Positions 1 to 64,000 of a stretch of DNA of 64,000 nucleotides are shown in pieces; within the stretch, counting starts at the first letter, position 1, and the number at the start of each line of letters is the position of its first letter. Source of the DNA: Deltaproteobacteria bacterium (GTDB lineage: Bacteria > Desulfobacterota > Dissulfuribacteria > Dissulfuribacterales > QOAL01); the NCBI GenBank assembly GCA_026986785.1, contig JALSNW010000014.1:62001-126000 (forward strand), read 5' to 3'. Position numbers and translations under genes: made by a program. Below the pieces are notes generated by a model that saw only the letters and a list, made by a program, of their open reading frames with translations, did not search any database and was not told where the DNA came from.

Positions 1-989
1 TGGTACCTCCATGTGAAACTGCCCTGAAGGATGCAGGCCTTACCAAGGCAGACATAAACGAGGTGATCTTGGTAGGTGGTATGACCCGTATGCCAAGGGT
101 GCAGGAAAAGGTCAAGGAGATCTTTGGCAAGGAACCCCACAAGGGCGTCAACCCGGACGAGGTGGTTGCAATCGGTGCTGCAATTCAGGGTGCAGTTTTG
201 AAAGGAGAGGTCAAGGATGTACTCCTTCTCGATGTTACCCCTCTCTCCCTCGGTATCGAGACCATGGGAGGGGTCATGACAAAGCTCATAGAGAAAAATA
301 CCACCATCCCTGCGAGAAAGAGTCAGATTTTCACAACAGCAGCCGACAACCAAAATGCTGTAACCATCCACGTGTTGCAGGGTGAACGGGAGATGGCTGC
401 GGACAATAAGACCATAGGCCGTTTCGAGTTGGTGGGAATCCCTCCTGCGCCCAGGGGAGTGCCACAGATAGAGGTCACTTTCGATATAGATGCCAACGGT
501 ATCTTGAATGTGTCGGCAAAGGATCTCGCCACAGGAAAGGAACAGTCCATCCGGATCCAGGCCTCCAGTGGTCTTTCCGAGGAAGAGATCAAGAGGATGG
601 AGGAAGAAGCACGCCTCCATGCAGAAGAAGATCGGAAGAAAAAGGAACTCGTGGAGGCAAGAAATCAGGCCGACAGCCTTATCTATACCACTGAAAAGAG
701 CCTCAAGGAGCTGAGTGACAAGGTGGATGCCGCCACCAGAGACCTCATCAATCAGAAGATAGATGCCCTCAAGAAGGTTATGGAAGGTGAAGATGCCGAG
801 GCAATCAAAAAGGCACAGGATGAACTCATGCAGGCATCCCATAAGCTGGCCGAGATGATGTACCAGCAGACACAGGCCGGAGCAGGGGCTGCAGGAGGTG
901 CTGCCGCAGGTGCCCAGGCAGGAGGAAGTTCAGGCCAAGGCGGTGGTGAAGACGACGTGGTTGACGCCGACTTCGAGGAAGTAAAGTAA
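1..989 (+). CDS. dnaK: DnaK (Hsp70 chaperone), C-terminal part
   Basis: Partial gene. The frame is open from base 3 and the 5' half lies outside the window. It enters at the end of the actin-fold ATPase domain ([10 protein letters not shown], encoded from base 66), passes through the interdomain linker and the [11 protein letters not shown] signature, then the beta-sandwich peptide-binding domain and the helical lid. It ends in a Gly/Ala-rich tail closing with [11 protein letters not shown], as usual for bacterial DnaK. DnaK is the ATP-driven cytoplasmic folding chaperone working with DnaJ and GrpE; neither partner is in view. A strong hairpin terminator begins 22 bp after the stop, so dnaK closes its transcript. 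Confidence 0.98.
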
Positions 990-1011
990 GGTACAGAGAT
1001 CAGATAAGTCC

Positions 1012-1047
1012 AAGGCCGGAATGAAGATTTTCGTTCCGGCCTTTTTT
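1012..1047 (+). terminator. Rho-independent terminator after dnaK
   Basis: A perfect 10-bp inverted repeat, AAGGCCGGAA at 1012-1021 and TTCCGGCCTT at 1034-1043, can extend inward to about 14 pairs around a GATT loop. It runs directly into six T residues at 1042-1047. It lies between the dnaK stop and malQ, and it argues that malQ translation does not start at the ATG inside the hairpin (1021). Confidence 0.93.
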
Positions 1048-1056
1048 AATAGGAAC

Positions 1057-2610
1057 ATGCCATCTAACAACAGATTGATCCGGACAAGTGGTATCTTGCT
1101 CCATATCTCTTCCCTTCCAGGGCCATATGGTATAGGCCAGCTTGGCAGCGCAGCCCATGATTTCCTGGATTTTCTTCAAAACTCAGGCCAGAAGGTCTGG
1201 CAGTTTCTGCCCCTTGGACCTGTTGATGCCCCGACCAGTTATTCTCCTTATATGAGTAGTTCGGCCTTTGCAGGAAATCCTCTCTTCATATCCCCTGAGT
1301 TCTTGGTGGAAGATGGTCTGATATCCTCCAGGATACTTGACGACGTTCCCTCCTTTTCGGAATATCAGGTGGAATTTGAAAGGGTAGTGCCATTCATAGC
1401 CCGTTTGCTTGAAGAGGCATTTGAAAATTTTTTGTCAAGGCCCACCCCTGATGACTTTCATCTTTTTTGCCGGGAACACGCCTTTTGGCTCCATGATTAC
1501 TGTCTGTTTGTAACCCTAAAGGCAGTTTTCGGCCGAAAGGCATGGAACGAATGGCCTGAAGACCTTGCGAGAAGGGACAAGGATGCCCTTGAAAGGGCAG
1601 AAAAGGTCCATGGCAAAAGGATAGAGTATCACAAGTTTGTTCAATGGCTATTTTTCAGACAGTGGCAACAGCTCAAGAAGGCGGCTGCCAGAAAGGATAT
1701 TCGCCTTTTTGGAGACATGCCCATATATGTTGCTCCAGATAGTGCCGATGTCTGGGCACATCAGGACTGTTTCGAGCTCGATCCAGAGACCTTGAAGCCA
1801 CTGTTCGTTGCCGGAGTCCCTCCTGATTATTTCAGTCGTACAGGCCAGAGATGGGGTAATCCCATCTATAGATGGAAGATTGGCAAAAGGCCCAACGAGG
1901 CCCTTTACAGGTGGTGGGAGCAGAGGCTCAGGTTCACAGCAAATTTTATGGACATGGTAAGGATAGATCATTTCAGAGGGCTGCAGGCCTTTTGGAAGAT
2001 CCCTGCCTCAGAAAAGACAGCAGTAAATGGGAAATGGGTAAGGGGGCCTGGCAGATATTTTTTCGAGCGCCTTCGTGGTGCAATGAAGGGGCTTGAGATA
2101 GTGGCCGAAGACTTAGGCACCATAACCAGGCCAGTTATCAGGCTAAGGGAAGAACTGGGTCTGGCTGGAATGAAGGTCCTCATATTCGCCTTTGATTCAG
2201 ATGAGTACAACCTGTACTTACCTCATAATTTCGAGCATAGGAACTTTGTCGTCTACACTGGTACCCATGACAACAATACGGTGGTTGGCTGGTATCTGGA
2301 TCCTTCCATAGGGGAATACGCAAAGGCCAGGGCCAGGAGATATGCAAACAGTGATGGCAACCGAATCCATTGGGATTTCATCCGCATGGCCTATTCATCC
2401 GTTGCCAGGCTGGCCATTGTGCCCATGCAAGATGTCCTTGGATTTGGGGCCGACTGCCGCATGAATCTGCCCGCTTCCACCAAGGGAAATTGGAGGTGGC
2501 GTCTGGCACAAAGGTTTTTGACCGTACAGGTGGCAGAGGAACTGCGTTCAGAGGCAAAATTTTATGCAAGGCTTCCAGTTGGGCCATCTCCCCAGCAGGC
2601 TCAAAGATAA
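1057..2610 (+). CDS. malQ: 4-alpha-glucanotransferase (amylomaltase)
   Basis: GH77 disproportionating enzyme that moves alpha-1,4-glucan segments between maltooligosaccharides or to glucose, in cytoplasmic glycogen/maltodextrin metabolism. About 517 residues, the usual family length. The N-terminus RTSGILLHISSLPGPYGIG is the family hallmark. The three catalytic acids sit in MVRIDHFRGL (nucleophile Asp), IVAEDLGT (acid/base Glu) and YTGTHDNNTVVGW (stabilising Asp). An in-frame ATG at 1021 lies inside the dnaK terminator, so I prefer the ATG at 1057, just after an AGGA, although that spacing is short. The 3' end overlaps the next gene by 47 bp. No other glycogen genes are visible. Confidence 0.95.
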   Translation: MPSNNRLIRTSGILLHISSLPGPYGIGQLGSAAHDFLDFLQNSGQKVWQFLPLGPVDAPTSYSPYMSSSAFAGNPLFISPEFLVEDGLISSRILDDVPSFSEYQVEFERVVPFIARLLEEAFENFLSRPTPDDFHLFCREHAFWLHDYCLFVTLKAVFGRKAWNEWPEDLARRDKDALERAEKVHGKRIEYHKFVQWLFFRQWQQLKKAAARKDIRLFGDMPIYVAPDSADVWAHQDCFELDPETLKPLFVAGVPPDYFSRTGQRWGNPIYRWKIGKRPNEALYRWWEQRLRFTANFMDMVRIDHFRGLQAFWKIPASEKTAVNGKWVRGPGRYFFERLRGAMKGLEIVAEDLGTITRPVIRLREELGLAGMKVLIFAFDSDEYNLYLPHNFEHRNFVVYTGTHDNNTVVGWYLDPSIGEYAKARARRYANSDGNRIHWDFIRMAYSSVARLAIVPMQDVLGFGADCRMNLPASTKGNWRWRLAQRFLTVQVAEELRSEAKFYARLPVGPSPQQAQR

Positions 2611-3076
2611 GGACGTCTGTCTGGTTATACCCGGTCTTTTCGACCTTGTATGGTTGAGCAGGGCCCTAAGGGATGCAGACGTGGAGATACGGGAAAATCT
2701 CGGTCTCAAAAGGGCACCCGGGGCCTGCACCAGCACTTTTTTGCTTTTAAGGTTGTTCAACTGGGTATATCTCATTAGGACGAAAAACAATAGAGTTGGC
2801 CTGTTGGGGATATACGACTGGGAACCAGGACAACATGCCTTTTTGTCCGTGGTCATATGGAGTGACACCCAAAGGGATAGGGGGATAGGTAGCTCGGCTG
2901 TTAGACTGGCAATGGAAGGACTTGTCGAAAATGGCCTTTGCAAGGAGTTTTTTGTGGAAGTAAAAGAGTGTAATTATAGAGGAATCAGATTCTGGGAGAG
3001 AAACGGTTTCTCTCAGATCAATACCAGGGACGGAATCGTTCTCATGTGCCTGTCGTGGGGTCAGGGATGTCAATGA
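2564..3076 (+). CDS. GNAT-family N-acetyltransferase
   Basis: 170-residue protein whose C-terminal half matches the GNAT acetyl-CoA fold. It has a beta-strand (LSVVIW), then the pyrophosphate-binding loop QRDRGIGSSAV followed by a helix, and a closing NYRGIRFWERNGF typical of the last GNAT helix and strand. The substrate cannot be told from sequence. The N-terminal 50 residues are not family-like, and the chosen start lies inside malQ, so translation may begin later. It overlaps malQ upstream and touches the next gene (TGA/ATG region near 3073), so the three are probably cotranscribed. Confidence 0.75.
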   Translation: MQGFQLGHLPSRLKDKDVCLVIPGLFDLVWLSRALRDADVEIRENLGLKRAPGACTSTFLLLRLFNWVYLIRTKNNRVGLLGIYDWEPGQHAFLSVVIWSDTQRDRGIGSSAVRLAMEGLVENGLCKEFFVEVKECNYRGIRFWERNGFSQINTRDGIVLMCLSWGQGCQ

Positions 3077-3930
3077 TGGATCATGAAGCAGATCTGTTTG
3101 GGGATACCCTCAGCAATGTTCTGGAGTTTGTAGGATCTCGGATGAAAGATAGCGGTGGTTTTGGGGCCACACCAAAACTGCCTGCCACAGTGGAAGATAC
3201 CTATCACAGTCTAAGGATAATCTCCTCTGTTGCCCCTGTGGTACAGGCAGATTTTGCCAAAGAGCTGAGGAATTGGCCAGCACTCCACGGGTTTTTGTCA
3301 AGATATCTTGACAAGGATCTTGAGTTGGGCCCAAGGGGGATATTCCAGCTCCTTTGGTCCATGGATTATTGCGGGATTTTGCCAGCCAAAAGAGACATAT
3401 TTGCCATACTTGATGCCAATCTTCTCGTAAATCCCAAGAGGGAAAACCTGTATTTTGCCCTGAGGACAATCATGGAGCTCATCAAGCCGAGACATGCCTC
3501 AGAACTACCAGTAGTGTTGTCCAAGGCCAGGATAAGCGGCCTGTTTTCAGGGATCTTGAAAAAGAGGCTTGTCGATCTCTATCTCGATTACAATCTTGGC
3601 TGGGAGATGATCCCACTACCAGAGGCTGCCCAATGGTTCGCTGCATGCCAGAATCCAGACGGAGGTTTTGGGTTCATGCCTGGAACCACCTCCTATATTG
3701 AAAATTGTCACTATGCCCTGGTTGCCCTTGTTATGCTCGGTGTAGAACCTGCAGATAGGACTTCGTGTAAAAAATTTGTCATGGGATGTAGGACCAGATC
3801 AGGTGGCTTTTCAAGAAACAGTAATGCCGCTCCATTTCTCGATGCAACCTGGCATGCAATAAAAAGCCTTCTGATCCTGGAGGGGAGAGATACCTTCAAG
3901 GCCTTCCCACCCCATGATCTTTGGGGGTGA
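3073..3930 (+). CDS. Prenyltransferase/squalene-oxidase repeat protein
   Basis: About 285 residues, apparently soluble, built of alpha-alpha barrel repeats of the prenyltransferase/squalene-cyclase type. Repeat cores are visible as DSGGFGATP followed by VEDTYHSLRI near the N-terminus, NPDGGFGFMPG with ENCHYALVALVMLG near residue 195, and RSGGFSRN with LDATWHAIKSLLIL near the C-terminus. I see no DxDD or other cyclase catalytic motif, so catalysis is unproven. It resembles the beta subunits of eukaryotic protein prenyltransferases more than hopene cyclases. AGGGA sits 5 bp before the ATG at 3073; an upstream GTG at 3046 is less likely. It converges with, and nearly touches, the stress-protein gene on the other strand. 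Confidence 0.7.
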   Translation: MMDHEADLFGDTLSNVLEFVGSRMKDSGGFGATPKLPATVEDTYHSLRIISSVAPVVQADFAKELRNWPALHGFLSRYLDKDLELGPRGIFQLLWSMDYCGILPAKRDIFAILDANLLVNPKRENLYFALRTIMELIKPRHASELPVVLSKARISGLFSGILKKRLVDLYLDYNLGWEMIPLPEAAQWFAACQNPDGGFGFMPGTTSYIENCHYALVALVMLGVEPADRTSCKKFVMGCRTRSGGFSRNSNAAPFLDATWHAIKSLLILEGRDTFKAFPPHDLWG

Positions 3931-3952
3931 GCAGTGCATTTGCTGCCAGGCC

Positions 3953-4408
3953 TTAGCCTTCGCCAGAGAGCAAGATGGGGCAATTGGCAAATTCTATCAC
4001 CCTTTCGGCAACACTGCCAAGGAGTATACGTTTTATACCGCGTCTTCCAAGCTTGCCCATGACAATCAGCTCGGCCTCGAGTTCTTCGGCTGTCTGAAGG
4101 ATTATCTCATGGGGAGTTCCCCTCTTTACCAGGGTAAGGACATCTATGTCCATATATGACAATTCCTGTTTCATATCGGCAACAAGACCCTGGGCCTGTT
4201 CTTCCATATCTCGTCTCACCTGCTCACATGCAGTCTCTTGGAGCCTGCATAGCTGGGTCTCAACTTCTTCATCTATTACGTTTAATATCCAGACTCTTGA
4301 GCCATGTGTCTGGGCAAGCCTGCCTGTGAGTCTTATTGCAGAAAGACTATAAGTAGAACCATCTACTGGGACGAGTATCTTGCCAAATAGACTGGTATTG
4401 CCATCCAT
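3953..4408 (-). CDS. Universal stress protein (UspA family)
   Basis: 151-residue single-domain USP. The N-terminus KILVPVDGSTYS is the beta1-loop with the ATP-contacting Asp. The C-terminus has the complete ATP-binding pattern G-x2-G-x9-G-S within MGKLGRRGIKRILLGS, so this is predicted to be an ATP-binding USP. AGGAGG lies 5 bp before the ATG. It begins 63 bp downstream of the last ATPase gene on the same strand, so it may be read through from the ATPase operon. Its role there is unknown. Confidence 0.93.
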   Translation of the reverse strand: MDGNTSLFGKILVPVDGSTYSLSAIRLTGRLAQTHGSRVWILNVIDEEVETQLCRLQETACEQVRRDMEEQAQGLVADMKQELSYMDIDVLTLVKRGTPHEIILQTAEELEAELIVMGKLGRRGIKRILLGSVAERVIEFANCPILLSGEG

Positions 4409-4471
4409 TCCATCCTCCTGCTATATATCCATATAGGCCAGGGGCCCACATGGGTGGAAAGGTGTGTTCTC

Positions 4472-5098
4472 CTACAAGGTCTTTTCCGTCTTGCCTTTTA
4501 CCCTCTTCAGTTGGAATAAGGCCTCTCGTTCCTTTTCCTCCAGACGTTCTTCAATGGATTTCAAGGTAGCTTCATAGATTGGGATATAGATGTAAGAAAG
4601 GGCATTGATCCGTTTGAGTGTCCGTTTCGTCTCCTCCATCAATCTCTTTAGCCCTACCTCCACCTCTGCCAATTCTGCTATTGTCTCTGTGGCGGATAGG
4701 ATGATGTGTCTGACCCAGTCCATACGTTCAGTGGTTTCGTAAAGTGCATATTCAGGTCGAAACTTGGGCCTGGATATACTAACGAGAGGCAGCACAACCC
4801 CCATCAGACTTCTTTCCCTAATGGTTACTTCCAGCCTTGCATCCATTGCCAGTCCAGCCGCCTCCACCCTGTTCCTGCCACTTTCGATGAGTGCGAGCCT
4901 GAGTTGTTCATAGGCTTGGGCAAGGGTCGAATCGAGTTGTTTCCTGATGCGATCTGCCCTACCAGTAAGGAGATTTATATGGTTTATCAGGATGTCTTTT
5001 TTCTGATCCAGGAGCTGGCGTCCGTCCCGGGCCAAGGCAAGCTCGTCTTTGAGCCTTATGGCATTACTCTTGGTGGCTGGTATGGGCAGTCTTTCCAT
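4472..5098 (-). CDS. atpD: V/A-type ATPase subunit D (central rotor shaft)
   Basis: 208 residues, mostly two long coiled-coil helices, as expected for the rotor shaft that turns inside the A3B3 head. The N-terminus [19 protein letters not shown] and the later RKQLDSTL and [11 protein letters not shown] stretches fit the family (the start resembles TRMELLRLKEEL in others). The start codon lies inside the end of the subunit B gene (35 bp overlap), implying translational coupling. It is the last ATPase gene of the operon. Confidence 0.93.
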
Positions 5099-6500
5099 AT
5101 TTTTCTATCTGTTCAGGGGTTACCCGAACCAGTTCTTTTTCAGGAAGCATCATCACGAGTTCCCAACCGAGGTCCAAGGTCTCAAAGATGCTTCTGTCCT
5201 CATCTTTGTCCTGCCTTACAAAACGGTTTTCAAATTCCCTGGAAAAAGTAAAATATCTTTTGTCCGTAGTACTCAGGTCCTCTTCTCCTATGATGGAAGC
5301 AAGCCTTTCCACCTGTTTTGCATTGGCATAGGCAGCATAGAGTTGGCTGGATATGTTTCTGTGATCCTCTCTGGTCTTCCCTTCTCCTATGCCGTCACTC
5401 ATCAGTCTCGACAAGGAAGGGAGGACGTTTACAGGGGGATAGATGCCTTTTTGGTAGAGGCCTCTGTCAAGGACGATCTGCCCCTCTGTTATATAGCCAG
5501 TAAGGTCGGGTATGGGGTGAGTGATGTCATCGTCTGGCATGGTGAGGATAGGGATTTGGGTTACGGAGCCCTGCCGGCCCTTTATCCTCCCAGCGCGTTC
5601 GTAGATGGATGCAAGGTCACTGTAGAGATAGCCAGGATAGCCCTTTCTGCTGGGCACCTCTCCCTTGGATGTCGCCACCTCTCGAAGTGCCTCGCAATAA
5701 TTGGTCATATCGGTAAGGATCACCAATACATGCATGCCCTCTTCAAATGCAAGGTATTCGGCAACCGTGAGGGCAACCCTTGGGGCAATGAGTCTTTCCA
5801 CTGTGGGGTCGTCTGCCAGGTTGAGAAACATTGCCACATTGTTCAAGACCCCGCTTTCTTCAAAACTCTGTCTGAAGGCCTCGGCCTCGTCATGACGCAC
5901 CCCCATTGCCGCAAAGATCACGGCAAAGCTGCTCTCTTCGGTAAGGAGTCTTGCCTGGCGTACTATCTGGATGGCCAGGTCGTTGTGTGGCAGCCCGCTA
6001 CCAGAGAATATGGGCAGTTTTTGCCCCCTAACCAGGGTGTTCATCCCGTCGATGGTAGAGATGCCCGTCTGGATGAAATCTTCCGGATAGGCCCTAGCCA
6101 CTGGATTTATGGCAAAGCCGTTTACGTTTCTTGGCTCACCCCTAAAGGGTGCAGGTCCACCGTCGAGGGGCATCCCGAGGCCAGTAAATATTCTCCCGAG
6201 CACCTCTTCCTTGGAGACAATCATCTCAAAAGGGCGTCCCATGAACCTGACCCTGGTGTTTTCCTGGTCCAGGCCCGATGTACCGTGAAAGACCTCGAGA
6301 ACGGCCGCCTTTTCACTGATTGCTAGAACTCGTCCCTGGCGTATCTCATCTCTGGCAGTAATCAACTCCACCCTCTCCCCAAAGCCCACGCCACTGATCC
6401 CCTCTATGATCACTAAGGGGCCTGAGATCTTCTGCAGGCCTATGAATTCAAGGCCTGCCATTCTTTTTTCACTTGTTGATTCAACCTTGTCAGACAACAT
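5064..6500 (-). CDS. atpB: V/A-type ATPase subunit B (regulatory head subunit)
   Basis: About 478 residues; non-catalytic nucleotide-binding-fold subunit alternating with A in the hexameric head. Diagnostic stretches are [29 protein letters not shown], the degenerate P-loop region [12 protein letters not shown] (no GKT, as in all B subunits) and [20 protein letters not shown]. An ATG at 6524 is in frame, but AGGAGG sits 6 bp before the ATG at 6500, which gives MLSDKVEST and overlaps subunit A by 11 bp. I take 6500 as the start. Confidence 0.96.
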
Positions 6501-8298
6501 CTCTCGCCTCCTGGCTTCTTGCAAGGAGTTGGTCTATCTGTGAATCGATATCCTGAAGTATATGCTGAAATGGGGCAGTATCTTCTCCTTCTATAGACGT
6601 CTTTGCCCTATGTATCTGCTCTACAACAGGCAGCTCCATTGCACGAAAGAGGGGAATCCTTCTGTCAACCACGTCCTTAAGTCGCCTGATGAAATGGATT
6701 ATCACCTTTAAGAGATAAAACTGTTTGACAGGCATGCAATAAGTGTCTACGGGATCAAAGGCACTTTGTTGCAAGAAATCGTTTTTTATGAGCCGTGCCC
6801 CTTCAAGTATCCTCCTCTGATCGTCAGGGAGGGCCTCTTCTCCCAAGAGCTTGACTATGTTCTGGAGCTTGGCATCCTCCTGGAGGATCTGGACTGCCTC
6901 ATCCCTGAGTTTTTCCCATTCCGGGTCTGTCTTTTCAAACCACCAGGGGGCTACTGCCTTCACATAAGCAGAATAGCTTTGAAGATAATTGATCGCTGGG
7001 AAATAGCGTGCACTGGCCAGTTCCTTGTCAAGTGCCCAAAAACACTGTACAAAACGCTTTGTATGCATTGTGACAGGTTCTGAAAAATCCCCTCCAGGTG
7101 GAGAGACTGCACCAATAAGGGAGACAGAGCCCTTCAGATCCGAGAGGGTTACCACCTGGCCTGCCCTTTCGTAGAATGCCGCCAGCCTGCTGGCGAGATA
7201 TGCAGGAAAGCCTTCTTCGGCTGGCATTTCCTCGAGCCTTCCTGAGATCTCTCTCAATGCCTCTGCCCATCGCGAGGTAGAATCGGCCATGAGGGCCACG
7301 TCGTATCCCTGATCCCTGAAGTATTCTGCAATCGTGATGCCGGTATAGATGCTGGCCTCCCTGGCTGCCACAGGCATGTCAGAGGTATTGGCGATCAGCA
7401 CGGTGCGTTCTATCAGTGGGCGTTGAGTCCTGGGGTCGAGGAGTTGGGGGAAGTCCGTGAGTACCCCGGTCATCTCGTTTCCGCGTTCTCCACAGCCTAT
7501 GTAGACGATGACATCTGCATCTGCCCATTTGGAAAGTTGGTGTTGGGTGACCGTTTTCCCTGTACCGAACCCCCCTGGGATGGCTGCTGTGCCACCTTTT
7601 GCCAAAGGGAAAAAGGTGTCGATCACCCTCTGACCAGTAAGTAAGGGCTCGGAAGGCATCTGTCTTTTTCCGTAGGGACGAGGTACTCTCACCGGCCACC
7701 TATGATAGAGTCTTATCTCGATATCCCTTCCCCCTGTTGTCTCGATTACGGCAATTGTCTCTTCAAGGGTATAGTTACCAGGTCCTGCCACCTTCTTGAT
7801 AGTGCCTGTTACTTCGGGTGGAATGAGTATCTTGTGTTCTATGGCCTCTGTTTCTTGGACTACACCGAGTATCTGGCCAGAGCGGACAATTTCTCCTTGC
7901 CCCAGTCTTGGGGTGAATCTCCAGATCTTTTCTCTCGAAAGGGCTGAGCCTACCTTCCCCCTCTGGATGAAATCCCCCCATTTTTCCTGAAGTTCCGTCA
8001 GGGGGCGCTGTATGCCATCAAATATGTGACCAATCAGTCCTGGACCAAGCTCTGCAAAAAGCGGCATGCCCTGGCCAATGATCTCGGTGCCAGGCCTGAG
8101 CCCTGTGGTATCTTCATAGACCTGGATGGTGGCCGTGTCTCCCTCAAGGCCAATAACCTCTCCCACGAGCCTCTGTGTTCCTACCTCTACCATCTCATTC
8201 ATTGAAAGGATGTGGCCCCTTGAGGCCTTTACCACAGGTCCACTCACATAGGTTACCAAAGGAATGTCGCCGTTTTTGTGCTTGTCAATGTTGGTCAT
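6490..8298 (-). CDS. atpA: V/A-type ATPase catalytic subunit A
   Basis: 602 residues; the catalytic subunit that hydrolyses or makes ATP in the A3B3 head. The Walker A is GGFGTGKT (most homologues have GAFGSGKT), followed by [11 protein letters not shown] and [29 protein letters not shown], the hallmark region of A subunits. The long non-homologous insertion that separates A from F-type beta is present (about residues 115-185). The start overlaps the subunit E stop by 4 bp (ATGA), so translation is coupled. Direction of function, synthase or pump, cannot be read from sequence. Confidence 0.97.
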
Positions 8299-8927
8299 GA
8301 ACCAGCCCCCTTGAAGAGCCGATCTGCAGCGATTATTCGGATATCTGGCTCGATACGTCTCAAGATAGCTTCAAAGGACAGATCCACGAGCTGCTTTCCA
8401 TCCCAACTGTATGCCATGATCCCGCCTTCTATGTCTACCGGCCGTTCAGAAAGCTTGACCTTACCCTGGAAGTGCTCTGGCAGGCTATTTAAGATCTCAC
8501 GGAGAACATCTATATCTTTGTGGGAACATCTGATCTCTATCCCCTTGTCTCCTGCCCCAAGGATAATCTCCCAGGCCTTTTCTATCATGGCCTTCAACAA
8601 CCTGGAGTATTCTGCTTTGTCGGCTCGAAGCCTTTGAAGCCTTTCTCTTGCATCTTCCATGATATTATTGAATATCTCTTCTCTGGTGGCCATGACCATG
8701 CGTCTCGCCTCAAGTTCGGCTGCGTCCACCTGTCTCCTGGCATCCTGAAAGGCCTGTCTTTTCAGCTTGAGTCTCTCCGCCCCGAGCTTCCTGTTTATCT
8801 CTTCCGTGCCTTGTCTCAGGAGCTGATCATACCTCTTCTTTGCATCCTCGAGGATCTTTTCAGCCTCCTCAGTCGCCTTTTTTTGAACAGCCAAGCAAAG
8901 AAGTTCCACCTGATCCGGAAGTACCAT
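8295..8927 (-). CDS. atpE: V/A-type ATPase subunit E (peripheral stalk)
   Basis: 210 residues. The N-terminal half is a charged helix rich in Ala, Glu, Lys and Arg (AVQKKATEEAEKILEDAKKRYDQ and onward), and the C-terminal part is a small globular domain ending near LSFEAILRRIEPDIR. This is the architecture of subunit E, which pairs with the H/G subunit in the stator stalk. It is separated from subunit F by 4 bp and overlaps subunit A by 4 bp. Identity rests on both architecture and position. Confidence 0.88.
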   Translation of the reverse strand: MVLPDQVELLCLAVQKKATEEAEKILEDAKKRYDQLLRQGTEEINRKLGAERLKLKRQAFQDARRQVDAAELEARRMVMATREEIFNNIMEDARERLQRLRADKAEYSRLLKAMIEKAWEIILGAGDKGIEIRCSHKDIDVLREILNSLPEHFQGKVKLSERPVDIEGGIMAYSWDGKQLVDLSFEAILRRIEPDIRIIAADRLFKGAGS

Positions 8928-8931
8928 GGGC

Positions 8932-9231
8932 CTACCTCCTGATGATAGCTGCCATTCGTTCCGTGGCAGAAAGCCTCTTGCCCAAGGGGCCTTTCATATC
9001 GGGGATCTCCATAAACAAGGGCAAGTGCCTTTCATGGCTGATTTTTTCAATCTCTTTGCGAGCGGCCTTGGCCAACCTTTCTGTGATTAGTACTATCCCT
9101 ATATCAGGCCGTCCCGCCACCTCTTTCAATAAGTTGGCCGTATTTTCCGGCCGAGGAGGGATTAGCGTGTCGATCCCTGCCAATCTAAAGGCCAAGGCGG
9201 TATCCGAGTCTGTAATGGCTGTTATCTTCAT
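8932..9231 (-). CDS. atpF: V/A-type ATPase subunit F
   Basis: 99 residues with the compact Rossmann-like fold of subunit F, which caps the rotor shaft. It starts KITAITDSDTALAFRLAGID, the typical N-terminus (an Asp-rich turn followed by FRLAG), and contains DIGIVLITERLAKAARKEIEKIS, the second family motif. The usual length is 100-110 residues. It lies 19 bp after subunit K and 4 bp before subunit E. Confidence 0.93.
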   Translation of the reverse strand: MKITAITDSDTALAFRLAGIDTLIPPRPENTANLLKEVAGRPDIGIVLITERLAKAARKEIEKISHERHLPLFMEIPDMKGPLGKRLSATERMAAIIRR

Positions 9232-9250
9232 GGTACAGATACCCTCTTGC

Positions 9251-9565
9251 CTATATCTTGCCCAAGATCATGATGGCTATTATAAGACCATAGATCGCTA
9301 TCCCTTCTGCAAGGCCCAAAAAAATGAGGGCGCGTCCTGCAACCTCTGGCCTTTCACTGATAGCCCCCATTGCAGCAGCTCCAACCAGCCCTACTGCTAT
9401 GCCTGCACCAATGGTAGAGCCTGCCACAGCAAGGGCTGCTCCCATAAAACCCCATTTGGCAGATCCCCCTGCAGTATCCTGGACGGGCTGGACAGCAAGG
9501 GCCAGACTTGGAGCCAACACCAGGATGACGGCCATTAATGCACCAGAGATATTTCTGACATTCAT
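9251..9565 (-). CDS. atpK: V/A-type ATPase membrane rotor subunit K (c-ring)
   Basis: 104 residues. A Lys/Arg-poor leader (ALMAVILVLAPSLALA) looks like a cleavable signal peptide and is followed by two membrane helices. Helix 1 is glycine-rich (AVAGSTIGAGIAVG); helix 2 contains the ion-binding Glu in LIFLGLAEGIAIYGL. It is a single-hairpin subunit rather than the duplicated four-helix form of eukaryotes. No Gln is seen in helix 1 and Gly follows the Glu, so a classic Na+ site is not obvious; proton coupling is my tentative reading. Confidence 0.94.
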   Translation of the reverse strand: MNVRNISGALMAVILVLAPSLALAVQPVQDTAGGSAKWGFMGAALAVAGSTIGAGIAVGLVGAAAMGAISERPEVAGRALIFLGLAEGIAIYGLIIAIMILGKI

Positions 9566-9630
9566 GAACAGGGTTCCTCCTTCAAGCAGATTTTATGACA
9601 ATGTATCTGATACCAAATCCCATAGTTGGT

Positions 9631-11616
9631 CTATCTTCCACTTCTTTCCGATACCACTGGCTGAAAAGGTTGCCCACCTCCCCTAAAGAACTTGCTGAAG
9701 AATTCATAGTATTCGAGACGTATTGTCTGGATAGATACCACCATGCCTTCCAACAATATTATCACAATATTGCCAATGACCAGGGTGAGATAATAATACA
9801 GTCCACTGCCTGATCCGTGGCTCACCATGTCTGCTATGGAAAATACCCCTATGAAAAGTGCTGCATGAGTGAGTGCAAAGGCGGCCACACGGACAAATGA
9901 TACAGTATTGGCTAGGAATCTAAGCACGCTGTCCAGGGCCTCAATGGTGGATTCGAGTACCATTGTGGCAATACCTTCTTGTCTTTTGACCTTTTCCCCC
10001 CTGGCCCTGTGTCTTTTGATTATCACACTGATGGGCCTTTCCACTATCATCACTGCCAAAAGGAGTCCACTTATCACCTTGGCGATAGTTATTTCAACAG
10101 GTCTTGGAGGGCCAGACAGCACATATCTTATGGCAAGTCCTGCCAAGAGCCAGTAGAGCAATGCGCCAACAAGACCACTGGCAGAAAGCAGGTCTTCAAA
10201 TCGTCTTTCCCTGATGATATTGACGAGATTTATGATGAGTCCCAGACTGATCATGCCAATGCCAATACCAGCAGAGACCATCATGAATCTATCTATGTCC
10301 TTCATGGGGTGGAGCCAAAGGGCAGGGATCAGGTCCTCCATCCCAAAGACACTGCCATAGAGGATGCCAAAAATAGCAGAGGATACCCCGCATTCCATCA
10401 AAATTATGCCATAGTCCATGTACTTGTAGAGCCTTCTGAATATATAGAGCCCTGCGAGAAATAGTATAAGGCCATGGCCCACGTCTCCAAACATCATGCC
10501 AAAGAGAAGGACAAAGCTCAGGGCAAGGAATACAGTCGGCTCCACTTCTTGATAGGTGGGGGTACCATAGAGAGAGGTCAGCTTCTCGAACGGACGGATG
10601 AGGATGGGATTGTTGAACAGGATGGGTATCTTTATTATGCCTTCTCTAACCTCTCGGATGTCTTCAGGGTCAACCTTGTCCACCAAGGCCTGGCCGTTTG
10701 TGGCCTTTATGATCCTTTCCTTTAATTGCTCGAAAAGATCCACTGGCAACCAGCCTGTCAGGAAGTAGATATGATCGATTTTACCGAATTTGGCCTGGGC
10801 CTTCAGAAGGATCTTTGCCACATAGGCCTTCTCCCGTAAGAGGAGTAAATCTGGGCCATAACGTTGCCTAAACTGTCTTTCTGTCTCTCGGATAACCTTT
10901 GCCTTTTCCTCCAGGGGCGGGATCTCTCTTTCCATTTCCTCGATCACCTGGCCCACCTTACCTTTGAGGCCGGAGGGTATTTCTATCTCGTGAAAGAAGG
11001 CACTTCTAAGGGCCCTTTCCAAGACCTGTTTGTCCTCTGTGAGACAAAATGTCCCCAGTACGATCCTATCCTTTTTTTCGCTGATCTTTACGAGGCTGTG
11101 GTGGATATCGGATAGGCTTTCTGTTAGTCTGTCCAGGTTTTCCCCAGGCAGTATCCCAAAGCTATAGTGGATGAAGTGTAGTTGGGAAAGCCTGGTAAAA
11201 TCTACATCTGCAGGGAGCAACAGAGACAATCTGGAGATGGTCTCCTTTTTCTTTGCAAGGTCTTTTTCGATCTTTTTCCCTTCGAGGATATAGGTTGACA
11301 CCTTGTCCTCTATCCTGGAGACTTGCTCCTCTATGAGAAAGATATCCCTGTCTGGTCTTGGTGCCTTCTCCAGTGGCGGTACAGGAGCTTTCACATCGAG
11401 TTCACGGAGCAATCTCGTGATCCGGCTGAGCACCTTGTCATAGCGGTTGATTAGATCGGCAGGGACTCCTGCCACATACCCGAGCTTACCAAGATGGGTC
11501 TCATTGATGTTTATGAGATGGAGAAGTTTGAGGTCTCCAAGTATCCCAAGCACCTGGGATATGTATTTCCCCGGGACCTGTATGGTTATACGAAACAGCT
11601 TAACTGGCCTGAACAA
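9631..11616 (-). CDS. atpI: V/A-type ATPase subunit I (stator a subunit)
   Basis: 661 residues. The cytoplasmic N-terminal half (about 1-350) is coiled coil, and the C-terminal half has about eight membrane helices. The transition is marked by FALSFVLLFGMMFGDVGHGLIL, the strong family motif, and the ion-channel helices near the end include LRFLANTVSFVRVAAFALTHAAL with the essential Arg. It forms the half-channels against the K ring. The start overlaps subunit C by 17 bp. Confidence 0.96.
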   Translation of the reverse strand: MFRPVKLFRITIQVPGKYISQVLGILGDLKLLHLININETHLGKLGYVAGVPADLINRYDKVLSRITRLLRELDVKAPVPPLEKAPRPDRDIFLIEEQVSRIEDKVSTYILEGKKIEKDLAKKKETISRLSLLLPADVDFTRLSQLHFIHYSFGILPGENLDRLTESLSDIHHSLVKISEKKDRIVLGTFCLTEDKQVLERALRSAFFHEIEIPSGLKGKVGQVIEEMEREIPPLEEKAKVIRETERQFRQRYGPDLLLLREKAYVAKILLKAQAKFGKIDHIYFLTGWLPVDLFEQLKERIIKATNGQALVDKVDPEDIREVREGIIKIPILFNNPILIRPFEKLTSLYGTPTYQEVEPTVFLALSFVLLFGMMFGDVGHGLILFLAGLYIFRRLYKYMDYGIILMECGVSSAIFGILYGSVFGMEDLIPALWLHPMKDIDRFMMVSAGIGIGMISLGLIINLVNIIRERRFEDLLSASGLVGALLYWLLAGLAIRYVLSGPPRPVEITIAKVISGLLLAVMIVERPISVIIKRHRARGEKVKRQEGIATMVLESTIEALDSVLRFLANTVSFVRVAAFALTHAALFIGVFSIADMVSHGSGSGLYYYLTLVIGNIVIILLEGMVVSIQTIRLEYYEFFSKFFRGGGQPFQPVVSERSGR

Positions 11617-12688
11617 TCTGTTCTCCTCCCTTCAAAAAGAGACTCGGTACGATTTCAGTCGCCGGTCTGCTCATCTTTTGGATTTTTGCCTGGTAAAGCC
11701 TGACCAGGCACCTGATTTCCAACTCTTTTCCCAGGAGGTGAGCTATTGGGACCCCGAGATGGAAAGGATTGCCCAGAAAAGCCCTCCTGATTTCTCCAAG
11801 TACCCATTCTTCCAAGCCAATCCTGATCGTAGCCAGATCTTGTTGCTCCCACGCCTTGGCAATGGTCTTTAGAGGTTCTGGTAACAGCTTGAGCATAGAA
11901 GCAGGAGAGCCAGCCTTTGCTATGGCGTGCAGCTCTTTTAGATGCAACTTGTTTCCACCTGGATAACTGTAGTTCAGGGCTTCTTCAGGGCTCAGGCCGT
12001 ATATGAAACGAAGCCGGGCTATGTGAGATATGTTCAGCATATCTATGAAGGAGCCAAGGATCTTCTTGGCCTCCTTTCTGTCCTTTTCCCCTCTCAATGC
12101 CTCTGTGGTTGTTGCTATCCTTCTATAACAAGAGATGTCTATGGCCATCTCGAGCGGGAAGAGCCTTCCCTGGGCCTCGAATTGGGGCAAGGCATGATGG
12201 AGCAAGGGGCCGAAAGGGGTTGTCTCAAGCAATTTCACTATCCCTTTGATCCCCTTTTGTGTCCATAGACCCTCCAGTCTCATCTTGGAAAATTCTTCCA
12301 CAGGGTAGAGAAGATGGGCCACATCTGTCTTTTTAAGACCTGAAAAAATGGCCCGTAGAACAATCTTCAGATTTTCTCCCTCGAATCTGGAAAAGAGTGC
12401 CAGTATGAGTTCCTTGGACGTTTGGGATGAAAGGCCGTGGTGTATCTTATGGTAATCGTGGAATAGGGACTTGAAGATCCTCGTCTCAAATGAGAGCGGC
12501 CCCACCTTCCTGTTTTGGATAAGGGGAGATATCCACGGACCATAGAAAGTCGTTGCAAGATACTGTATGAAGCCCTGGCTGTCTTTTACATCTTCGATTA
12601 CGTGCCAGTCAGAGGGCCTGAGCCTTTTGGAGTGCATGGTCCTTGTCTTGGCGTTGACATAAGAGTATTTGATGGCAGCCCTCAACAA
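11600..12688 (-). CDS. atpC: V/A-type ATPase subunit C (AC39/d family)
   Basis: 362 residues, helical, the rotor socket linking the central shaft to the K ring. The N-terminal YSYVNAKTRTMHSKRL is the typical opening of the family (YxYxxARxRxMxSxLL). The remainder shows the three-fold helical repeat composition, and the length is right. It begins 41 bp after subunit H and overlaps the start of subunit I. The gene position, second in the operon, differs from the better known arrangements. Confidence 0.88.
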   Translation of the reverse strand: MLRAAIKYSYVNAKTRTMHSKRLRPSDWHVIEDVKDSQGFIQYLATTFYGPWISPLIQNRKVGPLSFETRIFKSLFHDYHKIHHGLSSQTSKELILALFSRFEGENLKIVLRAIFSGLKKTDVAHLLYPVEEFSKMRLEGLWTQKGIKGIVKLLETTPFGPLLHHALPQFEAQGRLFPLEMAIDISCYRRIATTTEALRGEKDRKEAKKILGSFIDMLNISHIARLRFIYGLSPEEALNYSYPGGNKLHLKELHAIAKAGSPASMLKLLPEPLKTIAKAWEQQDLATIRIGLEEWVLGEIRRAFLGNPFHLGVPIAHLLGKELEIRCLVRLYQAKIQKMSRPATEIVPSLFLKGGEQIVQAS

Positions 12689-12729
12689 TATGCTCCCCTC
12701 CTTATCCGGTATGGATCTCCACCATCTTG

Positions 12730-13056
12730 TTAAAAGAGACCAGCCTCCCGATAAAATCTCTCCATAAATTCAGATAGTACCTCTTTCTTGTGGGCTCCCC
12801 AGAGCCGCTTGAGCCTCTGGCAATAATCCTCGGCCTCTTTTTCTATCTCTGACGCCTGAAGAGAGGCCTGCTCCAATATCTTTGATATCTCCTCTTGCTT
12901 GAATTCATCTATCTTTTTCTGGGCCTCCTGTCTCAAGATCTCGAGATGTTTTTCTACCCCTGTCAACAGGTGTTCGGCCTCCCGCCTGGCTTTGTCCACT
13001 GTTGCCCTGGCATTTTCGTCACAGGTCAATATCCGCTCTATTGCTTCTTTTGCCAT
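12730..13056 (-). CDS. atpH: V/A-type ATPase subunit H/G (peripheral stalk coiled coil)
   Basis: 108 residues, almost entirely one charged helix (ARATVDKARREAEHLLTG, then QEAQKKIDEFKQEEISK), as expected for the stalk partner of subunit E. It is the first gene of the minus-strand ATPase operon. The name rests on composition and position, because short coiled coils of this kind have little conserved sequence. The upstream AT-rich gap (13057-13329), shared with the divergent small gene, must hold the operon promoter, but I cannot pick out convincing -35 and -10 boxes. Confidence 0.8.
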   Translation of the reverse strand: MAKEAIERILTCDENARATVDKARREAEHLLTGVEKHLEILRQEAQKKIDEFKQEEISKILEQASLQASEIEKEAEDYCQRLKRLWGAHKKEVLSEFMERFYREAGLF

Positions 13057-13329
13057 GTCTTCTCGCTATGGATAGGAATTCTATTCCTTAATCTAATTAT
13101 CATTCTCTTCAGTGCAAGAAAGGAATTTCCTTCAAATGATATGAAATCTAATCATAAGAACCATAAAATTATTAACCAATATGACTATCAATAAAAGAAA
13201 GCCAATATAATATTAAGTAAATCTTTTCTCATTCTATTTTACATTTTGTGCAAAAGATACATAATCAAAGTCTTGACTTTTTCAAATGAATACACATCTT
13301 AAAGAAAACAAAGAAAGGAGGTATAAGAC

Positions 13330-13626
13330 ATGAATATAGTCCAATTACAAGAGACATTGGTAGGGGCACAAGCAGATTTTATCAATCAGCTTGAAGAGGC
13401 AACCAACAGGCTTGAACAGGAGATCAGGGAGGCTGCCGATGTGGAAAAGGCTGGACGTGCCGATTGGGAAAGATCTATAGGAGGTTACATTGATGAGCTG
13501 CACCGGGTCATCTTTTCCCTGGCAGAACCACGTTATGGCTCAGAGAAAGAACACCAAAAGATTGCGGAGCTCAGGAAACGGCTCAAAGACCTCTATGCAG
13601 ATTTCAAAAACATGGTAAGCAAATAG
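13330..13626 (+). CDS. Small coiled-coil protein of unknown function
   Basis: 98 residues, acidic, predicted mostly helical, no signal peptide or membrane segment. I do not recognise the family. It opens MNIVQLQETLVGAQADFINQ and ends in an amphipathic helix (KIAELRKRLKDLYADF). A near-perfect Shine-Dalgarno (AAAGGAGG) stands 9 bp before the ATG, and a rho-independent terminator follows 31 bp after the stop, so it looks like a real, well-translated monocistronic gene. TTGACT at 13273-13278 could be a -35 box, but the -10 is poor. It is divergent from the ATPase operon; no link in function is shown. Confidence 0.75.
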   Translation: MNIVQLQETLVGAQADFINQLEEATNRLEQEIREAADVEKAGRADWERSIGGYIDELHRVIFSLAEPRYGSEKEHQKIAELRKRLKDLYADFKNMVSK

Positions 13627-13657
13627 AAAAATCCTCCTACCTCTGTCCATGTAACAG

Positions 13658-13692
13658 CCCGCAGAAAATGAAATAATTACTGCGGGTTTTTT
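13658..13692 (+). terminator. Rho-independent terminator of the small gene
   Basis: CCCGCAG at 13658-13664 and CTGCGGG at 13680-13686 form a perfect 7-bp GC-rich stem with a 15-nt AT-rich loop, followed by six T residues (13687-13692). Confidence 0.85.
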
Positions 13693-13874
13693 CTGCCCCA
13701 TCTTTTCGTGGCAGATGTGGTTTTCCCAAAAGATTTTGGCTGACAGGAGATATTCAAGGTTGAAAAAGGGGACTTTATCCTGTTAATTTGTGATCCGATC
13801 TGGTAGTAAATGCGTGTAGGATGGTTATAGTTTTCCAAAACAGTCATTGTCCTTAGATCCAGAGAGAAAAGCAG

Positions 13875-14546
13875 ATGTTTTTCAGCCCATTGACCCTTCT
13901 GTTGTTTTTCGTCTTTATATTTGTTTTTCTCTTTCTTTTCCTCTTCATCCATATCGGCCTCATTACTATAGCCTTTGAGAGAATAGGCCTTACAGAGGCC
14001 CAGACCTTTGCGTTTCTCTTGATCTCCCTTCTTGGAAGCAACATCAATATCCCGGTCAAGAGGATACCTCTTCCCGCGCACGAGTCCTTTGCCATGACTG
14101 CCAATTTTTTTGGCATGAGATATCCTGTCCCTGTCCAAAATCCAAGGGAGATGATAATTGCAATCAATGTCGGCGGTGCAATAGTGCCTTCCATACTTTC
14201 TTGTTATCTCATGTCCAGATGGGGGCTTTTGTTTGAGCCATTGTTTGGCATTTTTTGTGTTGCCGTGGTTACTTATGTAATGGCAAGACCTGTCCCTGGG
14301 GTGGGCATAGCACTACCGGTCTTCGTGGCCCCGTTGATGGCCGCCTTTATTGCTATCTTTATGGGCCCATCTGTGCATGCCCCCTCTGTGGCCTATATTT
14401 CAGCCACAATGGGCACGCTTCTCGGCGCGGATATCCTCCACCTAAAGGATCTAAAGAAGATACACGCCCCTGTTGCCTCCATAGGAGGAGCAGGTACCTT
14501 TGATGGCATATTTCTAGCTGGCATCATAGCCGTACTCCTTGCCTGA
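13875..14546 (+). CDS. DUF1614 integral membrane protein
   Basis: 223 residues with about six to seven hydrophobic segments. The long poly-Phe/Leu first helix is followed by LLGSNINIPV and LPAHESFAM, then NVGGAIVPSILS and a C-terminal GGAGTFDGIFLAGI. The pattern matches DUF1614, a membrane family of unknown function common in archaea and anaerobic bacteria. It is a single gene between the small coiled-coil gene and the hemerythrin. The ATG at 13875 has only a weak purine-rich ribosome site. Confidence 0.75.
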   Translation: MFFSPLTLLLFFVFIFVFLFLFLFIHIGLITIAFERIGLTEAQTFAFLLISLLGSNINIPVKRIPLPAHESFAMTANFFGMRYPVPVQNPREMIIAINVGGAIVPSILSCYLMSRWGLLFEPLFGIFCVAVVTYVMARPVPGVGIALPVFVAPLMAAFIAIFMGPSVHAPSVAYISATMGTLLGADILHLKDLKKIHAPVASIGGAGTFDGIFLAGIIAVLLA

Positions 14547-14580
14547 AAGATAGCCTTCTTTTTTATTTCCAGTTTTACCC

Positions 14581-14610
14581 TTGACGATAAACAAAATAAG
14601 GCCATGTAAA
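14581..14610 (+). promoter_or_regulatory. Candidate sigma-70 promoter for the hemerythrin gene
   Basis: TTGACG (14581-14586), an 18-bp spacer and TGTAAA (14605-14610) give a plausible housekeeping promoter about 80 bp before the hemerythrin ATG, in the gap after the DUF1614 stop. Confidence 0.4.
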
Positions 14611-14692
14611 AAAGGAACTATTCTTTGGCAGCATGGACCAGCTTGTTCGGTCTTTTGGTTTTCACCACCACAAAAAATCAGGGGGAAAATTC

Positions 14693-15082
14693 ATGATATG
14701 GAAAAGATGTTTTGAGACGGGAATCCGTCCGATAGATGATGAGCACAGAGTGCTCGTGACCCTTATTCAAAAACTCGAGGGATCTATGTATGACGGCTCT
14801 GTCACCAAGACCACGGGTATGGTCTTGAAAGAACTTGTAGATTATGTCAAATTCCATTTCAGGAACGAAGAAGAGGTGATGTCACGGGTGGGGTTTCCTG
14901 AGCTTGCAAGGCACAAGATCCTTCACAAGGATCTCGTAAACGATGTCGCCTCCATCCTCATAGACATGAAACATGGCAAACCGTGTACTGCCTCCGAGCT
15001 GATCGGGTTCCTAAACTATTGGTTAAGGGATCACATCCTCGAGGAGGACATGAAAATTGCCCAGTTCTTGAGACTTGTATAG
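14693..15082 (+). CDS. Bacteriohemerythrin
   Basis: 129 residues, four-helix-bundle O2-binding protein with a non-haem di-iron site. Ligands are visible in order: IDDEHRVLV (His), HFRNEEEVM (His and Glu), RHKILHKDL (two His of HxxxH) and RDHILEEDMK (His and Asp of HxxxxD). An upstream ATG at 14633 would add 20 unusual residues. The internal ATG at 14693, preceded by AGGGGG at 7 bp spacing, gives the normal family start, so I choose it. It likely handles O2 sensing, storage or detoxification in an anaerobic or microaerobic cell. Confidence 0.92.
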   Translation: MIWKRCFETGIRPIDDEHRVLVTLIQKLEGSMYDGSVTKTTGMVLKELVDYVKFHFRNEEEVMSRVGFPELARHKILHKDLVNDVASILIDMKHGKPCTASELIGFLNYWLRDHILEEDMKIAQFLRLV

Positions 15083-15114
15083 ACTGGCTATAAAAATATA
15101 TGGTTACGGTCTAA

Positions 15115-16074
15115 TCAGCGAATAGCATGTTTTCTTAGGAGTTTCCAGGACAATACCAGCATTGCCAGGCCAGGATGTCGCCTCATAAAAGGACCAACCT
15201 CCAGATCGAGCCCCGAATGCCTTCTTATCTTCCACAGGGCATAATCCACACCTCCTTTAAAGGTGAAGGTTGCCTTGAAAAGGCGTATGATCGATAGGAG
15301 CTTTCCCTGAATAGTCCTTACCTTCCATGCGGTTTGGCACATCAGGCGCGATCTGCTCCCAATCTTCGTCAGGTATGTGTGTTTTTTTGGCTTTCCTTTT
15401 CTGCAGATCTCATATGGTACGTGTCGGATGGCTGCATTGGTCACAGCCTCTAATACATGGCCCTGCTCTTGCCAAAGCCTTGTCAGGCGCTCGTGTCTCT
15501 CCGGTCGAAGCTCTGCTCCATAACTAAGGCCAAGGCCTGTGAGCCACAACTGTCTGGCTGTAAATTCCCCAGGCATACAGGGTATAGTGGCCTTCAAAAA
15601 GGTGATGATGGAAGAGGCAAGGCAATCTTCAATGACCTTTTCTATCCTTTTGTGCCGACAGTAGATTATGGCTACCGGTTGGCAGAATCGAGCCCAGAAA
15701 TATGAGTGAAACGTCCTATGGGAGGTCATCTTACGAAGATCCCAGAGTGAGATCATGGCATATTTGGCCCTGATCTTTTGATGTTCCCCAAAGGGTAGTT
15801 CCAGGTAGAACACATTTGGAGGCAAAAGCCAATTTATAAAGGCCAGGAAAGGCCTCTTGTATGCGGAGAGATAGCTCTCCACTACTACGAAGAGGTCCAA
15901 AATACCATCTGTCTCGTTGCCAGACTGGAGACATGAGCCATAGTATAAGATCCCCATCACATCCTTGTGATGACGGCTCAAGATCTCATCAACAAGTAGG
16001 CCGATTACAGGAGAAGCCTTGTGACTGTATACATATTTGCGGATTTCACTCAAGAGTTCCGGTGCCTTGTCCAT
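15115..16074 (-). CDS. Tam41-like nucleotidyltransferase (putative CDP-lipid synthase)
   Basis: 319 residues, no membrane helices. Near residue 42 is a nucleotidyltransferase-fold signature, ILYYGSCLQSG followed by GILDLFVVV, with Gly-Ser at 46-47 and an Asp at 60. It continues with LPPNVFYLELP and IRAKYAMISLWDLRK, then a YFWARFCQPVAIIY stretch. This order resembles Tam41/Mmp37, the soluble mitochondrial CDP-diacylglycerol synthase (CTP plus phosphatidic acid). The similarity is judged by eye and is distant. It is the third gene of a tight minus-strand set with a lipid kinase (3-bp gap) and a CDP-alcohol phosphatidyltransferase, which supports a role in making a CDP-activated lipid, here possibly CDP-ceramide. 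Confidence 0.6.
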   Translation of the reverse strand: MDKAPELLSEIRKYVYSHKASPVIGLLVDEILSRHHKDVMGILYYGSCLQSGNETDGILDLFVVVESYLSAYKRPFLAFINWLLPPNVFYLELPFGEHQKIRAKYAMISLWDLRKMTSHRTFHSYFWARFCQPVAIIYCRHKRIEKVIEDCLASSIITFLKATIPCMPGEFTARQLWLTGLGLSYGAELRPERHERLTRLWQEQGHVLEAVTNAAIRHVPYEICRKGKPKKHTYLTKIGSRSRLMCQTAWKVRTIQGKLLSIIRLFKATFTFKGGVDYALWKIRRHSGLDLEVGPFMRRHPGLAMLVLSWKLLRKHAIR

Positions 16075-16077
16075 AAG

Positions 16078-17070
16078 TTACCAGCTCATAGTGATGATCT
16101 GGCCAGCATCTTCTATGATGAAGGGTCTGGCTGGGCCTGGATCTGCCTGGAAGATCTGGCCATCGAGGGCAATTCCCGTATGGGTATAGATCTCTATCCT
16201 ATCTGCATTGAACGAATAGTAGCCGTTTTTTTCTGCCAGTACAGGACTGAATCTGTCAAAGAACATTTGTAAGAGCACGGACAAGAGTTTTTTGGGCCTT
16301 TTTCTTACAGCGGTCAGATGTATGGGGCCCTTATCAGTGGCCCAAAATGGTTGTAGTCCCAGGAAGAGTCTTTCAAGGGTCGTTGAAAGCACCAGGAGAA
16401 AGTCTTCTTCTGGTATAGGCCTTCCATCCACGATGATTTTCATTTTGGACATGTTGTCTGGATCTTGCTTGCTCCCAAGACCTGTCATCAATATCTCAAG
16501 GCCCGATGAGAATATCATGGCCTTGCGTTTCAAGAGTGGAAGGGTAGAGTGTTTTTGGCACATGGCTACGGCATGATAAATCCCTCCAGCCCCAAGAAAC
16601 ATTCCGTATTCTTCTATCTTGTTCAAGTACCCAAGGCGTATTACATGTCTCTTTGCCAAGCTGGTATGGCTGTGGAGTGAATTGTCCAGGATCAATCTGT
16701 GAAGACGTTTCAACGCCTTTTTCTGGCTCCCTTTGATCCCAATATCACTTGCAATGAGATTGGTCGTGCCACCAGGCAAGATGGCAATACGTGGAAGCCT
16801 GTCAAAGGGGCCTTGGCTGAAGAGACCAGTAAGGGTAGCCTGCACAGTTCCATCTCCCCCACTGATTATCAAGATATCTATCTCGTTTTCCGACATGCGT
16901 GCCAACGCACCCTTTATCTCTTCTGGGGTCGTTACCCAGACTACAAGGTCTAAAAATTTTTTGGCAATGCTAAAGAGTTCATTGGCACAGGTCTTGTTTT
17001 TGCCACCAAGAGGATTGATCAATATTCCAGCTTTTAGACCATGTCTACCGTCCTCGTACCAGGTGGTCAT
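16078..17070 (-). CDS. Diacylglycerol-kinase-family lipid kinase (ceramide kinase candidate)
   Basis: 330 residues with the DAGK catalytic domain. It has ILINPLGGKNK at residues 16-26, the ATP-binding GGDGTVQ at 71-77 and ILPGGTTNLIASD near 95. The second half is the beta-sandwich domain of YegS/DgkB-type enzymes. These kinases phosphorylate diacylglycerol, sphingosine or ceramide. The neighbouring sphingolipid genes and the known use of this family as ceramide kinase (CpgB) in Caulobacter make ceramide the favoured substrate, by inference. It lies between the Tam41-like gene and the CDP-alcohol phosphatidyltransferase with gaps of 3 and 6 bp, so it is surely cotranscribed with them. Confidence 0.85.
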   Translation of the reverse strand: MTTWYEDGRHGLKAGILINPLGGKNKTCANELFSIAKKFLDLVVWVTTPEEIKGALARMSENEIDILIISGGDGTVQATLTGLFSQGPFDRLPRIAILPGGTTNLIASDIGIKGSQKKALKRLHRLILDNSLHSHTSLAKRHVIRLGYLNKIEEYGMFLGAGGIYHAVAMCQKHSTLPLLKRKAMIFSSGLEILMTGLGSKQDPDNMSKMKIIVDGRPIPEEDFLLVLSTTLERLFLGLQPFWATDKGPIHLTAVRKRPKKLLSVLLQMFFDRFSPVLAEKNGYYSFNADRIEIYTHTGIALDGQIFQADPGPARPFIIEDAGQIITMSW

Positions 17071-17076
17071 TATTGG

Positions 17077-18276
17077 CTAAACGGTATCATGCCTGGTGAA
17101 CCAGCGTATGGCCAGGCCCTTTTGTTGTGAAGAGAAATCGATTTCTTCGAGCCATGACTTGAGTTGGCCCTTCTTGGTTTTTTGATAAAAGGCATAACCC
17201 AGCCTAATCAGCAGAAAGAGGCTGGTGATTGCAGTCCAGAAGGCAACAAGAAAGAGCCCCCAGTCCGGTCGTCCAGCCAGATAAGAAAGGGTTAGTATTA
17301 TCATGCAAGGGTTGCGTCTTGCCGTTATCAGCCTGAAAAAGGAGTCAAGAGGCCTCCAGCAGAATATGCCAAAGTCTGCTATGAGCCATTGAAAGAGGCC
17401 TTCAACAAGGCGTCCAATAATATAACCTACAAATATGACCCAATATAGGGTGCCCAGGGAGGTATTCAGATGAAACTGTCCTGTTTGTTCCAGGCCCATC
17501 CCCCACAGGAGATACCATATGGGGGGATGAACGATGTCTATGATGTGGTCGAAATAGTGGCCAAATCTACTGGAGGTGACAGTGACGCGGGCAAGTTTGC
17601 CGTCAACGGTATCGAGAAAGGTCATGAGCCAGCCTGCCAGAAGTCCCCAGCCCAGATAGCCCTTTGCAAACAGGTAACCTGCCAGCAGAACGAGGAAAAG
17701 ACCCATAAGTGTTATGTGATTTGGCTGGAGTTTGAGCCGTACGCACTGCTTCACTGCCCACCTGGCTGGTCTCGGCCAAAGCCATTTTGTGACCAGATCG
17801 GTTACCCCTTTATATGACCAGTTGAAAAGTCTTTGTTCAAGCCGTTCCCTGTCTTTGTCATTGACACGAAGTACGAATGGAGGCTCAAATTTTCTCAGCT
17901 TCTGATGAAATGCTACTGAGATGGTCTCCAGGCTATGTGTGGTGACCGATTTGATAGGGCCTGTGGCCTGTCCATTCTCTATGATCTTCACTGCCATGCC
18001 TGCCAGGGTGCCTGGTACATGTATCGCCACTGGGACCTTGTTATGTCTATCCTGGACCAGTAGAAGGGTATCAGGGCTTGCAGCCAGATGCCTGAGTAGT
18101 CTGTCTTCAAAGATATAATCACCGCGCAGGATCAAAACATGGTCTGAAGGCTGGACAACTGAAATATCAGGGATGGTTGTAGCCTGGTCACCGAGTACCT
18201 TTTGGGCACGCTGTCTTGGGGTAAGCCCCCAGATCTTGGTTTGGCTGTCTTTTATGAAATATAGATATAGGCTCAT
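17077..18276 (-). CDS. CDP-alcohol phosphatidyltransferase with N-terminal nucleotidyltransferase-like domain
   Basis: 399 residues. Residues 180-375 are membrane-embedded and contain the complete family motif DG-x2-AR-x8-G-x3-D-x3-D (residues 222-247), so the site should be active. It exchanges CMP of a CDP-linked lipid or alcohol for another alcohol. The N-terminal 140 residues resemble a degraded NTP-transferase domain (SDHVLILRGDYIFED is like the metal-binding strand), but I see no G-x-G-T-R loop. The two-domain layout recalls the bifunctional inositol-phosphate cytidylyltransferase/DIPP synthase of thermophiles, but that identity is not shown. It heads the operon with the lipid kinase and Tam41-like genes. 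Confidence 0.85.
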   Translation of the reverse strand: MSLYLYFIKDSQTKIWGLTPRQRAQKVLGDQATTIPDISVVQPSDHVLILRGDYIFEDRLLRHLAASPDTLLLVQDRHNKVPVAIHVPGTLAGMAVKIIENGQATGPIKSVTTHSLETISVAFHQKLRKFEPPFVLRVNDKDRERLEQRLFNWSYKGVTDLVTKWLWPRPARWAVKQCVRLKLQPNHITLMGLFLVLLAGYLFAKGYLGWGLLAGWLMTFLDTVDGKLARVTVTSSRFGHYFDHIIDIVHPPIWYLLWGMGLEQTGQFHLNTSLGTLYWVIFVGYIIGRLVEGLFQWLIADFGIFCWRPLDSFFRLITARRNPCMIILTLSYLAGRPDWGLFLVAFWTAITSLFLLIRLGYAFYQKTKKGQLKSWLEEIDFSSQQKGLAIRWFTRHDTV

Positions 18277-18321
18277 GAATATATTGTAGTTGATAATGAT
18301 CTTAAGGTATAGATATCAGAT

Positions 18322-19353
18322 ATGGTCTCGATATCCCAACAAAATAAAACCTTGTTCAAGTCACGATCCTCAAAAGATATTGCCTTTTCACAAAGAGATA
18401 GTGTTACCATTGTACACCTTTCTGATCTGCATCTCGCCTGTACAGATGGCATTTCTTGGCATCAGCTCCTCAACAAGAGGATACTTGGCTATCTCAGATG
18501 GAGGCTGGGCCGCAGAAGGGAATTTGACTATAGGATTTTTGCCATACTTGAACGTGAACTGCAACAGATAAAACCAGATCACGTCATAATAACAGGAGAT
18601 CTTACCCATTTGGGCCTTCCTTCTGAATTCAAGGCAGTGTCAAAATGGCTCGAAAAGCTTGGCCCATCTGAAAGGATAACCATCGTTCCTGGCAATCATG
18701 ACACCTATGTTGAGACAGACTGGGCCCAGACCTTTTTCATGTGGGAGGGATATATCCTGCCATACTCTTCTTATGAAGGCCGGTTGCCCCCTCCAGGCCT
18801 TGAGGATGTCTTCCCGATACTTCACCAGGTGAAAAATGTGGCAATAATAGGGGTCTCTACAGCCGTTCCCTGCCCTTGGCATTTAGCCATAGGGGAGGTG
18901 GGTACAGGCCAGTTACGCAAGCTTGAGGCCATGCTGGAAGAAGCGGCTTCAATGGGCTGTTTTAGAATAATTGCCTTGCACCATCCCCCTGGGCTGGGAT
19001 CGATAGGCTCTCGCAAGGCCCTAAAAGATGCAGGAAGACTTGTAAGGATCTTGGAAGATCGTGGATGTGAACTCATTCTTCATGGCCATAGCCATCAGAG
19101 TCTTTGCTATACACTAAAGGGGCCCCGGGGAGACATCCCTGTAATAGAGGCGCCGTCTGCCCTCTGTGTTCGTTCATCGAAAAGCCGCAAGGCAAGGTAT
19201 TTCACTTGTAAGATAGTGGGGTCTGGGCAGAAGGGTTGGAAATGTAGGGTGGAAGATCGCATCTTCTCCAATTTTCAAAAGGGTTTTGTCTCTGTGAAGC
19301 AGGAGGAATTTGTGATTGCAGGCAGTAGTCATCGCTCAGGCAGGAGATCTTAG
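18322..19353 (+). CDS. Calcineurin-like metallophosphoesterase
   Basis: 343 residues. All metal-binding motifs are present in order: HLSDLHL (D-x-H), IITGDLTH (GD), VPGNHDTY (GNHD), ALHHPP and LHGHSHQ (GHxH). It therefore should be an active binuclear phosphoesterase. It has no signal peptide. The tail after residue 300 is poorly conserved. It starts 45 bp from the divergent CDP-alcohol phosphatidyltransferase gene, so the two share a regulatory gap. Dephosphorylation of a phospholipid intermediate is a reasonable guess from context. Its 3' end overlaps convergent lptG by 18 bp. The ATG at 18322 lacks a good ribosome site, so the exact start is uncertain. Confidence 0.85.
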   Translation: MVSISQQNKTLFKSRSSKDIAFSQRDSVTIVHLSDLHLACTDGISWHQLLNKRILGYLRWRLGRRREFDYRIFAILERELQQIKPDHVIITGDLTHLGLPSEFKAVSKWLEKLGPSERITIVPGNHDTYVETDWAQTFFMWEGYILPYSSYEGRLPPPGLEDVFPILHQVKNVAIIGVSTAVPCPWHLAIGEVGTGQLRKLEAMLEEAASMGCFRIIALHHPPGLGSIGSRKALKDAGRLVRILEDRGCELILHGHSHQSLCYTLKGPRGDIPVIEAPSALCVRSSKSRKARYFTCKIVGSGQKGWKCRVEDRIFSNFQKGFVSVKQEEFVIAGSSHRSGRRS

Positions 19354-20406
19354 CCTTATTACTGCCAAGGTAGATATGAACAAAAAGGGGATAAAGGCCA
19401 AAACACATGGCCTTAGGCCAAGGAGTAAGCCCACATGCATGGTGATCTGATCGAAAAAGTAGAGGGCAATACCTATGAAAGATCCTATGGTCATACGAAG
19501 GCCTGCACCCACCTTCCTTGTGGAGCCCATGACGAAGCCAAGGGCCAGTATGGCCATGGCTCCAGTGCTGAGGGGCTGGCTAACCTTTCTCCATAGTGCC
19601 AGCCTATAACTGTCTGCATTTTGACCGCTCTTTTCAAGGGCTATGATATAGTCGCTAAGATCCTTGGCTGATAGGCTTTCAGGGGGAAGTTCAAGTACTG
19701 TGACCTGGTCTCGGCTCAGGAAGGGGCCAAGGGAAAGTTCCTTTACTGTCCTTGTTTTTATGTCCATGCCACTTACCAATTTTTCTGTTACATCATGCAA
19801 TATCCACATGTCTCTGTCTGAAATAGAGGCTGTCTTGGCATGCAAGAAATTTTTTAGGCCGCCCTTACCATCAAATGAAAAGATATCGATGCCTTCTGCT
19901 GTACTTTTCCCTATGAGCTTGGTTACATGAATGAATGAGTCATCTCTTTTGGCCCAGAAGCCCTTCTGGGTAAATGTAACTCCCTTGGAGGATAGGGCCT
20001 TTGCCCGCATCAGCCTGGCACTTTGTTCCATGGGGGGGACAATGAATTCACCAGAAAGGATGAACGCCACCATTATCAGGCCACATGTACCAAGAACAGA
20101 TAGGCTTATTCTTGGATTGGAGATACCAGAGGCCTCCATGGCTACGAGTTCAAAGCGGTCGGCCATGCGTCCAAGGGCTGCTATTGCCGCCAGTAACGAG
20201 GTGATAGGTGCAAGGTCCAGAAACCTTTTGGGCGAGGTGAGAAATATGAACAAAAGGGCATCTTGAAGGGTGTAAGAACCCTTCCCAACCGAATCGAGTT
20301 CTGACAAGAGTTGGAAGAAGCTAAAGAGGATCACTGGGATAATGATGATCAATAAAAAAAATTTCAAAAAATTTTTACCAATATACAGATCTATAATCTT
20401 CATCAT
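19336..20406 (-). CDS. lptG: LPS-export ABC permease LptG
   Basis: 356 residues, YjgP/YjgQ family. There are three N-terminal helices with the coupling region near LGRMADRFELVAMEASGIS (the usual E-A-G contact helix to LptB), then a periplasmic beta-jellyroll (about 125-255) and three C-terminal helices. Paired with LptF, it extracts lipid from the outer leaflet of the inner membrane, driven by LptB. It follows lptF by 16 bp. Assignment of G versus F rests on order and helix sequences and could be swapped. Its position beside sphingolipid genes raises the chance that the substrate is not only LPS. Confidence 0.88.
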   Translation of the reverse strand: MMKIIDLYIGKNFLKFFLLIIIIPVILFSFFQLLSELDSVGKGSYTLQDALLFIFLTSPKRFLDLAPITSLLAAIAALGRMADRFELVAMEASGISNPRISLSVLGTCGLIMVAFILSGEFIVPPMEQSARLMRAKALSSKGVTFTQKGFWAKRDDSFIHVTKLIGKSTAEGIDIFSFDGKGGLKNFLHAKTASISDRDMWILHDVTEKLVSGMDIKTRTVKELSLGPFLSRDQVTVLELPPESLSAKDLSDYIIALEKSGQNADSYRLALWRKVSQPLSTGAMAILALGFVMGSTRKVGAGLRMTIGSFIGIALYFFDQITMHVGLLLGLRPCVLAFIPFLFISTLAVIRLRSPA

Positions 20407-20422
20407 CGCTCCCTAATGTTTG

Positions 20423-21514
20423 TCATGAAGTCCTGCTGGTACGCCTCTTACGGTATATCCGTGACAGGTCTTCGTACCAAAAGAGAACAACGAAGAGCAA
20501 AAAAAGAGCTATCTGGCTCCACCACAGGCCGGGAAAGGTTGCTATGATCCCTTGGGCAACCCATTTTTTTGCTATCGCAGTAAGGTTGTAATAGGCGGCG
20601 AAAAGAAGTATTGCCAAGGGTACCTTGGCATATTTGCCCTGACGTGGAGACGACTTGCTAAGGGGAAGGGCCATAAGTGCAAGTAGCACAGTAGATACAG
20701 GGGTGATGAGCCTCCACTGGAGCTCAGCCACCTCCTGAAGGTTGTTGGAGTGGAGTAGGCGTTTCAAGGGGGCGGCCTTTACCCTGTCTTCCTTGACTAT
20801 CTGTCCTGGTTCCAGGGACAGTTCCGACTGCTCGAATTGGAGGATTACCTCTTTGTCACCGCTATTGGAGAATTCATAGTCCTTGCCATGATAGAGTATG
20901 AGGATGGGCAGGGCCAATTTCTTGTCGAAGAATTGCCTGGCATGTTTGGCATATATGACCTGCAGACTGTCTTTGCGTCTGGTCTGGATAAATATGTCCT
21001 CGGCCTGATTTTTCCTATTGTTTACCCTCTGGGCAAAGATGACCCTTTTGCCATGGTTGATTTCATAAAAGATTCCTGCCTTCATCCTCGTCAGGTCAAA
21101 GCTGGCCTTTGCTTTTGCTTTCATGGTAAAGAATTGATCCCATGCCCACGGTCTTATATAGAGAGAAAAACAGGCAACAAGTATGGCAATCATCACGGAG
21201 GTGATAAACACGGCCTTTACTATCCTGACAGGACTGATGCCACAGGCAAACATGGCTGTCATCTCTCCGTCTCTGTAGAGACGGCTAAGGGTCAGGACAA
21301 CAGAAAGATAAAGGGTAGTGGGCAAGAGGATCTCCATGGCAACAGCAATCCTGAAAAAAACCAGTATCATTACAGTAGCACCGGGCAGTTCCCCTTGGGC
21401 TGCTGCTGCCCAGTACCTTGCAGCGATAAAGCTGCCATAGATGAAAATCAGGATACTGCAGATCACAGCAGTAGGCTTCAATATCTCCCGTATGATGTAA
21501 CGTTCTGCAATCAT
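20423..21514 (-). CDS. lptF: LPS-export ABC permease LptF
   Basis: 363 residues, same family and topology as LptG. The first helix follows IAERYIIREILKP, the coupling segment is TLSRLYRDGEMTAMFACGIS, and the periplasmic domain includes FYEINHGKRVIFAQ. The C-terminal helices end in a basic tail (RIYRKRRTSRTS). It lies 115 bp downstream of a cytidylyltransferase gene on the same strand and 16 bp before lptG. Only one LptF/LptG pair is visible, against two LptB-LptC pairs. Confidence 0.88.
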   Translation of the reverse strand: MIAERYIIREILKPTAVICSILIFIYGSFIAARYWAAAAQGELPGATVMILVFFRIAVAMEILLPTTLYLSVVLTLSRLYRDGEMTAMFACGISPVRIVKAVFITSVMIAILVACFSLYIRPWAWDQFFTMKAKAKASFDLTRMKAGIFYEINHGKRVIFAQRVNNRKNQAEDIFIQTRRKDSLQVIYAKHARQFFDKKLALPILILYHGKDYEFSNSGDKEVILQFEQSELSLEPGQIVKEDRVKAAPLKRLLHSNNLQEVAELQWRLITPVSTVLLALMALPLSKSSPRQGKYAKVPLAILLFAAYYNLTAIAKKWVAQGIIATFPGLWWSQIALFLLFVVLFWYEDLSRIYRKRRTSRTS

Positions 21515-21629
21515 ACTGGCTTTTCCTGGGATATCAGAGACATGGAGATGGGTTGAAGAAAGAGGGGGGGCAGGGTCTCATTTGAAAGGGCCAGAGATAT
21601 TGGGGCAAAGAAACATCTTTCTGTTGTCT

Positions 21630-22430
21630 TTAATAGACGCTTCCCTTTGCATGGACAAACCCCTTCTGTGCATATATGTTGTGGCCATTGCTGGTCTGCC
21701 CATCAAGCTCTATTGCCGAGACAATTGGCTCAGCCAGCTTGAGATCCTTGGGATAGTCAATTTCGCACCACAAAAGCCCAGTGATGGAACAGGTCATGAC
21801 CGGTGTGTTGGGGGCGATCTGATCTATTACAGAAAGATACCACTTTTTGTTATATTCAGGTTGATCGATGGCCTGTCTCAGGGCTGAACGGAAGATTTCT
21901 GGGCCTCGGCCCCTGAAATATATGAGGCCAATGGATTCAGCAGATACTTGTTCGGCTGGCAGTTGTTTCCCAATCCTCATGAGCCTTCCAGCTTTTGTTA
22001 TCACCTTCATGTCGTCTGAATCGTATTTCTTTTTCGAGCTCACTGTGACTGTAATTGGCGAAGGAGGAGAGGCGAGCAGTTTGGCCAACACAGCAGGCTC
22101 AAAAAGGGTGTCTCCGTTCAAGAGTATGAAATCCTGATCCATTTCATGGCGAACCTTCCAGCAGCTGACGAGATTGTCAGCAGTTGCATAGTCGGGATTA
22201 TAGAATGTCCTTATCCTATATTGGCCAAGACGTCTTTGCACCAACTGCTCCACCTTGTGGGCTCCATAACCTGTAACCACGACTATATCATCGATATGCT
22301 CTCTTGTTAGGGTTTCTACCTGCCATTCCAATAGGGTCTTACCACATATATCAAGGAGGCACTTAGGGGTCTTGGAGGTAAGAGGCAGGAGTCTTTTCCC
22401 CTGACCTGCACTGAGTATTATCACCTTCAT
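21630..22430 (-). CDS. Cytidylyltransferase of the phosphocholine/phosphoglycerate type
   Basis: About 266 residues. The N-terminal MKVIILSAGQGKRLLPLT is the NTP-binding loop of the sugar-1-phosphate/LicC-like nucleotidyltransferases, followed by PKCLLDICGKTLLEWQ. The metal-binding LLNGDTLFEP and the later SAESIGLIYFRG and RWCEIDYP-like LLWCEIDYPKDL fit the LicC-like subgroup annotated as phosphocholine cytidylyltransferase. A member of this group, CpgD, is reported to make CDP-activated phosphoglycerate for ceramide head groups in Caulobacter. AGGAG stands 8 bp before the ATG at 22430; an ATG 21 bp upstream is less likely. It may be cotranscribed with lptF-lptG. Confidence 0.8.
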   Translation of the reverse strand: MKVIILSAGQGKRLLPLTSKTPKCLLDICGKTLLEWQVETLTREHIDDIVVVTGYGAHKVEQLVQRRLGQYRIRTFYNPDYATADNLVSCWKVRHEMDQDFILLNGDTLFEPAVLAKLLASPPSPITVTVSSKKKYDSDDMKVITKAGRLMRIGKQLPAEQVSAESIGLIYFRGRGPEIFRSALRQAIDQPEYNKKWYLSVIDQIAPNTPVMTCSITGLLWCEIDYPKDLKLAEPIVSAIELDGQTSNGHNIYAQKGFVHAKGSVY

Positions 22431-22577
22431 GAAGCTTGCTCCTGAAAACAAAACAGTGTTGACATCTGAATTTATCTGTAATCAATATAGATTCACTGGT
22501 TACAAAAGTCCAACTCTTCATCTCGGATCATGGAGTTCACAATTTTACCGAAGATGTGAGGAGGAGGGCAGGCATAT
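22431..22577. other. Intergenic region between divergent cytidylyltransferase and small ORF
   Basis: First part of the 431-bp gap between the minus-strand cytidylyltransferase and the plus-strand ceramide-synthase-like gene. TTGACA occurs at 22459-22464 on the plus strand, but no good -10 lies at 16-18 bp (AATATA at 22484 is 19 bp away). I see no repeat or RNA structure. Confidence 0.35.
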
Positions 22578-22778
22578 GTGCTTCGATACCTCAAACTGTC
22601 CAAACCAAAGCAGGTTCGGGCAGATAGTGGGTCCATGCAGCTTCAAATACCTGAGAAGACTTCTCACGAATTGGACTTCATTTTAGGTAAAATACAATGG
22701 GATCAGATAGATGCAAACCATGTAATCATCCAAAGGGATTTTCTTTTTCAGGTGTTTGAAGTGTATAATCTCGTATGA
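22578..22778 (+). CDS. Possible small protein, unknown function
   Basis: GTG-initiated frame of 66 codons preceded by GGAGGAGGG at 9 bp spacing. The product MLRYLKLSKPKQVRADSG... reads like a real soluble peptide with a hydrophobic C-terminus (HVIIQRDFLFQVFEVYNLV). An overlapping ATG at 22576 would give a 36-residue cysteine-containing peptide in another frame. No family is recognised. It precedes the ceramide-synthase-like gene by 83 bp. It could be a leader or a chance frame in a 5' untranslated region. Confidence 0.3.
   Translation: MLRYLKLSKPKQVRADSGSMQLQIPEKTSHELDFILGKIQWDQIDANHVIIQRDFLFQVFEVYNLV
22741..22769 (+). promoter_or_regulatory. Candidate promoter of the ceramide-synthase-like gene
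   Basis: A perfect -10 TATAAT at 22764-22769 lies 17 bp after a weak -35 TTCTTT (22741-22746) and about 93 bp before the ATG at 22862. The -35 match is poor, so the call rests mainly on the -10. Confidence 0.35.
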
Positions 22779-22861
22779 TCGATATTGTGTTATATGCCCC
22801 CTATGGACATGGGCAGATCTGAGGGGGGCGAAGATGCTATTCCAGGGCGGCAGGGGATCTC

Positions 22862-24004
22862 ATGGGTAATGAAAAGCTGTGTGTAAAGCCTGTAAGGAGC
22901 GGCCATGAGCTCGAGGAGTTCATCCGCATGCCTTGGCGGATCTATAAGAATGATCCGTTCTGGGTCCCTCCTCTGCATCTTGAAAGAAGGATGCACCTTT
23001 CCAAGAAAAACCCATATTTTGCACATGCTAACTGTAGGTTCTGGCTTGCCTTTGTGGGAGACGAGGTGGTTGGGCGCATCAGTGCCCAGGTGGATAGTCT
23101 TTATCTTGATAGATATCAGGATGCTACAGGTTTTTGGGGCATGCTGGAGGCTGTGGATGATCCAGAGATTTTTCAGGCACTTTTCCATACAGTGGAGCAA
23201 TGGCTTGCAAAAATGGGGATGAAGCGAGCCTTGGGGCCTTTCAATCTATCCATAAACCATGAATGCGGGCTCTTGATAAAGGGCTTTGATTCTCCCCCAT
23301 CCATGATGATGGGACATGCCCCAAGATATTATTCCAGTGCTATAGAAACCCTTGGCTACAAGAAGGCAAAGGATTTAATCGCCTATTCCATAAAGAAAGA
23401 GGATGGGATTGTCCAGAAGATCCAACAGATACTCGGCGCCAAGAAAGATACTGTACAGACGAGAAGGCTTGAGAAAAGAATGCTCGAGAGGGAACTGGAT
23501 ACCATTTTTGCTATTTTCAACGATGCCTGGTCTCAAAATTGGGGATTTGTCCCCTTTACTAAAGAGGAATACATGGATGTTGGCAGGACCATGAGTCTTC
23601 TTGCAAGACCTGAGTTTATAAGGATTGCAGAGATACAGGAGGAGCCTGCTGGTTTTATGGTAGTGTTGCCGAACCTTAATGAGGTCATTTCTGACCTTGA
23701 TGGCCGGTTATTACCCTTTGGATGGGCTAGGCTATTTTGGCGTATCAGGTTTCACAGTTTTAGGACGGGTCGCATACTTCTCATGGGTGTGAGGAGAAAG
23801 TACCAAGACAGTCTGATTGGTGCAGCAGTAAGCCTCTGCCTCATAAGAGATGTCATGAAGGAGGTGCTCAACTCCAGTATGTCGGAACTTGAGCTCTCAT
23901 GGATACTGGAGGACAATGTGGCCATGAGACGTATAATAGAGGCCCTGGGGGCAGAGCCCTATAAGATTTACCGGATTTATGAAAGAGGATTGGGGCATTG
24001 GTAG
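22862..24004 (+). CDS. bcerS: Bacterial ceramide synthase-like GNAT protein (bCerS/YghO family)
   Basis: 380 residues, no membrane helices. The stretches PWRIYKNDPFWVPPL, VGRISAQVDSL, DATGFWGMLEA, LGPFNLSINHECGLL and MMMGHAPRYY are characteristic of the long GNAT-like family that includes the Caulobacter ceramide synthase bCerS. That enzyme joins an acyl-CoA to the amino group of the sphingoid base or its 3-keto form. AGGGG precedes the ATG by about 7 bp. Its stop is followed within 10 bp by a second nucleotidyltransferase gene. The function is transferred from family and locus context; catalysis has not been shown for this protein. Confidence 0.82.
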   Translation: MGNEKLCVKPVRSGHELEEFIRMPWRIYKNDPFWVPPLHLERRMHLSKKNPYFAHANCRFWLAFVGDEVVGRISAQVDSLYLDRYQDATGFWGMLEAVDDPEIFQALFHTVEQWLAKMGMKRALGPFNLSINHECGLLIKGFDSPPSMMMGHAPRYYSSAIETLGYKKAKDLIAYSIKKEDGIVQKIQQILGAKKDTVQTRRLEKRMLERELDTIFAIFNDAWSQNWGFVPFTKEEYMDVGRTMSLLARPEFIRIAEIQEEPAGFMVVLPNLNEVISDLDGRLLPFGWARLFWRIRFHSFRTGRILLMGVRRKYQDSLIGAAVSLCLIRDVMKEVLNSSMSELELSWILEDNVAMRRIIEALGAEPYKIYRIYERGLGHW

Positions 24005-24012
24005 ATCGACCC

Positions 24013-24822
24013 ATGGCAAAAAATGGCCAATACTCAAGAGAAGGCTTTACAGCAGTGGTATTAGCTGGACAACGGCGAGGAGACAGCCCCCTGGCAGGTA
24101 GATTCAATCTCCCTTTAAAGGCCCTGATACCAGTTGCGGGCAAACCAATGATTCAAAGGGTAGTGGAAAGTCTTTATTCCTCTCAATGGGTAGGTCCTAT
24201 TTTTATCTCCTGTCCAGAGATAGCTCCCTTTGTAAAGGTGGGAACAGTGGGGCCACTTCTTGACTCTGGACAGATAAGGTGGATCCAAAGTGAAAGATCC
24301 CCAAGCTCCAGTGCCAGCAAGGCCCTGAGACGAGGAGTCGAGGATTCTCCTGTGCTTCTCACAACAGCAGATCACGCCCTTTTGACAACAGAGATGGTGG
24401 ATTTTTTTTGCAATGAGGCCCATGGGTCTGGGGCAGATCTGGTGGTGGGCCTTGTCAGGTTAGAATTGGTGCAAAAGGCCTATCCTCGAGCCAGAAGGAC
24501 CTATTACAGTTTCAGTGATGGCAGGTATTGCTCATGTAACCTGTTCGGATTTATGACCTACAGGGCCTACGGGGCTGTCGACTATTGGCAGAGGGTGGAG
24601 GAGAAGAGAAAACACCCCTTGCAAGTGGTTGGGAGCTTTGGATGGTTATGGGTCTTGAGGTATCTCGTCGGTACAGTGAGTCTTGAGATGGCCTTCAGAC
24701 GGGCCTCAGATATTCTTGGATGTAATATCCGAGCTGTTTTAATGCCTTTCCCCGAAGCGGCTATAGATGTCGATACAATGAGTGATTGGCAGATGGCTGA
24801 AAAGATAGCCTCTGACTACTGA
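24013..24822 (+). CDS. MobA-like NTP transferase (second cytidylyltransferase candidate)
   Basis: About 269 residues, NTP_transf_3-type fold. FTAVVLAGQRRGDSPLA is the nucleotide-binding loop (long form without GxGTR), KALIPVAGKPMIQRVVESL follows, and LLTTADHALLTTEM is the metal-binding Asp region. The C-terminal PFPEAAIDVDTMSDW fits the subfamily. Residues such as YPRARRTYYSF and CNLFGFMT are shared with relatives I know from sphingolipid neighbourhoods of other proteobacteria; that is recall, not a search. A TTG at 23998 overlapping the previous stop is an alternative start. It is probably cotranslated with the ceramide-synthase-like gene. Confidence 0.75.
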   Translation: MAKNGQYSREGFTAVVLAGQRRGDSPLAGRFNLPLKALIPVAGKPMIQRVVESLYSSQWVGPIFISCPEIAPFVKVGTVGPLLDSGQIRWIQSERSPSSSASKALRRGVEDSPVLLTTADHALLTTEMVDFFCNEAHGSGADLVVGLVRLELVQKAYPRARRTYYSFSDGRYCSCNLFGFMTYRAYGAVDYWQRVEEKRKHPLQVVGSFGWLWVLRYLVGTVSLEMAFRRASDILGCNIRAVLMPFPEAAIDVDTMSDWQMAEKIASDY

Positions 24823-24857
24823 AGACAATTAACCTTGGTCCTTAGGTGAAAGAGCTC

Positions 24858-25823
24858 TCATCTGAGCCATGCCCCGGTGAGTGCCAGAACCATATCTCCT
24901 ATCCGTTTGGTCTTGCCAATTATCCGGACCGGTAAGCCTGTCTCTGGATCGATAAAGATATAGATCTCTTCCTGTAGCCCCAAGAGGGAAAAGGCCTCAT
25001 GCTTTTTGTCCTCGGGATCTACAGGAGAGGAAGTAATAAAGAATACAAGGGGTTTTACGGTTTTTTCTACCCGGTGTTGTCCTTGCAAACCATAGGATTC
25101 GAATGAGACCTTCATGGGTTTCAATCTCACAAGCCGCATGGTAACCTTATGGAGCTGTTTCTTTACAAATACACATAGTTCAAATGGAAAGGATGTCCTC
25201 TTCGGATCCATAACCGATGCCAAGTATAGAAGGATCGTAGGTTCAGATATGATTCCACATCCTGTTCTTCCGCCACGAGGGTAGGTGAAAAACGATTTGT
25301 GTTTTTTTGTCCACTTATCAGGGCTGAAGGGTAATTCCATGGGGCCAGAAGGCTGAAGCTTGAGCCGTTGAACACCGGTTTTACCCCAAGTGTAAGTCTT
25401 TATCCATGGCCGAGAGCCCTTTTTCCATCTTATCCTCTGGTAGGTGTTCATGGTTTTCCTGTTGAACCATACGTGTTGGATATATTCCTCTTGGGGAGGG
25501 ATCAGGGTTGAAACAGCACTTTCCACAGACAATACACGAATGTCAGGCCCTTCCAGGGGACAAGGGGCAAAGCCAGACAACGGCTTACTGAGATTGCTGG
25601 GGCAGAAACCCAAGGGGGATCTGAGTCGAACAGAGGCAGCGATTCGAGTAAAGCCCTTCCCGCCTTGGAAATAGAGTTCCCTCCAAGGGCTTTTGGGGCG
25701 CAAACGCAGGCCATGGCCTATGCTTTGATCCCTGGTATCAGAGGCCATCACCTGTAGAGATGCGATGGAAAGGGAGGCGATACATAGGAACATTACGAGT
25801 TTTTTCAAAAGGAAGTTATCCAT
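24858..25823 (-). CDS. Exported DUF3108-like protein
   Basis: About 321 residues. Residues 1-28 (MDNFLLKKLVMFLCIASLS...VMAS) form a signal peptide, so the product is periplasmic or outer-membrane attached. The C-terminal EIYIFIDPETGLPVRIIGKTKRIGD resembles the closing strands of DUF3108, a beta-rich family of unknown function in envelope contexts. The rest is Trp/Lys/Arg-rich and unrecognised. AGGA lies 4 bp before the ATG at 25823; an ATG 45 bp earlier would bury the signal peptide. It is the only minus-strand gene between the two plus-strand sphingolipid blocks. Confidence 0.6.
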   Translation of the reverse strand: MDNFLLKKLVMFLCIASLSIASLQVMASDTRDQSIGHGLRLRPKSPWRELYFQGGKGFTRIAASVRLRSPLGFCPSNLSKPLSGFAPCPLEGPDIRVLSVESAVSTLIPPQEEYIQHVWFNRKTMNTYQRIRWKKGSRPWIKTYTWGKTGVQRLKLQPSGPMELPFSPDKWTKKHKSFFTYPRGGRTGCGIISEPTILLYLASVMDPKRTSFPFELCVFVKKQLHKVTMRLVRLKPMKVSFESYGLQGQHRVEKTVKPLVFFITSSPVDPEDKKHEAFSLLGLQEEIYIFIDPETGLPVRIIGKTKRIGDMVLALTGAWLR

Positions 25824-26380
25824 TTTCCTATCTTGTTTGGCAGGCATCAATGCCCATAAGCGATGCAACTAAGTAAAAATATGGTTTTTTCCCTTTGGGG
25901 CTTACCTTTATTCTTGTTACTCTTGTTAATGTTTATTAATATTGCCTCATAATCTATAAGTATCGGTCCTTGCAGGAGAGGATATTTTTCGCGCAAGAAC
26001 CTTATAGAAGCTTATACCCATATGGCCTGGAAGCCTATATTTTGTTTTGGTGAAGGCAACTTCCCAGGCTATTGAACAGGAGGACATCATACATTTTAAG
26101 CTTAATCCAGAATAACGGTTTTTTCCTCTTTTTTATTGAGACCCTAAACTTAATTACAAAATAAAGAGTTAGAAAATTTTTATTCTTCACATCCCTTGTT
26201 GTAGGGTTGGGACAGTGAATTTCTATATCCACATGAATGGTTTTATGGACGCAGGGTTATGTATAATATTTTCAGATAGATGTCCTGCCTTGTCGCGGTT
26301 GAGCCTTACCGGGTTCTCATTATTAGTATTCGAACAAGTTAAATGAAAAATCCAATTATTGAAAGGTATTGATTTATAAT
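25824..26380. other. Long AT-rich intergenic region before the acyl ligase
   Basis: 557 bp, clearly more AT-rich than its neighbours, between divergent genes. It has two perfect TATAAT boxes on the plus strand (26262-26267 and 26375-26380, the second abutting the ATG), neither with a good -35. It also has an imperfect inverted repeat, GGTCCTTGC at 25965-25973 and GCAAGAACC at 25993-26001 (one mismatch). Short minus-strand frames here lack ribosome sites and protein-like composition. I see no RNA gene or attachment site. Confidence 0.5.
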
Positions 26381-28183
26381 ATGAAATCATCTCAAGCAGT
26401 TGTTTCTTTTCCATGCGGTAGTGAGACAGGATTGAAAGATACCACCAGACTGGCTCCAACGCCAAGCGAGAACAACATCCATGTCAGGTATGCGGATTTC
26501 GGAAGCCTTGCTGAGGCCCTGGATTATGCAGCAAATGGGCGGACAGGATACAATTTTTATACGAGAAGAGGCAGTTTGTATGCCTCCATTCCCTATGCAA
26601 GGCTCCGTCATGATGCGCGTATCTTGGCACGAAAACTTCTGTATTTGAGGGTTCCCAGGGGATCTCATGTAGCCATCGTCGCCAATACCCATCCAGAATT
26701 CGTGAGATTTTTTTTCGCATGTCAGTATGCAGGTCTAATACCAGTGCCCCTACCCATTGTCATGCACCTAAACGGGGCAGAGGCCTATGTGCGTCAACTC
26801 GCAAGGCTCCTGGATATTTGTAAAGCCAGCCTGGCAGTGGCTACAGGCGAATTTTTCAGCTACCTGACAAAGGCAGTCAGTAGTCAGAAGTTGGACCTGG
26901 AGTTCATTGGCAGGCCTGAGGATTTCTATGCCCTGCCTGAATCCAGCGTCCAATTGAAGCCTCTTGAACAGGGTGAGTTGGCTTATCTCCAGTTTACTTC
27001 AGGCAGTACCCGCTTCCCCAAGGGGGTAATGATTACACAAGAGGCTGTTCTCAGTAACCTCCATGCCATAACAAGGCATGGCATAGGTTGCAGAAATGGG
27101 GATCGAGCAGTTTCGTGGCTACCTTTCTATCATGACATGGGCCTTGTGGGGCTTGTCCTATCTACCATGGCCTCACAGCTTTCAGTGGATTTTTTCAGTA
27201 CCAGTGATTTTGCCATGAGGCCAGGGCTTTGGCTCAAACTGATATCGGACAATAGGGCAAGTATTTCTTTCAGCCCTCCTTTTGGTTATGAACTTGCCGC
27301 ATTGCGCCTAAGAGACAGTGATGTGGAACGTTATGATCTTTCCATGTGGAGAATAGCTGGCGTCGGTGCCGAGATGATAAGACCAGAGCTGCTGGAGCGC
27401 TTTGCAAGTAGGCTCAAGCCATGTGGATTTGATCCAGGTGCGTTTTTATCGTGTTATGGCATGGCTGAATGTTCTTTGGCCGTGGCATTTGCCCATCGGA
27501 ATATTGGTATAGAGGTCGATTGTGTGGATGCTGAGCGTCTGGCCACCTACAGGGAGGTAGTGCCTGTTGGACAGATAAAACCAGGGACGAAGACCCAGAC
27601 CAGGGTGAAGACCTTTGTGAAGTGTGGCAAACCACTGCCAGGCTTTGAGGTAGAGATCCGGGATCCATCCGGCAGGCCAGTCCCTGCTGGTAAATGTGGC
27701 ATTCTATATCTCAAGGGACCCAGTGTAATGTCAGGGTATCTCGGGGATGCAGAAGCCACTGGTAATGTCCTTGGTGAAGACGGCTGGTTGAATACTGGGG
27801 ATACGGCCTATCTGTCTGGGGACGATATTGTGATAACTGGGCGTTCCAAGGACCTGATCATAATCAATGGGAGAAATATCTGGCCCCAGGATATAGAATA
27901 TCTGGCTGAATCCCTTGATGAGGTCAGGATAGGTGATGCCTGTGCCTTTGCCCTTCAAGATGAACGGGGTAGGGAGAGGGCTGTACTCGTCATACAGTGT
28001 AAGAACGGGGACAGATCGGCAGACAAGACCTTGACAAGTACCCTCAGAAAGCTGGTGCTCAGGGAACTTGGGATAGATTGCCATGTTGTCGTGGTCCCCA
28101 AAAATACCCTGGTGAGGACAACCTCTGGCAAGCCATCACGGAGTGCTACGAGAAAGGTATGTATTGAAAAGGGCCTGATCTAA
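26381..28183 (+). CDS. aasR: Fatty acyl-AMP ligase / acyl-ACP synthetase of the sphingolipid locus
   Basis: 600 residues, ANL superfamily of the FAAL type. The AMP-binding core YLQFTSGSTRFPKGVMIT, SWLPFYHDMGLVG, SCYGMAECSL, WLNTGDTAYL and GRSKDLIIINGRNIWPQDIE is complete. The C-terminal Lys region SGKPSRSATRK is also present. It activates a fatty acid as acyl-AMP and probably loads it onto the dedicated ACP encoded 4 kb downstream. The ATG at 26381 sits 14 bp after GAAAGG; an in-frame TTG at 26369 is the alternative, and an in-frame stop just upstream excludes longer forms. In Caulobacter such a ligase is among the genes needed for ceramide synthesis. Confidence 0.88.
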   Translation: MKSSQAVVSFPCGSETGLKDTTRLAPTPSENNIHVRYADFGSLAEALDYAANGRTGYNFYTRRGSLYASIPYARLRHDARILARKLLYLRVPRGSHVAIVANTHPEFVRFFFACQYAGLIPVPLPIVMHLNGAEAYVRQLARLLDICKASLAVATGEFFSYLTKAVSSQKLDLEFIGRPEDFYALPESSVQLKPLEQGELAYLQFTSGSTRFPKGVMITQEAVLSNLHAITRHGIGCRNGDRAVSWLPFYHDMGLVGLVLSTMASQLSVDFFSTSDFAMRPGLWLKLISDNRASISFSPPFGYELAALRLRDSDVERYDLSMWRIAGVGAEMIRPELLERFASRLKPCGFDPGAFLSCYGMAECSLAVAFAHRNIGIEVDCVDAERLATYREVVPVGQIKPGTKTQTRVKTFVKCGKPLPGFEVEIRDPSGRPVPAGKCGILYLKGPSVMSGYLGDAEATGNVLGEDGWLNTGDTAYLSGDDIVITGRSKDLIIINGRNIWPQDIEYLAESLDEVRIGDACAFALQDERGRERAVLVIQCKNGDRSADKTLTSTLRKLVLRELGIDCHVVVVPKNTLVRTTSGKPSRSATRKVCIEKGLI

Positions 28184-28213
28184 CACAAGTCTTTTGTGCA
28201 GGAGGTGGGGGCA

Positions 28214-28870
28214 TTGAAATTAGGATTTTATAGGGGTGTCTTAGGGCAATTGTGTCTCGTACTTTTACTGTGTGGTTGTAGTACAGTCTATTACAATACA
28301 ATGGAGAAGATGGGTATCCATAAGCGGGACATACTTGTGGACAGGGTGGTTGCAGCCAGAGATACCCAGGAAGAGGCAAAGGAAGAGTTCGCCTCTGCCC
28401 TTGAACATTTTAGCAGTGTTGTGAACTTCGATGGTGGCGATCTTGAAGACAAATACCAGGAGTTGAAGGATGAGCTTGAAAGGATGGAAGACAAGGCCAA
28501 GGAGGTTCACGAAAGAATCGCTGCGGTAGAAGACGTGGCAGAGGCCCTTTTTGACGAGTGGGAAGAGGAGCTTGATCAATATAGCAACCCGAGGCTTAGG
28601 CGGGCCAGTGAGGAAAAATTGCGTCAGACAAGGAGGCGTTACAACCAGTTGATACGGGCCATGAAGAGGGCAGAGGCAAAGATAGAACCTGTCTTGGTTC
28701 CGTTGAGGGACGAGGTTCTTTTTCTCAAACACAACCTAAACGCCAGGGCTATAGCATCGCTGAAAGTAGAGCTTGCAAGGATCGAAACCGATGTCTCCAG
28801 GCTTATCAGAGACATGGAACACTCCATAAAGGAGGCCGATACCTTTATAAAGACCCTCAACAACGAATAG
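28214..28870 (+). CDS. DUF2959 lipoprotein
   Basis: About 218 residues. A signal peptide (KLGFYRGVLGQLCLVLLLCGC) ends in the lipobox LLCGCS, so it is a predicted lipoprotein. The mature part is almost all helix and coiled coil, starting STVYYNTMEKMGIHKRDILVDRV, the DUF2959 signature. Function unknown. A TTG at 28214 with AGGAGG 8 bp upstream is the best start; a GTG at 28196 would start inside that site and lengthen the leader. It lies 30 bp after the acyl ligase stop on the same strand. Confidence 0.8.
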   Translation: MKLGFYRGVLGQLCLVLLLCGCSTVYYNTMEKMGIHKRDILVDRVVAARDTQEEAKEEFASALEHFSSVVNFDGGDLEDKYQELKDELERMEDKAKEVHERIAAVEDVAEALFDEWEEELDQYSNPRLRRASEEKLRQTRRRYNQLIRAMKRAEAKIEPVLVPLRDEVLFLKHNLNARAIASLKVELARIETDVSRLIRDMEHSIKEADTFIKTLNNE

Positions 28871-28923
28871 AGCAATAAGCAACATTCGACCACACCCCCC
28901 CCTTCCAGCTCGTCAGGTATTGT

Positions 28924-29217
28924 TTGGGGCAACAGGTCAAGTATGGCCCGAGATCCGAAGTTTCTCTCACTACATCTATATCTACGTTTTCTTCTATCAA
29001 AAAGATAAGCCCCCTGGCTTTGTCAAAGGGTATGGAAACAGCTTTTCATACCCTCAAAGGGGTCTTGGCGATCCTGGATCTTGTAGAAATGACAGAGTTG
29101 GCCTATGATCTCGAGGTCGCAGCGAGGAATAGAAGGAATAGAGAACAGGTGGATTATGAAATGCAGACAGACAAGATACAACAGGTACTGAACCCTTTTC
29201 TCAATGTCCCTTCATAA
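28924..29217 (+). CDS. Small Hpt-like histidine phosphotransfer protein (possible)
   Basis: Up to 97 residues from a TTG start, or 61 from the ATG at 29032. The core AFHTLKGVLAILDLVEMTELAYDLEVAARN matches the Hpt helix pair, with the phosphorylatable His in HTLKG (residue 42). The first helix that an Hpt bundle needs is not obvious, and start signals are weak, so it may be a shortened or decaying domain. No kinase or receiver gene is nearby. It sits between the DUF2959 lipoprotein and the reductase gene. Confidence 0.42.
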   Translation: MGQQVKYGPRSEVSLTTSISTFSSIKKISPLALSKGMETAFHTLKGVLAILDLVEMTELAYDLEVAARNRRNREQVDYEMQTDKIQQVLNPFLNVPS

Positions 29218-29266
29218 GTATAGATTTTCATCAAATTTTCCCGTTATTCTGAAGAAACTACACAAC

Positions 29267-29294
29267 TTACTCCTGTTGTACTACTATATATAGT
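29267..29294 (+). promoter_or_regulatory. Candidate promoter/operator before the reductase gene
   Basis: A 12-bp perfect palindrome ACTATATATAGT (29283-29294) contains a -10-like TATAGT (29289-29294), 16 bp after TTACTC (29267-29272). Just upstream, ACAAC/GTTGT form a short inverted repeat around 29262-29279. The -35 is weak. It stands 42 bp before the ATG at 29337. Confidence 0.35.
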
Positions 29295-29299
29295 CTCAA

Positions 29300-29323
29300 T
29301 CATGTTTTTGGTCATGTTTTTGG
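29300..29323. repeat. Tandem 12-bp direct repeat
   Basis: TCATGTTTTTGG occurs twice head to tail (29300-29311 and 29312-29323) directly before the ribosome site of the reductase gene. It lies in the probable 5' untranslated leader. Confidence 0.8.
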
Positions 29324-29336
29324 GAAAGGTTGTCAT

Positions 29337-30260
29337 ATGGCTTCTGTAGTTTCAGTTACTGGGGCTACTGGTTTTATAGGCAGTGCAGTTGTCAGGAGGC
29401 TCTTGGTCGCAGGGATCAGGGTCAGGGCGCTTGTCAGATCATGCTCTACTGAAAAATGTTGGGGACATCCTGGGCTGGAGTGGATCAAGGGCCAGCTTGG
29501 GGACTTGGACAGCCTTCAAGGGCTAATAAAGGGTTCGGATGCAGTGATTCATTGCGCTGGACTGGTACGTGGCATCAAGAAAGAGGATTTTGAGAGAATA
29601 AATTCAGAGGCCGTTAAGGCCCTGGCCGAGCTTTGTTCCATACAGCCTTGCCCTCCGAGATTCCTTTTGATCTCCTCCCTTGCAGCAAGACATCCTGAAT
29701 TGTCCTTTTATGCCTTGAGCAAGAAAAAGGGGGAAGAGGCCTTGACCACCTTTTCTGCCCGTCTTTCCTGGACCATACTGAGACCTCCTGCCGTTTACGG
29801 TCCAGGTGACAGGGAGCTTAGGCCTGTTTTTAGGTGTATTCGACTGGGTGTGCTTCCATGTCTTGGTGCGGGTTCTAACCGTTTCTCTCTTCTCCATGTC
29901 CACGACATGGAAGAGGCCGTGCTTTCTTGGTTCAACAATAGCCCTGAAAGTGGGCAAATCTATGAACTCCACGATGGGGTGCCTGGTGGGTATTCCTGGG
30001 ATGACGTAGCTGCCTTGGCAGAGCGTATTTTCAAGAGACGGCTATTAAGGCTCAGGATACCCTTTCCGGTATTGGCAGCAATTGGTCATCTCAATCTTGC
30101 AATGGCCCGTCTTCATGGCAATCCCCCCATGCTGACCCCAGGAAAGGCCAGGGAACTTGCATATCCAGATTGGGTCTGTGATAATACACGAATTCGTCAG
30201 GATACTGGCTGGGCACCAAGGATTATGCTAAAAGATGCCCTGGTTAGTGGAATGATTTGA
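29337..30260 (+). CDS. cerR: NAD-dependent epimerase/dehydratase family, ceramide reductase candidate (CerR)
   Basis: 307 residues, extended short-chain dehydrogenase. The Rossmann motif is VTGATGFIGSAVV (G-x2-G-x2-G), and the catalytic pair is in FYALSKKKGE (Y-x3-K), preceded by LISSLAA with the catalytic Ser. The C-terminal part (RLLRLRIPFPVLAAIG) resembles 3-beta-HSD-like lipid reductases. In Caulobacter the related CerR reduces the 3-keto group of the ceramide intermediate. Here it precedes the ACP and serine palmitoyltransferase genes, supporting the same role. GGGAAAGG lies about 6 bp before the ATG. Confidence 0.83.
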   Translation: MASVVSVTGATGFIGSAVVRRLLVAGIRVRALVRSCSTEKCWGHPGLEWIKGQLGDLDSLQGLIKGSDAVIHCAGLVRGIKKEDFERINSEAVKALAELCSIQPCPPRFLLISSLAARHPELSFYALSKKKGEEALTTFSARLSWTILRPPAVYGPGDRELRPVFRCIRLGVLPCLGAGSNRFSLLHVHDMEEAVLSWFNNSPESGQIYELHDGVPGGYSWDDVAALAERIFKRRLLRLRIPFPVLAAIGHLNLAMARLHGNPPMLTPGKARELAYPDWVCDNTRIRQDTGWAPRIMLKDALVSGMI

Positions 30261-30279
30261 AAAATGCTATATAAGTGGC

Positions 30280-30309
30280 CCTTATTTTGGGGACATGTGC
30301 AAAATAAGG
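30280..30309 (+). promoter_or_regulatory. Perfect hairpin between cerR and acpR
   Basis: CCTTATTTTG (30280-30289) and CAAAATAAGG (30300-30309) form a perfect 10-bp stem with a 10-nt loop, 20 bp after the cerR stop and 52 bp before the ACP start. ACTTTTAT follows, a weak U-tract, so it could be a partial terminator or an mRNA-stabilising or processing element that sets ACP and Spt levels. Confidence 0.6.
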
Positions 30310-30360
30310 ACTTTTATCGATTGTTTCTTGCCTATTGATGGATAAGAAGGACATAATTTT

Positions 30361-30606
30361 ATGAAGGCTGATAAAGTTGTATTGGAAAAGATAGTGGAGA
30401 TATTACAGCCACATGTGTCAGGTGGAGTAGAGATAACCCCAGCCATGGACATAGAGAGCGATCTGGCAATCGATTCTCTCAAGTCCATGGAAATACTTGC
30501 TAATCTCGAGGATGCCTTTGATCTTTCTATACCTATAAACGTACTTTCTGAGGTGCGTACTGTAGAAGATCTGGCCATTCAGGTACAAAAGCTTATTGAG
30601 GCTTGA
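30361..30606 (+). CDS. acpR: Acyl carrier protein of the sphingolipid locus
   Basis: 81 residues, the normal ACP length. The phosphopantetheine attachment motif is DLAIDSLKSMEIL with Ser39. It has the usual four-helix pattern and acidic character. It differs from housekeeping ACPs in lacking the exact DSLD motif (DSLK here), and it sits away from fatty-acid genes, so it is a specialised ACP. It likely carries the acyl chain from the ligase to serine palmitoyltransferase, whose gene starts 4 bp after its stop. Confidence 0.9.
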   Translation: MKADKVVLEKIVEILQPHVSGGVEITPAMDIESDLAIDSLKSMEILANLEDAFDLSIPINVLSEVRTVEDLAIQVQKLIEA

Positions 30607-30610
30607 AATA

Positions 30611-31792
30611 ATGGGGCTTTTTGACAAGTTTAAAAATATTTCAACCTCTATAGCCGTCTTGGAAGACAAGTGCAGTGCATTTTTTCATATAGTGGTTGAA
30701 GACCTTTTGTCCAGCACCGAGGCTGTAATTGATGGAAGAAAGGTGATATTGGCTGGCACCAACAACTATCTCGGTCTTCCGCTTCGACAAGAGTGTATCA
30801 AGGCTGCCTGTGATGCCATTCAAAGGGAGGGCACTGGCACCACAGGTTCCAGGATGGCCAATGGGACCTATTCGTCCCATATCGAGTTTGAAAAAGATCT
30901 GTCAGATTTCTTTGGACGATCTACTACCATAGTCTTTACCACTGGTTACAGTGCCAATCTGGCCATGCTATCCACCCTTGTAGGACCCAGGGATACAGTG
31001 CTCTTGGATGCTGATTGCCATGCAAGTATCTATGATGGCTGTCGGTTGGGAGGGGTACAGGTGTTCAGATTCCATCACAATGACGTGGAAGACCTGGAAA
31101 AGCGGTTGAAAAGACTCAAGAGTCAAGATGGGGAGGTGCTCATTGTGGTGGAAGGCCTCTACAGTATGTTGGGTGACAGGGCGCCCCTGGCGGATATAGT
31201 TGCCCTCAAAGAAAAATATCATGCCTACCTTTTGGTGGATGAGGCACATTCCCTTGGTGTACTGGGAGAGAAGGGTAGGGGGCTGGCAGAAGAGGCTGGT
31301 GTCGAGGCCGAGGTCGATTTTATAGTGGGTACCTTCAGTAAGAGTCTCGGGTCGGTGGGTGGTTTTTGCACCAGCAATCATGAAGAATTGGAGATCATAC
31401 GCTATGCCAGCCGCCCGTATGTATTTACGGCATCCTCTTCACCAGCAAATATTGCTGCAGCAAAGGCTGCCTTGTCCATAATTCGTTCAGAGCCCCAATT
31501 AAGGGTGAGACTTTGGGAAAATGCCACTGCCCTGTATGGGCGTTTGAAAGACATGGGGTTCAAGGTGGGTCCAGAGCCGAGTCCCATCATACCAGTCAGG
31601 TGTGACAGAATTGAAGAGGCGTTTAGGATATGGAATGGCCTTTTGGAAAATGGGGTATACGTAAACATGGTTCTTCCCCCTGCCACTCCTGATGGTACAG
31701 CCCTTTTGAGATGCAGCCTGAGCGCAGCCCACTCGCGGCAACAGGTAGAAAAGATCGCCCAGGCCTTTGGGGCTGTCCAATCTCCGGTTTAG
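30611..31792 (+). CDS. spt: Serine palmitoyltransferase (alpha-oxoamine synthase family)
   Basis: 393 residues, PLP-dependent. It condenses serine with an acyl thioester to 3-ketosphinganine, the committed sphingolipid step. Visible features are NNYLGLPL, GTGTTGSRMANGT, LLDADCHASIYDG, LVDEAHSLGVLG (PLP-contact Asp and His) and VGTFSKSLGSVGG with the PLP-lysine K244. The TFSKS lysine motif favours Spt over biotin-pathway BioF or Kbl, as does the adjacent specialised ACP. The ATG at 30611 has GAGG at about 9 bp; a TTG at 30596 inside the ACP gene is less likely. Confidence 0.9.
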   Translation: MGLFDKFKNISTSIAVLEDKCSAFFHIVVEDLLSSTEAVIDGRKVILAGTNNYLGLPLRQECIKAACDAIQREGTGTTGSRMANGTYSSHIEFEKDLSDFFGRSTTIVFTTGYSANLAMLSTLVGPRDTVLLDADCHASIYDGCRLGGVQVFRFHHNDVEDLEKRLKRLKSQDGEVLIVVEGLYSMLGDRAPLADIVALKEKYHAYLLVDEAHSLGVLGEKGRGLAEEAGVEAEVDFIVGTFSKSLGSVGGFCTSNHEELEIIRYASRPYVFTASSSPANIAAAKAALSIIRSEPQLRVRLWENATALYGRLKDMGFKVGPEPSPIIPVRCDRIEEAFRIWNGLLENGVYVNMVLPPATPDGTALLRCSLSAAHSRQQVEKIAQAFGAVQSPV

Positions 31793-31834
31793 CTCAGTCG
31801 CCTTCAACAGCCATAAGAAACCCCTTCTCCAGAT

Positions 31835-33547
31835 ATGAAATTCATTATCAGTTTTCTCAAAAGATATCCCTTGCAGAGTATGCTCACACTTTTTGCAATG
31901 CTTTTTGCAGGGATTGCCGAAGGTTTTGGCATGTCCATGCTCTTGCCCCTTCTCAGTCTTTCAGCAGCAGGAGCGGACAAGGTGGAAAAGGCCCACAAGG
32001 CAGGCTCTGCCCTTGAAAGGGCCATCTCTGGTTTTTTTTCCTTCCTGGGCATGGAGCCCACAATCGGTCTTTTGTTAATCATCTTTGTGATCAGCATAAT
32101 AATCAAGGTGACATTGGTCCTTCTGGCCAACAGAAAAGTGGGTTACATGGTGGCAAATGTGGCTACAGACCTTCGGCTTTCATTATTGCAGGCGATATTC
32201 AATAGCAGTTGGAGCTATTACGTGCGTCAGCCAGCCGGAAGTATAACAAATGCCTTTGCCACCGAGGCTACCAGATCGGCCGATGCCTATCTCTTTGGCA
32301 TGCGCCTTATAGCCATGCTCATGAATGCCGTTGTCTACACCTGTGTTGCCCTCATGGTTGCCTGGAAGGCCACGGTGATGGCTGTGATTCTTGGTTCTGG
32401 CATACTCTATGTGTTGAGGTTCATGGTGAAAAAGGCCAAGATGGCAGGGCGTGACCAGACGCTGCTATTGAAGTCTCTTCTCTCCTTTCTTACAGATATC
32501 CTGCTGTCCATAAAGCCTCTGAAGGCAATGGCCAGGGAATATGCTGCTGAGCGTATACTCCAACAGAAAACCTTGGCCCTTAGGAGCGCTCTTCAGAAAC
32601 AGGTATTTAGCAAAGAGGCTCTTCGTGCCCTCCAGGAGCCCCTTACCACCATCTTTTTTGCTACGGGTCTATATATTGCCTTGGTCGTTCTGGATCTGCC
32701 TCTGTCAAATGTGTTGGTAATGGTGTACATGCTGGCAAAGATCCTCAAGGCCCTTCAACGGGCCCAAAAAGAGCACCAATCCATGGTCATTGCAGAAAGC
32801 GCCTATTGGTCATTGCTCTCCAGGATCCAGGCAGCAGAAGAGCAGAGGGAGGAATTCAAGGGCAGGAGGAGCCCCAAATTCGAGCATTTCATTTCTCTCC
32901 AAGGCGTCACCTTTGGTTACGGAGAAAGACCGCTGCTTCATGGGCTGGACATGGAGATCAAGAAGGGTTCCTTCACTGCATTGATTGGTCCGTCAGGTGC
33001 AGGCAAGACAACTGTTGTGGATATCATAACAGGTTTGATTCATCCCCAAGCTGGCAGGGTTTTGATCGATGATCTGTCCCTGGATGAGATCGATCTCGTC
33101 CAGTGGCGCAAGAAGATTGGCTATGTACCTCAGGAGACCCTTCTTCTCCATGACACGGTCTTTTTCAATATTACCCTGGGAGACGAGACGATAGCTGAGG
33201 CTGATGTGATAGAGGCCTTGAAAAAGGCTGGGGCTTGGGAGTTTGTGGCACAGTTGCCAAAAGGTATCCACAGCGTTGTGGGAGAAAGGGGAGGGCTCAT
33301 CTCCGGAGGGCAGAGACAGAGAATCACGATAGCGCGTGCCCTTGTAAAAGATCCTTGTCTTCTCATAATGGATGAGGCCACGAGTGCTCTGGATCCTGAG
33401 ACAGAATTAGAGATATGCCGCACATTGAGAGGCTTGAGGGACTATGTCACCGTGTTGGCCATCTCGCATCAGGAGACCATCCTCAAAGAGGCCGATACTG
33501 CTTTCAAGCTTGAGCACGGTATGGCAAGAAAGGTCGGGAGGCCATGA
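31835..33547 (+). CDS. MsbA-like ABC exporter (candidate sphingolipid flippase)
   Basis: 570 residues, fused permease plus ATPase half-transporter. About six membrane helices occupy residues 1-310. The ATPase has Walker A IGPSGAGKTT, Q-loop YVPQET, signature ISGGQRQRI, Walker B LLIMDEATSALD and the switch His in AISHQE. It should dimerise and flip or export a lipid or lipid-linked glycan across the inner membrane. It starts 42 bp after spt on the same strand and overlaps the following glycosyltransferase by 4 bp, so a sphingolipid cargo is suggested by position only. It is shorter than E. coli MsbA and could serve another lipid. Confidence 0.88.
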   Translation: MKFIISFLKRYPLQSMLTLFAMLFAGIAEGFGMSMLLPLLSLSAAGADKVEKAHKAGSALERAISGFFSFLGMEPTIGLLLIIFVISIIIKVTLVLLANRKVGYMVANVATDLRLSLLQAIFNSSWSYYVRQPAGSITNAFATEATRSADAYLFGMRLIAMLMNAVVYTCVALMVAWKATVMAVILGSGILYVLRFMVKKAKMAGRDQTLLLKSLLSFLTDILLSIKPLKAMAREYAAERILQQKTLALRSALQKQVFSKEALRALQEPLTTIFFATGLYIALVVLDLPLSNVLVMVYMLAKILKALQRAQKEHQSMVIAESAYWSLLSRIQAAEEQREEFKGRRSPKFEHFISLQGVTFGYGERPLLHGLDMEIKKGSFTALIGPSGAGKTTVVDIITGLIHPQAGRVLIDDLSLDEIDLVQWRKKIGYVPQETLLLHDTVFFNITLGDETIAEADVIEALKKAGAWEFVAQLPKGIHSVVGERGGLISGGQRQRITIARALVKDPCLLIMDEATSALDPETELEICRTLRGLRDYVTVLAISHQETILKEADTAFKLEHGMARKVGRP

Positions 33548-34731
33548 TGAGGATTGGTATCTTCATGTATGGTCTTACTTGGGGTGGGGCAACGAGGAGG
33601 ATAATCACCCTGGCAAAGGGCTTTGAGGAAAGGGGGCATCACGTAAGGTTACTGGTGGTAGAAAAGGAAGGCCACCTGAGTAGTACAGTCTCTGGCATGG
33701 ATACGGTGGAGCTGAACAAGGGGATCTTGAAGACCATCCAGAAAAGGTTTTCCAAAAAGCGAAGGATCGATCTCAGCCGCTGGGCCCTGGCCCAGTACCT
33801 GAGAGAGGCCGAGAAGTATAGGGGATTGGACATCCTGCTTTCCGCAGCCAATCATGCTCATATCGCCGCTATTTCGGCAAGACTGTTGTCAGATACACAC
33901 ATCCCCCTTGTCATAAGGATAAGCAACCATCTGACATGCTCCTTGAAGGGCCAAAGAGGGTTCAGGAAGAGGATAAGGTTTCTCAAGGCATGCAGGCTGT
34001 ATCCCCAAGCAGACGGTTTTATAGCGGTTTCAAGACAGATTGCACAGGATGCAGCAAAGGCCACAGGCATCCCCAAGGACAAGATCAACGTGGTCTACAA
34101 TCCTGTCTTCACACCAGAATTGCTTCAGGAGGCCTGCCAAGAACCAAACCATCCGTGGCTCAGACTACGCGGGGCCAAAGGGCCAAAGATCTTGTTGGGG
34201 GCTGGCAGGCTTGTAGGTCAAAAGGATTTTGCCACCTTGGTAAGGGCCTTCAAGTTTGCCCAAGACAAGACAGATCTTAGGCTCATAATACTTGGTGAGG
34301 GCAAGGAAAGGCCTTTTCTCGAAAAACTCATATCTCGACTCCAGCTCCAGGACAAGGTAGATCTTCATGGATTTGTGCCGAATCCTGTCTCTTTCATGGC
34401 CAGGGCAGATCTATTCTGCCTCTCTTCCAGGTTTGAAGGGCTGCCTGGTGTTATCATCGAGGCAATGGCAACAGGATGTCCCATTGTCAGTACAGACAGC
34501 CCAGGCGGGGCAAGGGAGATCCTCGAAGATGGAAGATATGGAATCTTGGTGCCAACAGGGGATGAACAGGCCCTGGCAAAGGCCATACTGAAGGCCCTTG
34601 ACATCGATTGGGATGGTGAAGAACTTAAAAGACGAGCCGAGAGTTTCTCAGTGGACAAGGCGGTCAAGGGCTATATCTCCCTGTTTGAAAAAGTCCTTGC
34701 TGAGAAATCCCAGGGGAAAGCAAAGACATAA
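33544..34731 (+). CDS. GT4-family glycosyltransferase
   Basis: 395 residues with the GT-B fold. The N-terminal domain begins RIGIFMYGLTWGGATRRI (glycine-rich acceptor loop), and the donor domain contains LLGAGRLVGQKDF and the E-x7-E region SSRFEGLPGVIIEAMATGCPIVSTDSPGG. It transfers a sugar from a nucleotide donor with retention; donor and acceptor are unknown. The ATG overlaps the ABC exporter stop (ATGA), so they are translationally coupled. A role in glycosylating the lipid made by this locus is likely but not proven. Confidence 0.92.
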   Translation: MMRIGIFMYGLTWGGATRRIITLAKGFEERGHHVRLLVVEKEGHLSSTVSGMDTVELNKGILKTIQKRFSKKRRIDLSRWALAQYLREAEKYRGLDILLSAANHAHIAAISARLLSDTHIPLVIRISNHLTCSLKGQRGFRKRIRFLKACRLYPQADGFIAVSRQIAQDAAKATGIPKDKINVVYNPVFTPELLQEACQEPNHPWLRLRGAKGPKILLGAGRLVGQKDFATLVRAFKFAQDKTDLRLIILGEGKERPFLEKLISRLQLQDKVDLHGFVPNPVSFMARADLFCLSSRFEGLPGVIIEAMATGCPIVSTDSPGGAREILEDGRYGILVPTGDEQALAKAILKALDIDWDGEELKRRAESFSVDKAVKGYISLFEKVLAEKSQGKAKT

Positions 34732-34759
34732 CCAAAGAGACATAAGAGTAAGAAAGATC

Positions 34760-35938
34760 GTGATCAGAGTCTGTTTCCTTTTCAATCATTACTTCGTACA
34801 TCAGGTCCCTCATGCAGCACCATATGCCTTCGAGTTATCCAGGAAATATCCTGAAATAGACGTGACCATAGCCTGTTCATCTACCCAAGAGATGGCCTTC
34901 GTCAAGGCCATAAGCACTCTTTATCCAGGGCACAGATGCAGATACAAGCTGCTATACGTACCCTGGTATTATAGTCTCATCGACCCACTGGTATCCAAGT
35001 GGGTCTTTAGCCGCAAGAGGATAGTACTCAAGAACAACCTGTCTTTCTTTCGGCAAATGGATGCACTGGTAGCCCCAGAGAGAAATTGTATGCAACTCAG
35101 GACCAGGTTTGGGCTCAAGGATCTCATAATGATCCATGCCAGGCATGGTGCAGGAGATAGGGAAGGAGGATTCGATGATAGGTCAGGAGCCTTTGACCTC
35201 ACCCTGCTTCCTGGGCAAAAATATGTGGACAGGCTGAAGGAACTCGGCTACTTGAAGAAAGGTGGCTACGCTGTGGTAGGCTGGCCAAAATTCGAGGTGG
35301 TACAGGGACTTTGGCCAGAGAAGAAGCGTATCTTCGACGATCAAAAACCAGTGGTGGTCTACAATCCCCATTTTGACCAGAGGGTGTCTTCCTGGGCATC
35401 AATGGGGCTCCAGGTGTTGGACTTTTTCAAGAACCACCCGGAGTACAACCTGATATTCGCCCCCCATGTGGTCCTTTTCAAGAGGAGGAGGCGTCACAGG
35501 GCCAGGCTCCCAAGGAGATATTTCAAGATAAACAATATCCACATTGATCTTGGCAGCCCTGCTTCTGCAGATATGACATACATGAGGGCAGCTGACATAT
35601 ATCTTGGTGATGTCAGTAGCCAGGTCTATGAATTCCTGTTGGAGCCCAGACCATGTATCTTTCTAAACGGCCATCATGTGGATTGGCATGATAATCCTTT
35701 CTATTATCATTGGAATCTCGGACAGGTTGTGGATCAGGTGGAACCAGGGCTGGAACAGGCCTTGAACCAGGCCTTCTCTACACACAAAGGGCTTTATCTC
35801 GACTTGCAAAAAGAGGCCTTTGACTATACCTTTTTCAATGAGCCAGGGACCACGGCAGCAGAAAGGGGGGCAAGAGCCATAGCGGAGTTTCTCCTCAATA
35901 GGCTAAGGATGAAGGCCTTCAACCCTTCAAGTGCCTGA
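34760..35938 (+). CDS. CDP-glycerol glycerophosphotransferase-like protein
   Basis: About 392 residues from a GTG, GT-B-like fold without membrane helices. The C-terminal ADIYLGDVSSQVYEFLLEPRPCIFLN is the hallmark of the teichoic-acid glycerophosphotransferase family (typically T-D-Y-S-S-x-x-F-E), although the Asp-Tyr is Asp-Val here. A middle VVYNPHFDQRVSSW and NLIFAPHVVLF also fit. These enzymes add phosphoglycerol-type units from CDP donors, which would suit the cytidylyltransferase genes of the locus. An in-frame extension back to 34598 lies inside the glycosyltransferase gene and is not protein-like, so I reject it. No strong ribosome site is seen. Confidence 0.75.
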   Translation: MIRVCFLFNHYFVHQVPHAAPYAFELSRKYPEIDVTIACSSTQEMAFVKAISTLYPGHRCRYKLLYVPWYYSLIDPLVSKWVFSRKRIVLKNNLSFFRQMDALVAPERNCMQLRTRFGLKDLIMIHARHGAGDREGGFDDRSGAFDLTLLPGQKYVDRLKELGYLKKGGYAVVGWPKFEVVQGLWPEKKRIFDDQKPVVVYNPHFDQRVSSWASMGLQVLDFFKNHPEYNLIFAPHVVLFKRRRRHRARLPRRYFKINNIHIDLGSPASADMTYMRAADIYLGDVSSQVYEFLLEPRPCIFLNGHHVDWHDNPFYYHWNLGQVVDQVEPGLEQALNQAFSTHKGLYLDLQKEAFDYTFFNEPGTTAAERGARAIAEFLLNRLRMKAFNPSSA

Positions 35939-36028
35939 TGGGTATCATATGGTTGGGTATGCATCTGCTCCCATTGTGCCTTCCGGCTTTCACATCCTTG
36001 GCAAATTTGTGAGCTGCATGATCTGGGT

Positions 36029-36757
36029 TTAAATCCTGAAGTTTTCACCCAGATACACGGCACGCACCCTGGCGCTCTGGTATAGGTCTTCAGGGTGGCC
36101 AGCCTCCAGGATCTGTCCCTGGTTGAGGATATAAGCCCTGTCACATATCTTGAGTGTTTCTCTCACATTGTGATCTGATATGAGTATGCCAATGCCTTTG
36201 GCCCTTAGCCTTAGAACAAGATTTTGTATTGTGGTCACTGTTATCGGGTCGATACCGGCAAAAGGTTCGTCCAACAACATGAAAACAGGATCGATTGCAA
36301 GGGCCCTGGCAATCTCGAGACGCCTTGCCTCCCCACCCGAAAGGCCACCAGCACAGTCGTCCGCCAAGTAGCTTAGGCTGAATTCGTCAAGGAGTATATC
36401 AGCTCGTCTAAGTTGTTCTTGCCTCGTCAGGTTCTGAAATTCCAAGACAGCCAAGAGATTTTGTTTTACACTGAGGCCTTGAAAGAGGGAGCGTTCCTGA
36501 GGGAGATAAGATATGCCTCTATGCGCCCTCTCTGAAAGGTCCAGCCTGGTGAGTTCTCTTTCATCGAGAAAGATAGCCCCCTTGTCAGGTCTTAGAAGGC
36601 CTGCCACCATGTAGAAGGTGGTGGTTTTGCCCGCCCCGTTAGGGCCTAAGAGTCCAACTATCTGGCCAGATTGCACCTGAATGGAAAGCCCATCCACCAC
36701 TTTTCTGCCAGCAAATGATTTTTCAAGGTCTTGGGCCAAAAGCCTTCTGTCTTTCAT
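36029..36757 (-). CDS. lptB: LptB-type ABC ATPase, second copy
   Basis: 242 residues. Walker A GLLGPNGAGKTTTFYM, signature GLSGGEARRLEIAR, Walker B FMLLDEPFAGIDP and SDHNVRETL are all LptB hallmarks, and the C-terminus ends YLGENFRI as LptB does. It has all residues for ATP hydrolysis. It is roughly half identical by eye to the LptB at 51131-51865, so the two are paralogues rather than a recent duplication. It follows an LptC gene by 3 bp and converges on the sphingolipid operon end. Confidence 0.9.
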   Translation of the reverse strand: MKDRRLLAQDLEKSFAGRKVVDGLSIQVQSGQIVGLLGPNGAGKTTTFYMVAGLLRPDKGAIFLDERELTRLDLSERAHRGISYLPQERSLFQGLSVKQNLLAVLEFQNLTRQEQLRRADILLDEFSLSYLADDCAGGLSGGEARRLEIARALAIDPVFMLLDEPFAGIDPITVTTIQNLVLRLRAKGIGILISDHNVRETLKICDRAYILNQGQILEAGHPEDLYQSARVRAVYLGENFRI

Positions 36758-36760
36758 CGG

Positions 36761-37330
36761 TCAGTGCCCTTCGCGGTTTTTCCCTTGATCCAGAATGGCA
36801 TCTATATCGGATAGAATAAGTAGTTTTTCCGTCTTGGTGTCTATCAAGAGGCCATTGGCATCTACACAGGAATCATCAAATACAACATGGACTGGGGCTG
36901 TCGTCTTCAAGAGACCGGTCCTTTCATCATATTCCAGCCAGTTGGTGGTGATAATACTGTCTGGCCGATTCTCTATGCGTACATGCCCTATGACCTTTAG
37001 TATAGAGTTGTGGGAATCGATCTGCCCCTGATCGGCTGTAAGCACAATATCTCCGCCTTTCTTTTGATGAAAGACCAATTTTATCCGTTCTGCCTTGATG
37101 ATGTCATTTTTGCTATCATGTCTGGCCTGCGTTGCAGAGAGGGTCCAGATGGCCCTTCCATGTTTAGTCTTGGTGTATTTGATATTTTTGAGGACGAGAT
37201 CTGGAATCACGTTTTTCTCGGACCGGTGCGATGATACCTCCCAGGAGTCCCAGGTCATCCATGCAACTCCAGCAAGAAGAGATCCAAGTAGGAAAAAGAA
37301 TAGGATTTTGAGGATATTTTTTTGTGGCAA
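36761..37330 (-). CDS. lptC: LptC family protein, second copy
   Basis: 189 residues. One N-terminal membrane helix (ILKILFFFLLGSLLAGVAW) is followed by a periplasmic beta-jellyroll (VLKNIKYTKTKHGRAIWTLSA, then DIVLTADQGQIDSHNSIL, VIGHVRIENRP). These are the LptC features: a single anchor and OstA-like strands that pass lipid from LptFG to LptA. An in-frame stop lies shortly upstream and no ATG is available, so it must start at the TTG at 37330, with a poor ribosome site. It is coupled to the second LptB gene. No LptA-like gene adjoins. Confidence 0.85.
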   Translation of the reverse strand: MPQKNILKILFFFLLGSLLAGVAWMTWDSWEVSSHRSEKNVIPDLVLKNIKYTKTKHGRAIWTLSATQARHDSKNDIIKAERIKLVFHQKKGGDIVLTADQGQIDSHNSILKVIGHVRIENRPDSIITTNWLEYDERTGLLKTTAPVHVVFDDSCVDANGLLIDTKTEKLLILSDIDAILDQGKNREGH

Positions 37331-37358
37331 TGGCGTTTACTGTACAGAGTTGGATTGG

Positions 37359-37469
37359 CTGATCAGTGTGTTGTCCCCATAGAGGGTTTTTCCATTTTTA
37401 TAGAATATTTCAGAAGAAAGGAAATCTAATGAAAAATACTGATCAGCACAAGACTATGTCTTGTTTTTT
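37359..37469. other. Paired CTGATCAG palindromes and a small hairpin
   Basis: The 214-bp gap between the second lptC and the HDOD gene holds two identical palindromes CTGATCAG, at 37359-37366 and 37439-37446, spaced 80 bp. A perfect 7-bp hairpin follows (ACAAGAC at 37448-37454, loop TAT, GTCTTGT at 37458-37464) with a T-run to 37469 on the plus strand. No plus-strand gene ends here, so it is not an obvious terminator. Confidence 0.5.
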
Positions 37470-37544
37470 GTCATTATTTACTTCAAGTACCTGAAAAAAC
37501 AATTTTTTGCATTATTACATGGTTGGTATACGCCTGATCTTTTC

Positions 37545-38471
37545 TCAGGGTTCTATCGACGCCAGTGATTCTGACAGAGAGTTTCCACTTATCGTTTTTA
37601 CCCCCAAGGCACCTGCCAGCTCATCCACGAGCATTTCACTCTTTTCTATCAGTTCAATCAAGTCCTTGGGAGCGATGCCCATTTCTTTTGCCTCTGTTAC
37701 AAGGTGTGTTGCATCCTTTTCAGTGAAGCCGGTCTGGGTGAGCCTGGAGGAAAGGGCAACCGGGGCAACCACCGTACCGGCCAGATCCAACTGCTGTAAA
37801 TCAGCCTGCTTGGCACCATGAAGCCCAATGCCGCAGACGAAGAGATCAGGTAATCCCCATTTTTTTGCGATCCAGGCACCTGCTTCACAGTGGTTCCATG
37901 AAAAGGCCTCCTTTTCCATATGGTGTATATCCCCGCCTTCTTTTTGCCATTTCGTATAGACCATGGAATATAGCTCAAACCATTGGGACAGAAGTTGGGG
38001 TACGGCTATATCCTGGAGGAGACCTGTAGAGAATGCCTCTTCCGACTCTATGGACAAGAACTCTGCAGCATTTCTGGAAAAGAGGGCCCTGAGGATAGAA
38101 TCAGACCAATAACGTGCACTATCAAATCCCTCCCATTGGGGATTTGGGGCAGTATTTACCATGGCATAGCCTATGGCCAGGTTTTCGATCTCTTTGAGGC
38201 CTAAGATGGAAACAGCCTTGCTTATGCTTGTCACCTGGGTGGGCAGGGCATAAAGGGCCGAATTGACAACCTTCAAGATCTGACTGGCAAGAGATGCATC
38301 TGATTCAAGCACGGAGACTATCTGTTCGATGTCAATATCAGGGATTTTCAACATATCCATAAGGGTGAGAACGACCTGAGGGCACGGTGGTATCTTGAAG
38401 TCAGAGAAGACCTTTTCAAAGTCACCTGTGGAAAACTGGGAATATCTGACAAACTTTTTTATCAAATTCAT
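37545..38471 (-). CDS. HDOD-domain signalling protein
   Basis: 308 residues. The HDOD core spans about residues 20-220: KIPPCPQVVLTLMDMLKIPD, IEQIVSVLESDASLASQILKVVNSALY and ITS/ISKAVSILGLKEIENL are the family motifs. A C-terminal segment of about 80 residues is helical and has no recognised domain. HDOD proteins are regulatory HD-domain relatives with unknown partners. The gene is divergent from the HPP gene with only 14 bp between the two start codons. Confidence 0.92.
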   Translation of the reverse strand: MNLIKKFVRYSQFSTGDFEKVFSDFKIPPCPQVVLTLMDMLKIPDIDIEQIVSVLESDASLASQILKVVNSALYALPTQVTSISKAVSILGLKEIENLAIGYAMVNTAPNPQWEGFDSARYWSDSILRALFSRNAAEFLSIESEEAFSTGLLQDIAVPQLLSQWFELYSMVYTKWQKEGGDIHHMEKEAFSWNHCEAGAWIAKKWGLPDLFVCGIGLHGAKQADLQQLDLAGTVVAPVALSSRLTQTGFTEKDATHLVTEAKEMGIAPKDLIELIEKSEMLVDELAGALGVKTISGNSLSESLASIEP

Positions 38472-38485
38472 CTATCGAAATCGTT

Positions 38486-39208
38486 ATGAAGGATTCAAAC
38501 AAGTTGTTTAATGGTCAACGTATACCAGACTGGATACTATGGCAAACAAGCAAGATAGCCAGGTTCAGGTTCTGGTTTCTGGCTTCCAAATTTGATGCCA
38601 TTAGCGTAAGCCTCCTTTTTTTGTTCATAGGGTCCATAGTCAGTATTCTAATTATCGGCATTGCTGCCCGTTTTGTCTCGTGGAACCTGATTTTTCCGTC
38701 TCTGGGGCCTACCATATTTTTGCAGTTCTACAATCCTGGTTCACCAATGTCATCTCCCAAAAATACCGTGATGGGACATCTCTTGGGGGCGATAACAGGT
38801 GTCCTTTTTTATTGGATCGGCATATACTTCGGATTGACAAATGGTTCCCTGGATTTCCAAAATGTATTGCTGGCAGGTGTGGCTTTGGGTACGGGCGGAA
38901 TGTGTATGGCCTATACAGGTCTTCTCCATCCACCAGCAGCATCTACCATCCTGATAGGTGTCTTTGGCATGGTGGACAGGCCGGAAGAGATCCTTGCCAT
39001 AGTTATTTCTGCAGCGATCCTTTCTGCTGTGGCATGGCTGGTACACAGTTTTTCCGGCATAAGATTTCCTCTATGGGCCCCCTATGCCAAGGACAAGGGA
39101 CCAAGGCTCGAGACCAAACTGGGCAGGCTGAATCTCAAAAAGGGCAGAGGAAGTGAGTCCATGGCCGATATGGCTGCAAAACTTGCTGCCAGGCAGAAAT
39201 TGAAATAA
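38486..39208 (+). CDS. HPP-family integral membrane protein
   Basis: 240 residues with four to five membrane helices between about 30 and 195. The family signature LLHPPAASTILIG (His-Pro-Pro) is intact, as is FPSLGPTIFLQF. HPP proteins have been linked to nitrite transport in cyanobacteria and chloroplasts, but the role here is unknown. The basic C-terminal tail is cytoplasmic. The start lacks a ribosome site and lies 14 bp from the divergent HDOD start. A weak stem (GAGG/CCTC, 39281-39293) with seven T residues follows about 70 bp after the stop. Confidence 0.85.
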   Translation: MKDSNKLFNGQRIPDWILWQTSKIARFRFWFLASKFDAISVSLLFLFIGSIVSILIIGIAARFVSWNLIFPSLGPTIFLQFYNPGSPMSSPKNTVMGHLLGAITGVLFYWIGIYFGLTNGSLDFQNVLLAGVALGTGGMCMAYTGLLHPPAASTILIGVFGMVDRPEEILAIVISAAILSAVAWLVHSFSGIRFPLWAPYAKDKGPRLETKLGRLNLKKGRGSESMADMAAKLAARQKLK

Positions 39209-39316
39209 TCCGCAGATGTTTCTTTTTATTTTAACATTCCCCTATTTGTCCATAGGTATTAGAGTAAGGAAAAAGTTACAGAGGAAACCCCTCCGTTTTT
39301 TTGTGATATTCATCCA

Positions 39317-40282
39317 ATGAATAGATCAGAGATCTGTCCTGATGGCTCGGACAGGAGATTTTCAAGGACCATTTGGAATGGTAGGTCTGCTGTGTCCATT
39401 TCCCCAGCTCCTGGTAGCAGAGGTCTAAGGGAGGCCCAGAGCTTTTATTTGATAGGACGCCATCTCTACGGGAAAGGCGTGCCTGTGCCCCGTATATATT
39501 CCTATTGTAGTACTTCAGGTATGTTGATAGTAGAGGATCTTGGAGATACCAAGTTTCAACATGTGGCCCTTGGCCTTTTGTCCAAGGCGGATTTCTCGTC
39601 TCTCCTTCAGATGTATAAAAAGGTATTGGACCTACTTGTCCATATGCAGTTCGAGGGTGCAAAGGCATTTGATACATCATGGTGCTGGCAAGATCCTATA
39701 TACGATTCCAGGCTTGCCTGGGAGAAAGAGGCCTTATATTTCATGGAGGCCTTCATAAAGGGCTTCTTGGGCATGGATTGCGACGAAGATACACTGCTGA
39801 CTGAATTTGAAGGTCTTACAAGGCAGGTCGATGTGCTGGATCTTGGTTATTTTCTACATCGTGATTTCCAATCGAGGAATTTGATGGTAACTGATGGAGT
39901 TATCAGGGTGATTGATTTTCAGGGCGGTAGGCTTGGCCCCTGGGGTTATGACTTGGCCTCCATAATACATGATCCTTATGTGAATCTGCCCTGGGACGTG
40001 AGACAGGCCCTATATGAGTATTACCTGTCAAAGACAGAGGAGCTGGGAAAGGGCCTCTGTCGTGAGTGCCCCAGGAAGGAGTTTACTCTCCTGGCAATCC
40101 TGAGGCTTCTTCAGGCCCTTGGGGCATATGGATCTCTTAGCATGAAGAAAGGCAAGGCATTCTTCGTCTCGTTCATGCTACCTGCTCTCGAGAGTTTGAG
40201 GGCAGTTTTGGAAACCTGGCATGAGACAAGCTGTCTCTGCCTGATATCCTGTGTGCGCAGGGCAGTGGCAGAACTTTCCTGA
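39317..40282 (+). CDS. APH-fold sugar kinase, AmgK-like
   Basis: 321 residues with the aminoglycoside-phosphotransferase kinase fold. The catalytic loop is FLHRDFQSRNLMV (H-x-D-x4-N), and the metal Asp is in VIDFQGGRLGPWGYDLASI. The RNL and IDFQ..GP..YDL patterns are those of AmgK, which phosphorylates MurNAc/GlcNAc at the anomeric carbon in cell-wall recycling. The N-terminal ATP loop (SDRRFSRTI) is present. The partner MurU is not adjacent, so the sugar is uncertain. It lies 14 bp before the AsmA-like gene and may share its transcript. Confidence 0.78.
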   Translation: MNRSEICPDGSDRRFSRTIWNGRSAVSISPAPGSRGLREAQSFYLIGRHLYGKGVPVPRIYSYCSTSGMLIVEDLGDTKFQHVALGLLSKADFSSLLQMYKKVLDLLVHMQFEGAKAFDTSWCWQDPIYDSRLAWEKEALYFMEAFIKGFLGMDCDEDTLLTEFEGLTRQVDVLDLGYFLHRDFQSRNLMVTDGVIRVIDFQGGRLGPWGYDLASIIHDPYVNLPWDVRQALYEYYLSKTEELGKGLCRECPRKEFTLLAILRLLQALGAYGSLSMKKGKAFFVSFMLPALESLRAVLETWHETSCLCLISCVRRAVAELS

Positions 40283-40296
40283 ATAGGGCCGACTTC

Positions 40297-43200
40297 ATGT
40301 CATCGAGAATTTTTGCTGCTATAATCATAATCTCAGCCATATTGTTTTTTGTGCCCAATTGGATTCTGTCCTCTCCTGAAATCCGACAACAGATACAGTT
40401 TAGCGCACAAAAGGCCTTGGATGCCAAGATAGATCTTTCTTCCACGAGTTGGGAATGGTTTCCCTTTCCGCACATCTGTTTTTCAGATGTGTCGGTCACC
40501 AGGGAGGACTTTATCCTGAAGGCCCCCTGGCTCGAGCTCTATCCCGACTGGGGCTCGATTGTGCTGGGCAAGTTCGGCCTGGAAGGGGTAGCCCTTGAGG
40601 ACCCTGATCTCCTCCTTGTTTCCTTGGAGAACAAAGAGAAGAAGACCAGACCACCCCTTGAATGGATAAGGGTTATAAATGGCAGGTTTCGTCTCTCTCA
40701 ACAACTCAAGTTTGAATTTCTTCCCTTGAAAAACAAACGTCCCCACCTGTCGAATATATATGGCAAGATAGAGATACATGACCATGAATTGGTAGGCAAG
40801 GTCAGTGGAAATACCAGTGTGGCCTCTCGTGTATCCATTTCTTTTTCGTGCGATTTGTCCACCATGGTTTTCCATGTGGATTCCGATATAGATCAACTGG
40901 ATATGGCAGGGCTCTATTACAAGGACGTAACCACAAGGGCCCAATTCCCTGCAAAGGGATTTCTTGATGTGCACTTGAAGGCCAAGGGCCGTGCCATGGA
41001 CCATGTGACAGGGACTTTGGAGGCTGCTTCAGCCTGTCTTTTTTCCAAGAGCAAGAGAGCAGAAGCTGCCTTTTCCTGTGGCAGCCTCAAGCTCGCTTTT
41101 TCATATGGGCCAGAAGGCTTGTCCCTCGACATAAGACAGTTGGATTTTGCCCAGCCCATGATGAAGCTCAAGGGCAGCATAGAATTCAGGCGTCAAGGCC
41201 CAGGGAAACATCTCCTTGTGGATCTCGTTGGCAGAGATATAGATCTCGCTCAGGTCAGAAAGAGTGCCCTCATATTATTCAAGGGTCACAAAGAGGTAAA
41301 AGAGGTATGTAACATCGTCAGGGGCGGACAGGCTACCAGGCTTTCCTTCCATTTTGACGACAAACCGAGCCATCTCGAATCCCTTCACTGCATGGTAATC
41401 AAGGCAGATCTCTCTGGGGTACCAGTATATGTGCCCGATCAGGATCTGTTCATCGACTCGGTCAGCGGGCATGTTGATATAGTGAATGCCGTCCTCCATC
41501 TGGAGAATGCATCGGTGAGGTTGAGAAATACCACTGGTAGCAATGGGATTTTCGTATTTGGGATTGCTGATCACAACCATGAGATGGAACTGGATATCGA
41601 TGTGGATGCAGACCTCCAGGATGTGAAATGGGCCTTAAAGAAGTTTGTGCATGAAGACAAGCTTCAGAATGAACTGGAACAAGTCACAGAGACACGGGGA
41701 AGAGTGAAGGCAAGGCTAATGATGGGTGACGACTCCAGGCATTTCGATACCTTTGTAGATGTTACCTCCATTGATGTAGGTTTTTTCTACAGGCGTCTCG
41801 GTTGGATGATAAGGCTGAGGCATGGCAGCCTGAGTTATCAAGATGACACCCTTTCTTGGCAGGGATTGTCTGGACAGGCAGGGCCCCACAGGATAGGGCT
41901 GTTTTCTGGGCTTTTTTCTTGGAAGGGGAGAGACAAGCTGGCGATCCAGGAATTTTCTGGCTCGGTGGACGCAGCTTCTTTTCTTGAGACATGGAAACAA
42001 ATCCCTGCACTTCAGAGGATACGGGAAAAGACAGGACTTAGCGCCAGAGGCAGAGTCAGGATAGAAAAATTCAGGGGAAGGACATTTCTCGACGATGTTT
42101 CCACTGCACGTTATACCTTGGGATTCAGACCAGAGGCCCTTCAGATTGAATCAGCCCTCTTGCCTGGGACACTGGTATTGAAGACCGGGGCATTTTTTCT
42201 CGATGACAGCTCCTTCAGGGGACGAAGGTGCCAGGCAAGGCTGGCGGGGCAGGATTTCAAGGGATATTTCCATATGAAACACCATGCCCTCGGTGACTGG
42301 AGGGGGCGGTTAAGGCTCAGTGGGCTGGTCAACCATGATATTGCCAATTGGGTTGATAGCCATGGCTGGGTGCCAGAGGAGTATTTCCCCAAGGTACCTC
42401 TTTATCTGCAAGATTTTGCCATTCAACTGGCTGGGAGGCATCATGACCATGTTTCAGGTAGTCTTATATGGAAACAACCATCTGTTAGTGCATATCTGGA
42501 TATAGACAAGGAGGGTAGCCGTCTTGATATCAGAGAGATAAGGGTTGATGCCCAAGGGCAGACAGGGATATTTCGACTTTTTTTCGATGAAGGATCCAAA
42601 AAGCGCTTTCGCCTGGAATGGAAAGGAGAGCTTACCGCTTCTATTCTTACAAGGTGCCTGAGAGATAATAACCTGCTCAAAGATAGCCTTTCTGGTGACC
42701 TGTCCATAGATTACCTTTCGGAGGCCGGTAAGGGCTTTCAGACCGTGAAGGGGAACTTGTATGCCTCTGGGCTGATCTGGTCTTGGGGAGTTGAAAGACC
42801 GTTTACCATCCAGGATCTGGACATAAATGTAAAGGAGCACAACGCCCTTGTTCGAACCACCTTCCAGTTTTTCCAAGATACGATCACAGCAGATGGTGAC
42901 ATCACCTTATTGAAAAACAAGGCAACAGCCTATGTGGATTTCTATGGGAAAAGATTATCTGACGCAAGTCTTCAGCTTCTCATTGATGAAGGCTCTGGCA
43001 GATCTCCATCTGGGGTGAAAAAGGGTCTTACCCCCGGTCTTGACAAAGGTGGATTGGAATCATGGAATCTGGATATTGGTGGAGAGCTTTCCTTTGGTTT
43101 CGATTCGGTAGAGGTGGATCTAAATCCCCGTCTGGATTTGGCCGGTAAGAGACAAGAGCCGAGATACGTTTACGTGGAAGGGGTCGATGGCTATGCCAGA

Positions 43201-43983
43201 TTCGAGGCAGGGCGCTTTACCGATATACAGATATTCGGACACAGTCTGTGTGGTTTGAGGCTCAGAAGCTCTATTACTGTTGATGAAAATGGACGGGAAG
43301 AACGTTCCCTCTTTCTCAGTACAGGGAAGACTGAAAGATTACAATTTGCTGATTTTCTAAAGTGTCTTGGGGTCAAACAGCATTTATTGACTGGGCCTTT
43401 CAGTGCGGAAATGCGGCTTTTCAGCCCTGACGGGATCATGTCTGGTAGTGGAAGCCTGAAACTTCATGCTACAGGGGGAAACATACGAAAATTTGGTCTT
43501 CTCTCAAGGATATTGGGTGTTGTAAACCTCGTGGATCTATTTTCTGTCCAGCCAGGGAAAGGGCTTTTCGAGGGAGGTTTTCCCTATGATGAGATTATAT
43601 TAAATTCCCGGATAACCAAGGGGATCATAGGTCTGGAGCAGGCTGTGGTAAGAGGCAGGGGATTGAACCTATACGGTACCGGCGAGATAGATATACCAAA
43701 GAGGAGGTTGGATCTCATTGTATTTGTGGCCCCACTCAAGACTGTTGACAAGATCATTACATCAGTTCCTATAATTGGGGCCATAATTGGAGGGAAGCAC
43801 AGGTCTTTGATCACCGTTCCAGTAAAGGTGTCAGGACCGTGGACAGATCCAGAGATAAGGACCATGCCAGCAAAGGCAGTGGCAGACGTGTTCAAAAAGC
43901 TCCTGTTCAATGTATTGAAGGCGCCTTTTTCCATATTTAGCAGAATGGGTCTGGAATCTTCCGAGAAATCGGGCTCGAAATGA
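40297..43983 (+). CDS. Giant AsmA/YhdP-like envelope protein
   Basis: 1228 residues. One N-terminal membrane helix (IFAAIIIISAILFFVPNWIL) anchors a very long periplasmic region of repetitive beta strands. AsmA-like features are SSTSWEWFPFPHICFSDVSV near the start and, at the C-terminus, FGLLSRILGVVNLVDLF, then GRGLNLYGTGEIDIPKRRLDL and VPVKVSGPWTDPEI. This is the DUF3971/AsmA-C architecture of TamB/YhdP-type proteins, which form hydrophobic grooves that carry phospholipids between membranes. AGGG precedes the ATG. It sits 4 kb from the second LptB-LptC pair. A role in moving this organism's lipids to the outer membrane is inference. Confidence 0.85.
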   Translation: MSSRIFAAIIIISAILFFVPNWILSSPEIRQQIQFSAQKALDAKIDLSSTSWEWFPFPHICFSDVSVTREDFILKAPWLELYPDWGSIVLGKFGLEGVALEDPDLLLVSLENKEKKTRPPLEWIRVINGRFRLSQQLKFEFLPLKNKRPHLSNIYGKIEIHDHELVGKVSGNTSVASRVSISFSCDLSTMVFHVDSDIDQLDMAGLYYKDVTTRAQFPAKGFLDVHLKAKGRAMDHVTGTLEAASACLFSKSKRAEAAFSCGSLKLAFSYGPEGLSLDIRQLDFAQPMMKLKGSIEFRRQGPGKHLLVDLVGRDIDLAQVRKSALILFKGHKEVKEVCNIVRGGQATRLSFHFDDKPSHLESLHCMVIKADLSGVPVYVPDQDLFIDSVSGHVDIVNAVLHLENASVRLRNTTGSNGIFVFGIADHNHEMELDIDVDADLQDVKWALKKFVHEDKLQNELEQVTETRGRVKARLMMGDDSRHFDTFVDVTSIDVGFFYRRLGWMIRLRHGSLSYQDDTLSWQGLSGQAGPHRIGLFSGLFSWKGRDKLAIQEFSGSVDAASFLETWKQIPALQRIREKTGLSARGRVRIEKFRGRTFLDDVSTARYTLGFRPEALQIESALLPGTLVLKTGAFFLDDSSFRGRRCQARLAGQDFKGYFHMKHHALGDWRGRLRLSGLVNHDIANWVDSHGWVPEEYFPKVPLYLQDFAIQLAGRHHDHVSGSLIWKQPSVSAYLDIDKEGSRLDIREIRVDAQGQTGIFRLFFDEGSKKRFRLEWKGELTASILTRCLRDNNLLKDSLSGDLSIDYLSEAGKGFQTVKGNLYASGLIWSWGVERPFTIQDLDINVKEHNALVRTTFQFFQDTITADGDITLLKNKATAYVDFYGKRLSDASLQLLIDEGSGRSPSGVKKGLTPGLDKGGLESWNLDIGGELSFGFDSVEVDLNPRLDLAGKRQEPRYVYVEGVDGYARFEAGRFTDIQIFGHSLCGLRLRSSITVDENGREERSLFLSTGKTERLQFADFLKCLGVKQHLLTGPFSAEMRLFSPDGIMSGSGSLKLHATGGNIRKFGLLSRILGVVNLVDLFSVQPGKGLFEGGFPYDEIILNSRITKGIIGLEQAVVRGRGLNLYGTGEIDIPKRRLDLIVFVAPLKTVDKIITSVPIIGAIIGGKHRSLITVPVKVSGPWTDPEIRTMPAKAVADVFKKLLFNVLKAPFSIFSRMGLESSEKSGSK

Positions 43984-43987
43984 ATAC

Positions 43988-45037
43988 ATGGCAAGTGGCA
44001 TATTATTAAATCTGGCGGCATTCATAGTTATCATAGCAGGGGTCAAGGCAGCTGGTTCCTTCTTGGTACCACTGCTCCTGGCGGCTTTTATTGCAATAAT
44101 AGCCTCTCCTCTCCTTTTTTGGCTCACGCGAAAGGGTGTGCCTTCTCTGTTGGCTGTCGCCATCATCATACTGCTTTTTCTGCTTATGGAGGTTGGATTA
44201 GGGGCATTGATGGGTACATCGGTCTCTGATTTTTCAGAAAATCTCCCCCATTATCAGAACAGGTTGAATGCAATCTATGGTGAGATACTCCATCTCGGTG
44301 AAAAGATCGGCCTCACCCAGAAGGATCTGGCACCGCTCAAGGACATAGACCCTTCGAGGGTCATGACCTTTGCAGCCACCACTATAAAGAGTCTGGGGAA
44401 ACTCATCACCAATACCTTTTTCATAGTGTTGACCCTCCTTTTCATGCTTTTGGAGGCTGGGGGGATGGCATACAAGATCAGGGTCCTTTCCATGCTTGGA
44501 TTTGAGAGCACTCAAAATTTTAGACAGATCATGGAGGGGATGAACAGCTTTTTTGCAATCAAGACCTTTACGAGCCTGCTCACAGGCCTGCTGATATGGA
44601 CAGGATTGTGGTTTCAAGGCCTTGATTTCCCTGTCTTGTGGGCTGTCATGGCCTTTGCCCTCAATTTCATCCCGACCATAGGCTCTATAATTGCTGCTGT
44701 ACCAGCCGTGTTATTGGCATTGGTGCAGCTTGGTTTCATGAACAGCATTGTAACAGCAGCCATATATCTGATCGTCAATATTGCAATAGGTAACGTGCTC
44801 GAACCAAAGATCATGGGTAGTGGAGTGGGTCTGTCACCCCTTGTGATTTTCATGTCAATGGCCTTCTGGGGTTGGGTCTTGGGACCGGTGGGTATGCTTC
44901 TTTCCGTACCGATCACCATGTCTTTCAAGATCGCATTGGATAAGAATCCAGAAACGAGATGGATTTCAGTCATGCTTGGTACCAATAGCGAGGCGGCCAA
45001 TCTCTTGGAGAGCCTCGAGACGAGAGGACAAGAATGA
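43988..45037 (+). CDS. AI-2E family transporter (PerM/TqsA-like permease)
   Basis: 349 residues with about seven to eight membrane helices. The N-terminal FLVPLLLAAFIAIIASPLLFWL and the C-terminal FALNFIPTIGSIIAAVPAVLLAL, then LEPKIMGSGVGLSPLVIFMSMAFWGWVLGPVGMLLSVPI, are diagnostic of the AI-2E/UPF0118 family. Members include an AI-2 exporter and Na+/H+ antiporters, so the substrate is open. It starts 4 bp after the AsmA-like stop without a clear ribosome site, so coupling is likely. Confidence 0.92.
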   Translation: MASGILLNLAAFIVIIAGVKAAGSFLVPLLLAAFIAIIASPLLFWLTRKGVPSLLAVAIIILLFLLMEVGLGALMGTSVSDFSENLPHYQNRLNAIYGEILHLGEKIGLTQKDLAPLKDIDPSRVMTFAATTIKSLGKLITNTFFIVLTLLFMLLEAGGMAYKIRVLSMLGFESTQNFRQIMEGMNSFFAIKTFTSLLTGLLIWTGLWFQGLDFPVLWAVMAFALNFIPTIGSIIAAVPAVLLALVQLGFMNSIVTAAIYLIVNIAIGNVLEPKIMGSGVGLSPLVIFMSMAFWGWVLGPVGMLLSVPITMSFKIALDKNPETRWISVMLGTNSEAANLLESLETRGQE

Positions 45038-45056
45038 TAGGCAGTTTGGAAAAGCC

Positions 45057-45098
45057 TGTTCAAAAAAGGGGGTTATACTAGGCTTGAACAAATTTTTT
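45057..45098 (+). terminator. Weak terminator-like hairpin
   Basis: TGTTCAA (45057-45063) and TTGAACA (45084-45090) pair as a 7-bp stem with a 20-nt loop and are followed by AA and six T residues. The stem is AT-rich and the loop long, so efficiency would be low. It lies between the AI-2E gene and paaK, where a transcript boundary is expected. Confidence 0.35.
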
Positions 45099-45167
45099 CT
45101 TGTGTTAAAGGTCTATCTGGGAAGATTATTAATTTCAAATTGATATTGTAGAGAGGAGCGGGAAACC

Positions 45168-46475
45168 ATGTGGAATCCTATTGAAGGAGCTCCAAGAGAG
45201 GAGCTCGAAAAGTTACAGGCAAAACGTTTGAGGGACACAGTTGAACGTGTCTATCATCTGGTTCCTTTTTATAGGAAAAAATTTGACGAAATAGGTATAA
45301 AACCTGCCCATATAAAGTCGGTTGGAGATCTAAAGGATCTACCCTTCACCACCAAGCAGGATCTAAGGGATCATTATCCGTTCGGTCTTTTTACCGTACC
45401 AATGGATCAGGTGGTCAGGATCCATTCTTCATCTGGTACTACTGGTAAGCCCACTGTTGTCGGATACACTGCATATGATATGGGTGTATGGAAGGAAGTG
45501 ATGGCCAGGACCATGTCCATGATGAACGTGGGGCCGGGTGACGTGGTACATAATGCCTATGGATACGGTCTTTTTACAGGAGGGCTGGGTTTTCATTATG
45601 GTGCTGAAGAAGTGGGTGCTGCGGTTGTTCCGTCAAGTGGTGGATTTACCAAGAGACAACTGCTCCTCATGAAGGATTTTGGTGCTACAGTACTCTGTTC
45701 AACCCCTTCATTTGCCTTGCATCTGGCTGAGGTGGCAAGAGACGAAGGCTATGATCTCAAGAAAGATTTCAAGATCCGGGCTGGCTTCTTTGGGGCCGAG
45801 CCTGCAAGTGAAGGCCTTAGAAATGCACTCAGGGATGCCTGGGGATTGGTCTACATCGAGGCATATGGCCTTTCTGAGATCATAGGCCCGGGTGTAGCAT
45901 CTGGCTGTCCATATGGCAACCTTCACATATTCGAGGACCATTTCATTCCAGAGGTCATAGACACAGATACTGGAGAGGTGCTTCCTGACGGGGAAGAAGG
46001 GGAATTGGTATTCACCACCGTGACCAAGCAGGCACTACCGATAATCCGTTATCGTACCAAGGATATTACTGTGTTGCATCGCCAGCCTTGCAAGTGTGGT
46101 AGGACGATTACTATCATGGAATCTGTCAAGGGCAGGGCAGACGACATGTTGATAGTAAATGGGGTCAATGTCTTTCCATCCCAGGTGGAGCATGTGCTGA
46201 CGAAATTGGAAGGTGTTACACCTAACTATGTAATAGTCCTGGACAAGAAAGGGGTCTTGGATAAATTAGAGGTCTGGGTCGAGGTAGACGACAGGACCTT
46301 TGCAGACGGTATCGGGGCACTGGAGAGCCTCAAGACAAAGTTACAGCAAGAGATGCTCAATGATCTTTATATCAATGTGAGGGTGAAGCTTGTGGAGCCC
46401 AAGACCCTTGAAAGGAGCATGGGCAAGGCAAAGCGGATAATAGACAAAAGAGAGGCAGAGGGGTTGAAATCATGA
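45168..46475 (+). CDS. paaK: Phenylacetate-CoA ligase-type acyl-CoA ligase
   Basis: 435 residues, PaaK branch of adenylate-forming enzymes. Motifs: the P-loop [38 protein letters not shown] and [22 protein letters not shown] near the C-terminus. It makes aryl-CoA thioesters from phenylacetate or related aromatic acids via acyl-AMP. GGAGCGGG precedes the ATG by about 5 bp. The next gene, an ACT protein, overlaps it by 4 bp. This pairing is common in anaerobes that degrade aromatic amino acids; the true substrate may be phenylacetate or indoleacetate. Confidence 0.94.
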
Positions 46476-46915
46476 TAAAGAAATATGGTATCAAACAGCT
46501 TTCCATCTTCCTGGAGAACAGGAAAGGCAGGCTTCTCGAGGTGACAGAGGCCCTGAAGGATGCATCTATCAACATAAGGGCCCTGGCCCTGGCCGAGTCT
46601 GCGGAATTCGGTATACTGCGCTTGGTGGTAAATAATCCAGAGAAGGCGAAAAGTGTCCTTTCTGCATCTGGATTCACCCTCAAGGAACAGGATGTGTTTG
46701 CAGTCGAGGTGGCCGATGAGCCTGGTAGCTTTTACAAGGTGGTCAAACTCCTGACTGAAAACGACATCAATGTGGATTATACCTATGCCTTTGTTGGAGA
46801 TGCCAAGAAGGCAGTGCTCATCTTCAAGGTCCCATCAGAGATGTTGGCAAAGGCCCTCGAGGCCCTGGACAAGGGCGGTGTCACCTTGGTAGAGCCGATG
46901 TTTTTCTACGATTGA
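46472..46915 (+). CDS. Tandem ACT-domain regulatory protein
   Basis: 147 residues made of two ACT-like halves. The first is [21 protein letters not shown] with [10 protein letters not shown]; the second is [20 protein letters not shown] with [10 protein letters not shown]. Each has the beta-turn ligand site (NRKGRL, DEPGSF) that usually binds an amino acid. It overlaps the ligase stop by 4 bp (ATGA) and probably senses an aromatic amino acid to control its partner. No catalytic domain is attached. Confidence 0.92.
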
Positions 46916-46964
46916 TAATAGACTAAAGATCAAAATGGTAAAGAAATCCTTGTAAAGGGCAGCC

Positions 46965-48608
46965 ATGAGTACAAAATTTATCTTTGTGACAGGGGGTGTT
47001 CTTTCTTCTCTTGGTAAAGGGCTGGCAGCAGCCTCTATTGGCGCTCTCCTTGAGGCCAGAGGTCTTTCTGTAACCCTTCAGAAGTTGGACCCTTACATCA
47101 ATGTGGATCCAGGCACCATGAACCCGTTTCAACATGGAGAGGTGTTCGTCACTGATGATGGTGCAGAGACAGATCTGGATCTTGGGCACTATGAGCGATA
47201 TACCAGTGTCAAGTTTGGCCAGAGGCACAATTATACCTCTGGGCGTATATATTACAGTGTCATTTCCAAGGAGAGGGCCGGAGATTATCTCGGTGGTACT
47301 GTCCAGGTTATTCCCCATATTACTGATGAGATAAAACAGGCTATCATGCAACTCAGCGGGGAGGCTGATATCGCCATAGTAGAGATTGGTGGAACCATAG
47401 GCGATATCGAGGGCCTGCCCTTCATAGAGGCCATAAGGCAGCTTCGTGGAGATCTTGGGAAGGAAAACACCCTCTACATACATGTGACGTATGTCCCTTA
47501 TATCAAGGCTGCAGGGGAATTGAAGACCAAGCCGACCCAGCACAGTGTAAAGGAACTGAGATCCATCGGCATCCATCCTGAAATCCTTTTATGTAGGACG
47601 GAGATGGATCTGTCTCCTGAGATAAAGTCCAAGATAGCCCTTTTCTGCGATGTGAAGGAAGACAGGGTGATCACGGCCAAGGATGTCAAGTGCATCTATG
47701 AGGTACCCTTGAGGTTCCATAAGGAAGGGCTGGATGAGCGGATAGTGGAATGTCTGAACATGTGGACCAGGGCCCCTGTCCTGAATGCCTGGGAAGACCT
47801 TATGGCCAAGATAGAACAACCACAGTATTCCGTGAGGATTGCAATGGTGGGTAAGTATGTGAACCTCAGGGAATCTTACAAGAGCCTCAACGAGGCCCTC
47901 TTCCATGGAGGTGTGGCCAACAATGCATCCGTGGACATAGACTTTATCAACTCAGACGAAGTAAGGGGGGAGGAGCTCGAAGAAAGGCTCAAGGCTGTGG
48001 ATGGAATAATAGTGCCTGGAGGCTTTGGAAGCAGGGGGATCCCTGGTAAGCTCGAGGCCATCAATTATGCCCGTGAAAACGACCTGCCTTTTTTCGGGAT
48101 ATGTCTTGGGATGCAGCTTGCCGTAATAGAATTCGCTCGCAACAAGGCAGGACTTTCCATGGCGGACAGTACAGAGTTCACGCCAAATACACCGGATCCT
48201 GTGATCTATCTTATGAAGGAATGGTATGATTACCGGACCGATACTATCCAGAAGCGGGATGAACACAGTCAGAAAGGAGGTACCATGAGGTTGGGGGCCT
48301 ACCCCTGCCGGCTCGTTCAGGGGACCAGGGCATTTAGTGCCTACGGGGTGGAAGAGATATCGGAACGCCACAGACACCGCTATGAATTCAACAACTCCTA
48401 TAGAGAGGTCTTGCAGGAGGCAGGGCTTGTTCTGTCTGGATTGAGTCCAAATGGAGAGCTTGTAGAGATTGTGGAGTTGAAGGATCATCCCTGGTTTCTT
48501 GGTTGCCAGTTTCATCCGGAATTCAAGTCGAGACCCCTTTCTCCTCATCCCCTATTCGTTTCATTCATAAGGGCAGGTCTTGAAAGGCGTTACGGAAGTG
48601 CCACTTAA
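46965..48608 (+). CDS. pyrG: CTP synthase
   Basis: 547 residues, full length. It makes CTP from UTP, ATP and glutamine. The synthase domain starts [21 protein letters not shown] and includes [20 protein letters not shown]. The glutaminase domain has [18 protein letters not shown] with the catalytic Cys and the triad partners in [17 protein letters not shown] precedes the ATG by 5 bp. The locus fits: CTP feeds KDO activation and, here, the CDP-lipid and CDP-head-group steps. Confidence 0.98.
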
Positions 48609-48629
48609 GAGAGTTCTGGCCAGATCATT

Positions 48630-49442
48630 ATGAAAAATGTCAAAATAGGTGATTTCCAGGTGGGGCCAGGCTTTCCCCCAGTCTTGATAGCAGGGCCTTG
48701 TGTCCTCGAGAATCAAGACATTGCCCTTGAGATTGCCAGGTTCATGGCATCAGCCGCTGTGAGAAATGGTTTCTCTTACATATTCAAGGCCTCTTTTGAC
48801 AAGGCCAACAGGACGTCAGTGGATTCTTTTAGGGGGCCAGGCCTGGAGCAAGGGCTCCATATCCTCGCACAGGTGAAGGAAGAGGTGGGTTGCCCCGTTA
48901 TCTCGGATATACATGAGCCTTCCCAGGCCAACCGGGTAGCCGAGGTTCTCGACTGTATCCAGATACCCGCATTCTTATGCAGGCAGACCGATATATTGGT
49001 GGCTGCTGGTCATACTGGTAGGGTTGTAAATATCAAGAAAGGGCAGTTCATGGCCCCATGGGATATGGTCCATGCAGTTAAAAAGGTATTGTCCACAGGC
49101 AATGACCAGATACTCCTGACGGAACGAGGGACCTGTTTTGGTTACAACAACCTGGTTGTAGATATGAGATCCATCCCCATAATGAGGGGCTTCGACTTCC
49201 CGGTCATCTTTGATGCCACCCATAGTGTACAGCTGCCTGGTGGGGGGGACGGATGTTCTGCCGGCCAGAGGGAGTTCGTGCCTCATCTGGCCAGGGCAGC
49301 GGTTGCTGCCGGGGCAGATGGGGTCTTCATGGAGGTATATCCCGATCCTGACAAGGCCAAGTGTGATGGGCCAAATAGTCTGCCTCTGGATCAGGTGGAG
49401 CCTTTATTGGCCCAACTCTTTCAGATTTCACAGGTGGTCTGA
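48630..49442 (+). CDS. kdsA: 3-deoxy-8-phosphooctulonate synthase
   Basis: 270 residues. It condenses PEP and arabinose-5-phosphate to KDO-8-phosphate for LPS. Motifs: VLIAGPCVLEN, FKASFDKANRTS, SDIHEPSQA, NIKKGQFMAPWDM, TERGTCFGYNNLVVDMRS and FDATHSVQLPGG. Asn rather than Cys before IKKGQF points to the metal-independent class. It starts 21 bp after pyrG and touches kdsC, whose GTG follows its stop immediately. Confidence 0.97.
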   Translation: MKNVKIGDFQVGPGFPPVLIAGPCVLENQDIALEIARFMASAAVRNGFSYIFKASFDKANRTSVDSFRGPGLEQGLHILAQVKEEVGCPVISDIHEPSQANRVAEVLDCIQIPAFLCRQTDILVAAGHTGRVVNIKKGQFMAPWDMVHAVKKVLSTGNDQILLTERGTCFGYNNLVVDMRSIPIMRGFDFPVIFDATHSVQLPGGGDGCSAGQREFVPHLARAAVAAGADGVFMEVYPDPDKAKCDGPNSLPLDQVEPLLAQLFQISQVV

Positions 49443-49991
49443 GTGGAGAGGATACACAGAGACCTTTTGGCGTCCAAGGCAGCTTCTGTTGAATTGCTGG
49501 TCCTCGATGTGGATGGTGTCCTCACTGATGGCCGCATTGTCTATACCACCGATGGTCAGCAGATACTTTCATTCCACGTACATGATGGTCTGGGTATCAA
49601 GCTCCTGGCAGATTGTGGTGTGAAGATTGCCATTATCAGTGCAAGAAAGAGTAGTGCCTTGGAGAAACGGGCATCAGAGCTCAAGATAGATTTTCTATAT
49701 CAAGGTGTGTCAGACAAGGTGGCCTGCCTAAGGGGTCTTCTTGAGCTCCTGCAGATCCCTCCTGAAAAGGTTGCGGCCATAGGAGATGACCTTGTGGATT
49801 TGCCTGTTTTGAAATTCGTTGGCCTGCCTGTTATCGTGAAAGATGCTGCCCCTGGAATGTCCGACCACGTGGATTATATAACCGAAAGATCAGGCGGTAC
49901 AGGGGCAGTAAGGGAGGTCTGTGAATTGATCCTAAAGGCGAAGAAGAAATGGGCTATCTATTTTGATGGGTTTCTTGGCCCTTCTTCCTGA
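49443..49991 (+). CDS. kdsC: KDO-8-phosphate phosphatase
   Basis: 182 residues, HAD superfamily C0 type without cap. LLVLDVDGVLTDGRI is the catalytic D-x-D motif, IISARKSSALEKRA is motif II and AAIGDDLVDLPVL is motif IV. It removes phosphate from KDO-8-P to give KDO. Translation begins at a GTG immediately after the kdsA stop, with no separate ribosome site, so it is coupled to kdsA. Confidence 0.95.
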   Translation: MERIHRDLLASKAASVELLVLDVDGVLTDGRIVYTTDGQQILSFHVHDGLGIKLLADCGVKIAIISARKSSALEKRASELKIDFLYQGVSDKVACLRGLLELLQIPPEKVAAIGDDLVDLPVLKFVGLPVIVKDAAPGMSDHVDYITERSGGTGAVREVCELILKAKKKWAIYFDGFLGPSS

Positions 49992-50003
49992 TTTTTACTA
50001 TCC

Positions 50004-50570
50004 GTGGCAAAAAAGCATCTATTCTGGTCTGTACTAACATTATTGATGGCTATATTGCTGTTTGCCTTCTGGCAGGCGGAGACTGGGAATAGATTTTTCC
50101 GATCCCCTGATTTCAGGCGGCTCAAGGCAGATTTGGTCTTATATGGGATAAGATATCGCCGTGATACCAAGGCTAAAGGCTCACAGTGGGTGGTCAGGGC
50201 AGAGACGGCCCGTCTGTATGAAAAAAAGAGGACATGTGAATTTGACAAAGTGGACATACTTTTTTTGCCTCATAGCAAAGATTCCTTGAGGGTGGTTGCC
50301 AACAAAGGGTTATATGATCTGGACAAGGGGGATCTCAAGGTTTCAGGCCACGTGATAGTAAGCGGCTATCGGGGTTATGTCCTTTATTCAGAGAAGCTTT
50401 TCTACCATCCAGATACCATGACCATAGAGGTCCCAGGTAGAGCGGAATTGGTGGGTACAGGAGGGAACAGACTCCTGGGCACTTCCATGGTATATTATAT
50501 GAAAGAAGGTAGATTGACATTGGCCTCGCCAAGGGCCGTGCTCTCCGATGAGGAGTCTGCAATAGACTGA
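50004..50570 (+). CDS. lptC: LptC family protein, canonical-locus copy
   Basis: 188 residues from a GTG. One N-terminal membrane helix (FWSVLTLLMAILLFAFW) is followed by a beta-rich periplasmic domain (LVLYGIRYRRDTKAKGSQW, VVANKGLYDLDKGDLKVSGHV). It hands lipid from LptFG to LptA. Overall it looks more divergent from textbook LptC than the copy at 36761-37330. The gene order kdsC-lptC-lptA-lptB is the standard one, so it most likely serves LPS. Confidence 0.88.
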   Translation: MAKKHLFWSVLTLLMAILLFAFWQAETGNRFFRSPDFRRLKADLVLYGIRYRRDTKAKGSQWVVRAETARLYEKKRTCEFDKVDILFLPHSKDSLRVVANKGLYDLDKGDLKVSGHVIVSGYRGYVLYSEKLFYHPDTMTIEVPGRAELVGTGGNRLLGTSMVYYMKEGRLTLASPRAVLSDEESAID

Positions 50571-50585
50571 GAAAGAGGTGTCGTC

Positions 50586-51125
50586 GTGAACATGGAAAAG
50601 AGATATTCGGCTTTGTTCCTTTTGTGTAGCATACTTCTTTTGTCGGCCGTTCTTATTCAGGCTGCTTTTGCCGATAAGATAAGGGGAAAGAAACAGTCCG
50701 AGGCCATCAGGATCACCAGTGATAAGATGGAGGTCAAGGATAAGAAGGGTACTGTTGTGTTTATGGGGAATGTGGTGGCCAAAAAGGGTGACTTGACCAT
50801 ATATTCTGATGTGTTGGAGGTCTTTTACGCCAAAAAGATTGGGAAAACTGGTTCCACTACCAAGGGGGACAGTGGAAGTAGGAGGCTCAAAAAAATTGTG
50901 GCCAGGGGACATCTGAAGATCGTTCAGGGAAAGCGTAGGGCTACAGCCAAGGAGGCGATCTATTACAAGCCTCAGGAAAAGATAGTGCTTCTCAAGGATG
51001 CCAGGATATGGGATGGTTCAAATACAATTAAGGGGGATAAGATAACCCTGTTTGTCAATGAAAATAGGAGCGTGGTTGAAAGTTCCGGGAAGGATAGAGT
51101 GGAAGCTGTTGTCTATTCGGATTGA
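50586..51125 (+). CDS. lptA: LptA, periplasmic LPS-bridge protein
   Basis: 179 residues with a signal peptide (YSALFLLCSILLLSAVLIQAAFA) cleaved before DKIRG. The mature OstA fold is shown by IRITSDKMEVKDKKGTVVFMGNVVAKKGDL and the second repeat YYKPQEKIVLLKDARIWDGSNTIKGD. It polymerises into the bridge from LptC to LptD. It is the only LptA in the window. A GTG at 50586 or ATG at 50592 are both possible. It overlaps the region just before lptB. Confidence 0.92.
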   Translation: MNMEKRYSALFLLCSILLLSAVLIQAAFADKIRGKKQSEAIRITSDKMEVKDKKGTVVFMGNVVAKKGDLTIYSDVLEVFYAKKIGKTGSTTKGDSGSRRLKKIVARGHLKIVQGKRRATAKEAIYYKPQEKIVLLKDARIWDGSNTIKGDKITLFVNENRSVVESSGKDRVEAVVYSD

Positions 51126-51130
51126 TCAAG

Positions 51131-51865
51131 ATGACGTCTGAGCGGAGCCTCTTGGAGGCAAAGGGATTAGTCAAGATCTATAAGAAGAGAAGAGTCGTGG
51201 ATGGAGTGAATCTATGCCTGGAAAATGGGAGCATAGTAGGGCTTCTCGGTCCAAATGGAGCTGGCAAGACTACAACTTTTTATATGATGGCAGGGCTTAT
51301 AGTACCAGACGATGGGAGGGTCTTTCTGGATGGCCGGGATATCACCGAGCTTCCAATGCATAAGCGGGCAAGGTTAGGGATAACCTATCTCCCCCAGGAA
51401 CCTTCTGTCTTCAGGAAATTGAGTGTGGCAGACAACATCAGGATTGTCTTTGAAAATCGTCAGTTGGACAGGAAGGAGCAGGAGGTAATGGTGAATCGCC
51501 TCTTGGAAGAGATGGGACTAACGAGCTTGGCTGCTCAAAGGGCCGAATCCCTTTCAGGTGGAGAAAGACGGCGTGTGGAGGTGGCCAGGGCCCTTGCTAC
51601 AGACCCCAAATTTATTCTATTGGACGAGCCGTTCGCCGGTGTGGATCCTTTGGCCGTGGCTGACATTCAGGAGATAATAAAAGGATTGAAGGCAAAAGGC
51701 ATAGGCATTTTCCTTTCCGATCACAACGTTCGGGAGACCTTGACTGTGTGTGATAGCGCATATATTGTAAGCGAAGGAAAGGTTATAGAACATGGTAGCC
51801 CTGAAAAGATTGCATCTAGCCGAATTGCAAGAAAAATTTATCTGGGAGAAGGCTTTTCACTTTAG
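51131..51865 (+). CDS. lptB: LptB, LPS-export ABC ATPase, canonical-locus copy
   Basis: 244 residues. Walker A GLLGPNGAGKTTTFYMMAGL, signature SLSGGERRRVEVAR, Walker B FILLDEPFAGVDP and SDHNVRETLTVC are intact, and the C-terminus YLGEGFSL is typical. It powers LptFG. A TTG at 51122 would overlap lptA; the ATG at 51131 gives the usual short N-terminus. rpoN follows 6 bp after its stop, the classic order in proteobacteria. Confidence 0.95.
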   Translation: MTSERSLLEAKGLVKIYKKRRVVDGVNLCLENGSIVGLLGPNGAGKTTTFYMMAGLIVPDDGRVFLDGRDITELPMHKRARLGITYLPQEPSVFRKLSVADNIRIVFENRQLDRKEQEVMVNRLLEEMGLTSLAAQRAESLSGGERRRVEVARALATDPKFILLDEPFAGVDPLAVADIQEIIKGLKAKGIGIFLSDHNVRETLTVCDSAYIVSEGKVIEHGSPEKIASSRIARKIYLGEGFSL

Positions 51866-51871
51866 GTAGTT

Positions 51872-53350
51872 ATGGCCCTTGAACTTCGACAAAATCTCAA
51901 GCTTTCGCAACAACTTGTTATGACTCCCCAGTTGCAGCAGGCAATAAAACTGCTGCAACTCTCCCGCCTGGAACTCATAGAAACAATCAATCAGGAACTT
52001 GAGTCCAATCCGGTACTGGAGGAGGTCTCTACCGGGGAATTGGAACAGCAGCAAGAGCGATCGGAAGGTGCATCGGTCGGGGATGATCAAGAATGGGGAC
52101 AAGAGGTTGTCCCTGACTTGGCAGCATCTGAAGATGCAAAGACCCCTTGGGAGAAAGAGGCTGTCAAAGAGACCAACTGGCAGGAGGTGTGGGATGACGA
52201 ATACAGACGTGCCCTGCCGTCCTATTCCTTTGAGGAGAAAGAGGCGCCAAATTACGAGAATATCGTAGCCTCGAGTTCTGATCTCCCAGATCACTTGATA
52301 TGGCAGCTCCAGTTGTCTGATCTTGACGAGAGTCAGAGGCATATAGCAATGCACATCATAGGCAACCTGGACAGGGATGGTTATTTCAAGGCCACCGTAC
52401 AGGAGATCGCAAAGGCAACCTCTGTCAGTGAGGAAGAGGTGGAAGCGGTCCTCTCCAGGGTACAGGAATTCGACCCAGTAGGGGTGGCGGCCAGAGATCT
52501 CAGGGAGTGTCTGCTCATACAGATCCGCCATCTGGGCCTGGAGGATCCTTTGGTCCAGGAGTTGGTATCTGAGTATCTTCATCAGGTGGAACTTCACAAT
52601 TATCAGCAGATTGCCAAAAGCACCGGGCGTAGCCCTGAGGAGGTTGTGCAGGCAATAGAGGTGATAAAGAGGCTTGAACCAAGACCTGGGAGGGCCTTCA
52701 GTTCAGAGGCAACCCAGTACGTGGTGCCTGATATCTATGTCTACAAGGTGGACGACGAATATGTGGTCTCTTTGAATGAGGAAGAGATGCCAAATCTCAG
52801 GATAAGTCCTTTTTACAAGGAGGCAGTGAAAAATGGAAAGGCACCAGACAAGGCCAAGGAGTTCATCCAGGAAAAGATGAAGTCAGCCCTCTGGCTTATA
52901 AAGAGTATTCACCAAAGGAAAAAGACCATATTCAAGGTTACACAGTCCATCGTAAAGTTTCAAAGAGAATTCCTGGATAAGGGTATAGCTTATCTCAAGC
53001 CATTGGTTCTAAGGGATGTGGCTGAGGATGTCGGCATGCATGAGTCCACCATTAGCCGTGTTACCTCTAACAAGTATGTCCACACCCCCCAGGGGATCTT
53101 TGAACTCAAATATTTTTTCAGCACTGGACTACCCAGAAAGGACGGTTCTCCAGAGGTAGCTTCCCAGAGTGTCAAGGAAAAGATCAAGCGGCTCATAGAG
53201 TCAGAGGATCCGGTCAAGCCATATAGTGACAAGCAGATTGTGGAGATCTTGGCCAAAGACAACATCAAGATAGCACGCAGGACTGTTGCCAAGTATAGGG
53301 ATCTCATGGGAATTTTACCATCAAGCCGCAGAAAGCGCCCCAAGGTCTGA
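51872..53350 (+). CDS. rpoN: RNA polymerase sigma-54 factor
   Basis: 492 residues. The Gln/Leu-rich region I (LRQNLKLSQQLVMTPQLQQAIKLLQ, then ESNPVLEE) binds activators, and an acidic region II follows (about 50-115). The core-binding part includes FDPVGVAARDLRECL. The DNA-binding helix-turn-helix is VGMHESTISRVTSNKYVHTPQG, and the RpoN box is ARRTVAKYRD at the end. It directs transcription of genes with -24/-12 promoters together with AAA+ activators, none of which is in the window. Confidence 0.97.
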   Translation: MALELRQNLKLSQQLVMTPQLQQAIKLLQLSRLELIETINQELESNPVLEEVSTGELEQQQERSEGASVGDDQEWGQEVVPDLAASEDAKTPWEKEAVKETNWQEVWDDEYRRALPSYSFEEKEAPNYENIVASSSDLPDHLIWQLQLSDLDESQRHIAMHIIGNLDRDGYFKATVQEIAKATSVSEEEVEAVLSRVQEFDPVGVAARDLRECLLIQIRHLGLEDPLVQELVSEYLHQVELHNYQQIAKSTGRSPEEVVQAIEVIKRLEPRPGRAFSSEATQYVVPDIYVYKVDDEYVVSLNEEEMPNLRISPFYKEAVKNGKAPDKAKEFIQEKMKSALWLIKSIHQRKKTIFKVTQSIVKFQREFLDKGIAYLKPLVLRDVAEDVGMHESTISRVTSNKYVHTPQGIFELKYFFSTGLPRKDGSPEVASQSVKEKIKRLIESEDPVKPYSDKQIVEILAKDNIKIARRTVAKYRDLMGILPSSRRKRPKV

Positions 53351-53381
53351 TGTTTTTTTATCTATTAAATGGAGGAGTTAT

Positions 53382-53906
53382 ATGCAGATTAATGTGACGT
53401 TTCGTCATACAGAGCCATCCCAGGAATTGAAGGATTATGTCAAGGAGAGATATTCTCGTCTCATGAAGTACAGTGATTCACCCATGAACATACATGTGGT
53501 GCTGTCATCTGAAAAGTTTCGCAATACTGCTGAGGTGGTAGTGTCCGGAGATGGTATAAGGGCTGCAGCCAAGCAAGAACATGATGACCTCAGGGCAGCG
53601 ATTGATCTCGTCTTGGACAAGATAGAGCGGCAGCTTAAAAAATTTCGTGAAAAGATCAAAAAAAAGAGATATTCAAGCCCATCTACAGGCAGCGTGCAAA
53701 AGACAGAAGATTCAAACGAAAACGTTGGCCAGGAACCAGTTATAACGATCAAAAAGATCAATCCCAAGCCCATGTCAATAGAGGAGGCAGCAGATCAATT
53801 GCAAATAAGTGGCAGCGGTTTTCTTGCCTTCATAAATGCCGATACCAACAGGGTAAATGTGATCTACTGGCGTAAAGACGGCGGACTGGGTCTATTGGAA
53901 CCTTAG
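53382..53906 (+). CDS. hpf: Ribosome hibernation promoting factor, long form
   Basis: 174 residues from the ATG with GGAGG 5-7 bp upstream. The N-terminal S30AE domain (QINVTFRHTEPSQELKDYVKERY, HDDLRAAIDLVLDKIERQLKKFREK) binds the ribosomal decoding centre. The C-terminal domain (MSIEEAADQLQISGSGFLAFINA, NVIYWRKDGGLGLLEP) dimerises to form 100S ribosomes, making it the long form. An upstream in-frame extension overlapping rpoN lacks support. It sits in the normal rpoN-hpf-ptsN order. Confidence 0.95.
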   Translation: MQINVTFRHTEPSQELKDYVKERYSRLMKYSDSPMNIHVVLSSEKFRNTAEVVVSGDGIRAAAKQEHDDLRAAIDLVLDKIERQLKKFREKIKKKRYSSPSTGSVQKTEDSNENVGQEPVITIKKINPKPMSIEEAADQLQISGSGFLAFINADTNRVNVIYWRKDGGLGLLEP

Positions 53907-53910
53907 ATAA

Positions 53911-54372
53911 GTGAGGATATTAAACCATCTTTGTACCGAAGGCATCGATCCTGATTTTGAGGCCTCTTCCAAGGAAGAGGTCCTTAAAAAATTGGCTGCA
54001 AGGGCAATATCGGTAGCAGACGGGATGGATGCCGACCAGATTTTTGAAATCCTTAGGGAGCGGGAGGAACTTGGTACTACTGGTATTGGTCAGGGTATAG
54101 CCATACCCCACGGCAAGATACCAGGGCTGAAGGAATTGTGTGTCCTCGTGGCCAGATGTAAAGAAGGGGTGTCCTTTGATGCAGTGGATTTCATGCCTGT
54201 CTATGTGATAGTATTACTCTTGGCCCCGGATGATGCCACCACCACCTACTTGAAGGTATTGGCAAGGGTCTCCAGGGTATTGAAAATGAACGGAGTGGTT
54301 GATGGCATCCGAAATGCCAAGGATGCAGCCGAGATCAAACGTATCATTGCAGAGGCGGAAAACCATCTCTGA
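53911..54372 (+). CDS. ptsN: PTS IIA-like nitrogen-regulatory protein
   Basis: 153 residues, EIIA-Ntr/fructose type. The phosphorylated His lies in TGIGQGIAIPHGKIPG, and the following FDAVDFMPVYVIVLLLAPDDATTTYLKVLARVSR is typical. It is a regulatory phosphocarrier, in other bacteria controlling potassium and nitrogen functions. It starts at a GTG 4 bp after hpf. No permease component is in view, consistent with a regulatory role. Confidence 0.93.
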   Translation: MRILNHLCTEGIDPDFEASSKEEVLKKLAARAISVADGMDADQIFEILREREELGTTGIGQGIAIPHGKIPGLKELCVLVARCKEGVSFDAVDFMPVYVIVLLLAPDDATTTYLKVLARVSRVLKMNGVVDGIRNAKDAAEIKRIIAEAENHL

Positions 54373-54399
54373 TGCTTTTTAGTTAGGTTACTTGAACTC

Positions 54400-55302
54400 T
54401 TGGGGAATGTATTTGCGGCCATCGCTTTGAAAAAAAAGGATATACAGGTAGTAGTCATTACAGGCATGTCTGGGTCGGGTAAGAGTACGGCCCTTAAGGC
54501 CTTTGAGGATATGGACTATTACTGCGTGGACAATCTACCCATCACCCTTCTTCCTGAATTCTTGTCCCTGAGTGAGAAGAGCGCGGAGATCCCCACAAGG
54601 ATAGCGCTGGTAATGGACGTGAGGGAAAAGGGTTTCCTGGATCAATACAAATCTATTTTCAATCAGGTCAAGATCCAGGGGTTTCATCTGGAGGTGTTGT
54701 TCTTGGGTGCCTCTGACAATGTCCTTGTGCAACGTTTTAGCCAGACCAGGCGTAGACATCCATTACAGAAAAAGAGGGATATAAAGGCGGCTATCCAGGA
54801 GGAAAGATACAGGCTCAGGGGCCTCAGGGAATATGCGGATAATTTCATTGATACCTCGAACAAGAATGTACATCAGCTCAGGCGGATGGTGCTGGATCTG
54901 TATTCTTCACGTGAGGATCTAACCAGGCCATTGATCCATGTGGTGTCCTTCGGGTTTAAGTACGGTGTGCCAGCAGATGTGAATCTTGTTTTCGATGTCC
55001 GATTCCTGCCCAATCCGTATTTCGTCCCTGAGCTGCGTCCACTCAGTGGCCTAGAAGATCCAGTTTACGACTTCGTTTTCAATGATGAAAGGACAAGGAA
55101 TTTTGCCAGCTATCTCGAGCAGCTTTTTTCTTTTCTCATTCCTCTCTATCAGGAGGAAGGAAAGGTCTATTTGGTCATAGGAGTAGGTTGTACAGGGGGA
55201 AGACATAGAAGTGTGTCTATGGCTAGATGGATAGGTGAATTGTTTACACGTCAGGGGCAGGAGGTTATTGTCACCCATAGAGACTTGGACAGAGAAGGAT
55301 AA
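54400..55302 (+). CDS. rapZ: RapZ family RNase adapter/nucleotide-binding protein
   Basis: 300 residues. The N-terminal P-loop is VVITGMSGSGKSTALKAFED, and CVDNLPITLLPEF follows. The C-terminal region LVIGVGCTGGRHRSVSMARWIGELF is the conserved RapZ phosphosugar-binding part. In E. coli it targets GlmZ RNA for decay; elsewhere the role is less clear. No ATG is available, so it begins at the TTG at 54400 or possibly the TTG at 54427; neither has a good ribosome site. It lies between ptsN and an EIIA gene, the usual order. Confidence 0.94.
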   Translation: MGNVFAAIALKKKDIQVVVITGMSGSGKSTALKAFEDMDYYCVDNLPITLLPEFLSLSEKSAEIPTRIALVMDVREKGFLDQYKSIFNQVKIQGFHLEVLFLGASDNVLVQRFSQTRRRHPLQKKRDIKAAIQEERYRLRGLREYADNFIDTSNKNVHQLRRMVLDLYSSREDLTRPLIHVVSFGFKYGVPADVNLVFDVRFLPNPYFVPELRPLSGLEDPVYDFVFNDERTRNFASYLEQLFSFLIPLYQEEGKVYLVIGVGCTGGRHRSVSMARWIGELFTRQGQEVIVTHRDLDREG

Positions 55303-55307
55303 CTCGT

Positions 55308-55709
55308 ATGATAGGCGTAGTAGTTGCAGCTCATGGAAATCTAGCTCAAGAGCTGGTTCAGACGACCAATTTCATCGTTGGCCCCCAGGAAAATCTCATC
55401 GCCCTTTCCATTGATCCCTCGAAATCGGTTGAAGAGATGAAAAACGAGGTCAAGAGGGCCATAAGGGAAGTTGATAGTGGCGATGGCATCCTTATCCTTA
55501 CAGACATGTTTGGTGGGACACCTGCAAATATGACCTTGAGTTTCCTTGAAGAGGGAAGGATAGAGGTGATAACAGGTGCAAATCTCCCCATGCTAATTCG
55601 TCTTTCCCAGTGCAGGGATGGCTCCCTTGATCTTTACAAAACAGCGGCATCGATAGTGGAGTATGCCAGAAAAAGCATAAGTCAGGCCACTCAGATCCTG
55701 AAGAAATAG
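55308..55709 (+). CDS. Mannose-family PTS EIIA domain protein
   Basis: 133 residues. The active-site His is in VVAAHGNLAQEL (residue 9), and LILTDMFGGTPANM is the second family motif. It is a single EIIA domain with no IIB or IIC nearby, as in other Desulfobacterota, where the PTS appears partly or wholly regulatory. It lies 5 bp after rapZ and 12 bp before the acetyltransferase. Confidence 0.92.
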   Translation: MIGVVVAAHGNLAQELVQTTNFIVGPQENLIALSIDPSKSVEEMKNEVKRAIREVDSGDGILILTDMFGGTPANMTLSFLEEGRIEVITGANLPMLIRLSQCRDGSLDLYKTAASIVEYARKSISQATQILKK

Positions 55710-55721
55710 TCATTATTCGTC

Positions 55722-56222
55722 TTGAAATCAGCTAAGCCAGCCAGGCCCCTGGCACTGCCAAAATTCTTCAAGACTCCATCTGGATTCCTTTTGAGAAGGG
55801 TACGTCATTCAGACCTGGACTCTATTTGTCACATAGAAAATGAGGCCCATCTAAGACCATGGAGTAGAGATGGATTGATCAGGGAGCTACTACCTGAAAG
55901 CCCCTCCGTGTTTTGGGCAGGATGTCCCAAGGTCGCTCTTGAGGAGGTCGTTGCCTATATCTGCTTCAGGATAGTGGGCACAGAATTCTATCTCTTAAAT
56001 ATTGCTGTCAAGGAAGGATTTAGACACAGGGGGTTGGGCTATTGGTTACTTCTTTCAGCCATAGACTTTGGCCTGAAAAGGGGTATCAAAGAGGCGGTGC
56101 TCGACGTCCATAGGGAGAATCACAATGCAATAGGATTTTATCAGGCCCTTGGTTTTCGATTTGCTGATCCCAAGGAGAAAAATAAAAAAATTTTTCGTGT
56201 AATGGAGATGAAATTCCCTTAA
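55722..56222 (+). CDS. rimI: RimI-like GNAT acetyltransferase
   Basis: 166 residues. GNAT motifs: IRRV-like LLRRVRHSDLDSICHIENEAHLRPWSRDG (the RimI-type N-terminus with the WS turn), YLLNIAVKEGFRHRGLGYWLL (acetyl-CoA loop R-x-x-G-x-G) and LDVHRENHNAIGFYQALGF. RimI acetylates the N-terminus of ribosomal protein S18 and similar proteins. Only a TTG start (55722) is available near the expected N-terminus. The region before residue 25 is not conserved. Confidence 0.85.
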   Translation: MKSAKPARPLALPKFFKTPSGFLLRRVRHSDLDSICHIENEAHLRPWSRDGLIRELLPESPSVFWAGCPKVALEEVVAYICFRIVGTEFYLLNIAVKEGFRHRGLGYWLLLSAIDFGLKRGIKEAVLDVHRENHNAIGFYQALGFRFADPKEKNKKIFRVMEMKFP

Positions 56223-56260
56223 CGCTGTTTAGATTTTAATATTAGATAGAAAATATATAA

Positions 56261-57295
<1,035 letters not shown>

Positions 57296-57298
57296 GAT

Positions 57299-60200
57299 AT
57301 GGCGGAGATCCTCGAACAGTCAAAGGCCCTGAAGGTAAACCTCAAGGAAACCGAGGTCAAACAATTACACATCGAGGAAAAGTACGAGGTCTTGAGAAGG
57401 GCGGTTTCCGACTACAAAGGTGTCCTCAGGGCTGCAGACAACCTTCTGTTCGAATTACACCACCCATTCAAGAATTGGAGCGCCTTGGTGAGTGATCTTC
57501 GCTCCTTTGCCCTCAAGAATTTCAATACCTATATACGGGCACCAGAAGGTACGGAGGCCTGCAGGTTATTGCTCGAGACATTTCTCTCTCTCATAGAGAA
57601 GGCACCCAGAAAGAAACAGAAGGTTGCAGCAGCTGATGGCCTTCTCGCCTACATGGAAAAGATCGTCCAAGCCACCGATGACGAAACCCTTCAGAAATTA
57701 CTCCCGGCCTTCTGTTCTATATTCGAGAGCCTGAATCAGGTGGACACTGAAATAATTTCTGCCATTGTCACCAGTTTCCATCCAATCGCAAGGCTTATGA
57801 GAAGGTTGGCGGACAGGGTCCCTGAAAATGGACAGCATCAGGACCTTTGGCACTGGTGTAAAGAGCTCATGCTCAAGGTGCGCCTGGTTTCCTATAGGTA
57901 TTGGCTTGGTATCGAAGGGCCACAGAAATGGCTGAAACAAAGCCTGAGAAACTATGGCCTTAGAATAGATCCTGAGGATTACCAAAGGATTATGGGCCTT
58001 CTGGACCCTGTTAGCCATGATTACTTCCAGGATGTTATAGACAAAGTACATGAAATCGCCAGGGAAAAGAGGGGAAGGCAGGCCGTATTGGCCCTGATCG
58101 AGCTTCCAGGCTATATGGATGTGGTGCGAAAATACAAGGAGATAGCCCAAGAACTTGGCCAGATGCCATGCAGGCTCTCTTTTGAGGATGAAAAAGGCCG
58201 TGAGGTAGAGGGGATTTCCATATATCTGCTCTTTCTCTTCCACATGGTTGAGATGGAAGGCCTGAATCTCATCCATGAGGAAATCCTCCGCCAGCTCAAC
58301 AAAAACCTCTTGTGCCTGGTAAAGACAGCGGATTTCTATGAACTCCGCAAGGTATTGCCAAGGAGCTTCACCCTCCTGAAGCAGCAGGTGGGCCAATTCC
58401 CACGGACAGCACTTCAGTGCATAAATGCCATTGGCAGAGAGATCCTTCAACGAGAGAATACCAGATTAATAGAGCTCTTTCTGGAAGAGGTAGTCAAATT
58501 TGGTTTTCAGACACCAGGGATCCAGGGTGTGGACATAGAATGGCATGTGCTCAGCAACCCTGCACACCTGCAGAACATAAGGGCCTGGCTAGATCTCGTT
58601 TGTTTGAAGCCCAAGGTGTGCAGTACCCTTCTGTCTGCCCTTACGATAAACCTCCAGCTTGGTGGAACATGCATAAAGGACACGGATCTGTTCCAGCGGG
58701 ATATCACGAAACTACTCAATAGTGATATAGAGCCGATCTATAATCTGGTCAAGGAATTTGCCAGGACGATTCCGGTCTATTTCAACGAGATAGGGGCAGA
58801 GGGGTTGCTTAGAGATGTATCCACAGAACTTGATGAGATCTCGAGGAGGAAGGATCTGCTGATCCACTTTCTCAGGAAGCAGAGTCATGTGGAAAGCAAT
58901 AATCTCATTGTAGATTTTATAGAGGCCATCTTTTGTTTCTGGTATTCCAGAGAAAAAACCGGTCTCAAGCCCTATCTTGCACCTGAAATTCTCGGACAGA
59001 TCCCTACTTCGGGTCCATATATAGACCATGTGCACAAGATAATCAGGCATTTGGCCTCAGTCCTTGGTATGGAGCCATTTGCAAGGAAGCTCGATATATT
59101 GTTGAACGTGCCCGAATCAAGGGTGCAAGAGTTGATAGATCAGGTCAAAGACGTGCCTCATCATGAAAAGAGACGGGTACAGCTCTTGGTGAAGATGTAT
59201 CGGCTGGAGTACATGAAATATCACCTTGGAGTCCAAGAGATTCGCTATCACTTGGAAGAGGCGAAAAAACTCGGATTCGAAGGCCTTGAGAAGGTCCTTG
59301 ACATCATAGACTCTGATGACAGTGAAGAGGCCCTGAAGGTGATCTTGGATGAGCTCGAAAAACTAAAGGATATCATCCTTTCCAAGGAGAGATTCGAGGT
59401 CCAGGAGAGCATCTATCACAAGAGGCACATAGCAGCAGACATACCGTCTATGTACGGTAAATACCATGAGAGGAAATTTGACGCCCTGGGCCTTACCTTC
59501 CGCCTTGAAAATCTCGGAAACATATTTTTCGAAAGGCTGATAGCAGAGATCGAGGTGCCCTTCATCACCAGGGCTACGTTTGTGACCATCCTCAGGCATC
59601 TGAAACTTCTGTGGCGTGCTGTTCAACTAAATGGTGTCTATTCCAAGAAATTTTCCACATATCTCACCCTGTTGGAGAAATCCCTTGGTGTTAGGCGTTT
59701 TTCATTTACCCAATACCTGGACATTGTCAAAGGGCTTTCCGAGGGTGTCAAGGACATGATCTATGTCTATTATCTAAGCCCTCATGAAGACAATCTCAAC
59801 GAGATCATACGTCAGCTATGGCCAGACAGGATACTACCAAAATACAAGGCAGCGATCCACGAAAACGCCTCCCTGACAGACGTGGTGCATCACGTATCCG
59901 AATCATTTTTAAGGGGTCTTATCTCTTCGACTTTTGGATTACAACACCTGGACAATTTCATTGCAAGGCTGTACCAGGTCCTCAGGGAACAGCGGGAATT
60001 TCTCGAGCCAAGAGAACTGGACATGCTCCTCAGTTACGATCCAGGCCAAGATCTTTGTTCCATCTATAATCCAGACAGATCTACAGGCAATCTTATTCAG
60101 CTTGGCAATAAGGGATACAACCTCCTCCTCCTGGCCCAAGAAGGCCTACCAGTTCCTCCAGCCATAGTTGTGACCACAGAGGTCTTCAGATATTATTCCC

Positions 60201-61579
60201 TTTTTTATAAGTTGCCAGGTGCATACAGAAATTTCAGGAACCAGGTGCGTATTGGGGTTACGGAGATCGAAGAGCGATCAGATGCGAGATTTGGGGACAG
60301 GGAAAATCCATTGCTTCTTTCTGTGAGAAGCGGAGCTGCCATCTCCATGCCAGGTATGATGTCAACCATCATAAACGTTGGCATTAATCCCGACATCACC
60401 CAGGGCCTTGCCGAGAAAACTGGCAACGCCTGGTTCGCCTGGGACAATTACCGCCGTTTTATCCAATCCTGGGCCATGTCTCAGGGGCTTGAGCGGGAGG
60501 TCTTCAGTGCTCTCATGGAGAGCCAAAAGGCCAGGTACGGGGTGAGGAAGAAACGCGAATTTACCGGCGAGCAGATGAAGGAGCTTGCCCTGAGTTACAG
60601 GGAGGCGGTGGTGGAAAGGGGGATCCAGATCGAAGACGATCCTTTCGAACAACTTCTTGCATCCATAAGGTTGGTCCTCCAGTCCTGGAAGTCTGAAAAG
60701 GCAAAGGCCTATAGAGAGATAATGGAGATCTCCGATCATTGGGGCACGGCTGTCATAGTCCAATCTATGGCATTTGGAAATCTTTCCTCGTCTTCAGGAA
60801 CTGGAGTGGTATTTACAGCCAACCCCCATAAAAAGCTGGATCGTATCAGCCTGTGGGGGGACTATACGGTTGGAAATCAGGGAGAGGATATAGTCAGCGG
60901 GCTCGTGGCAACAAATCCCATCTCTGTTGAGCAGAGTGAAGAACTTAGTATGGCAGTGGATCAAAGCCTGGAGAGACGCTTTCCAGAGATATACAATGCC
61001 CTGCTCAGGTGGGTCAGGTACCTTATCTTCGAGAAGAAGTGGACCCCTCAGGAGATAGAATTTACCTTTGAAGGTGAAAAGGGTTCTGATCTCTATATCC
61101 TCCAGACGAGGGATATGGTTACCAAGAGACGTGGCAGGGTCAGTGTCTTTGTGCCTTCAGAGGAATTGGAGGAGAGTTACCTGACCAGGGGGATTGGAGT
61201 AAGCGGCGGGGCCTTGAGTGGAAAGGCCGTGTTCACCTTGGAAGAGATAGAACAGATACGTAGAGAGGAACCGGGGACCAAGCTCATCTTGATCCGTTCC
61301 GATACTGTGCCAGACGATATCAAAGGAATATCTGCTGCAGATGGCATTCTTACAGCCAAGGGTGGCCAGACTTCCCATGCCTCGATCGTGGCATTCAGGT
61401 TGGACAAGACCTGCGTTGTAGGTTGTGAACAGATGAGGGTCTATGAGTTAGAGGGGAAGGCGGAGATACAGGGGCACGTCATTCGCTCAGGTGATTATGT
61501 CAGTATAGATGGTAGGAATGGCTTTGTATATCTGGGAAATCACGAGACAAGGATGGAAGAAGACGTATCCCTTGTCTGA
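57299..61579 (+). CDS. Giant PPDK-like phosphotransferase without PEP/pyruvate barrel
   Basis: 1426 residues. Residues 1-920 are helical and unrecognised. From about 930 there is a PPDK-type ATP-grasp domain: LIQLGNKGYNLLLLAQEGLPVPP, SVRSGAAISMPGMMSTIINVG, FAWDNYRRFIQSWA and NQGEDIVSGLVATNPIS. A swivelling phosphohistidine domain follows, TAKGGQTSHASIVA with His1360, and the protein ends about 65 residues later. Pyruvate phosphate dikinase has a further TIM barrel that binds pyruvate/PEP; it is absent here. The protein can plausibly autophosphorylate on His from ATP, but the acceptor is unknown. It is locked between two GAPDH-type genes, 3 bp after the first, so a link to glycolysis is likely. 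Terminal tight hairpin GGGCA/TGCCC at 61586-61599. Confidence 0.85.
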   Translation: MAEILEQSKALKVNLKETEVKQLHIEEKYEVLRRAVSDYKGVLRAADNLLFELHHPFKNWSALVSDLRSFALKNFNTYIRAPEGTEACRLLLETFLSLIEKAPRKKQKVAAADGLLAYMEKIVQATDDETLQKLLPAFCSIFESLNQVDTEIISAIVTSFHPIARLMRRLADRVPENGQHQDLWHWCKELMLKVRLVSYRYWLGIEGPQKWLKQSLRNYGLRIDPEDYQRIMGLLDPVSHDYFQDVIDKVHEIAREKRGRQAVLALIELPGYMDVVRKYKEIAQELGQMPCRLSFEDEKGREVEGISIYLLFLFHMVEMEGLNLIHEEILRQLNKNLLCLVKTADFYELRKVLPRSFTLLKQQVGQFPRTALQCINAIGREILQRENTRLIELFLEEVVKFGFQTPGIQGVDIEWHVLSNPAHLQNIRAWLDLVCLKPKVCSTLLSALTINLQLGGTCIKDTDLFQRDITKLLNSDIEPIYNLVKEFARTIPVYFNEIGAEGLLRDVSTELDEISRRKDLLIHFLRKQSHVESNNLIVDFIEAIFCFWYSREKTGLKPYLAPEILGQIPTSGPYIDHVHKIIRHLASVLGMEPFARKLDILLNVPESRVQELIDQVKDVPHHEKRRVQLLVKMYRLEYMKYHLGVQEIRYHLEEAKKLGFEGLEKVLDIIDSDDSEEALKVILDELEKLKDIILSKERFEVQESIYHKRHIAADIPSMYGKYHERKFDALGLTFRLENLGNIFFERLIAEIEVPFITRATFVTILRHLKLLWRAVQLNGVYSKKFSTYLTLLEKSLGVRRFSFTQYLDIVKGLSEGVKDMIYVYYLSPHEDNLNEIIRQLWPDRILPKYKAAIHENASLTDVVHHVSESFLRGLISSTFGLQHLDNFIARLYQVLREQREFLEPRELDMLLSYDPGQDLCSIYNPDRSTGNLIQLGNKGYNLLLLAQEGLPVPPAIVVTTEVFRYYSLFYKLPGAYRNFRNQVRIGVTEIEERSDARFGDRENPLLLSVRSGAAISMPGMMSTIINVGINPDITQGLAEKTGNAWFAWDNYRRFIQSWAMSQGLEREVFSALMESQKARYGVRKKREFTGEQMKELALSYREAVVERGIQIEDDPFEQLLASIRLVLQSWKSEKAKAYREIMEISDHWGTAVIVQSMAFGNLSSSSGTGVVFTANPHKKLDRISLWGDYTVGNQGEDIVSGLVATNPISVEQSEELSMAVDQSLERRFPEIYNALLRWVRYLIFEKKWTPQEIEFTFEGEKGSDLYILQTRDMVTKRRGRVSVFVPSEELEESYLTRGIGVSGGALSGKAVFTLEEIEQIRREEPGTKLILIRSDTVPDDIKGISAADGILTAKGGQTSHASIVAFRLDKTCVVGCEQMRVYELEGKAEIQGHVIRSGDYVSIDGRNGFVYLGNHETRMEEDVSLV

Positions 61580-61713
61580 AGTATCGGGCAGAGGTGCCCT
61601 TGATAAATAGTCTTGGGGGTTGGGCCTTTCAGGAGTCTGTTTGTAAGGGCCCGGATCTTCATGGTGTTTTGAGACTGTTATGAAAACTAATTATGAGTTG
61701 GAGGAGGTATCCC

Positions 61714-62976
61714 ATGTCAATATCAAACAATGAAACCCGGCCTATGAAACTGGGGATAAATGGCCTTGGACGAATAGGTAAATTGAGCCTTTGGTATTAT
61801 GTGAGCAAGAAGAGTTTTTCAGAGATAGTAGTCAATATCGGCCGACAGGTAGGCCAGGGGCTCCAGGATATAGCAGCTTCCATAGAAAGGGACAGTACCT
61901 ATGGTAGGCTTGGGGCATATCTATATGGGCACAGCTGTCCCCGTGTCATTGAAAACCTCGATGAGGCAACTGGCAGGATGACAGTGGATGGAGTCCCTGT
62001 GACTATACTCAGACAGAGCAGGGACCCCAAGGGCATAGATTGGCAGGGAAATGGAGTACGACTGGTGGTGGATACAACAGGCGTTTTTCGGGATCCAACT
62101 TTGCCTGCCGACCATCCAAGGGGAAGTCTCAGAGGCCATCTCGATGCCGGGGCAGAAAAGGTGATCCTCTCAGCCCCCTTCAAGATAAAGGACAAGGCAG
62201 CTGATATGCCAGAGGATGCCGTGACCACTGTCATGGGTATCAACGAGGACGATTACATCCCGGAGAAACACAGGCTCATCTCAGCGGCCTCTTGTACGAC
62301 CACTTGCCTTTCTTTCATGGTCAAGCCCATTCTCGACCATTTTGGTGCAAACAATATCCTTTCCGCTTCAATGGTCACAGTGCATGCCGCAACTGGTAGT
62401 CAGCAAGTCCTGGACAGACTACCCAAGACCGGGGCCAAAGACCTAAGGAAAAATAGAAGCATCTTCAACAACATCATCCTAACTACCACGGGTGCGGCAA
62501 AGGCCCTGGGCTTGGTAATACCAGAGATGAAAAATATTGGTTTTATTGCTGAATCTGTTCGTATCCCTACAAATACCGGTTCCTTGATAGTCCTTGTAAT
62601 GACGATCCAGGACGAGAGTCTGGAGAATCCAATAAACAGGGAAATAATAAACGGCATCTACCAAAAGGCCGCCGAGGGTCCTATGAAGGGTAGGCTGATC
62701 TTTACAGAGGAGCAACACGTATCCAGTGATATAATAGGGATGCCAGCGGCTGCTGCAATTATTGAAGGCACAGAGACCCATACTCGGACTGCAACCATAC
62801 AGATAGATCCCAGGAAGGCCTGTAGGGGTATAGGAGAGTCAACAACCATAATTTGTGATACCATAACCATCCCCATAACGAAGATGGTTGTCTATGGCTG
62901 GTACGACAATGAATTGGGAAGCTATACCAATCTCCTTGGTGAGAGGACCACATCGATAGCGGATTCAATGCTATAG
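61714..62976 (+). CDS. Divergent GAPDH-like dehydrogenase
   Basis: 420 residues, longer than normal GAPDH by about 85. The NAD fold KLGINGLGRIGKLSLWYY is intact. The active-site segment is SAASCTTTCLSFMVK with Cys194, where standard GAPDH has CTTNCLAP, and the C-terminal motif is WYDNELGSYTNLL instead of [10 protein letters not shown]. Insertions are visible around residues 90-130 and before the C-terminus. It probably acts on a phosphorylated aldehyde, but cofactor and direction may differ from GAPDH1. GGAGGAGG lies 6 bp before the ATG at 61714; an ATG at 61693 would start upstream of that site. Confidence 0.88.
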   Translation: MSISNNETRPMKLGINGLGRIGKLSLWYYVSKKSFSEIVVNIGRQVGQGLQDIAASIERDSTYGRLGAYLYGHSCPRVIENLDEATGRMTVDGVPVTILRQSRDPKGIDWQGNGVRLVVDTTGVFRDPTLPADHPRGSLRGHLDAGAEKVILSAPFKIKDKAADMPEDAVTTVMGINEDDYIPEKHRLISAASCTTTCLSFMVKPILDHFGANNILSASMVTVHAATGSQQVLDRLPKTGAKDLRKNRSIFNNIILTTTGAAKALGLVIPEMKNIGFIAESVRIPTNTGSLIVLVMTIQDESLENPINREIINGIYQKAAEGPMKGRLIFTEEQHVSSDIIGMPAAAAIIEGTETHTRTATIQIDPRKACRGIGESTTIICDTITIPITKMVVYGWYDNELGSYTNLLGERTTSIADSML

Positions 62977-63100
62977 GTTGGGTGTCGTTGCATTCGTCAT
63001 TTTTTTAAGATCACTTGACGGTGTCTACTGTGCAGGGAATACAGGGTCTTAGAATCTTTTTCTTGTTTTGTCTGACGATTATTTGAAAAGGAGGCTGCCC

Positions 63101-64000
63101 ATGATAAGATTTATCGACGAGATGGAGCTTGAAACCAAACGGGTTTTCATGAGGGTGGACTTCAATGTGCCGCTGAATGAACAGCTTGAAATCACAGATG
63201 ACAATCGTATCAGGGCAGCGCTGCCCACCATAAGATATGCCCTGAACAATGGTGCACGGTTGATTGTTGCCTCTCATCTTGGCAGGCCAAAGGGCAAGAG
63301 GATGCCTGAGTTCAGTCTTGCTCCAGTTGCTGAGAGGCTTGGTCTTCTCCTGGAGCAGGAGGTAGTCATGGCCCCAGACTGCATAGGAGAAGATGTTGAA
63401 AAAATGGTGGCTTCCTTGGAGCCGTCAAAGGTACTCATGTTGGAAAATCTACGGTTTCACAAGGGAGAGACAGAAAACAATTCCGAATTCGCCTCGTCTC
63501 TTGCCCGACTGTGCGATGCCTATGTCAATGATGCATTTGCAGTGTCCCACAGAGCCCATGCATCGGTAGTCGGGGTCCCCAAAAGAGTGGTAGAGTGTGG
63601 TGCCGGTTTTTTGATGAAGAACGAGATCACCTATTTCAAGAAGGCTATGCACAAGCCTGAGAGGCCTTTTGTGGCAATCCTTGGTGGTGCAAAGGTGTCG
63701 AGCAAGTTGGGGGCAATCGAAACTATAATGTCAAAGGTGGATAGCCTCGTTATCGGTGGTGCCATGGCCAATACTTTTCTGCTGGCCAAGGGTTACTCAG
63801 TGGGGAATTCCAAGGTCGAGATGGACTTGGTGGATACGGCAAAGGATATAATGAACAGGGCAGAAAGTTCTGGTAAGTCCCTTCTGTTGCCAGTTGATGT
63901 AGTCGTGGCCAAAGAGCTTGCACCGGATGTGACGTGGCAAGAGGTATCGGTAGCCGAGGTACCTGAGGACATGATGATACTTGACATAGGTTCTGAGACC
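63101..64000 (+). CDS. pgk: Phosphoglycerate kinase, N-terminal part
   Basis: Partial gene, cut by the window end after 300 codons. It converts 1,3-bisphosphoglycerate and ADP to 3-phosphoglycerate and ATP. The N-terminal domain has [26 protein letters not shown] and [11 protein letters not shown], then [13 protein letters not shown] and [16 protein letters not shown], all conserved PGK motifs; [15 protein letters not shown] and [16 protein letters not shown] begin the second domain. AAGGAGG precedes the ATG by 7 bp. It follows the divergent GAPDH by 124 bp, completing the pathway pair. Confidence 0.97.

Follow-up and report, generated by a model that had tools for sequence, protein, structure and literature searches.

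Three adjacent genes on the minus strand of the window (the whole stretch of 64,000 nucleotides that was analysed) encode a Tam41-like nucleotidyltransferase, a lipid kinase and a CDP-alcohol phosphotransferase. All three open reading frames start with ATG, contain no internal stops and are separated by 3 bp (16074/16078) and 6 bp (17070/17077), which confirms the coordinates, strand and spacing of the three-gene operon described in a first-pass annotation. The trio sits inside a full sphingolipid locus, with the following genes:

15115 to 16074, minus strand: Tam41-fold nucleotidyltransferase, cpgC-type (319 aa); proposed CTP:ceramide-1-phosphate cytidylyltransferase
16078 to 17070, minus strand: DAGK-type lipid kinase, putative cpgB-type ceramide kinase (330 aa; PF00781)
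17077 to 18276, minus strand: CDP-alcohol phosphotransferase, cpgA-type (399 aa; PF01066), with a degenerate cytidylyltransferase-like N-terminal domain
18322 to 19353, plus strand: metallophosphoesterase, CC_1158-type (PF00149, E 3e-17); conserved beside the transferase or kinase gene, in divergent orientation
19336 to 20406, minus strand: LptG/LptF-family permease (PF03739, E 3e-66)
20423 to 21514, minus strand: LptF/LptG-family permease (PF03739, E 6e-66)
21630 to 22451, minus strand: NTP transferase, cpgD-type; proposed CTP:phosphoglycerate cytidylyltransferase
22862 to 24004, plus strand: bCerS-like GNAT acyltransferase (bacterial ceramide synthase), conserved in the cluster; weak match to PF00583
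23998 to 24822, plus strand: MobA/CofC-like nucleotidyltransferase, CC_1153-type (PF12804, E 1e-12); adjoins bCerS in most loci
26369 to 28183, plus strand: AMP-binding acyl-ACP synthetase-like protein, aasR-type (PF00501, E 1e-54)
29337 to 30260, plus strand: SDR/epimerase-like reductase, cerR-type (PF01370, E 7e-26)
30361 to 30606, plus strand: acyl carrier protein, acpR-type; 81-aa ORF between the SDR and Spt genes, with a DSLKS motif
30596 to 31792, plus strand: serine palmitoyltransferase, Spt (NF047599, 607 bits; cut-off 500)
31835 to 33547, plus strand: ABC exporter, possible lipid flippase, adjoining spt (PF00005, PF00664)

The ceramide synthesis set (spt, acpR, cerR, aasR and cerS) is present beside the head-group genes, which also form a complete set: kinase, Tam41-type protein, CDP-alcohol transferase, phosphoesterase, and CofC-like and CpgD-like nucleotidyltransferases. 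This content matches the Caulobacter CC_1152–CC_1165 set (described in PMC11324152).

The Tam41-like protein

Taken alone, the window protein matched PF09139 weakly (E 0.003; 17.4 bits, below the cut-off of 24), but its family made the assignment firm. PF09139 was matched by 19 of 26 homologues (best E 4e-10), and a relative in genome G296 cleared the cut-off with 24.6 bits. A phmmer search of the PDB with a single homologue did not match Tam41; the family profile matched SpTam41 (6ig2) with E 4e-8. The AlphaFold model (pLDDT 89.9) had Tam41 chains as its top five Foldseek matches, with VIA Z-scores of 19.2 against a Firmicutes Tam41 (7ecd) and 17.3 against yeast Tam41 (6ig4), all others being <10. 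The profile search and structure comparison rule out a chance Pfam match, and the predicted structure, a check proposed in the first-pass annotation, bears out its Tam41-like call. The protein has no stretch resembling a transmembrane segment, in keeping with its earlier description as soluble, and its C-terminal tail is basic (17 K/R, 3 D/E). Across 20 diverse homologues Y45-G46-S47, D60, K104, R129, E188, R190, R264, K267, K282 and R285 are invariant. Open frames of 600 aa in G001 and G056, considered as fusion proteins, proved to hold stop-free upstream sequence only; the kinase has its own gene alongside.

Genomes that carry the Tam41-like gene retain CdsA (17 of the 18 searched), which rules out a role as the housekeeping CDP-DAG synthase. 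Since CdsA is also present, phosphatidate is probably not the substrate of the Tam41-like protein.

The kinase and the CDP-alcohol transferase

The kinase matched PF00781 with E 4e-16, as expected for the DAGK-type enzyme originally described. It has the GGDG motif, lacks the eukaryotic CxxxCxxC, and is the sole match of its kind in its own genome at E<=1e-6. Between families, kinase identity is 31–37%. An apparent loss in G161 was explained by a kinase gene elsewhere within the same cluster. CpgB, the Caulobacter equivalent, phosphorylates ceramide and, in vitro, DAG too, and deletion of cpgB leaves Caulobacter phosphatidate unchanged (PMC10331486). Judged by its context, the window kinase would likewise use ceramide.

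The transferase matched PF01066 (E 1.6e-10), and its catalytic motif, D-x2-DG-x2-AR-x8-G-x3-D-x3-D, is intact as had been noted. It reads DTVDGKLARVTVTSSRFGHYFDHIID in the window and recurs in homologues, 35 of which showed D222, D225, G226, A229, R230, G239, D243 and D247 to be invariant. The best match of its predicted structure (pLDDT 89.7) was AF2299 (Z 22.5 over 317 residues), IPCT-DIPPS gave Z 21.4, and PIP synthases were among the nearest folds (Z about 20). The nearest NCBIfam models, archaetidylinositol- and PI-phosphate synthases, scored far below cut-off. As GxGxR was not found in residues 1–170, the cytidylyltransferase-like N-terminal domain is probably inactive. The genome holds six other CDP-alcohol transferases, and several loci elsewhere carry two transferases (L034, L076, L099, L100 and L110).

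Co-occurrence across genomes

Among Pseudomonadota, bCerS was present in all 27 genomes with the Tam41-like gene vs 16 of 371 without it (p 4.5e-31), and in Thermodesulfobacteriota the Tam41-like gene was associated with Spt (p 4e-16). Co-occurrence with spt had been suggested as a check, and the kinase and Tam41-like genes indeed track bCerS and Spt very strongly; rather than being common in genomes that lack both, the trio's genes co-occur with them near-exclusively. The Tam41-like family is present in at least Thermodesulfobacteriota, Nitrospirota and Pseudomonadota, and in one Calditrichota record.

This distribution bears on whether the trio could be a spare glycerophospholipid pathway, with the kinase acting on DAG, the Tam41-like protein making CDP-DAG and the transferase serving as a PI- or PG-phosphate synthase. 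Each of the three families does include enzymes of glycerophospholipid synthesis, and CpgB acts on DAG in vitro, yet the near-exclusive association with bCerS and Spt, the retention of CdsA, the six other CDP-alcohol transferases and the unaffected phosphatidate of the cpgB deletion make such a pathway highly improbable.

The transferase family behaves differently from its two neighbours. It is wholly absent from 25 of the 51 genomes carrying the Tam41-like gene, in which the kinase and Tam41-like genes stay together; an obligate three-gene pathway is thereby ruled out. Across loci, presence of the transferase goes with presence of the CpgD-like gene; after thinning, Fisher tests gave 3e-5 to 4e-8. 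A transferase that is separable and paired with the CpgD-like gene fits published genetic work that has CpgA adding the second head group from CDP-glycerate, converting CPG to CPG2 (PMC12275187, PMC13228409).

These observations speak against the linear scheme of the first-pass annotation, in which CDP-ceramide would serve the transferase as donor in the way CDP-DAG serves PGP or PI-phosphate synthase, with a free alcohol as acceptor. The tight operon, the CDP-DAG-using PIP synthases among the nearest folds, the nearest NCBIfam models and the Caulobacter CC_1159/1160 double deletion, which lacks CPG (PMC11324152; Caulobacter genetics for CC_1159 by itself is thin), are all compatible with it. 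However, kinase and Tam41-like genes remain paired in the half of genomes without the transferase, the transferase travels with the maker of a soluble CDP-alcohol, AF2299 and IPCT-DIPPS match its fold as well as or better than PIP synthases, and the published role of CpgA is a different one. We consider the linear scheme unlikely. What stands of the proposed phosphosphingolipid route is its head-group role (from locus content, co-occurrence with bCerS and Spt, and the Caulobacter equivalents), the ceramide kinase equivalent and the Tam41 fold.

The CpgD-type NTP transferase and the head group

CpgD contacts CTP and glycerate through G12, R16, T88, N90, T93, N110, G111, M147, K161, S170 and W201 (PMC13228409). 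Nine of these 11 residues are identical in the window NTP transferase, the differences being T88A and T93S; the five glycerate contacts (N90, N110, M147, K161 and S170) are all kept, and M147, K161 and S170 are invariant among 35 homologues. A PDB sequence search for CpgD structures did not have the 2026 CpgD entries among its matches. The connection to Caulobacter was made from the order of the genes and from annotation and residue numbers in the literature, with the Pseudomonadota genome L187 as a stand-in. L187 joins the two through its gene order (AasR-CerR-Spt-TAM-kinase-transferase-phosphoesterase-LptFG-CerS-CofC-CpgD) and through an NTP transferase in which each of the 11 residues published for CpgD occurs at the same position number.

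The same enzymes might add an alcohol other than glycerate in Thermodesulfobacteriota. Divergence of the head-group enzymes (as in the kinase), the altered base-contact threonines and the loci with two transferases would suit another head group, which the fully conserved glycerate contacts make doubtful. From the match of the trio to cpgA, cpgB and cpgC, together with the CpgD contact residues kept in the window, we conclude that the trio is probably a cpgABC operon, belonging to a bacterium related to Thermodesulfatator (Thermodesulfobacteriota) and serving a CPG/CPG2-type route to ceramide phosphoglycerate; its Tam41-like step would yield CDP-ceramide.

Proposed pathway

How might the first head group be attached? 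In Caulobacter, CC_1152 or CC_1153 mutants accumulate CPG, while a CC_1161 mutant has none (PMC11324152). Mutants without either candidate glycerate-activating enzyme thus still make CPG, which favours CDP-ceramide synthesis by the Tam41-like protein; with both candidates dispensable, the simplest chemistry is one in which the lipid is activated, as a Tam41-type enzyme would do it. An earlier mass-spectrometric proposal, as cited in PMC11324152, has CpgC joining glycerate to ceramide-1-phosphate. The Tam41-like protein might accordingly link glycerate, or NDP-glycerate from the CofC-like enzyme, without cytidylylation, and the family's own invariant C-terminal block (R264-K267-T271-Y278-K282-R285) would be in keeping with this. 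Against this, a join without prior activation is energetically uphill (PMC11324152), CPG persists in the CC_1152 and CC_1153 mutants, and the protein has the fold of an enzyme that uses CTP; we regard direct joining as rather improbable. The Tam41-like protein probably makes CDP-ceramide instead, and on balance we favour a dedicated soluble CDP-ceramide synthase that, with the kinase, suffices for the first head group without this CDP-alcohol transferase family. The idea itself is not new: an NDP-activated (CDP-activated) ceramide from CC_1161 was suggested in 2024 (PMC11324152). A term search across 5.39 million papers did not find 'CDP-ceramide'.

In the proposed pathway, ceramide would be made by Spt, the ACP, the reductase, the acyl-ACP synthetase and bCerS, and phosphorylated to ceramide-1-phosphate by the DAGK-type kinase, an activity known for Caulobacter CpgB. 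With its basic C-terminus holding it at the membrane, the Tam41-fold protein would convert CTP and ceramide-1-phosphate to CDP-ceramide. CPG would then form as glycerate or phosphoglycerate displaces CMP, a reaction that may take place on the Tam41-fold protein itself or involve a separate partner; the phosphoesterase may act afterwards if needed. The NTP transferase at 21630 to 22451 would make CDP-glycerate, as Caulobacter CpgD does. The transferase, whose fold family includes enzymes that take soluble CDP-alcohols, would then add a second phosphoglycerate (CPG + CDP-glycerate to CPG2), a step with genetic support in Caulobacter. LptF/LptG may carry the lipid to the outer membrane, as suggested for Caulobacter.

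CpgC is the step of CPG synthesis whose mechanism the 2025–2026 papers leave open. The predicted Tam41 fold, the genomes that keep the kinase and Tam41-like genes but lack the transferase, and the link between the transferase and the gene for making CDP-glycerate reduce this gap to one assay, with CTP and ceramide-1-phosphate. If the proposal is right, sphingolipids have their own counterpart of CDP-DAG, CDP-ceramide, made by a Tam41-derived liponucleotide enzyme. In Caulobacter, CPG2, with which the pathway ends, helps cells survive when LPS is absent. The CPG-type gene set, previously surveyed in alpha-, beta- and gamma-proteobacteria (PMC11324152), is now also seen in Nitrospirota and in groups of thermophiles and sulfate reducers; one carrier of the cluster is Desulfoprunum benzoelyticum (L063, Desulfobulbaceae).

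Comparison with known systems

With the mitochondrial CDP-DAG synthase Tam41/TAMM41 and the Firmicutes Tam41 (7ecd), the window protein shares the overall fold (Z 17–19), the YGS motif, a conserved middle region and a basic C-terminus. It differs in having 15–16% identity to them and a Pfam score below cut-off, and its family, unlike them, has its own invariant C-terminal block and occurs alongside CdsA and sphingolipid genes. The kinase resembles bacterial ceramide kinase CpgB in its DAGK catalytic family, its GGDG, its lack of the eukaryotic cysteine motif and its position next to the Tam41-like gene; the cpgB-type call comes from context, as the family models used do not split off YegS-type kinases. 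AF2299 and IPCT-DIPPS share the two-domain architecture of the transferase over about 320 residues, whereas its own N-terminal domain is without GxGxR and the separate CpgD-like protein would provide the CDP-alcohol.

The closest system overall is that of Caulobacter crescentus, where cpgA/B/C are CCNA_01217–01219 (CC_1159–1161) and cpgD is CCNA_01210 (CC_1152). The same three families occur there with the same neighbours (Spt, AasR, CerR, ACP, CerS, CofC-like protein, phosphoesterase and LptF/G), and the CpgD active-site residues are conserved in the window. The window belongs to another phylum, its blocks are ordered differently along the locus, its product is deduced from the genes, and its Tam41-like protein is about 30% identical to that of the Caulobacter-like L187.

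A Tam41-like protein encoded beside a lipid kinase and a CDP-alcohol transferase

Three closely spaced genes occupy positions 15115-18276 of the window, with gaps of 6 and 3 bp, ATG starts and no internal stops, in a host genome of 2.59 Mb that is 99% complete:

17077-18276, minus: CDP-alcohol phosphotransferase (399 aa; PF01066, E 1.6e-10)
16078-17070, minus: DAGK-family kinase (330 aa; PF00781, E 4.2e-16)
15115-16074, minus: Tam41-like protein (319 aa; PF09139, E 0.003, below the Pfam cut-off)

The first-pass annotation had called the third protein Tam41-like, and sequence profile, Foldseek and VIA-align comparisons all point to Tam41. A 26-sequence family profile matched S. pombe Tam41 (E 4e-8) and Firmicutes Tam41 (7ecd; E 6e-4). 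The AlphaFold model (pLDDT 89.9) had Tam41 structures as its top five Foldseek matches (E 6e-9 to 5e-8), followed by aminoglycoside nucleotidyltransferases (E 8e-5). VIA-align gave Z 19.2 against 7ecd (227 residues, 3.1 Å) and 17.1-17.3 against SpTam41, with the next family at 9.8. Across 20 diverse family members, including that of the Caulobacter-like locus L187, Y45, G46, S47, D60, P86, K104, R129, F130, Y185, E188, R190, R264, K267, T271, Y278, K282, R285 and G288 were invariant. The last 81 residues of the window protein contain 17 Lys/Arg and 3 Asp/Glu; in SpTam41, a basic amphipathic C-terminal helix is the membrane-binding part (PMC7018664). The resemblance to Tam41 is real, and the family is a separate branch, within which the window protein clusters with that of a Thermodesulfatator MAG.

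Association with sphingolipid genes

The three genes lie in a sphingolipid locus:

18322-19353: metallophosphoesterase, divergent from the three genes
19336-21514: two LptF/LptG-type permeases
21630-22451: NTP transferase (CpgD-like)
22862-24004: bacterial ceramide synthase (bCerS)-like GNAT
23998-24822: MobA/CofC-like NTase
from 26369: AMP-binding ligase
from 29337: SDR
30361-30606: ACP
30596-31792: serine palmitoyltransferase (Spt; NCBIfam model, 607 bits against a cut-off of 500)

Some 120 loci (a few counted twice) from Thermodesulfobacteriota, Nitrospirota, Pseudomonadota and one Calditrichota record have the same genes around the Tam41-like gene. LptC-like and LptB-like genes lie at 36029-37330, about 4 kb past spt, and may be second copies that serve sphingolipid export, like LptC2 in Caulobacter. 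The gene at 24858-25868, with no Pfam match, recurs in sphingolipid clusters, adjoining the CofC-like gene in Desulfobulbaceae. That at 34598-35938, with neither a Pfam nor an NCBIfam match, recurs beside an ABC exporter, Spt or GT4 gene (62-69% protein identity in closer loci) and could encode a head-group or polymer transferase. Genes for V-type ATPase-like subunits (9631-13056) adjoin the locus.

Homologues of the Tam41-like protein came from 22 of 297 genomes of the window's phylum, 13 of 19 of its family and 27 of 398 Pseudomonadota; named genomes held at least 498 confirmed relatives, 80 of which were retained. With genomes taken as independent, bCerS was present in 27/27 Pseudomonadota genomes with the Tam41-like gene compared to 16/371 without (p 4.5e-31). 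In the window's phylum, Spt (>470 bits) was found in 13/22 positive and 1/275 negative genomes (p 4e-16), and bCerS (>390 bits) in 14/22 and 2/275 (p 1e-16). By these counts the three genes are not common where spt and bCerS are lacking, in keeping with the sphingolipid link first proposed for them. Exceptions were mostly remote members (~24-33% identity; families f18, f25 and f37) or fragmented genomes (G001, G135). CdsA occurred in 17 of 18 genomes searched that carry the Tam41-like gene.

Remote Tam41-like genes (24-28% identity) were seen in loci L047 (2774-6011), L049 and L048 (9645-10625). The f18 gene follows two tandem DAGK-like genes with no sphingolipid genes nearby, and the f37 gene stands alone; these proteins may have a different substrate. 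Separately, an alpha-oxoamine synthase (300-340 bits to Spt) and a GNAT (250-300 bits to bCerS) are immediate neighbours in many Thermodesulfobacteriota families that have no Tam41-like gene, for example in these genomes:

G007, C20, 52680-55001: alpha-oxoamine synthase and GNAT
G010, C1, 36517-38782: the same pair
G217, C9, 9632-11950: the same pair

This is a second kind of pair, possibly for 1-deoxyceramide lipids, which have been tied to Desulfobacterota (PMC11334938).

The CDP-alcohol transferase is a separable module

Sequence on the kinase side reached 8.5 kb or more in 71 loci, of which 66 had the kinase, 42 the transferase and 30 the CpgD-like gene. The transferase accompanied the CpgD-like gene in 29 of these 30; the lone exception (L132) stops at a contig edge, at the point where its relative L136 carries the transferase. 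The pairing was significant in all 71 loci (Fisher p 1.5e-8), with duplicates removed (4e-8) and in the 42 loci left at a 60% identity threshold (2.7e-5). At genome level, this transferase family was not found in 25 of 51 genomes positive for the Tam41-like gene, a loss also noted in Zymomonas mobilis (PMC11324152). Given the pairing and these 25 genomes, the kinase and Tam41-like protein form a core, and the transferase and CpgD an addition to it. A transferase that adds a second head group from CDP-glycerate would be expected to give this pattern.

In its predicted structure (pLDDT 89.7), the transferase resembled AF2299 (Z 22.5), IPCT-DIPPS (Z 21.4) and PIP synthases (Z ~20), a fold that does not discriminate between donors. 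The N-terminal domain of the transferase resembles cytidylyltransferases but lacks GxGxR. Five Desulfobacterota and Nitrospirales loci (L034, 8246-11698; L076, L099, L100, L110) have same-family transferases on both sides of the Tam41-like gene, possibly for more than two head-group units.

A proposed route and its relation to the Caulobacter system

In Caulobacter, CpgB is a proven ceramide kinase yielding ceramide-1-phosphate (PMC10331486). Phosphoglycerate cytidylyltransferase activity, making CDP-glycerate from CTP and phosphoglycerate, has been proven for CpgD (CCNA_01210; PMC12275187). Loss of CC_1161 abolishes ceramide phosphoglycerate (CPG), while CPG accumulates upon loss of CC_1152 or CC_1153 (PMC11324152). 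As both candidate glycerate-activating enzymes are dispensable for CPG, it is the lipid that should be activated in the first step. The Tam41-type protein would be the enzyme that could make CDP-ceramide. The linear route in the first-pass annotation has the transferase then take CDP-ceramide, which is possible but disfavoured, since half of the genomes have no such transferase. We favour instead, for the same reason, that glycerate would be joined by the Tam41-like protein itself or by a partner outside the transferase family. The CDP-ceramide idea is already published as a suggestion, unproven; the term itself occurred in none of the papers searched.

The window gene set belongs to an already known kind of system. 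Its content equals that of the Caulobacter CPG set, which comprises CC_1158 (phosphoesterase), CC_1159 (CDP-alcohol transferase), CC_1160 (ceramide kinase), CC_1161 (with a CDP-DAG-synthase InterPro domain), CC_1162 (Spt), CC_1154 (CerS), CC_1153 (CofC-like), CC_1152 (NTase) and LptF2/LptG2 (PMC11324152). Nine of the eleven residues named from CpgD structures (PMC13228409) are conserved in the window NTP transferase, among them all five glycerate-site residues (N90, N110, M147, K161, S170); the cytosine-contacting T88 and T93 are Ala and Ser. The L187 protein keeps 11/11, with identical numbering. Gene order, family membership and these residues suggest that the window and Caulobacter proteins are orthologous. 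Compared to published work, three points are apparently new: the comparison of the fold with Tam41, the division of the genes into two modules, and the occurrence of the set in Thermodesulfobacteriota and Nitrospirota.

Follow-up and report, generated by a model that had tools for sequence, protein, structure and literature searches.

A second LptB, LptC, LptF, and LptG set associated with a sphingolipid gene cluster in a deltaproteobacterium

In Caulobacter crescentus, the sphingolipid gene cluster CC_1168–CC_1152 includes LptC2, LptF2, LptG2, and a flippase (PMC11324152). In 2024 these proteins were suggested to carry phosphosphingolipids to the outer membrane, although transport was untested, and the route taken by sphingolipids to the bacterial outer membrane was stated to be unknown; the fitness profiles of LptC2 mutants are similar to those of spt mutants (cofitness 0.52; PMC11324152). 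The other relevant system is the canonical lipopolysaccharide (LPS) extractor LptB2FGC (PDB 6MHU, 6S8H, 9DOH). The window (the whole stretch of 64,000 nucleotides of deltaproteobacterial DNA analyzed here; Table 1) resembles the Caulobacter cluster in that a second LptC, LptF, and LptG and a candidate ABC-type flippase are encoded in one cluster with spt, cerS, aasR, cerR, and head-group genes, and the role proposed for the Lpt2 genes is the same in both. The window adds lptB2 paired with lptC2, whereas no second LptB is named for the cluster in the main text of the Caulobacter study (PMC11324152). The four window proteins pass the LptB, LptC, LptF, and LptG models; unlike canonical LptB2FGC, they are encoded in a sphingolipid cluster, in a genome with another LptB/C/F/G set, the LptB2 groove is altered, and no second LptA or LptD was found. 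Thus, a sphingolipid function for LptC2/F2/G2 has already been proposed in Caulobacter (PMC11324152); what the window adds is a dedicated LptB2 with a changed groove, together with an EipB-like periplasmic protein that often accompanies these genes. A literature search on second LptB copies returned nothing relevant.

Table 1. Coordinates of the sphingolipid-cluster and lpt features of the window, with the basis of each assignment.
Feature	Coordinates	Strand	Basis
Head-group block	15115–18276	-	
Uncharacterized protein (head-group block)	15115–16074	-	No family match
Lipid kinase (head-group block)	16078–17070	-	
CDP-alcohol phosphotransferase (head-group block)	17077–18276	-	
lptG2, sphingolipid-cluster LptG	19336–20406	-	TIGR04408, 318.6 bits (cut-off 240)
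lptF2, sphingolipid-cluster LptF	20423–21514	-	TIGR04407, 320.4 bits (cut-off 230)
Nucleotidyltransferase, directly upstream of lptF2	21630–22451	-	PF00483/PF12804
bcerS-like, putative bacterial ceramide synthase (380 aa)	22862–24004	+	Cluster position, co-occurrence
u24858, secreted protein, predicted EipB/DUF1849-like beta-spiral	24858–25868	-	AlphaFold2, pLDDT 89
aasR-like fatty-acyl-AMP ligase	26369–28183	+	PF00501
cerR-like NAD-dependent epimerase/dehydratase	29337–30260	+	PF01370, cluster position
Acyl carrier protein, acpR-like (81 aa)	30361–30606	+	D-S-L motif, place directly before spt
spt, serine palmitoyltransferase	30596–31792	+	NF047599, 607.1 bits (cut-off 500)
MsbA-like ABC exporter, candidate sphingolipid flippase	31835–33547	+	PF00005 and PF00664; under MsbA equivalog cut-off
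GT4 glycosyltransferase, convergent with lptB2	33544–34731	+	
Glycerophosphotransferase-like protein, convergent with lptB2	about 34730–35938	+	Weak, below Pfam cut-off
lptB2, second LptB ATPase	36029–36757	-	TIGR04406, 334.9 bits (cut-off 240)
lptC2, second LptC (TTG start)	36761–37330	-	TIGR04409, 82.0 bits (cut-off 38); PF06835
lptC1-lptA-lptB1, housekeeping set	50004–51865	+	Between kdsC and rpoN
lptC1	50004–50570	+	
lptA	50586–51125	+	
lptB1	51122–51865	+	

The lptB2 and lptC2 genes encode bona fide LptB and LptC: both proteins exceed their model cut-offs, and LptB2 has intact ATPase motifs (Walker A, GPNGAGKTT; LSGGE; Walker B, LLDEPFAG; H-loop, SDHN). LptB2 is 55% identical to LptB1. 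The lptC2 gene lies upstream of lptB2 with 3 bp between them, in the gene order lptC-lptB. LptF2 and LptG2 also pass their cut-offs, and the coupling-helix residues Glu84 and Glu88 are kept. As the original prediction held, lptF2-lptG2 lie within the sphingolipid cluster next to a head-group gene, with the nucleotidyltransferase gene on one side and the phosphoesterase/CDP-alcohol phosphotransferase/lipid kinase block on the other; they are ~15 kb from lptB2, which adjoins spt. The head-group block is conserved beside lptF2G2 in other clusters, and the nucleotidyltransferase gene adjoins lptF2 in many. Of the biosynthetic genes, the aasR-like sequence was the bait that yielded 80 named clusters; the bcerS-like protein matches no Pfam or NCBIfam family and is a putative ceramide synthase by context, as the head-group assignment is likewise putative. 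A DUF2959 lipoprotein-like gene (28196–28870) is also present in the cluster, between aasR and cerR.

Across the genome (2.59 Mb in 52 contigs, 99% complete) there are two LptC and two LptB proteins, the next-best ABC matches being just 34–36% identical, and four LptF/G proteins: besides the pair in the window, contig C45 encodes another (lptF1-lptG1; G000:C45:5249–7382), with both reading frames open. Whole-genome searches with PF03968 and PF04453 returned a single LptA/OstA-type protein, encoded by the lptA of the housekeeping set, and a single LptD match, respectively, although a strongly diverged copy could escape such searches; a complete second trans-envelope Lpt machine, with its own LptA and LptD, was therefore not found. 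The original prediction had counted two LptB, two LptC, and one each of LptF, LptG, and LptA. The LptB, LptC, and LptA counts stand, but those of LptF and LptG are true of the window only; the LptB-LptC pair is indeed extra, but the second set is larger than was claimed, the cluster lptF and lptG being second copies as well. Because LpxC is present, this bacterium very probably makes LPS.

The C45 pair is found in the order rmlD-lptF1-lptG1-nth, which is shared with G013 and, as lptF-lptG-nth, with G004, both without sphingolipid genes. Because the C45 pair occupies a slot common to relatives that lack sphingolipid genes, we assign the window pair to the sphingolipid cluster. Despite its housekeeping position, the C45 pair matches solved LptF/LptG structures far more weakly (1e-15 and 3e-11) than LptF2 (8e-45) and LptG2 (9e-54). 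LptG1 (L005:6312–7403, G000 contig C45) scores 197.8 bits, below the NCBIfam LptG cut-off of 240 that LptG2 passes, so that automatic annotation may give the name LptG to the wrong pair. LPS-contact residues of E. coli LptG/LptF (K34, K40, K41, R133, R136, R33, and K317; PMC6744409) were compared as an indication of which pair binds LPS, and proved uninformative, K34/K40/K41 being lost in both pairs. The original prediction had offered a shared permease as an alternative, by which one LptFG pair swaps between two LptB-LptC sets. Within the window a single LptFG pair is visible, but the C45 pair, with its open frames and a slot conserved in Spt-negative relatives, contradicts this arrangement unless that pair is inactive, and we regard it as very improbable.

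Among 119 relatives (second LptB counted at E below 1e-60), two LptB are encoded in G000, G002, G007, G009, G010, G011, G012, G014, G016, and G018, all of which are Spt-positive members of the window's family; none was found outside it. The Spt-negative family members (G004, G005, G008, G013, and G015) carry a single LptB and a single LptC along with two LptF/G proteins, and lack LptB2, LptC2, and LptFG2. An LptB-LptC duplication in sphingolipid-negative relatives, which the original prediction had named as evidence against itself, was not seen: a second LptB occurs in none of these five, nor in any Spt-negative genome among the 119. Two fragmented assemblies (G001 and G003) yielded the LptB2-type copy alone, and no Spt was recovered from G003, which is 55% complete; in G006 and G017 the contigs with sphingolipid genes end short of the expected lptB2 position. 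For resolved family members, Fisher's test gives p = 0.0002, with the proviso that relatives are not independent; a tree of housekeeping LptF1 and LptG1 leaves just 2–3 independent contrasts, in all of which LptFG2 tracks Spt, and in some of which LptB2 does so, with none opposed. The distance between lptB2 and spt is 0.2–5 kb in G007, G009, G010, G011, G012, G016, and G018. The lptC2 gene is not always beside lptB2, being placed elsewhere in genus g4, and G007 and G012 show one LptC.

Many Desulfobacterota, Nitrospirota, and Gammaproteobacteria have the lptF2-lptG2 arrangement in their spt/bcerS/aasR clusters. In the LptF tree, cluster-linked LptF2 from across these phyla form one clade (SH-aLRT 93) near gammaproteobacterial LptF, and the LptF1 copies from those genomes fall outside it; LptG2 behaves similarly, with less clean grouping. 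Outside the family, Spt-positive genomes (G026, G033, G041, G053, and G100; in G100 the bCerS-like match is 47% identical but the Spt match no more than 41%) combine LptFG2 with a single LptB and a single LptC, so a lone LptB1 is evidently able to work with both permeases. From these gene contents, LptFG2 is the broader companion of sphingolipid synthesis across phyla, whereas the dedicated ATPase was added in a narrower group. In L208 (G046:C124), LptF2 and LptG2 are 52% and 49% identical to those of the window, with head-group genes and an MsbA-like exporter alongside; the best Spt and bCerS matches in G046 are only 38% and 26% identical, possibly owing to transfer or a missing contig.

We consider it probable that lptC2-lptB2 and lptF2-lptG2 together encode a second inner-membrane Lpt extractor, composed of an LptB dimer with LptF, LptG, and LptC, the substrate of which would be the sphingolipid that this cluster produces. 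The original prediction had included a second Lpt machine directed at sphingolipids, and synteny, joint absence from sphingolipid-negative relatives, and separate permease clades all support it. The extractor might instead carry another lipid, for example a variant form of LPS or of a glycolipid, the spt neighborhood being a general envelope-lipid island; glycosyltransferase and phosphotransferase-like genes adjoin lptB2 (and the GT4 and glycerophosphotransferase-like genes are kept there in several relatives). However, LptF2/LptG2 track spt/aasR/bcerS across phyla and are missing from family members without spt, and in Caulobacter cofitness ties LptC2 to sphingolipid genes (PMC11324152), which leaves this alternative improbable.

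In genus g4, the gene directly beside lptB2 encodes a protein (L065:6511–7440; homologues in L069, L073, L075, and L077) that matches PF24793 GINT1_N (2e-55), the N-terminal domain of plant glucosamine inositolphosphorylceramide transferase; this is a hint that the head group is of the inositol-phosphate type, with an added sugar. This conserved open reading frame had been considered as a hidden LptC. Large g4 reading frames between bcerS and lptF2, considered as possible outer-membrane partners, by eye resemble exopolysaccharide (pga-like) genes.

In the LptB tree, family LptB2 is separate from LptB1 (branch support 96/93); support for monophyly of all cluster LptB, i.e., of the family together with L132 (a Desulfobulbaceae MAG) and L196, is low (58/18). 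Over 36 genome pairs, LptB2 diverges faster than LptB1 (median identity 54% vs. 71%). When 12 LptB2 were compared with 21 LptB1 (numbering after PDB 5L75), the differences fell at positions 87, 91, 92, and 143, which are in or close to the groove where the coupling helices of LptF/G sit. Position 87 is P/A in LptB1 and R in all 12 LptB2; position 92 is K/R in 20 of 21 LptB1 and G/D/E in every LptB2; position 143 changes from R to A, again in 12/12; and R91, invariant in LptB1 (21/21), is kept in only 4/12 LptB2, with Q in the window copy. F90, R91, L93, and R150 form the LptF/LptG coupling-helix contact site on LptB, and in E. coli loss of the R91 charge alters ATPase coupling (PMC5082905); F90, L93, and R150 are kept in nearly all copies. 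On the permease side, coupling-helix position 77 of LptF2 is S/N in 11/11 family members and G in 18/21 others. The groove and position 77 would fit an ATPase and permease that are co-adapted, although one ancestral event may explain all of the changes. LptB of L132 and L196 lacks the R87/G92 signature.

These residues bear on whether LptB2 and LptC2 are interchangeable spares, with both LptB driving both permease pairs and more ATPase supplied when sphingolipid is made. Beyond the family, Spt-positive genomes do have one LptB serving LptFG1 as well as LptFG2, and the coupling-helix glutamates are conserved and identical in both LptFG pairs. Set against this are the differences from LptB1 at positions 87, 92, and 143 in all 12 LptB2, the loss of R91 in 8/12, the faster divergence of LptB2, and the finding of no LptB2 where spt is absent; we therefore think it unlikely that LptB2 and LptC2 are spares. 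LptB2 may pair with LptF2G2 only.

The u24858 protein has no Pfam family, and the DUF1849 model found no match in 14 members. Its predicted structure is best matched by 6NTR (Z 14.6 over 208 residues, rmsd 3.5), the EipB/DUF1849 protein of Brucella, which it resembles in predicted beta-spiral fold and secretion but not in sequence (6% identity). EipB is a periplasmic beta-spiral protein of unknown function, proposed to act in lipoprotein or outer-membrane protein handling (PMC10787603). Other structural matches were not relied on: 9fqr_Xh (Z 14.2, rmsd 4.6) is a sperm axoneme chain, and matches to porins, LmcA, and LolA-like proteins are near the noise level of Z 8. Most family clusters contain the gene, as do L132, L141, and L196, but no other named cluster does; those other clusters also lack lptB and lptC. 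It is thus mostly found where lptB2 and lptC2 are, with L132 and L196 being two further named clusters with lptB, lptC, and u24858 together; an exception is G010, in which lptB2 and lptC2 are present but the contigs examined do not encode u24858. As a guess, u24858 could be a carrier or adaptor.

For the sphingolipid extractor that we favor, synthesis of the lipid would take place at the inner membrane, and the MsbA-like exporter would probably flip it; LptF2G2C2, powered by LptB2, would then extract it and pass it to a periplasmic carrier. LPS would use LptB1, LptC1, and the LptF1G1 pair of contig C45. Since the searches returned a single LptA and a single LptD, the second extractor most likely joins the LPS bridge, and the second machine seems to be complete no further than the inner-membrane extractor. 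Alternatively, the EipB-like u24858 may act as a separate carrier or adaptor. The boldest version, in which the ATPase groove of LptB2-F2-G2-C2 has co-changed with its own permease, there is no exchange with the LPS extractor, and sphingolipid passes to a u24858 carrier rather than the LptA bridge, is in our estimation doubtful.

The separate LptB/C/F/G set beside the sphingolipid genes suggests that sphingolipids in this bacterium have a separate pump directed toward the cell surface. With two such sets in one organism, one of them found only together with sphingolipid genes, Lpt substrate specificity becomes testable by swapping parts, and close relatives with and without the second LptB offer a natural comparison of a shared versus a dedicated ATPase.
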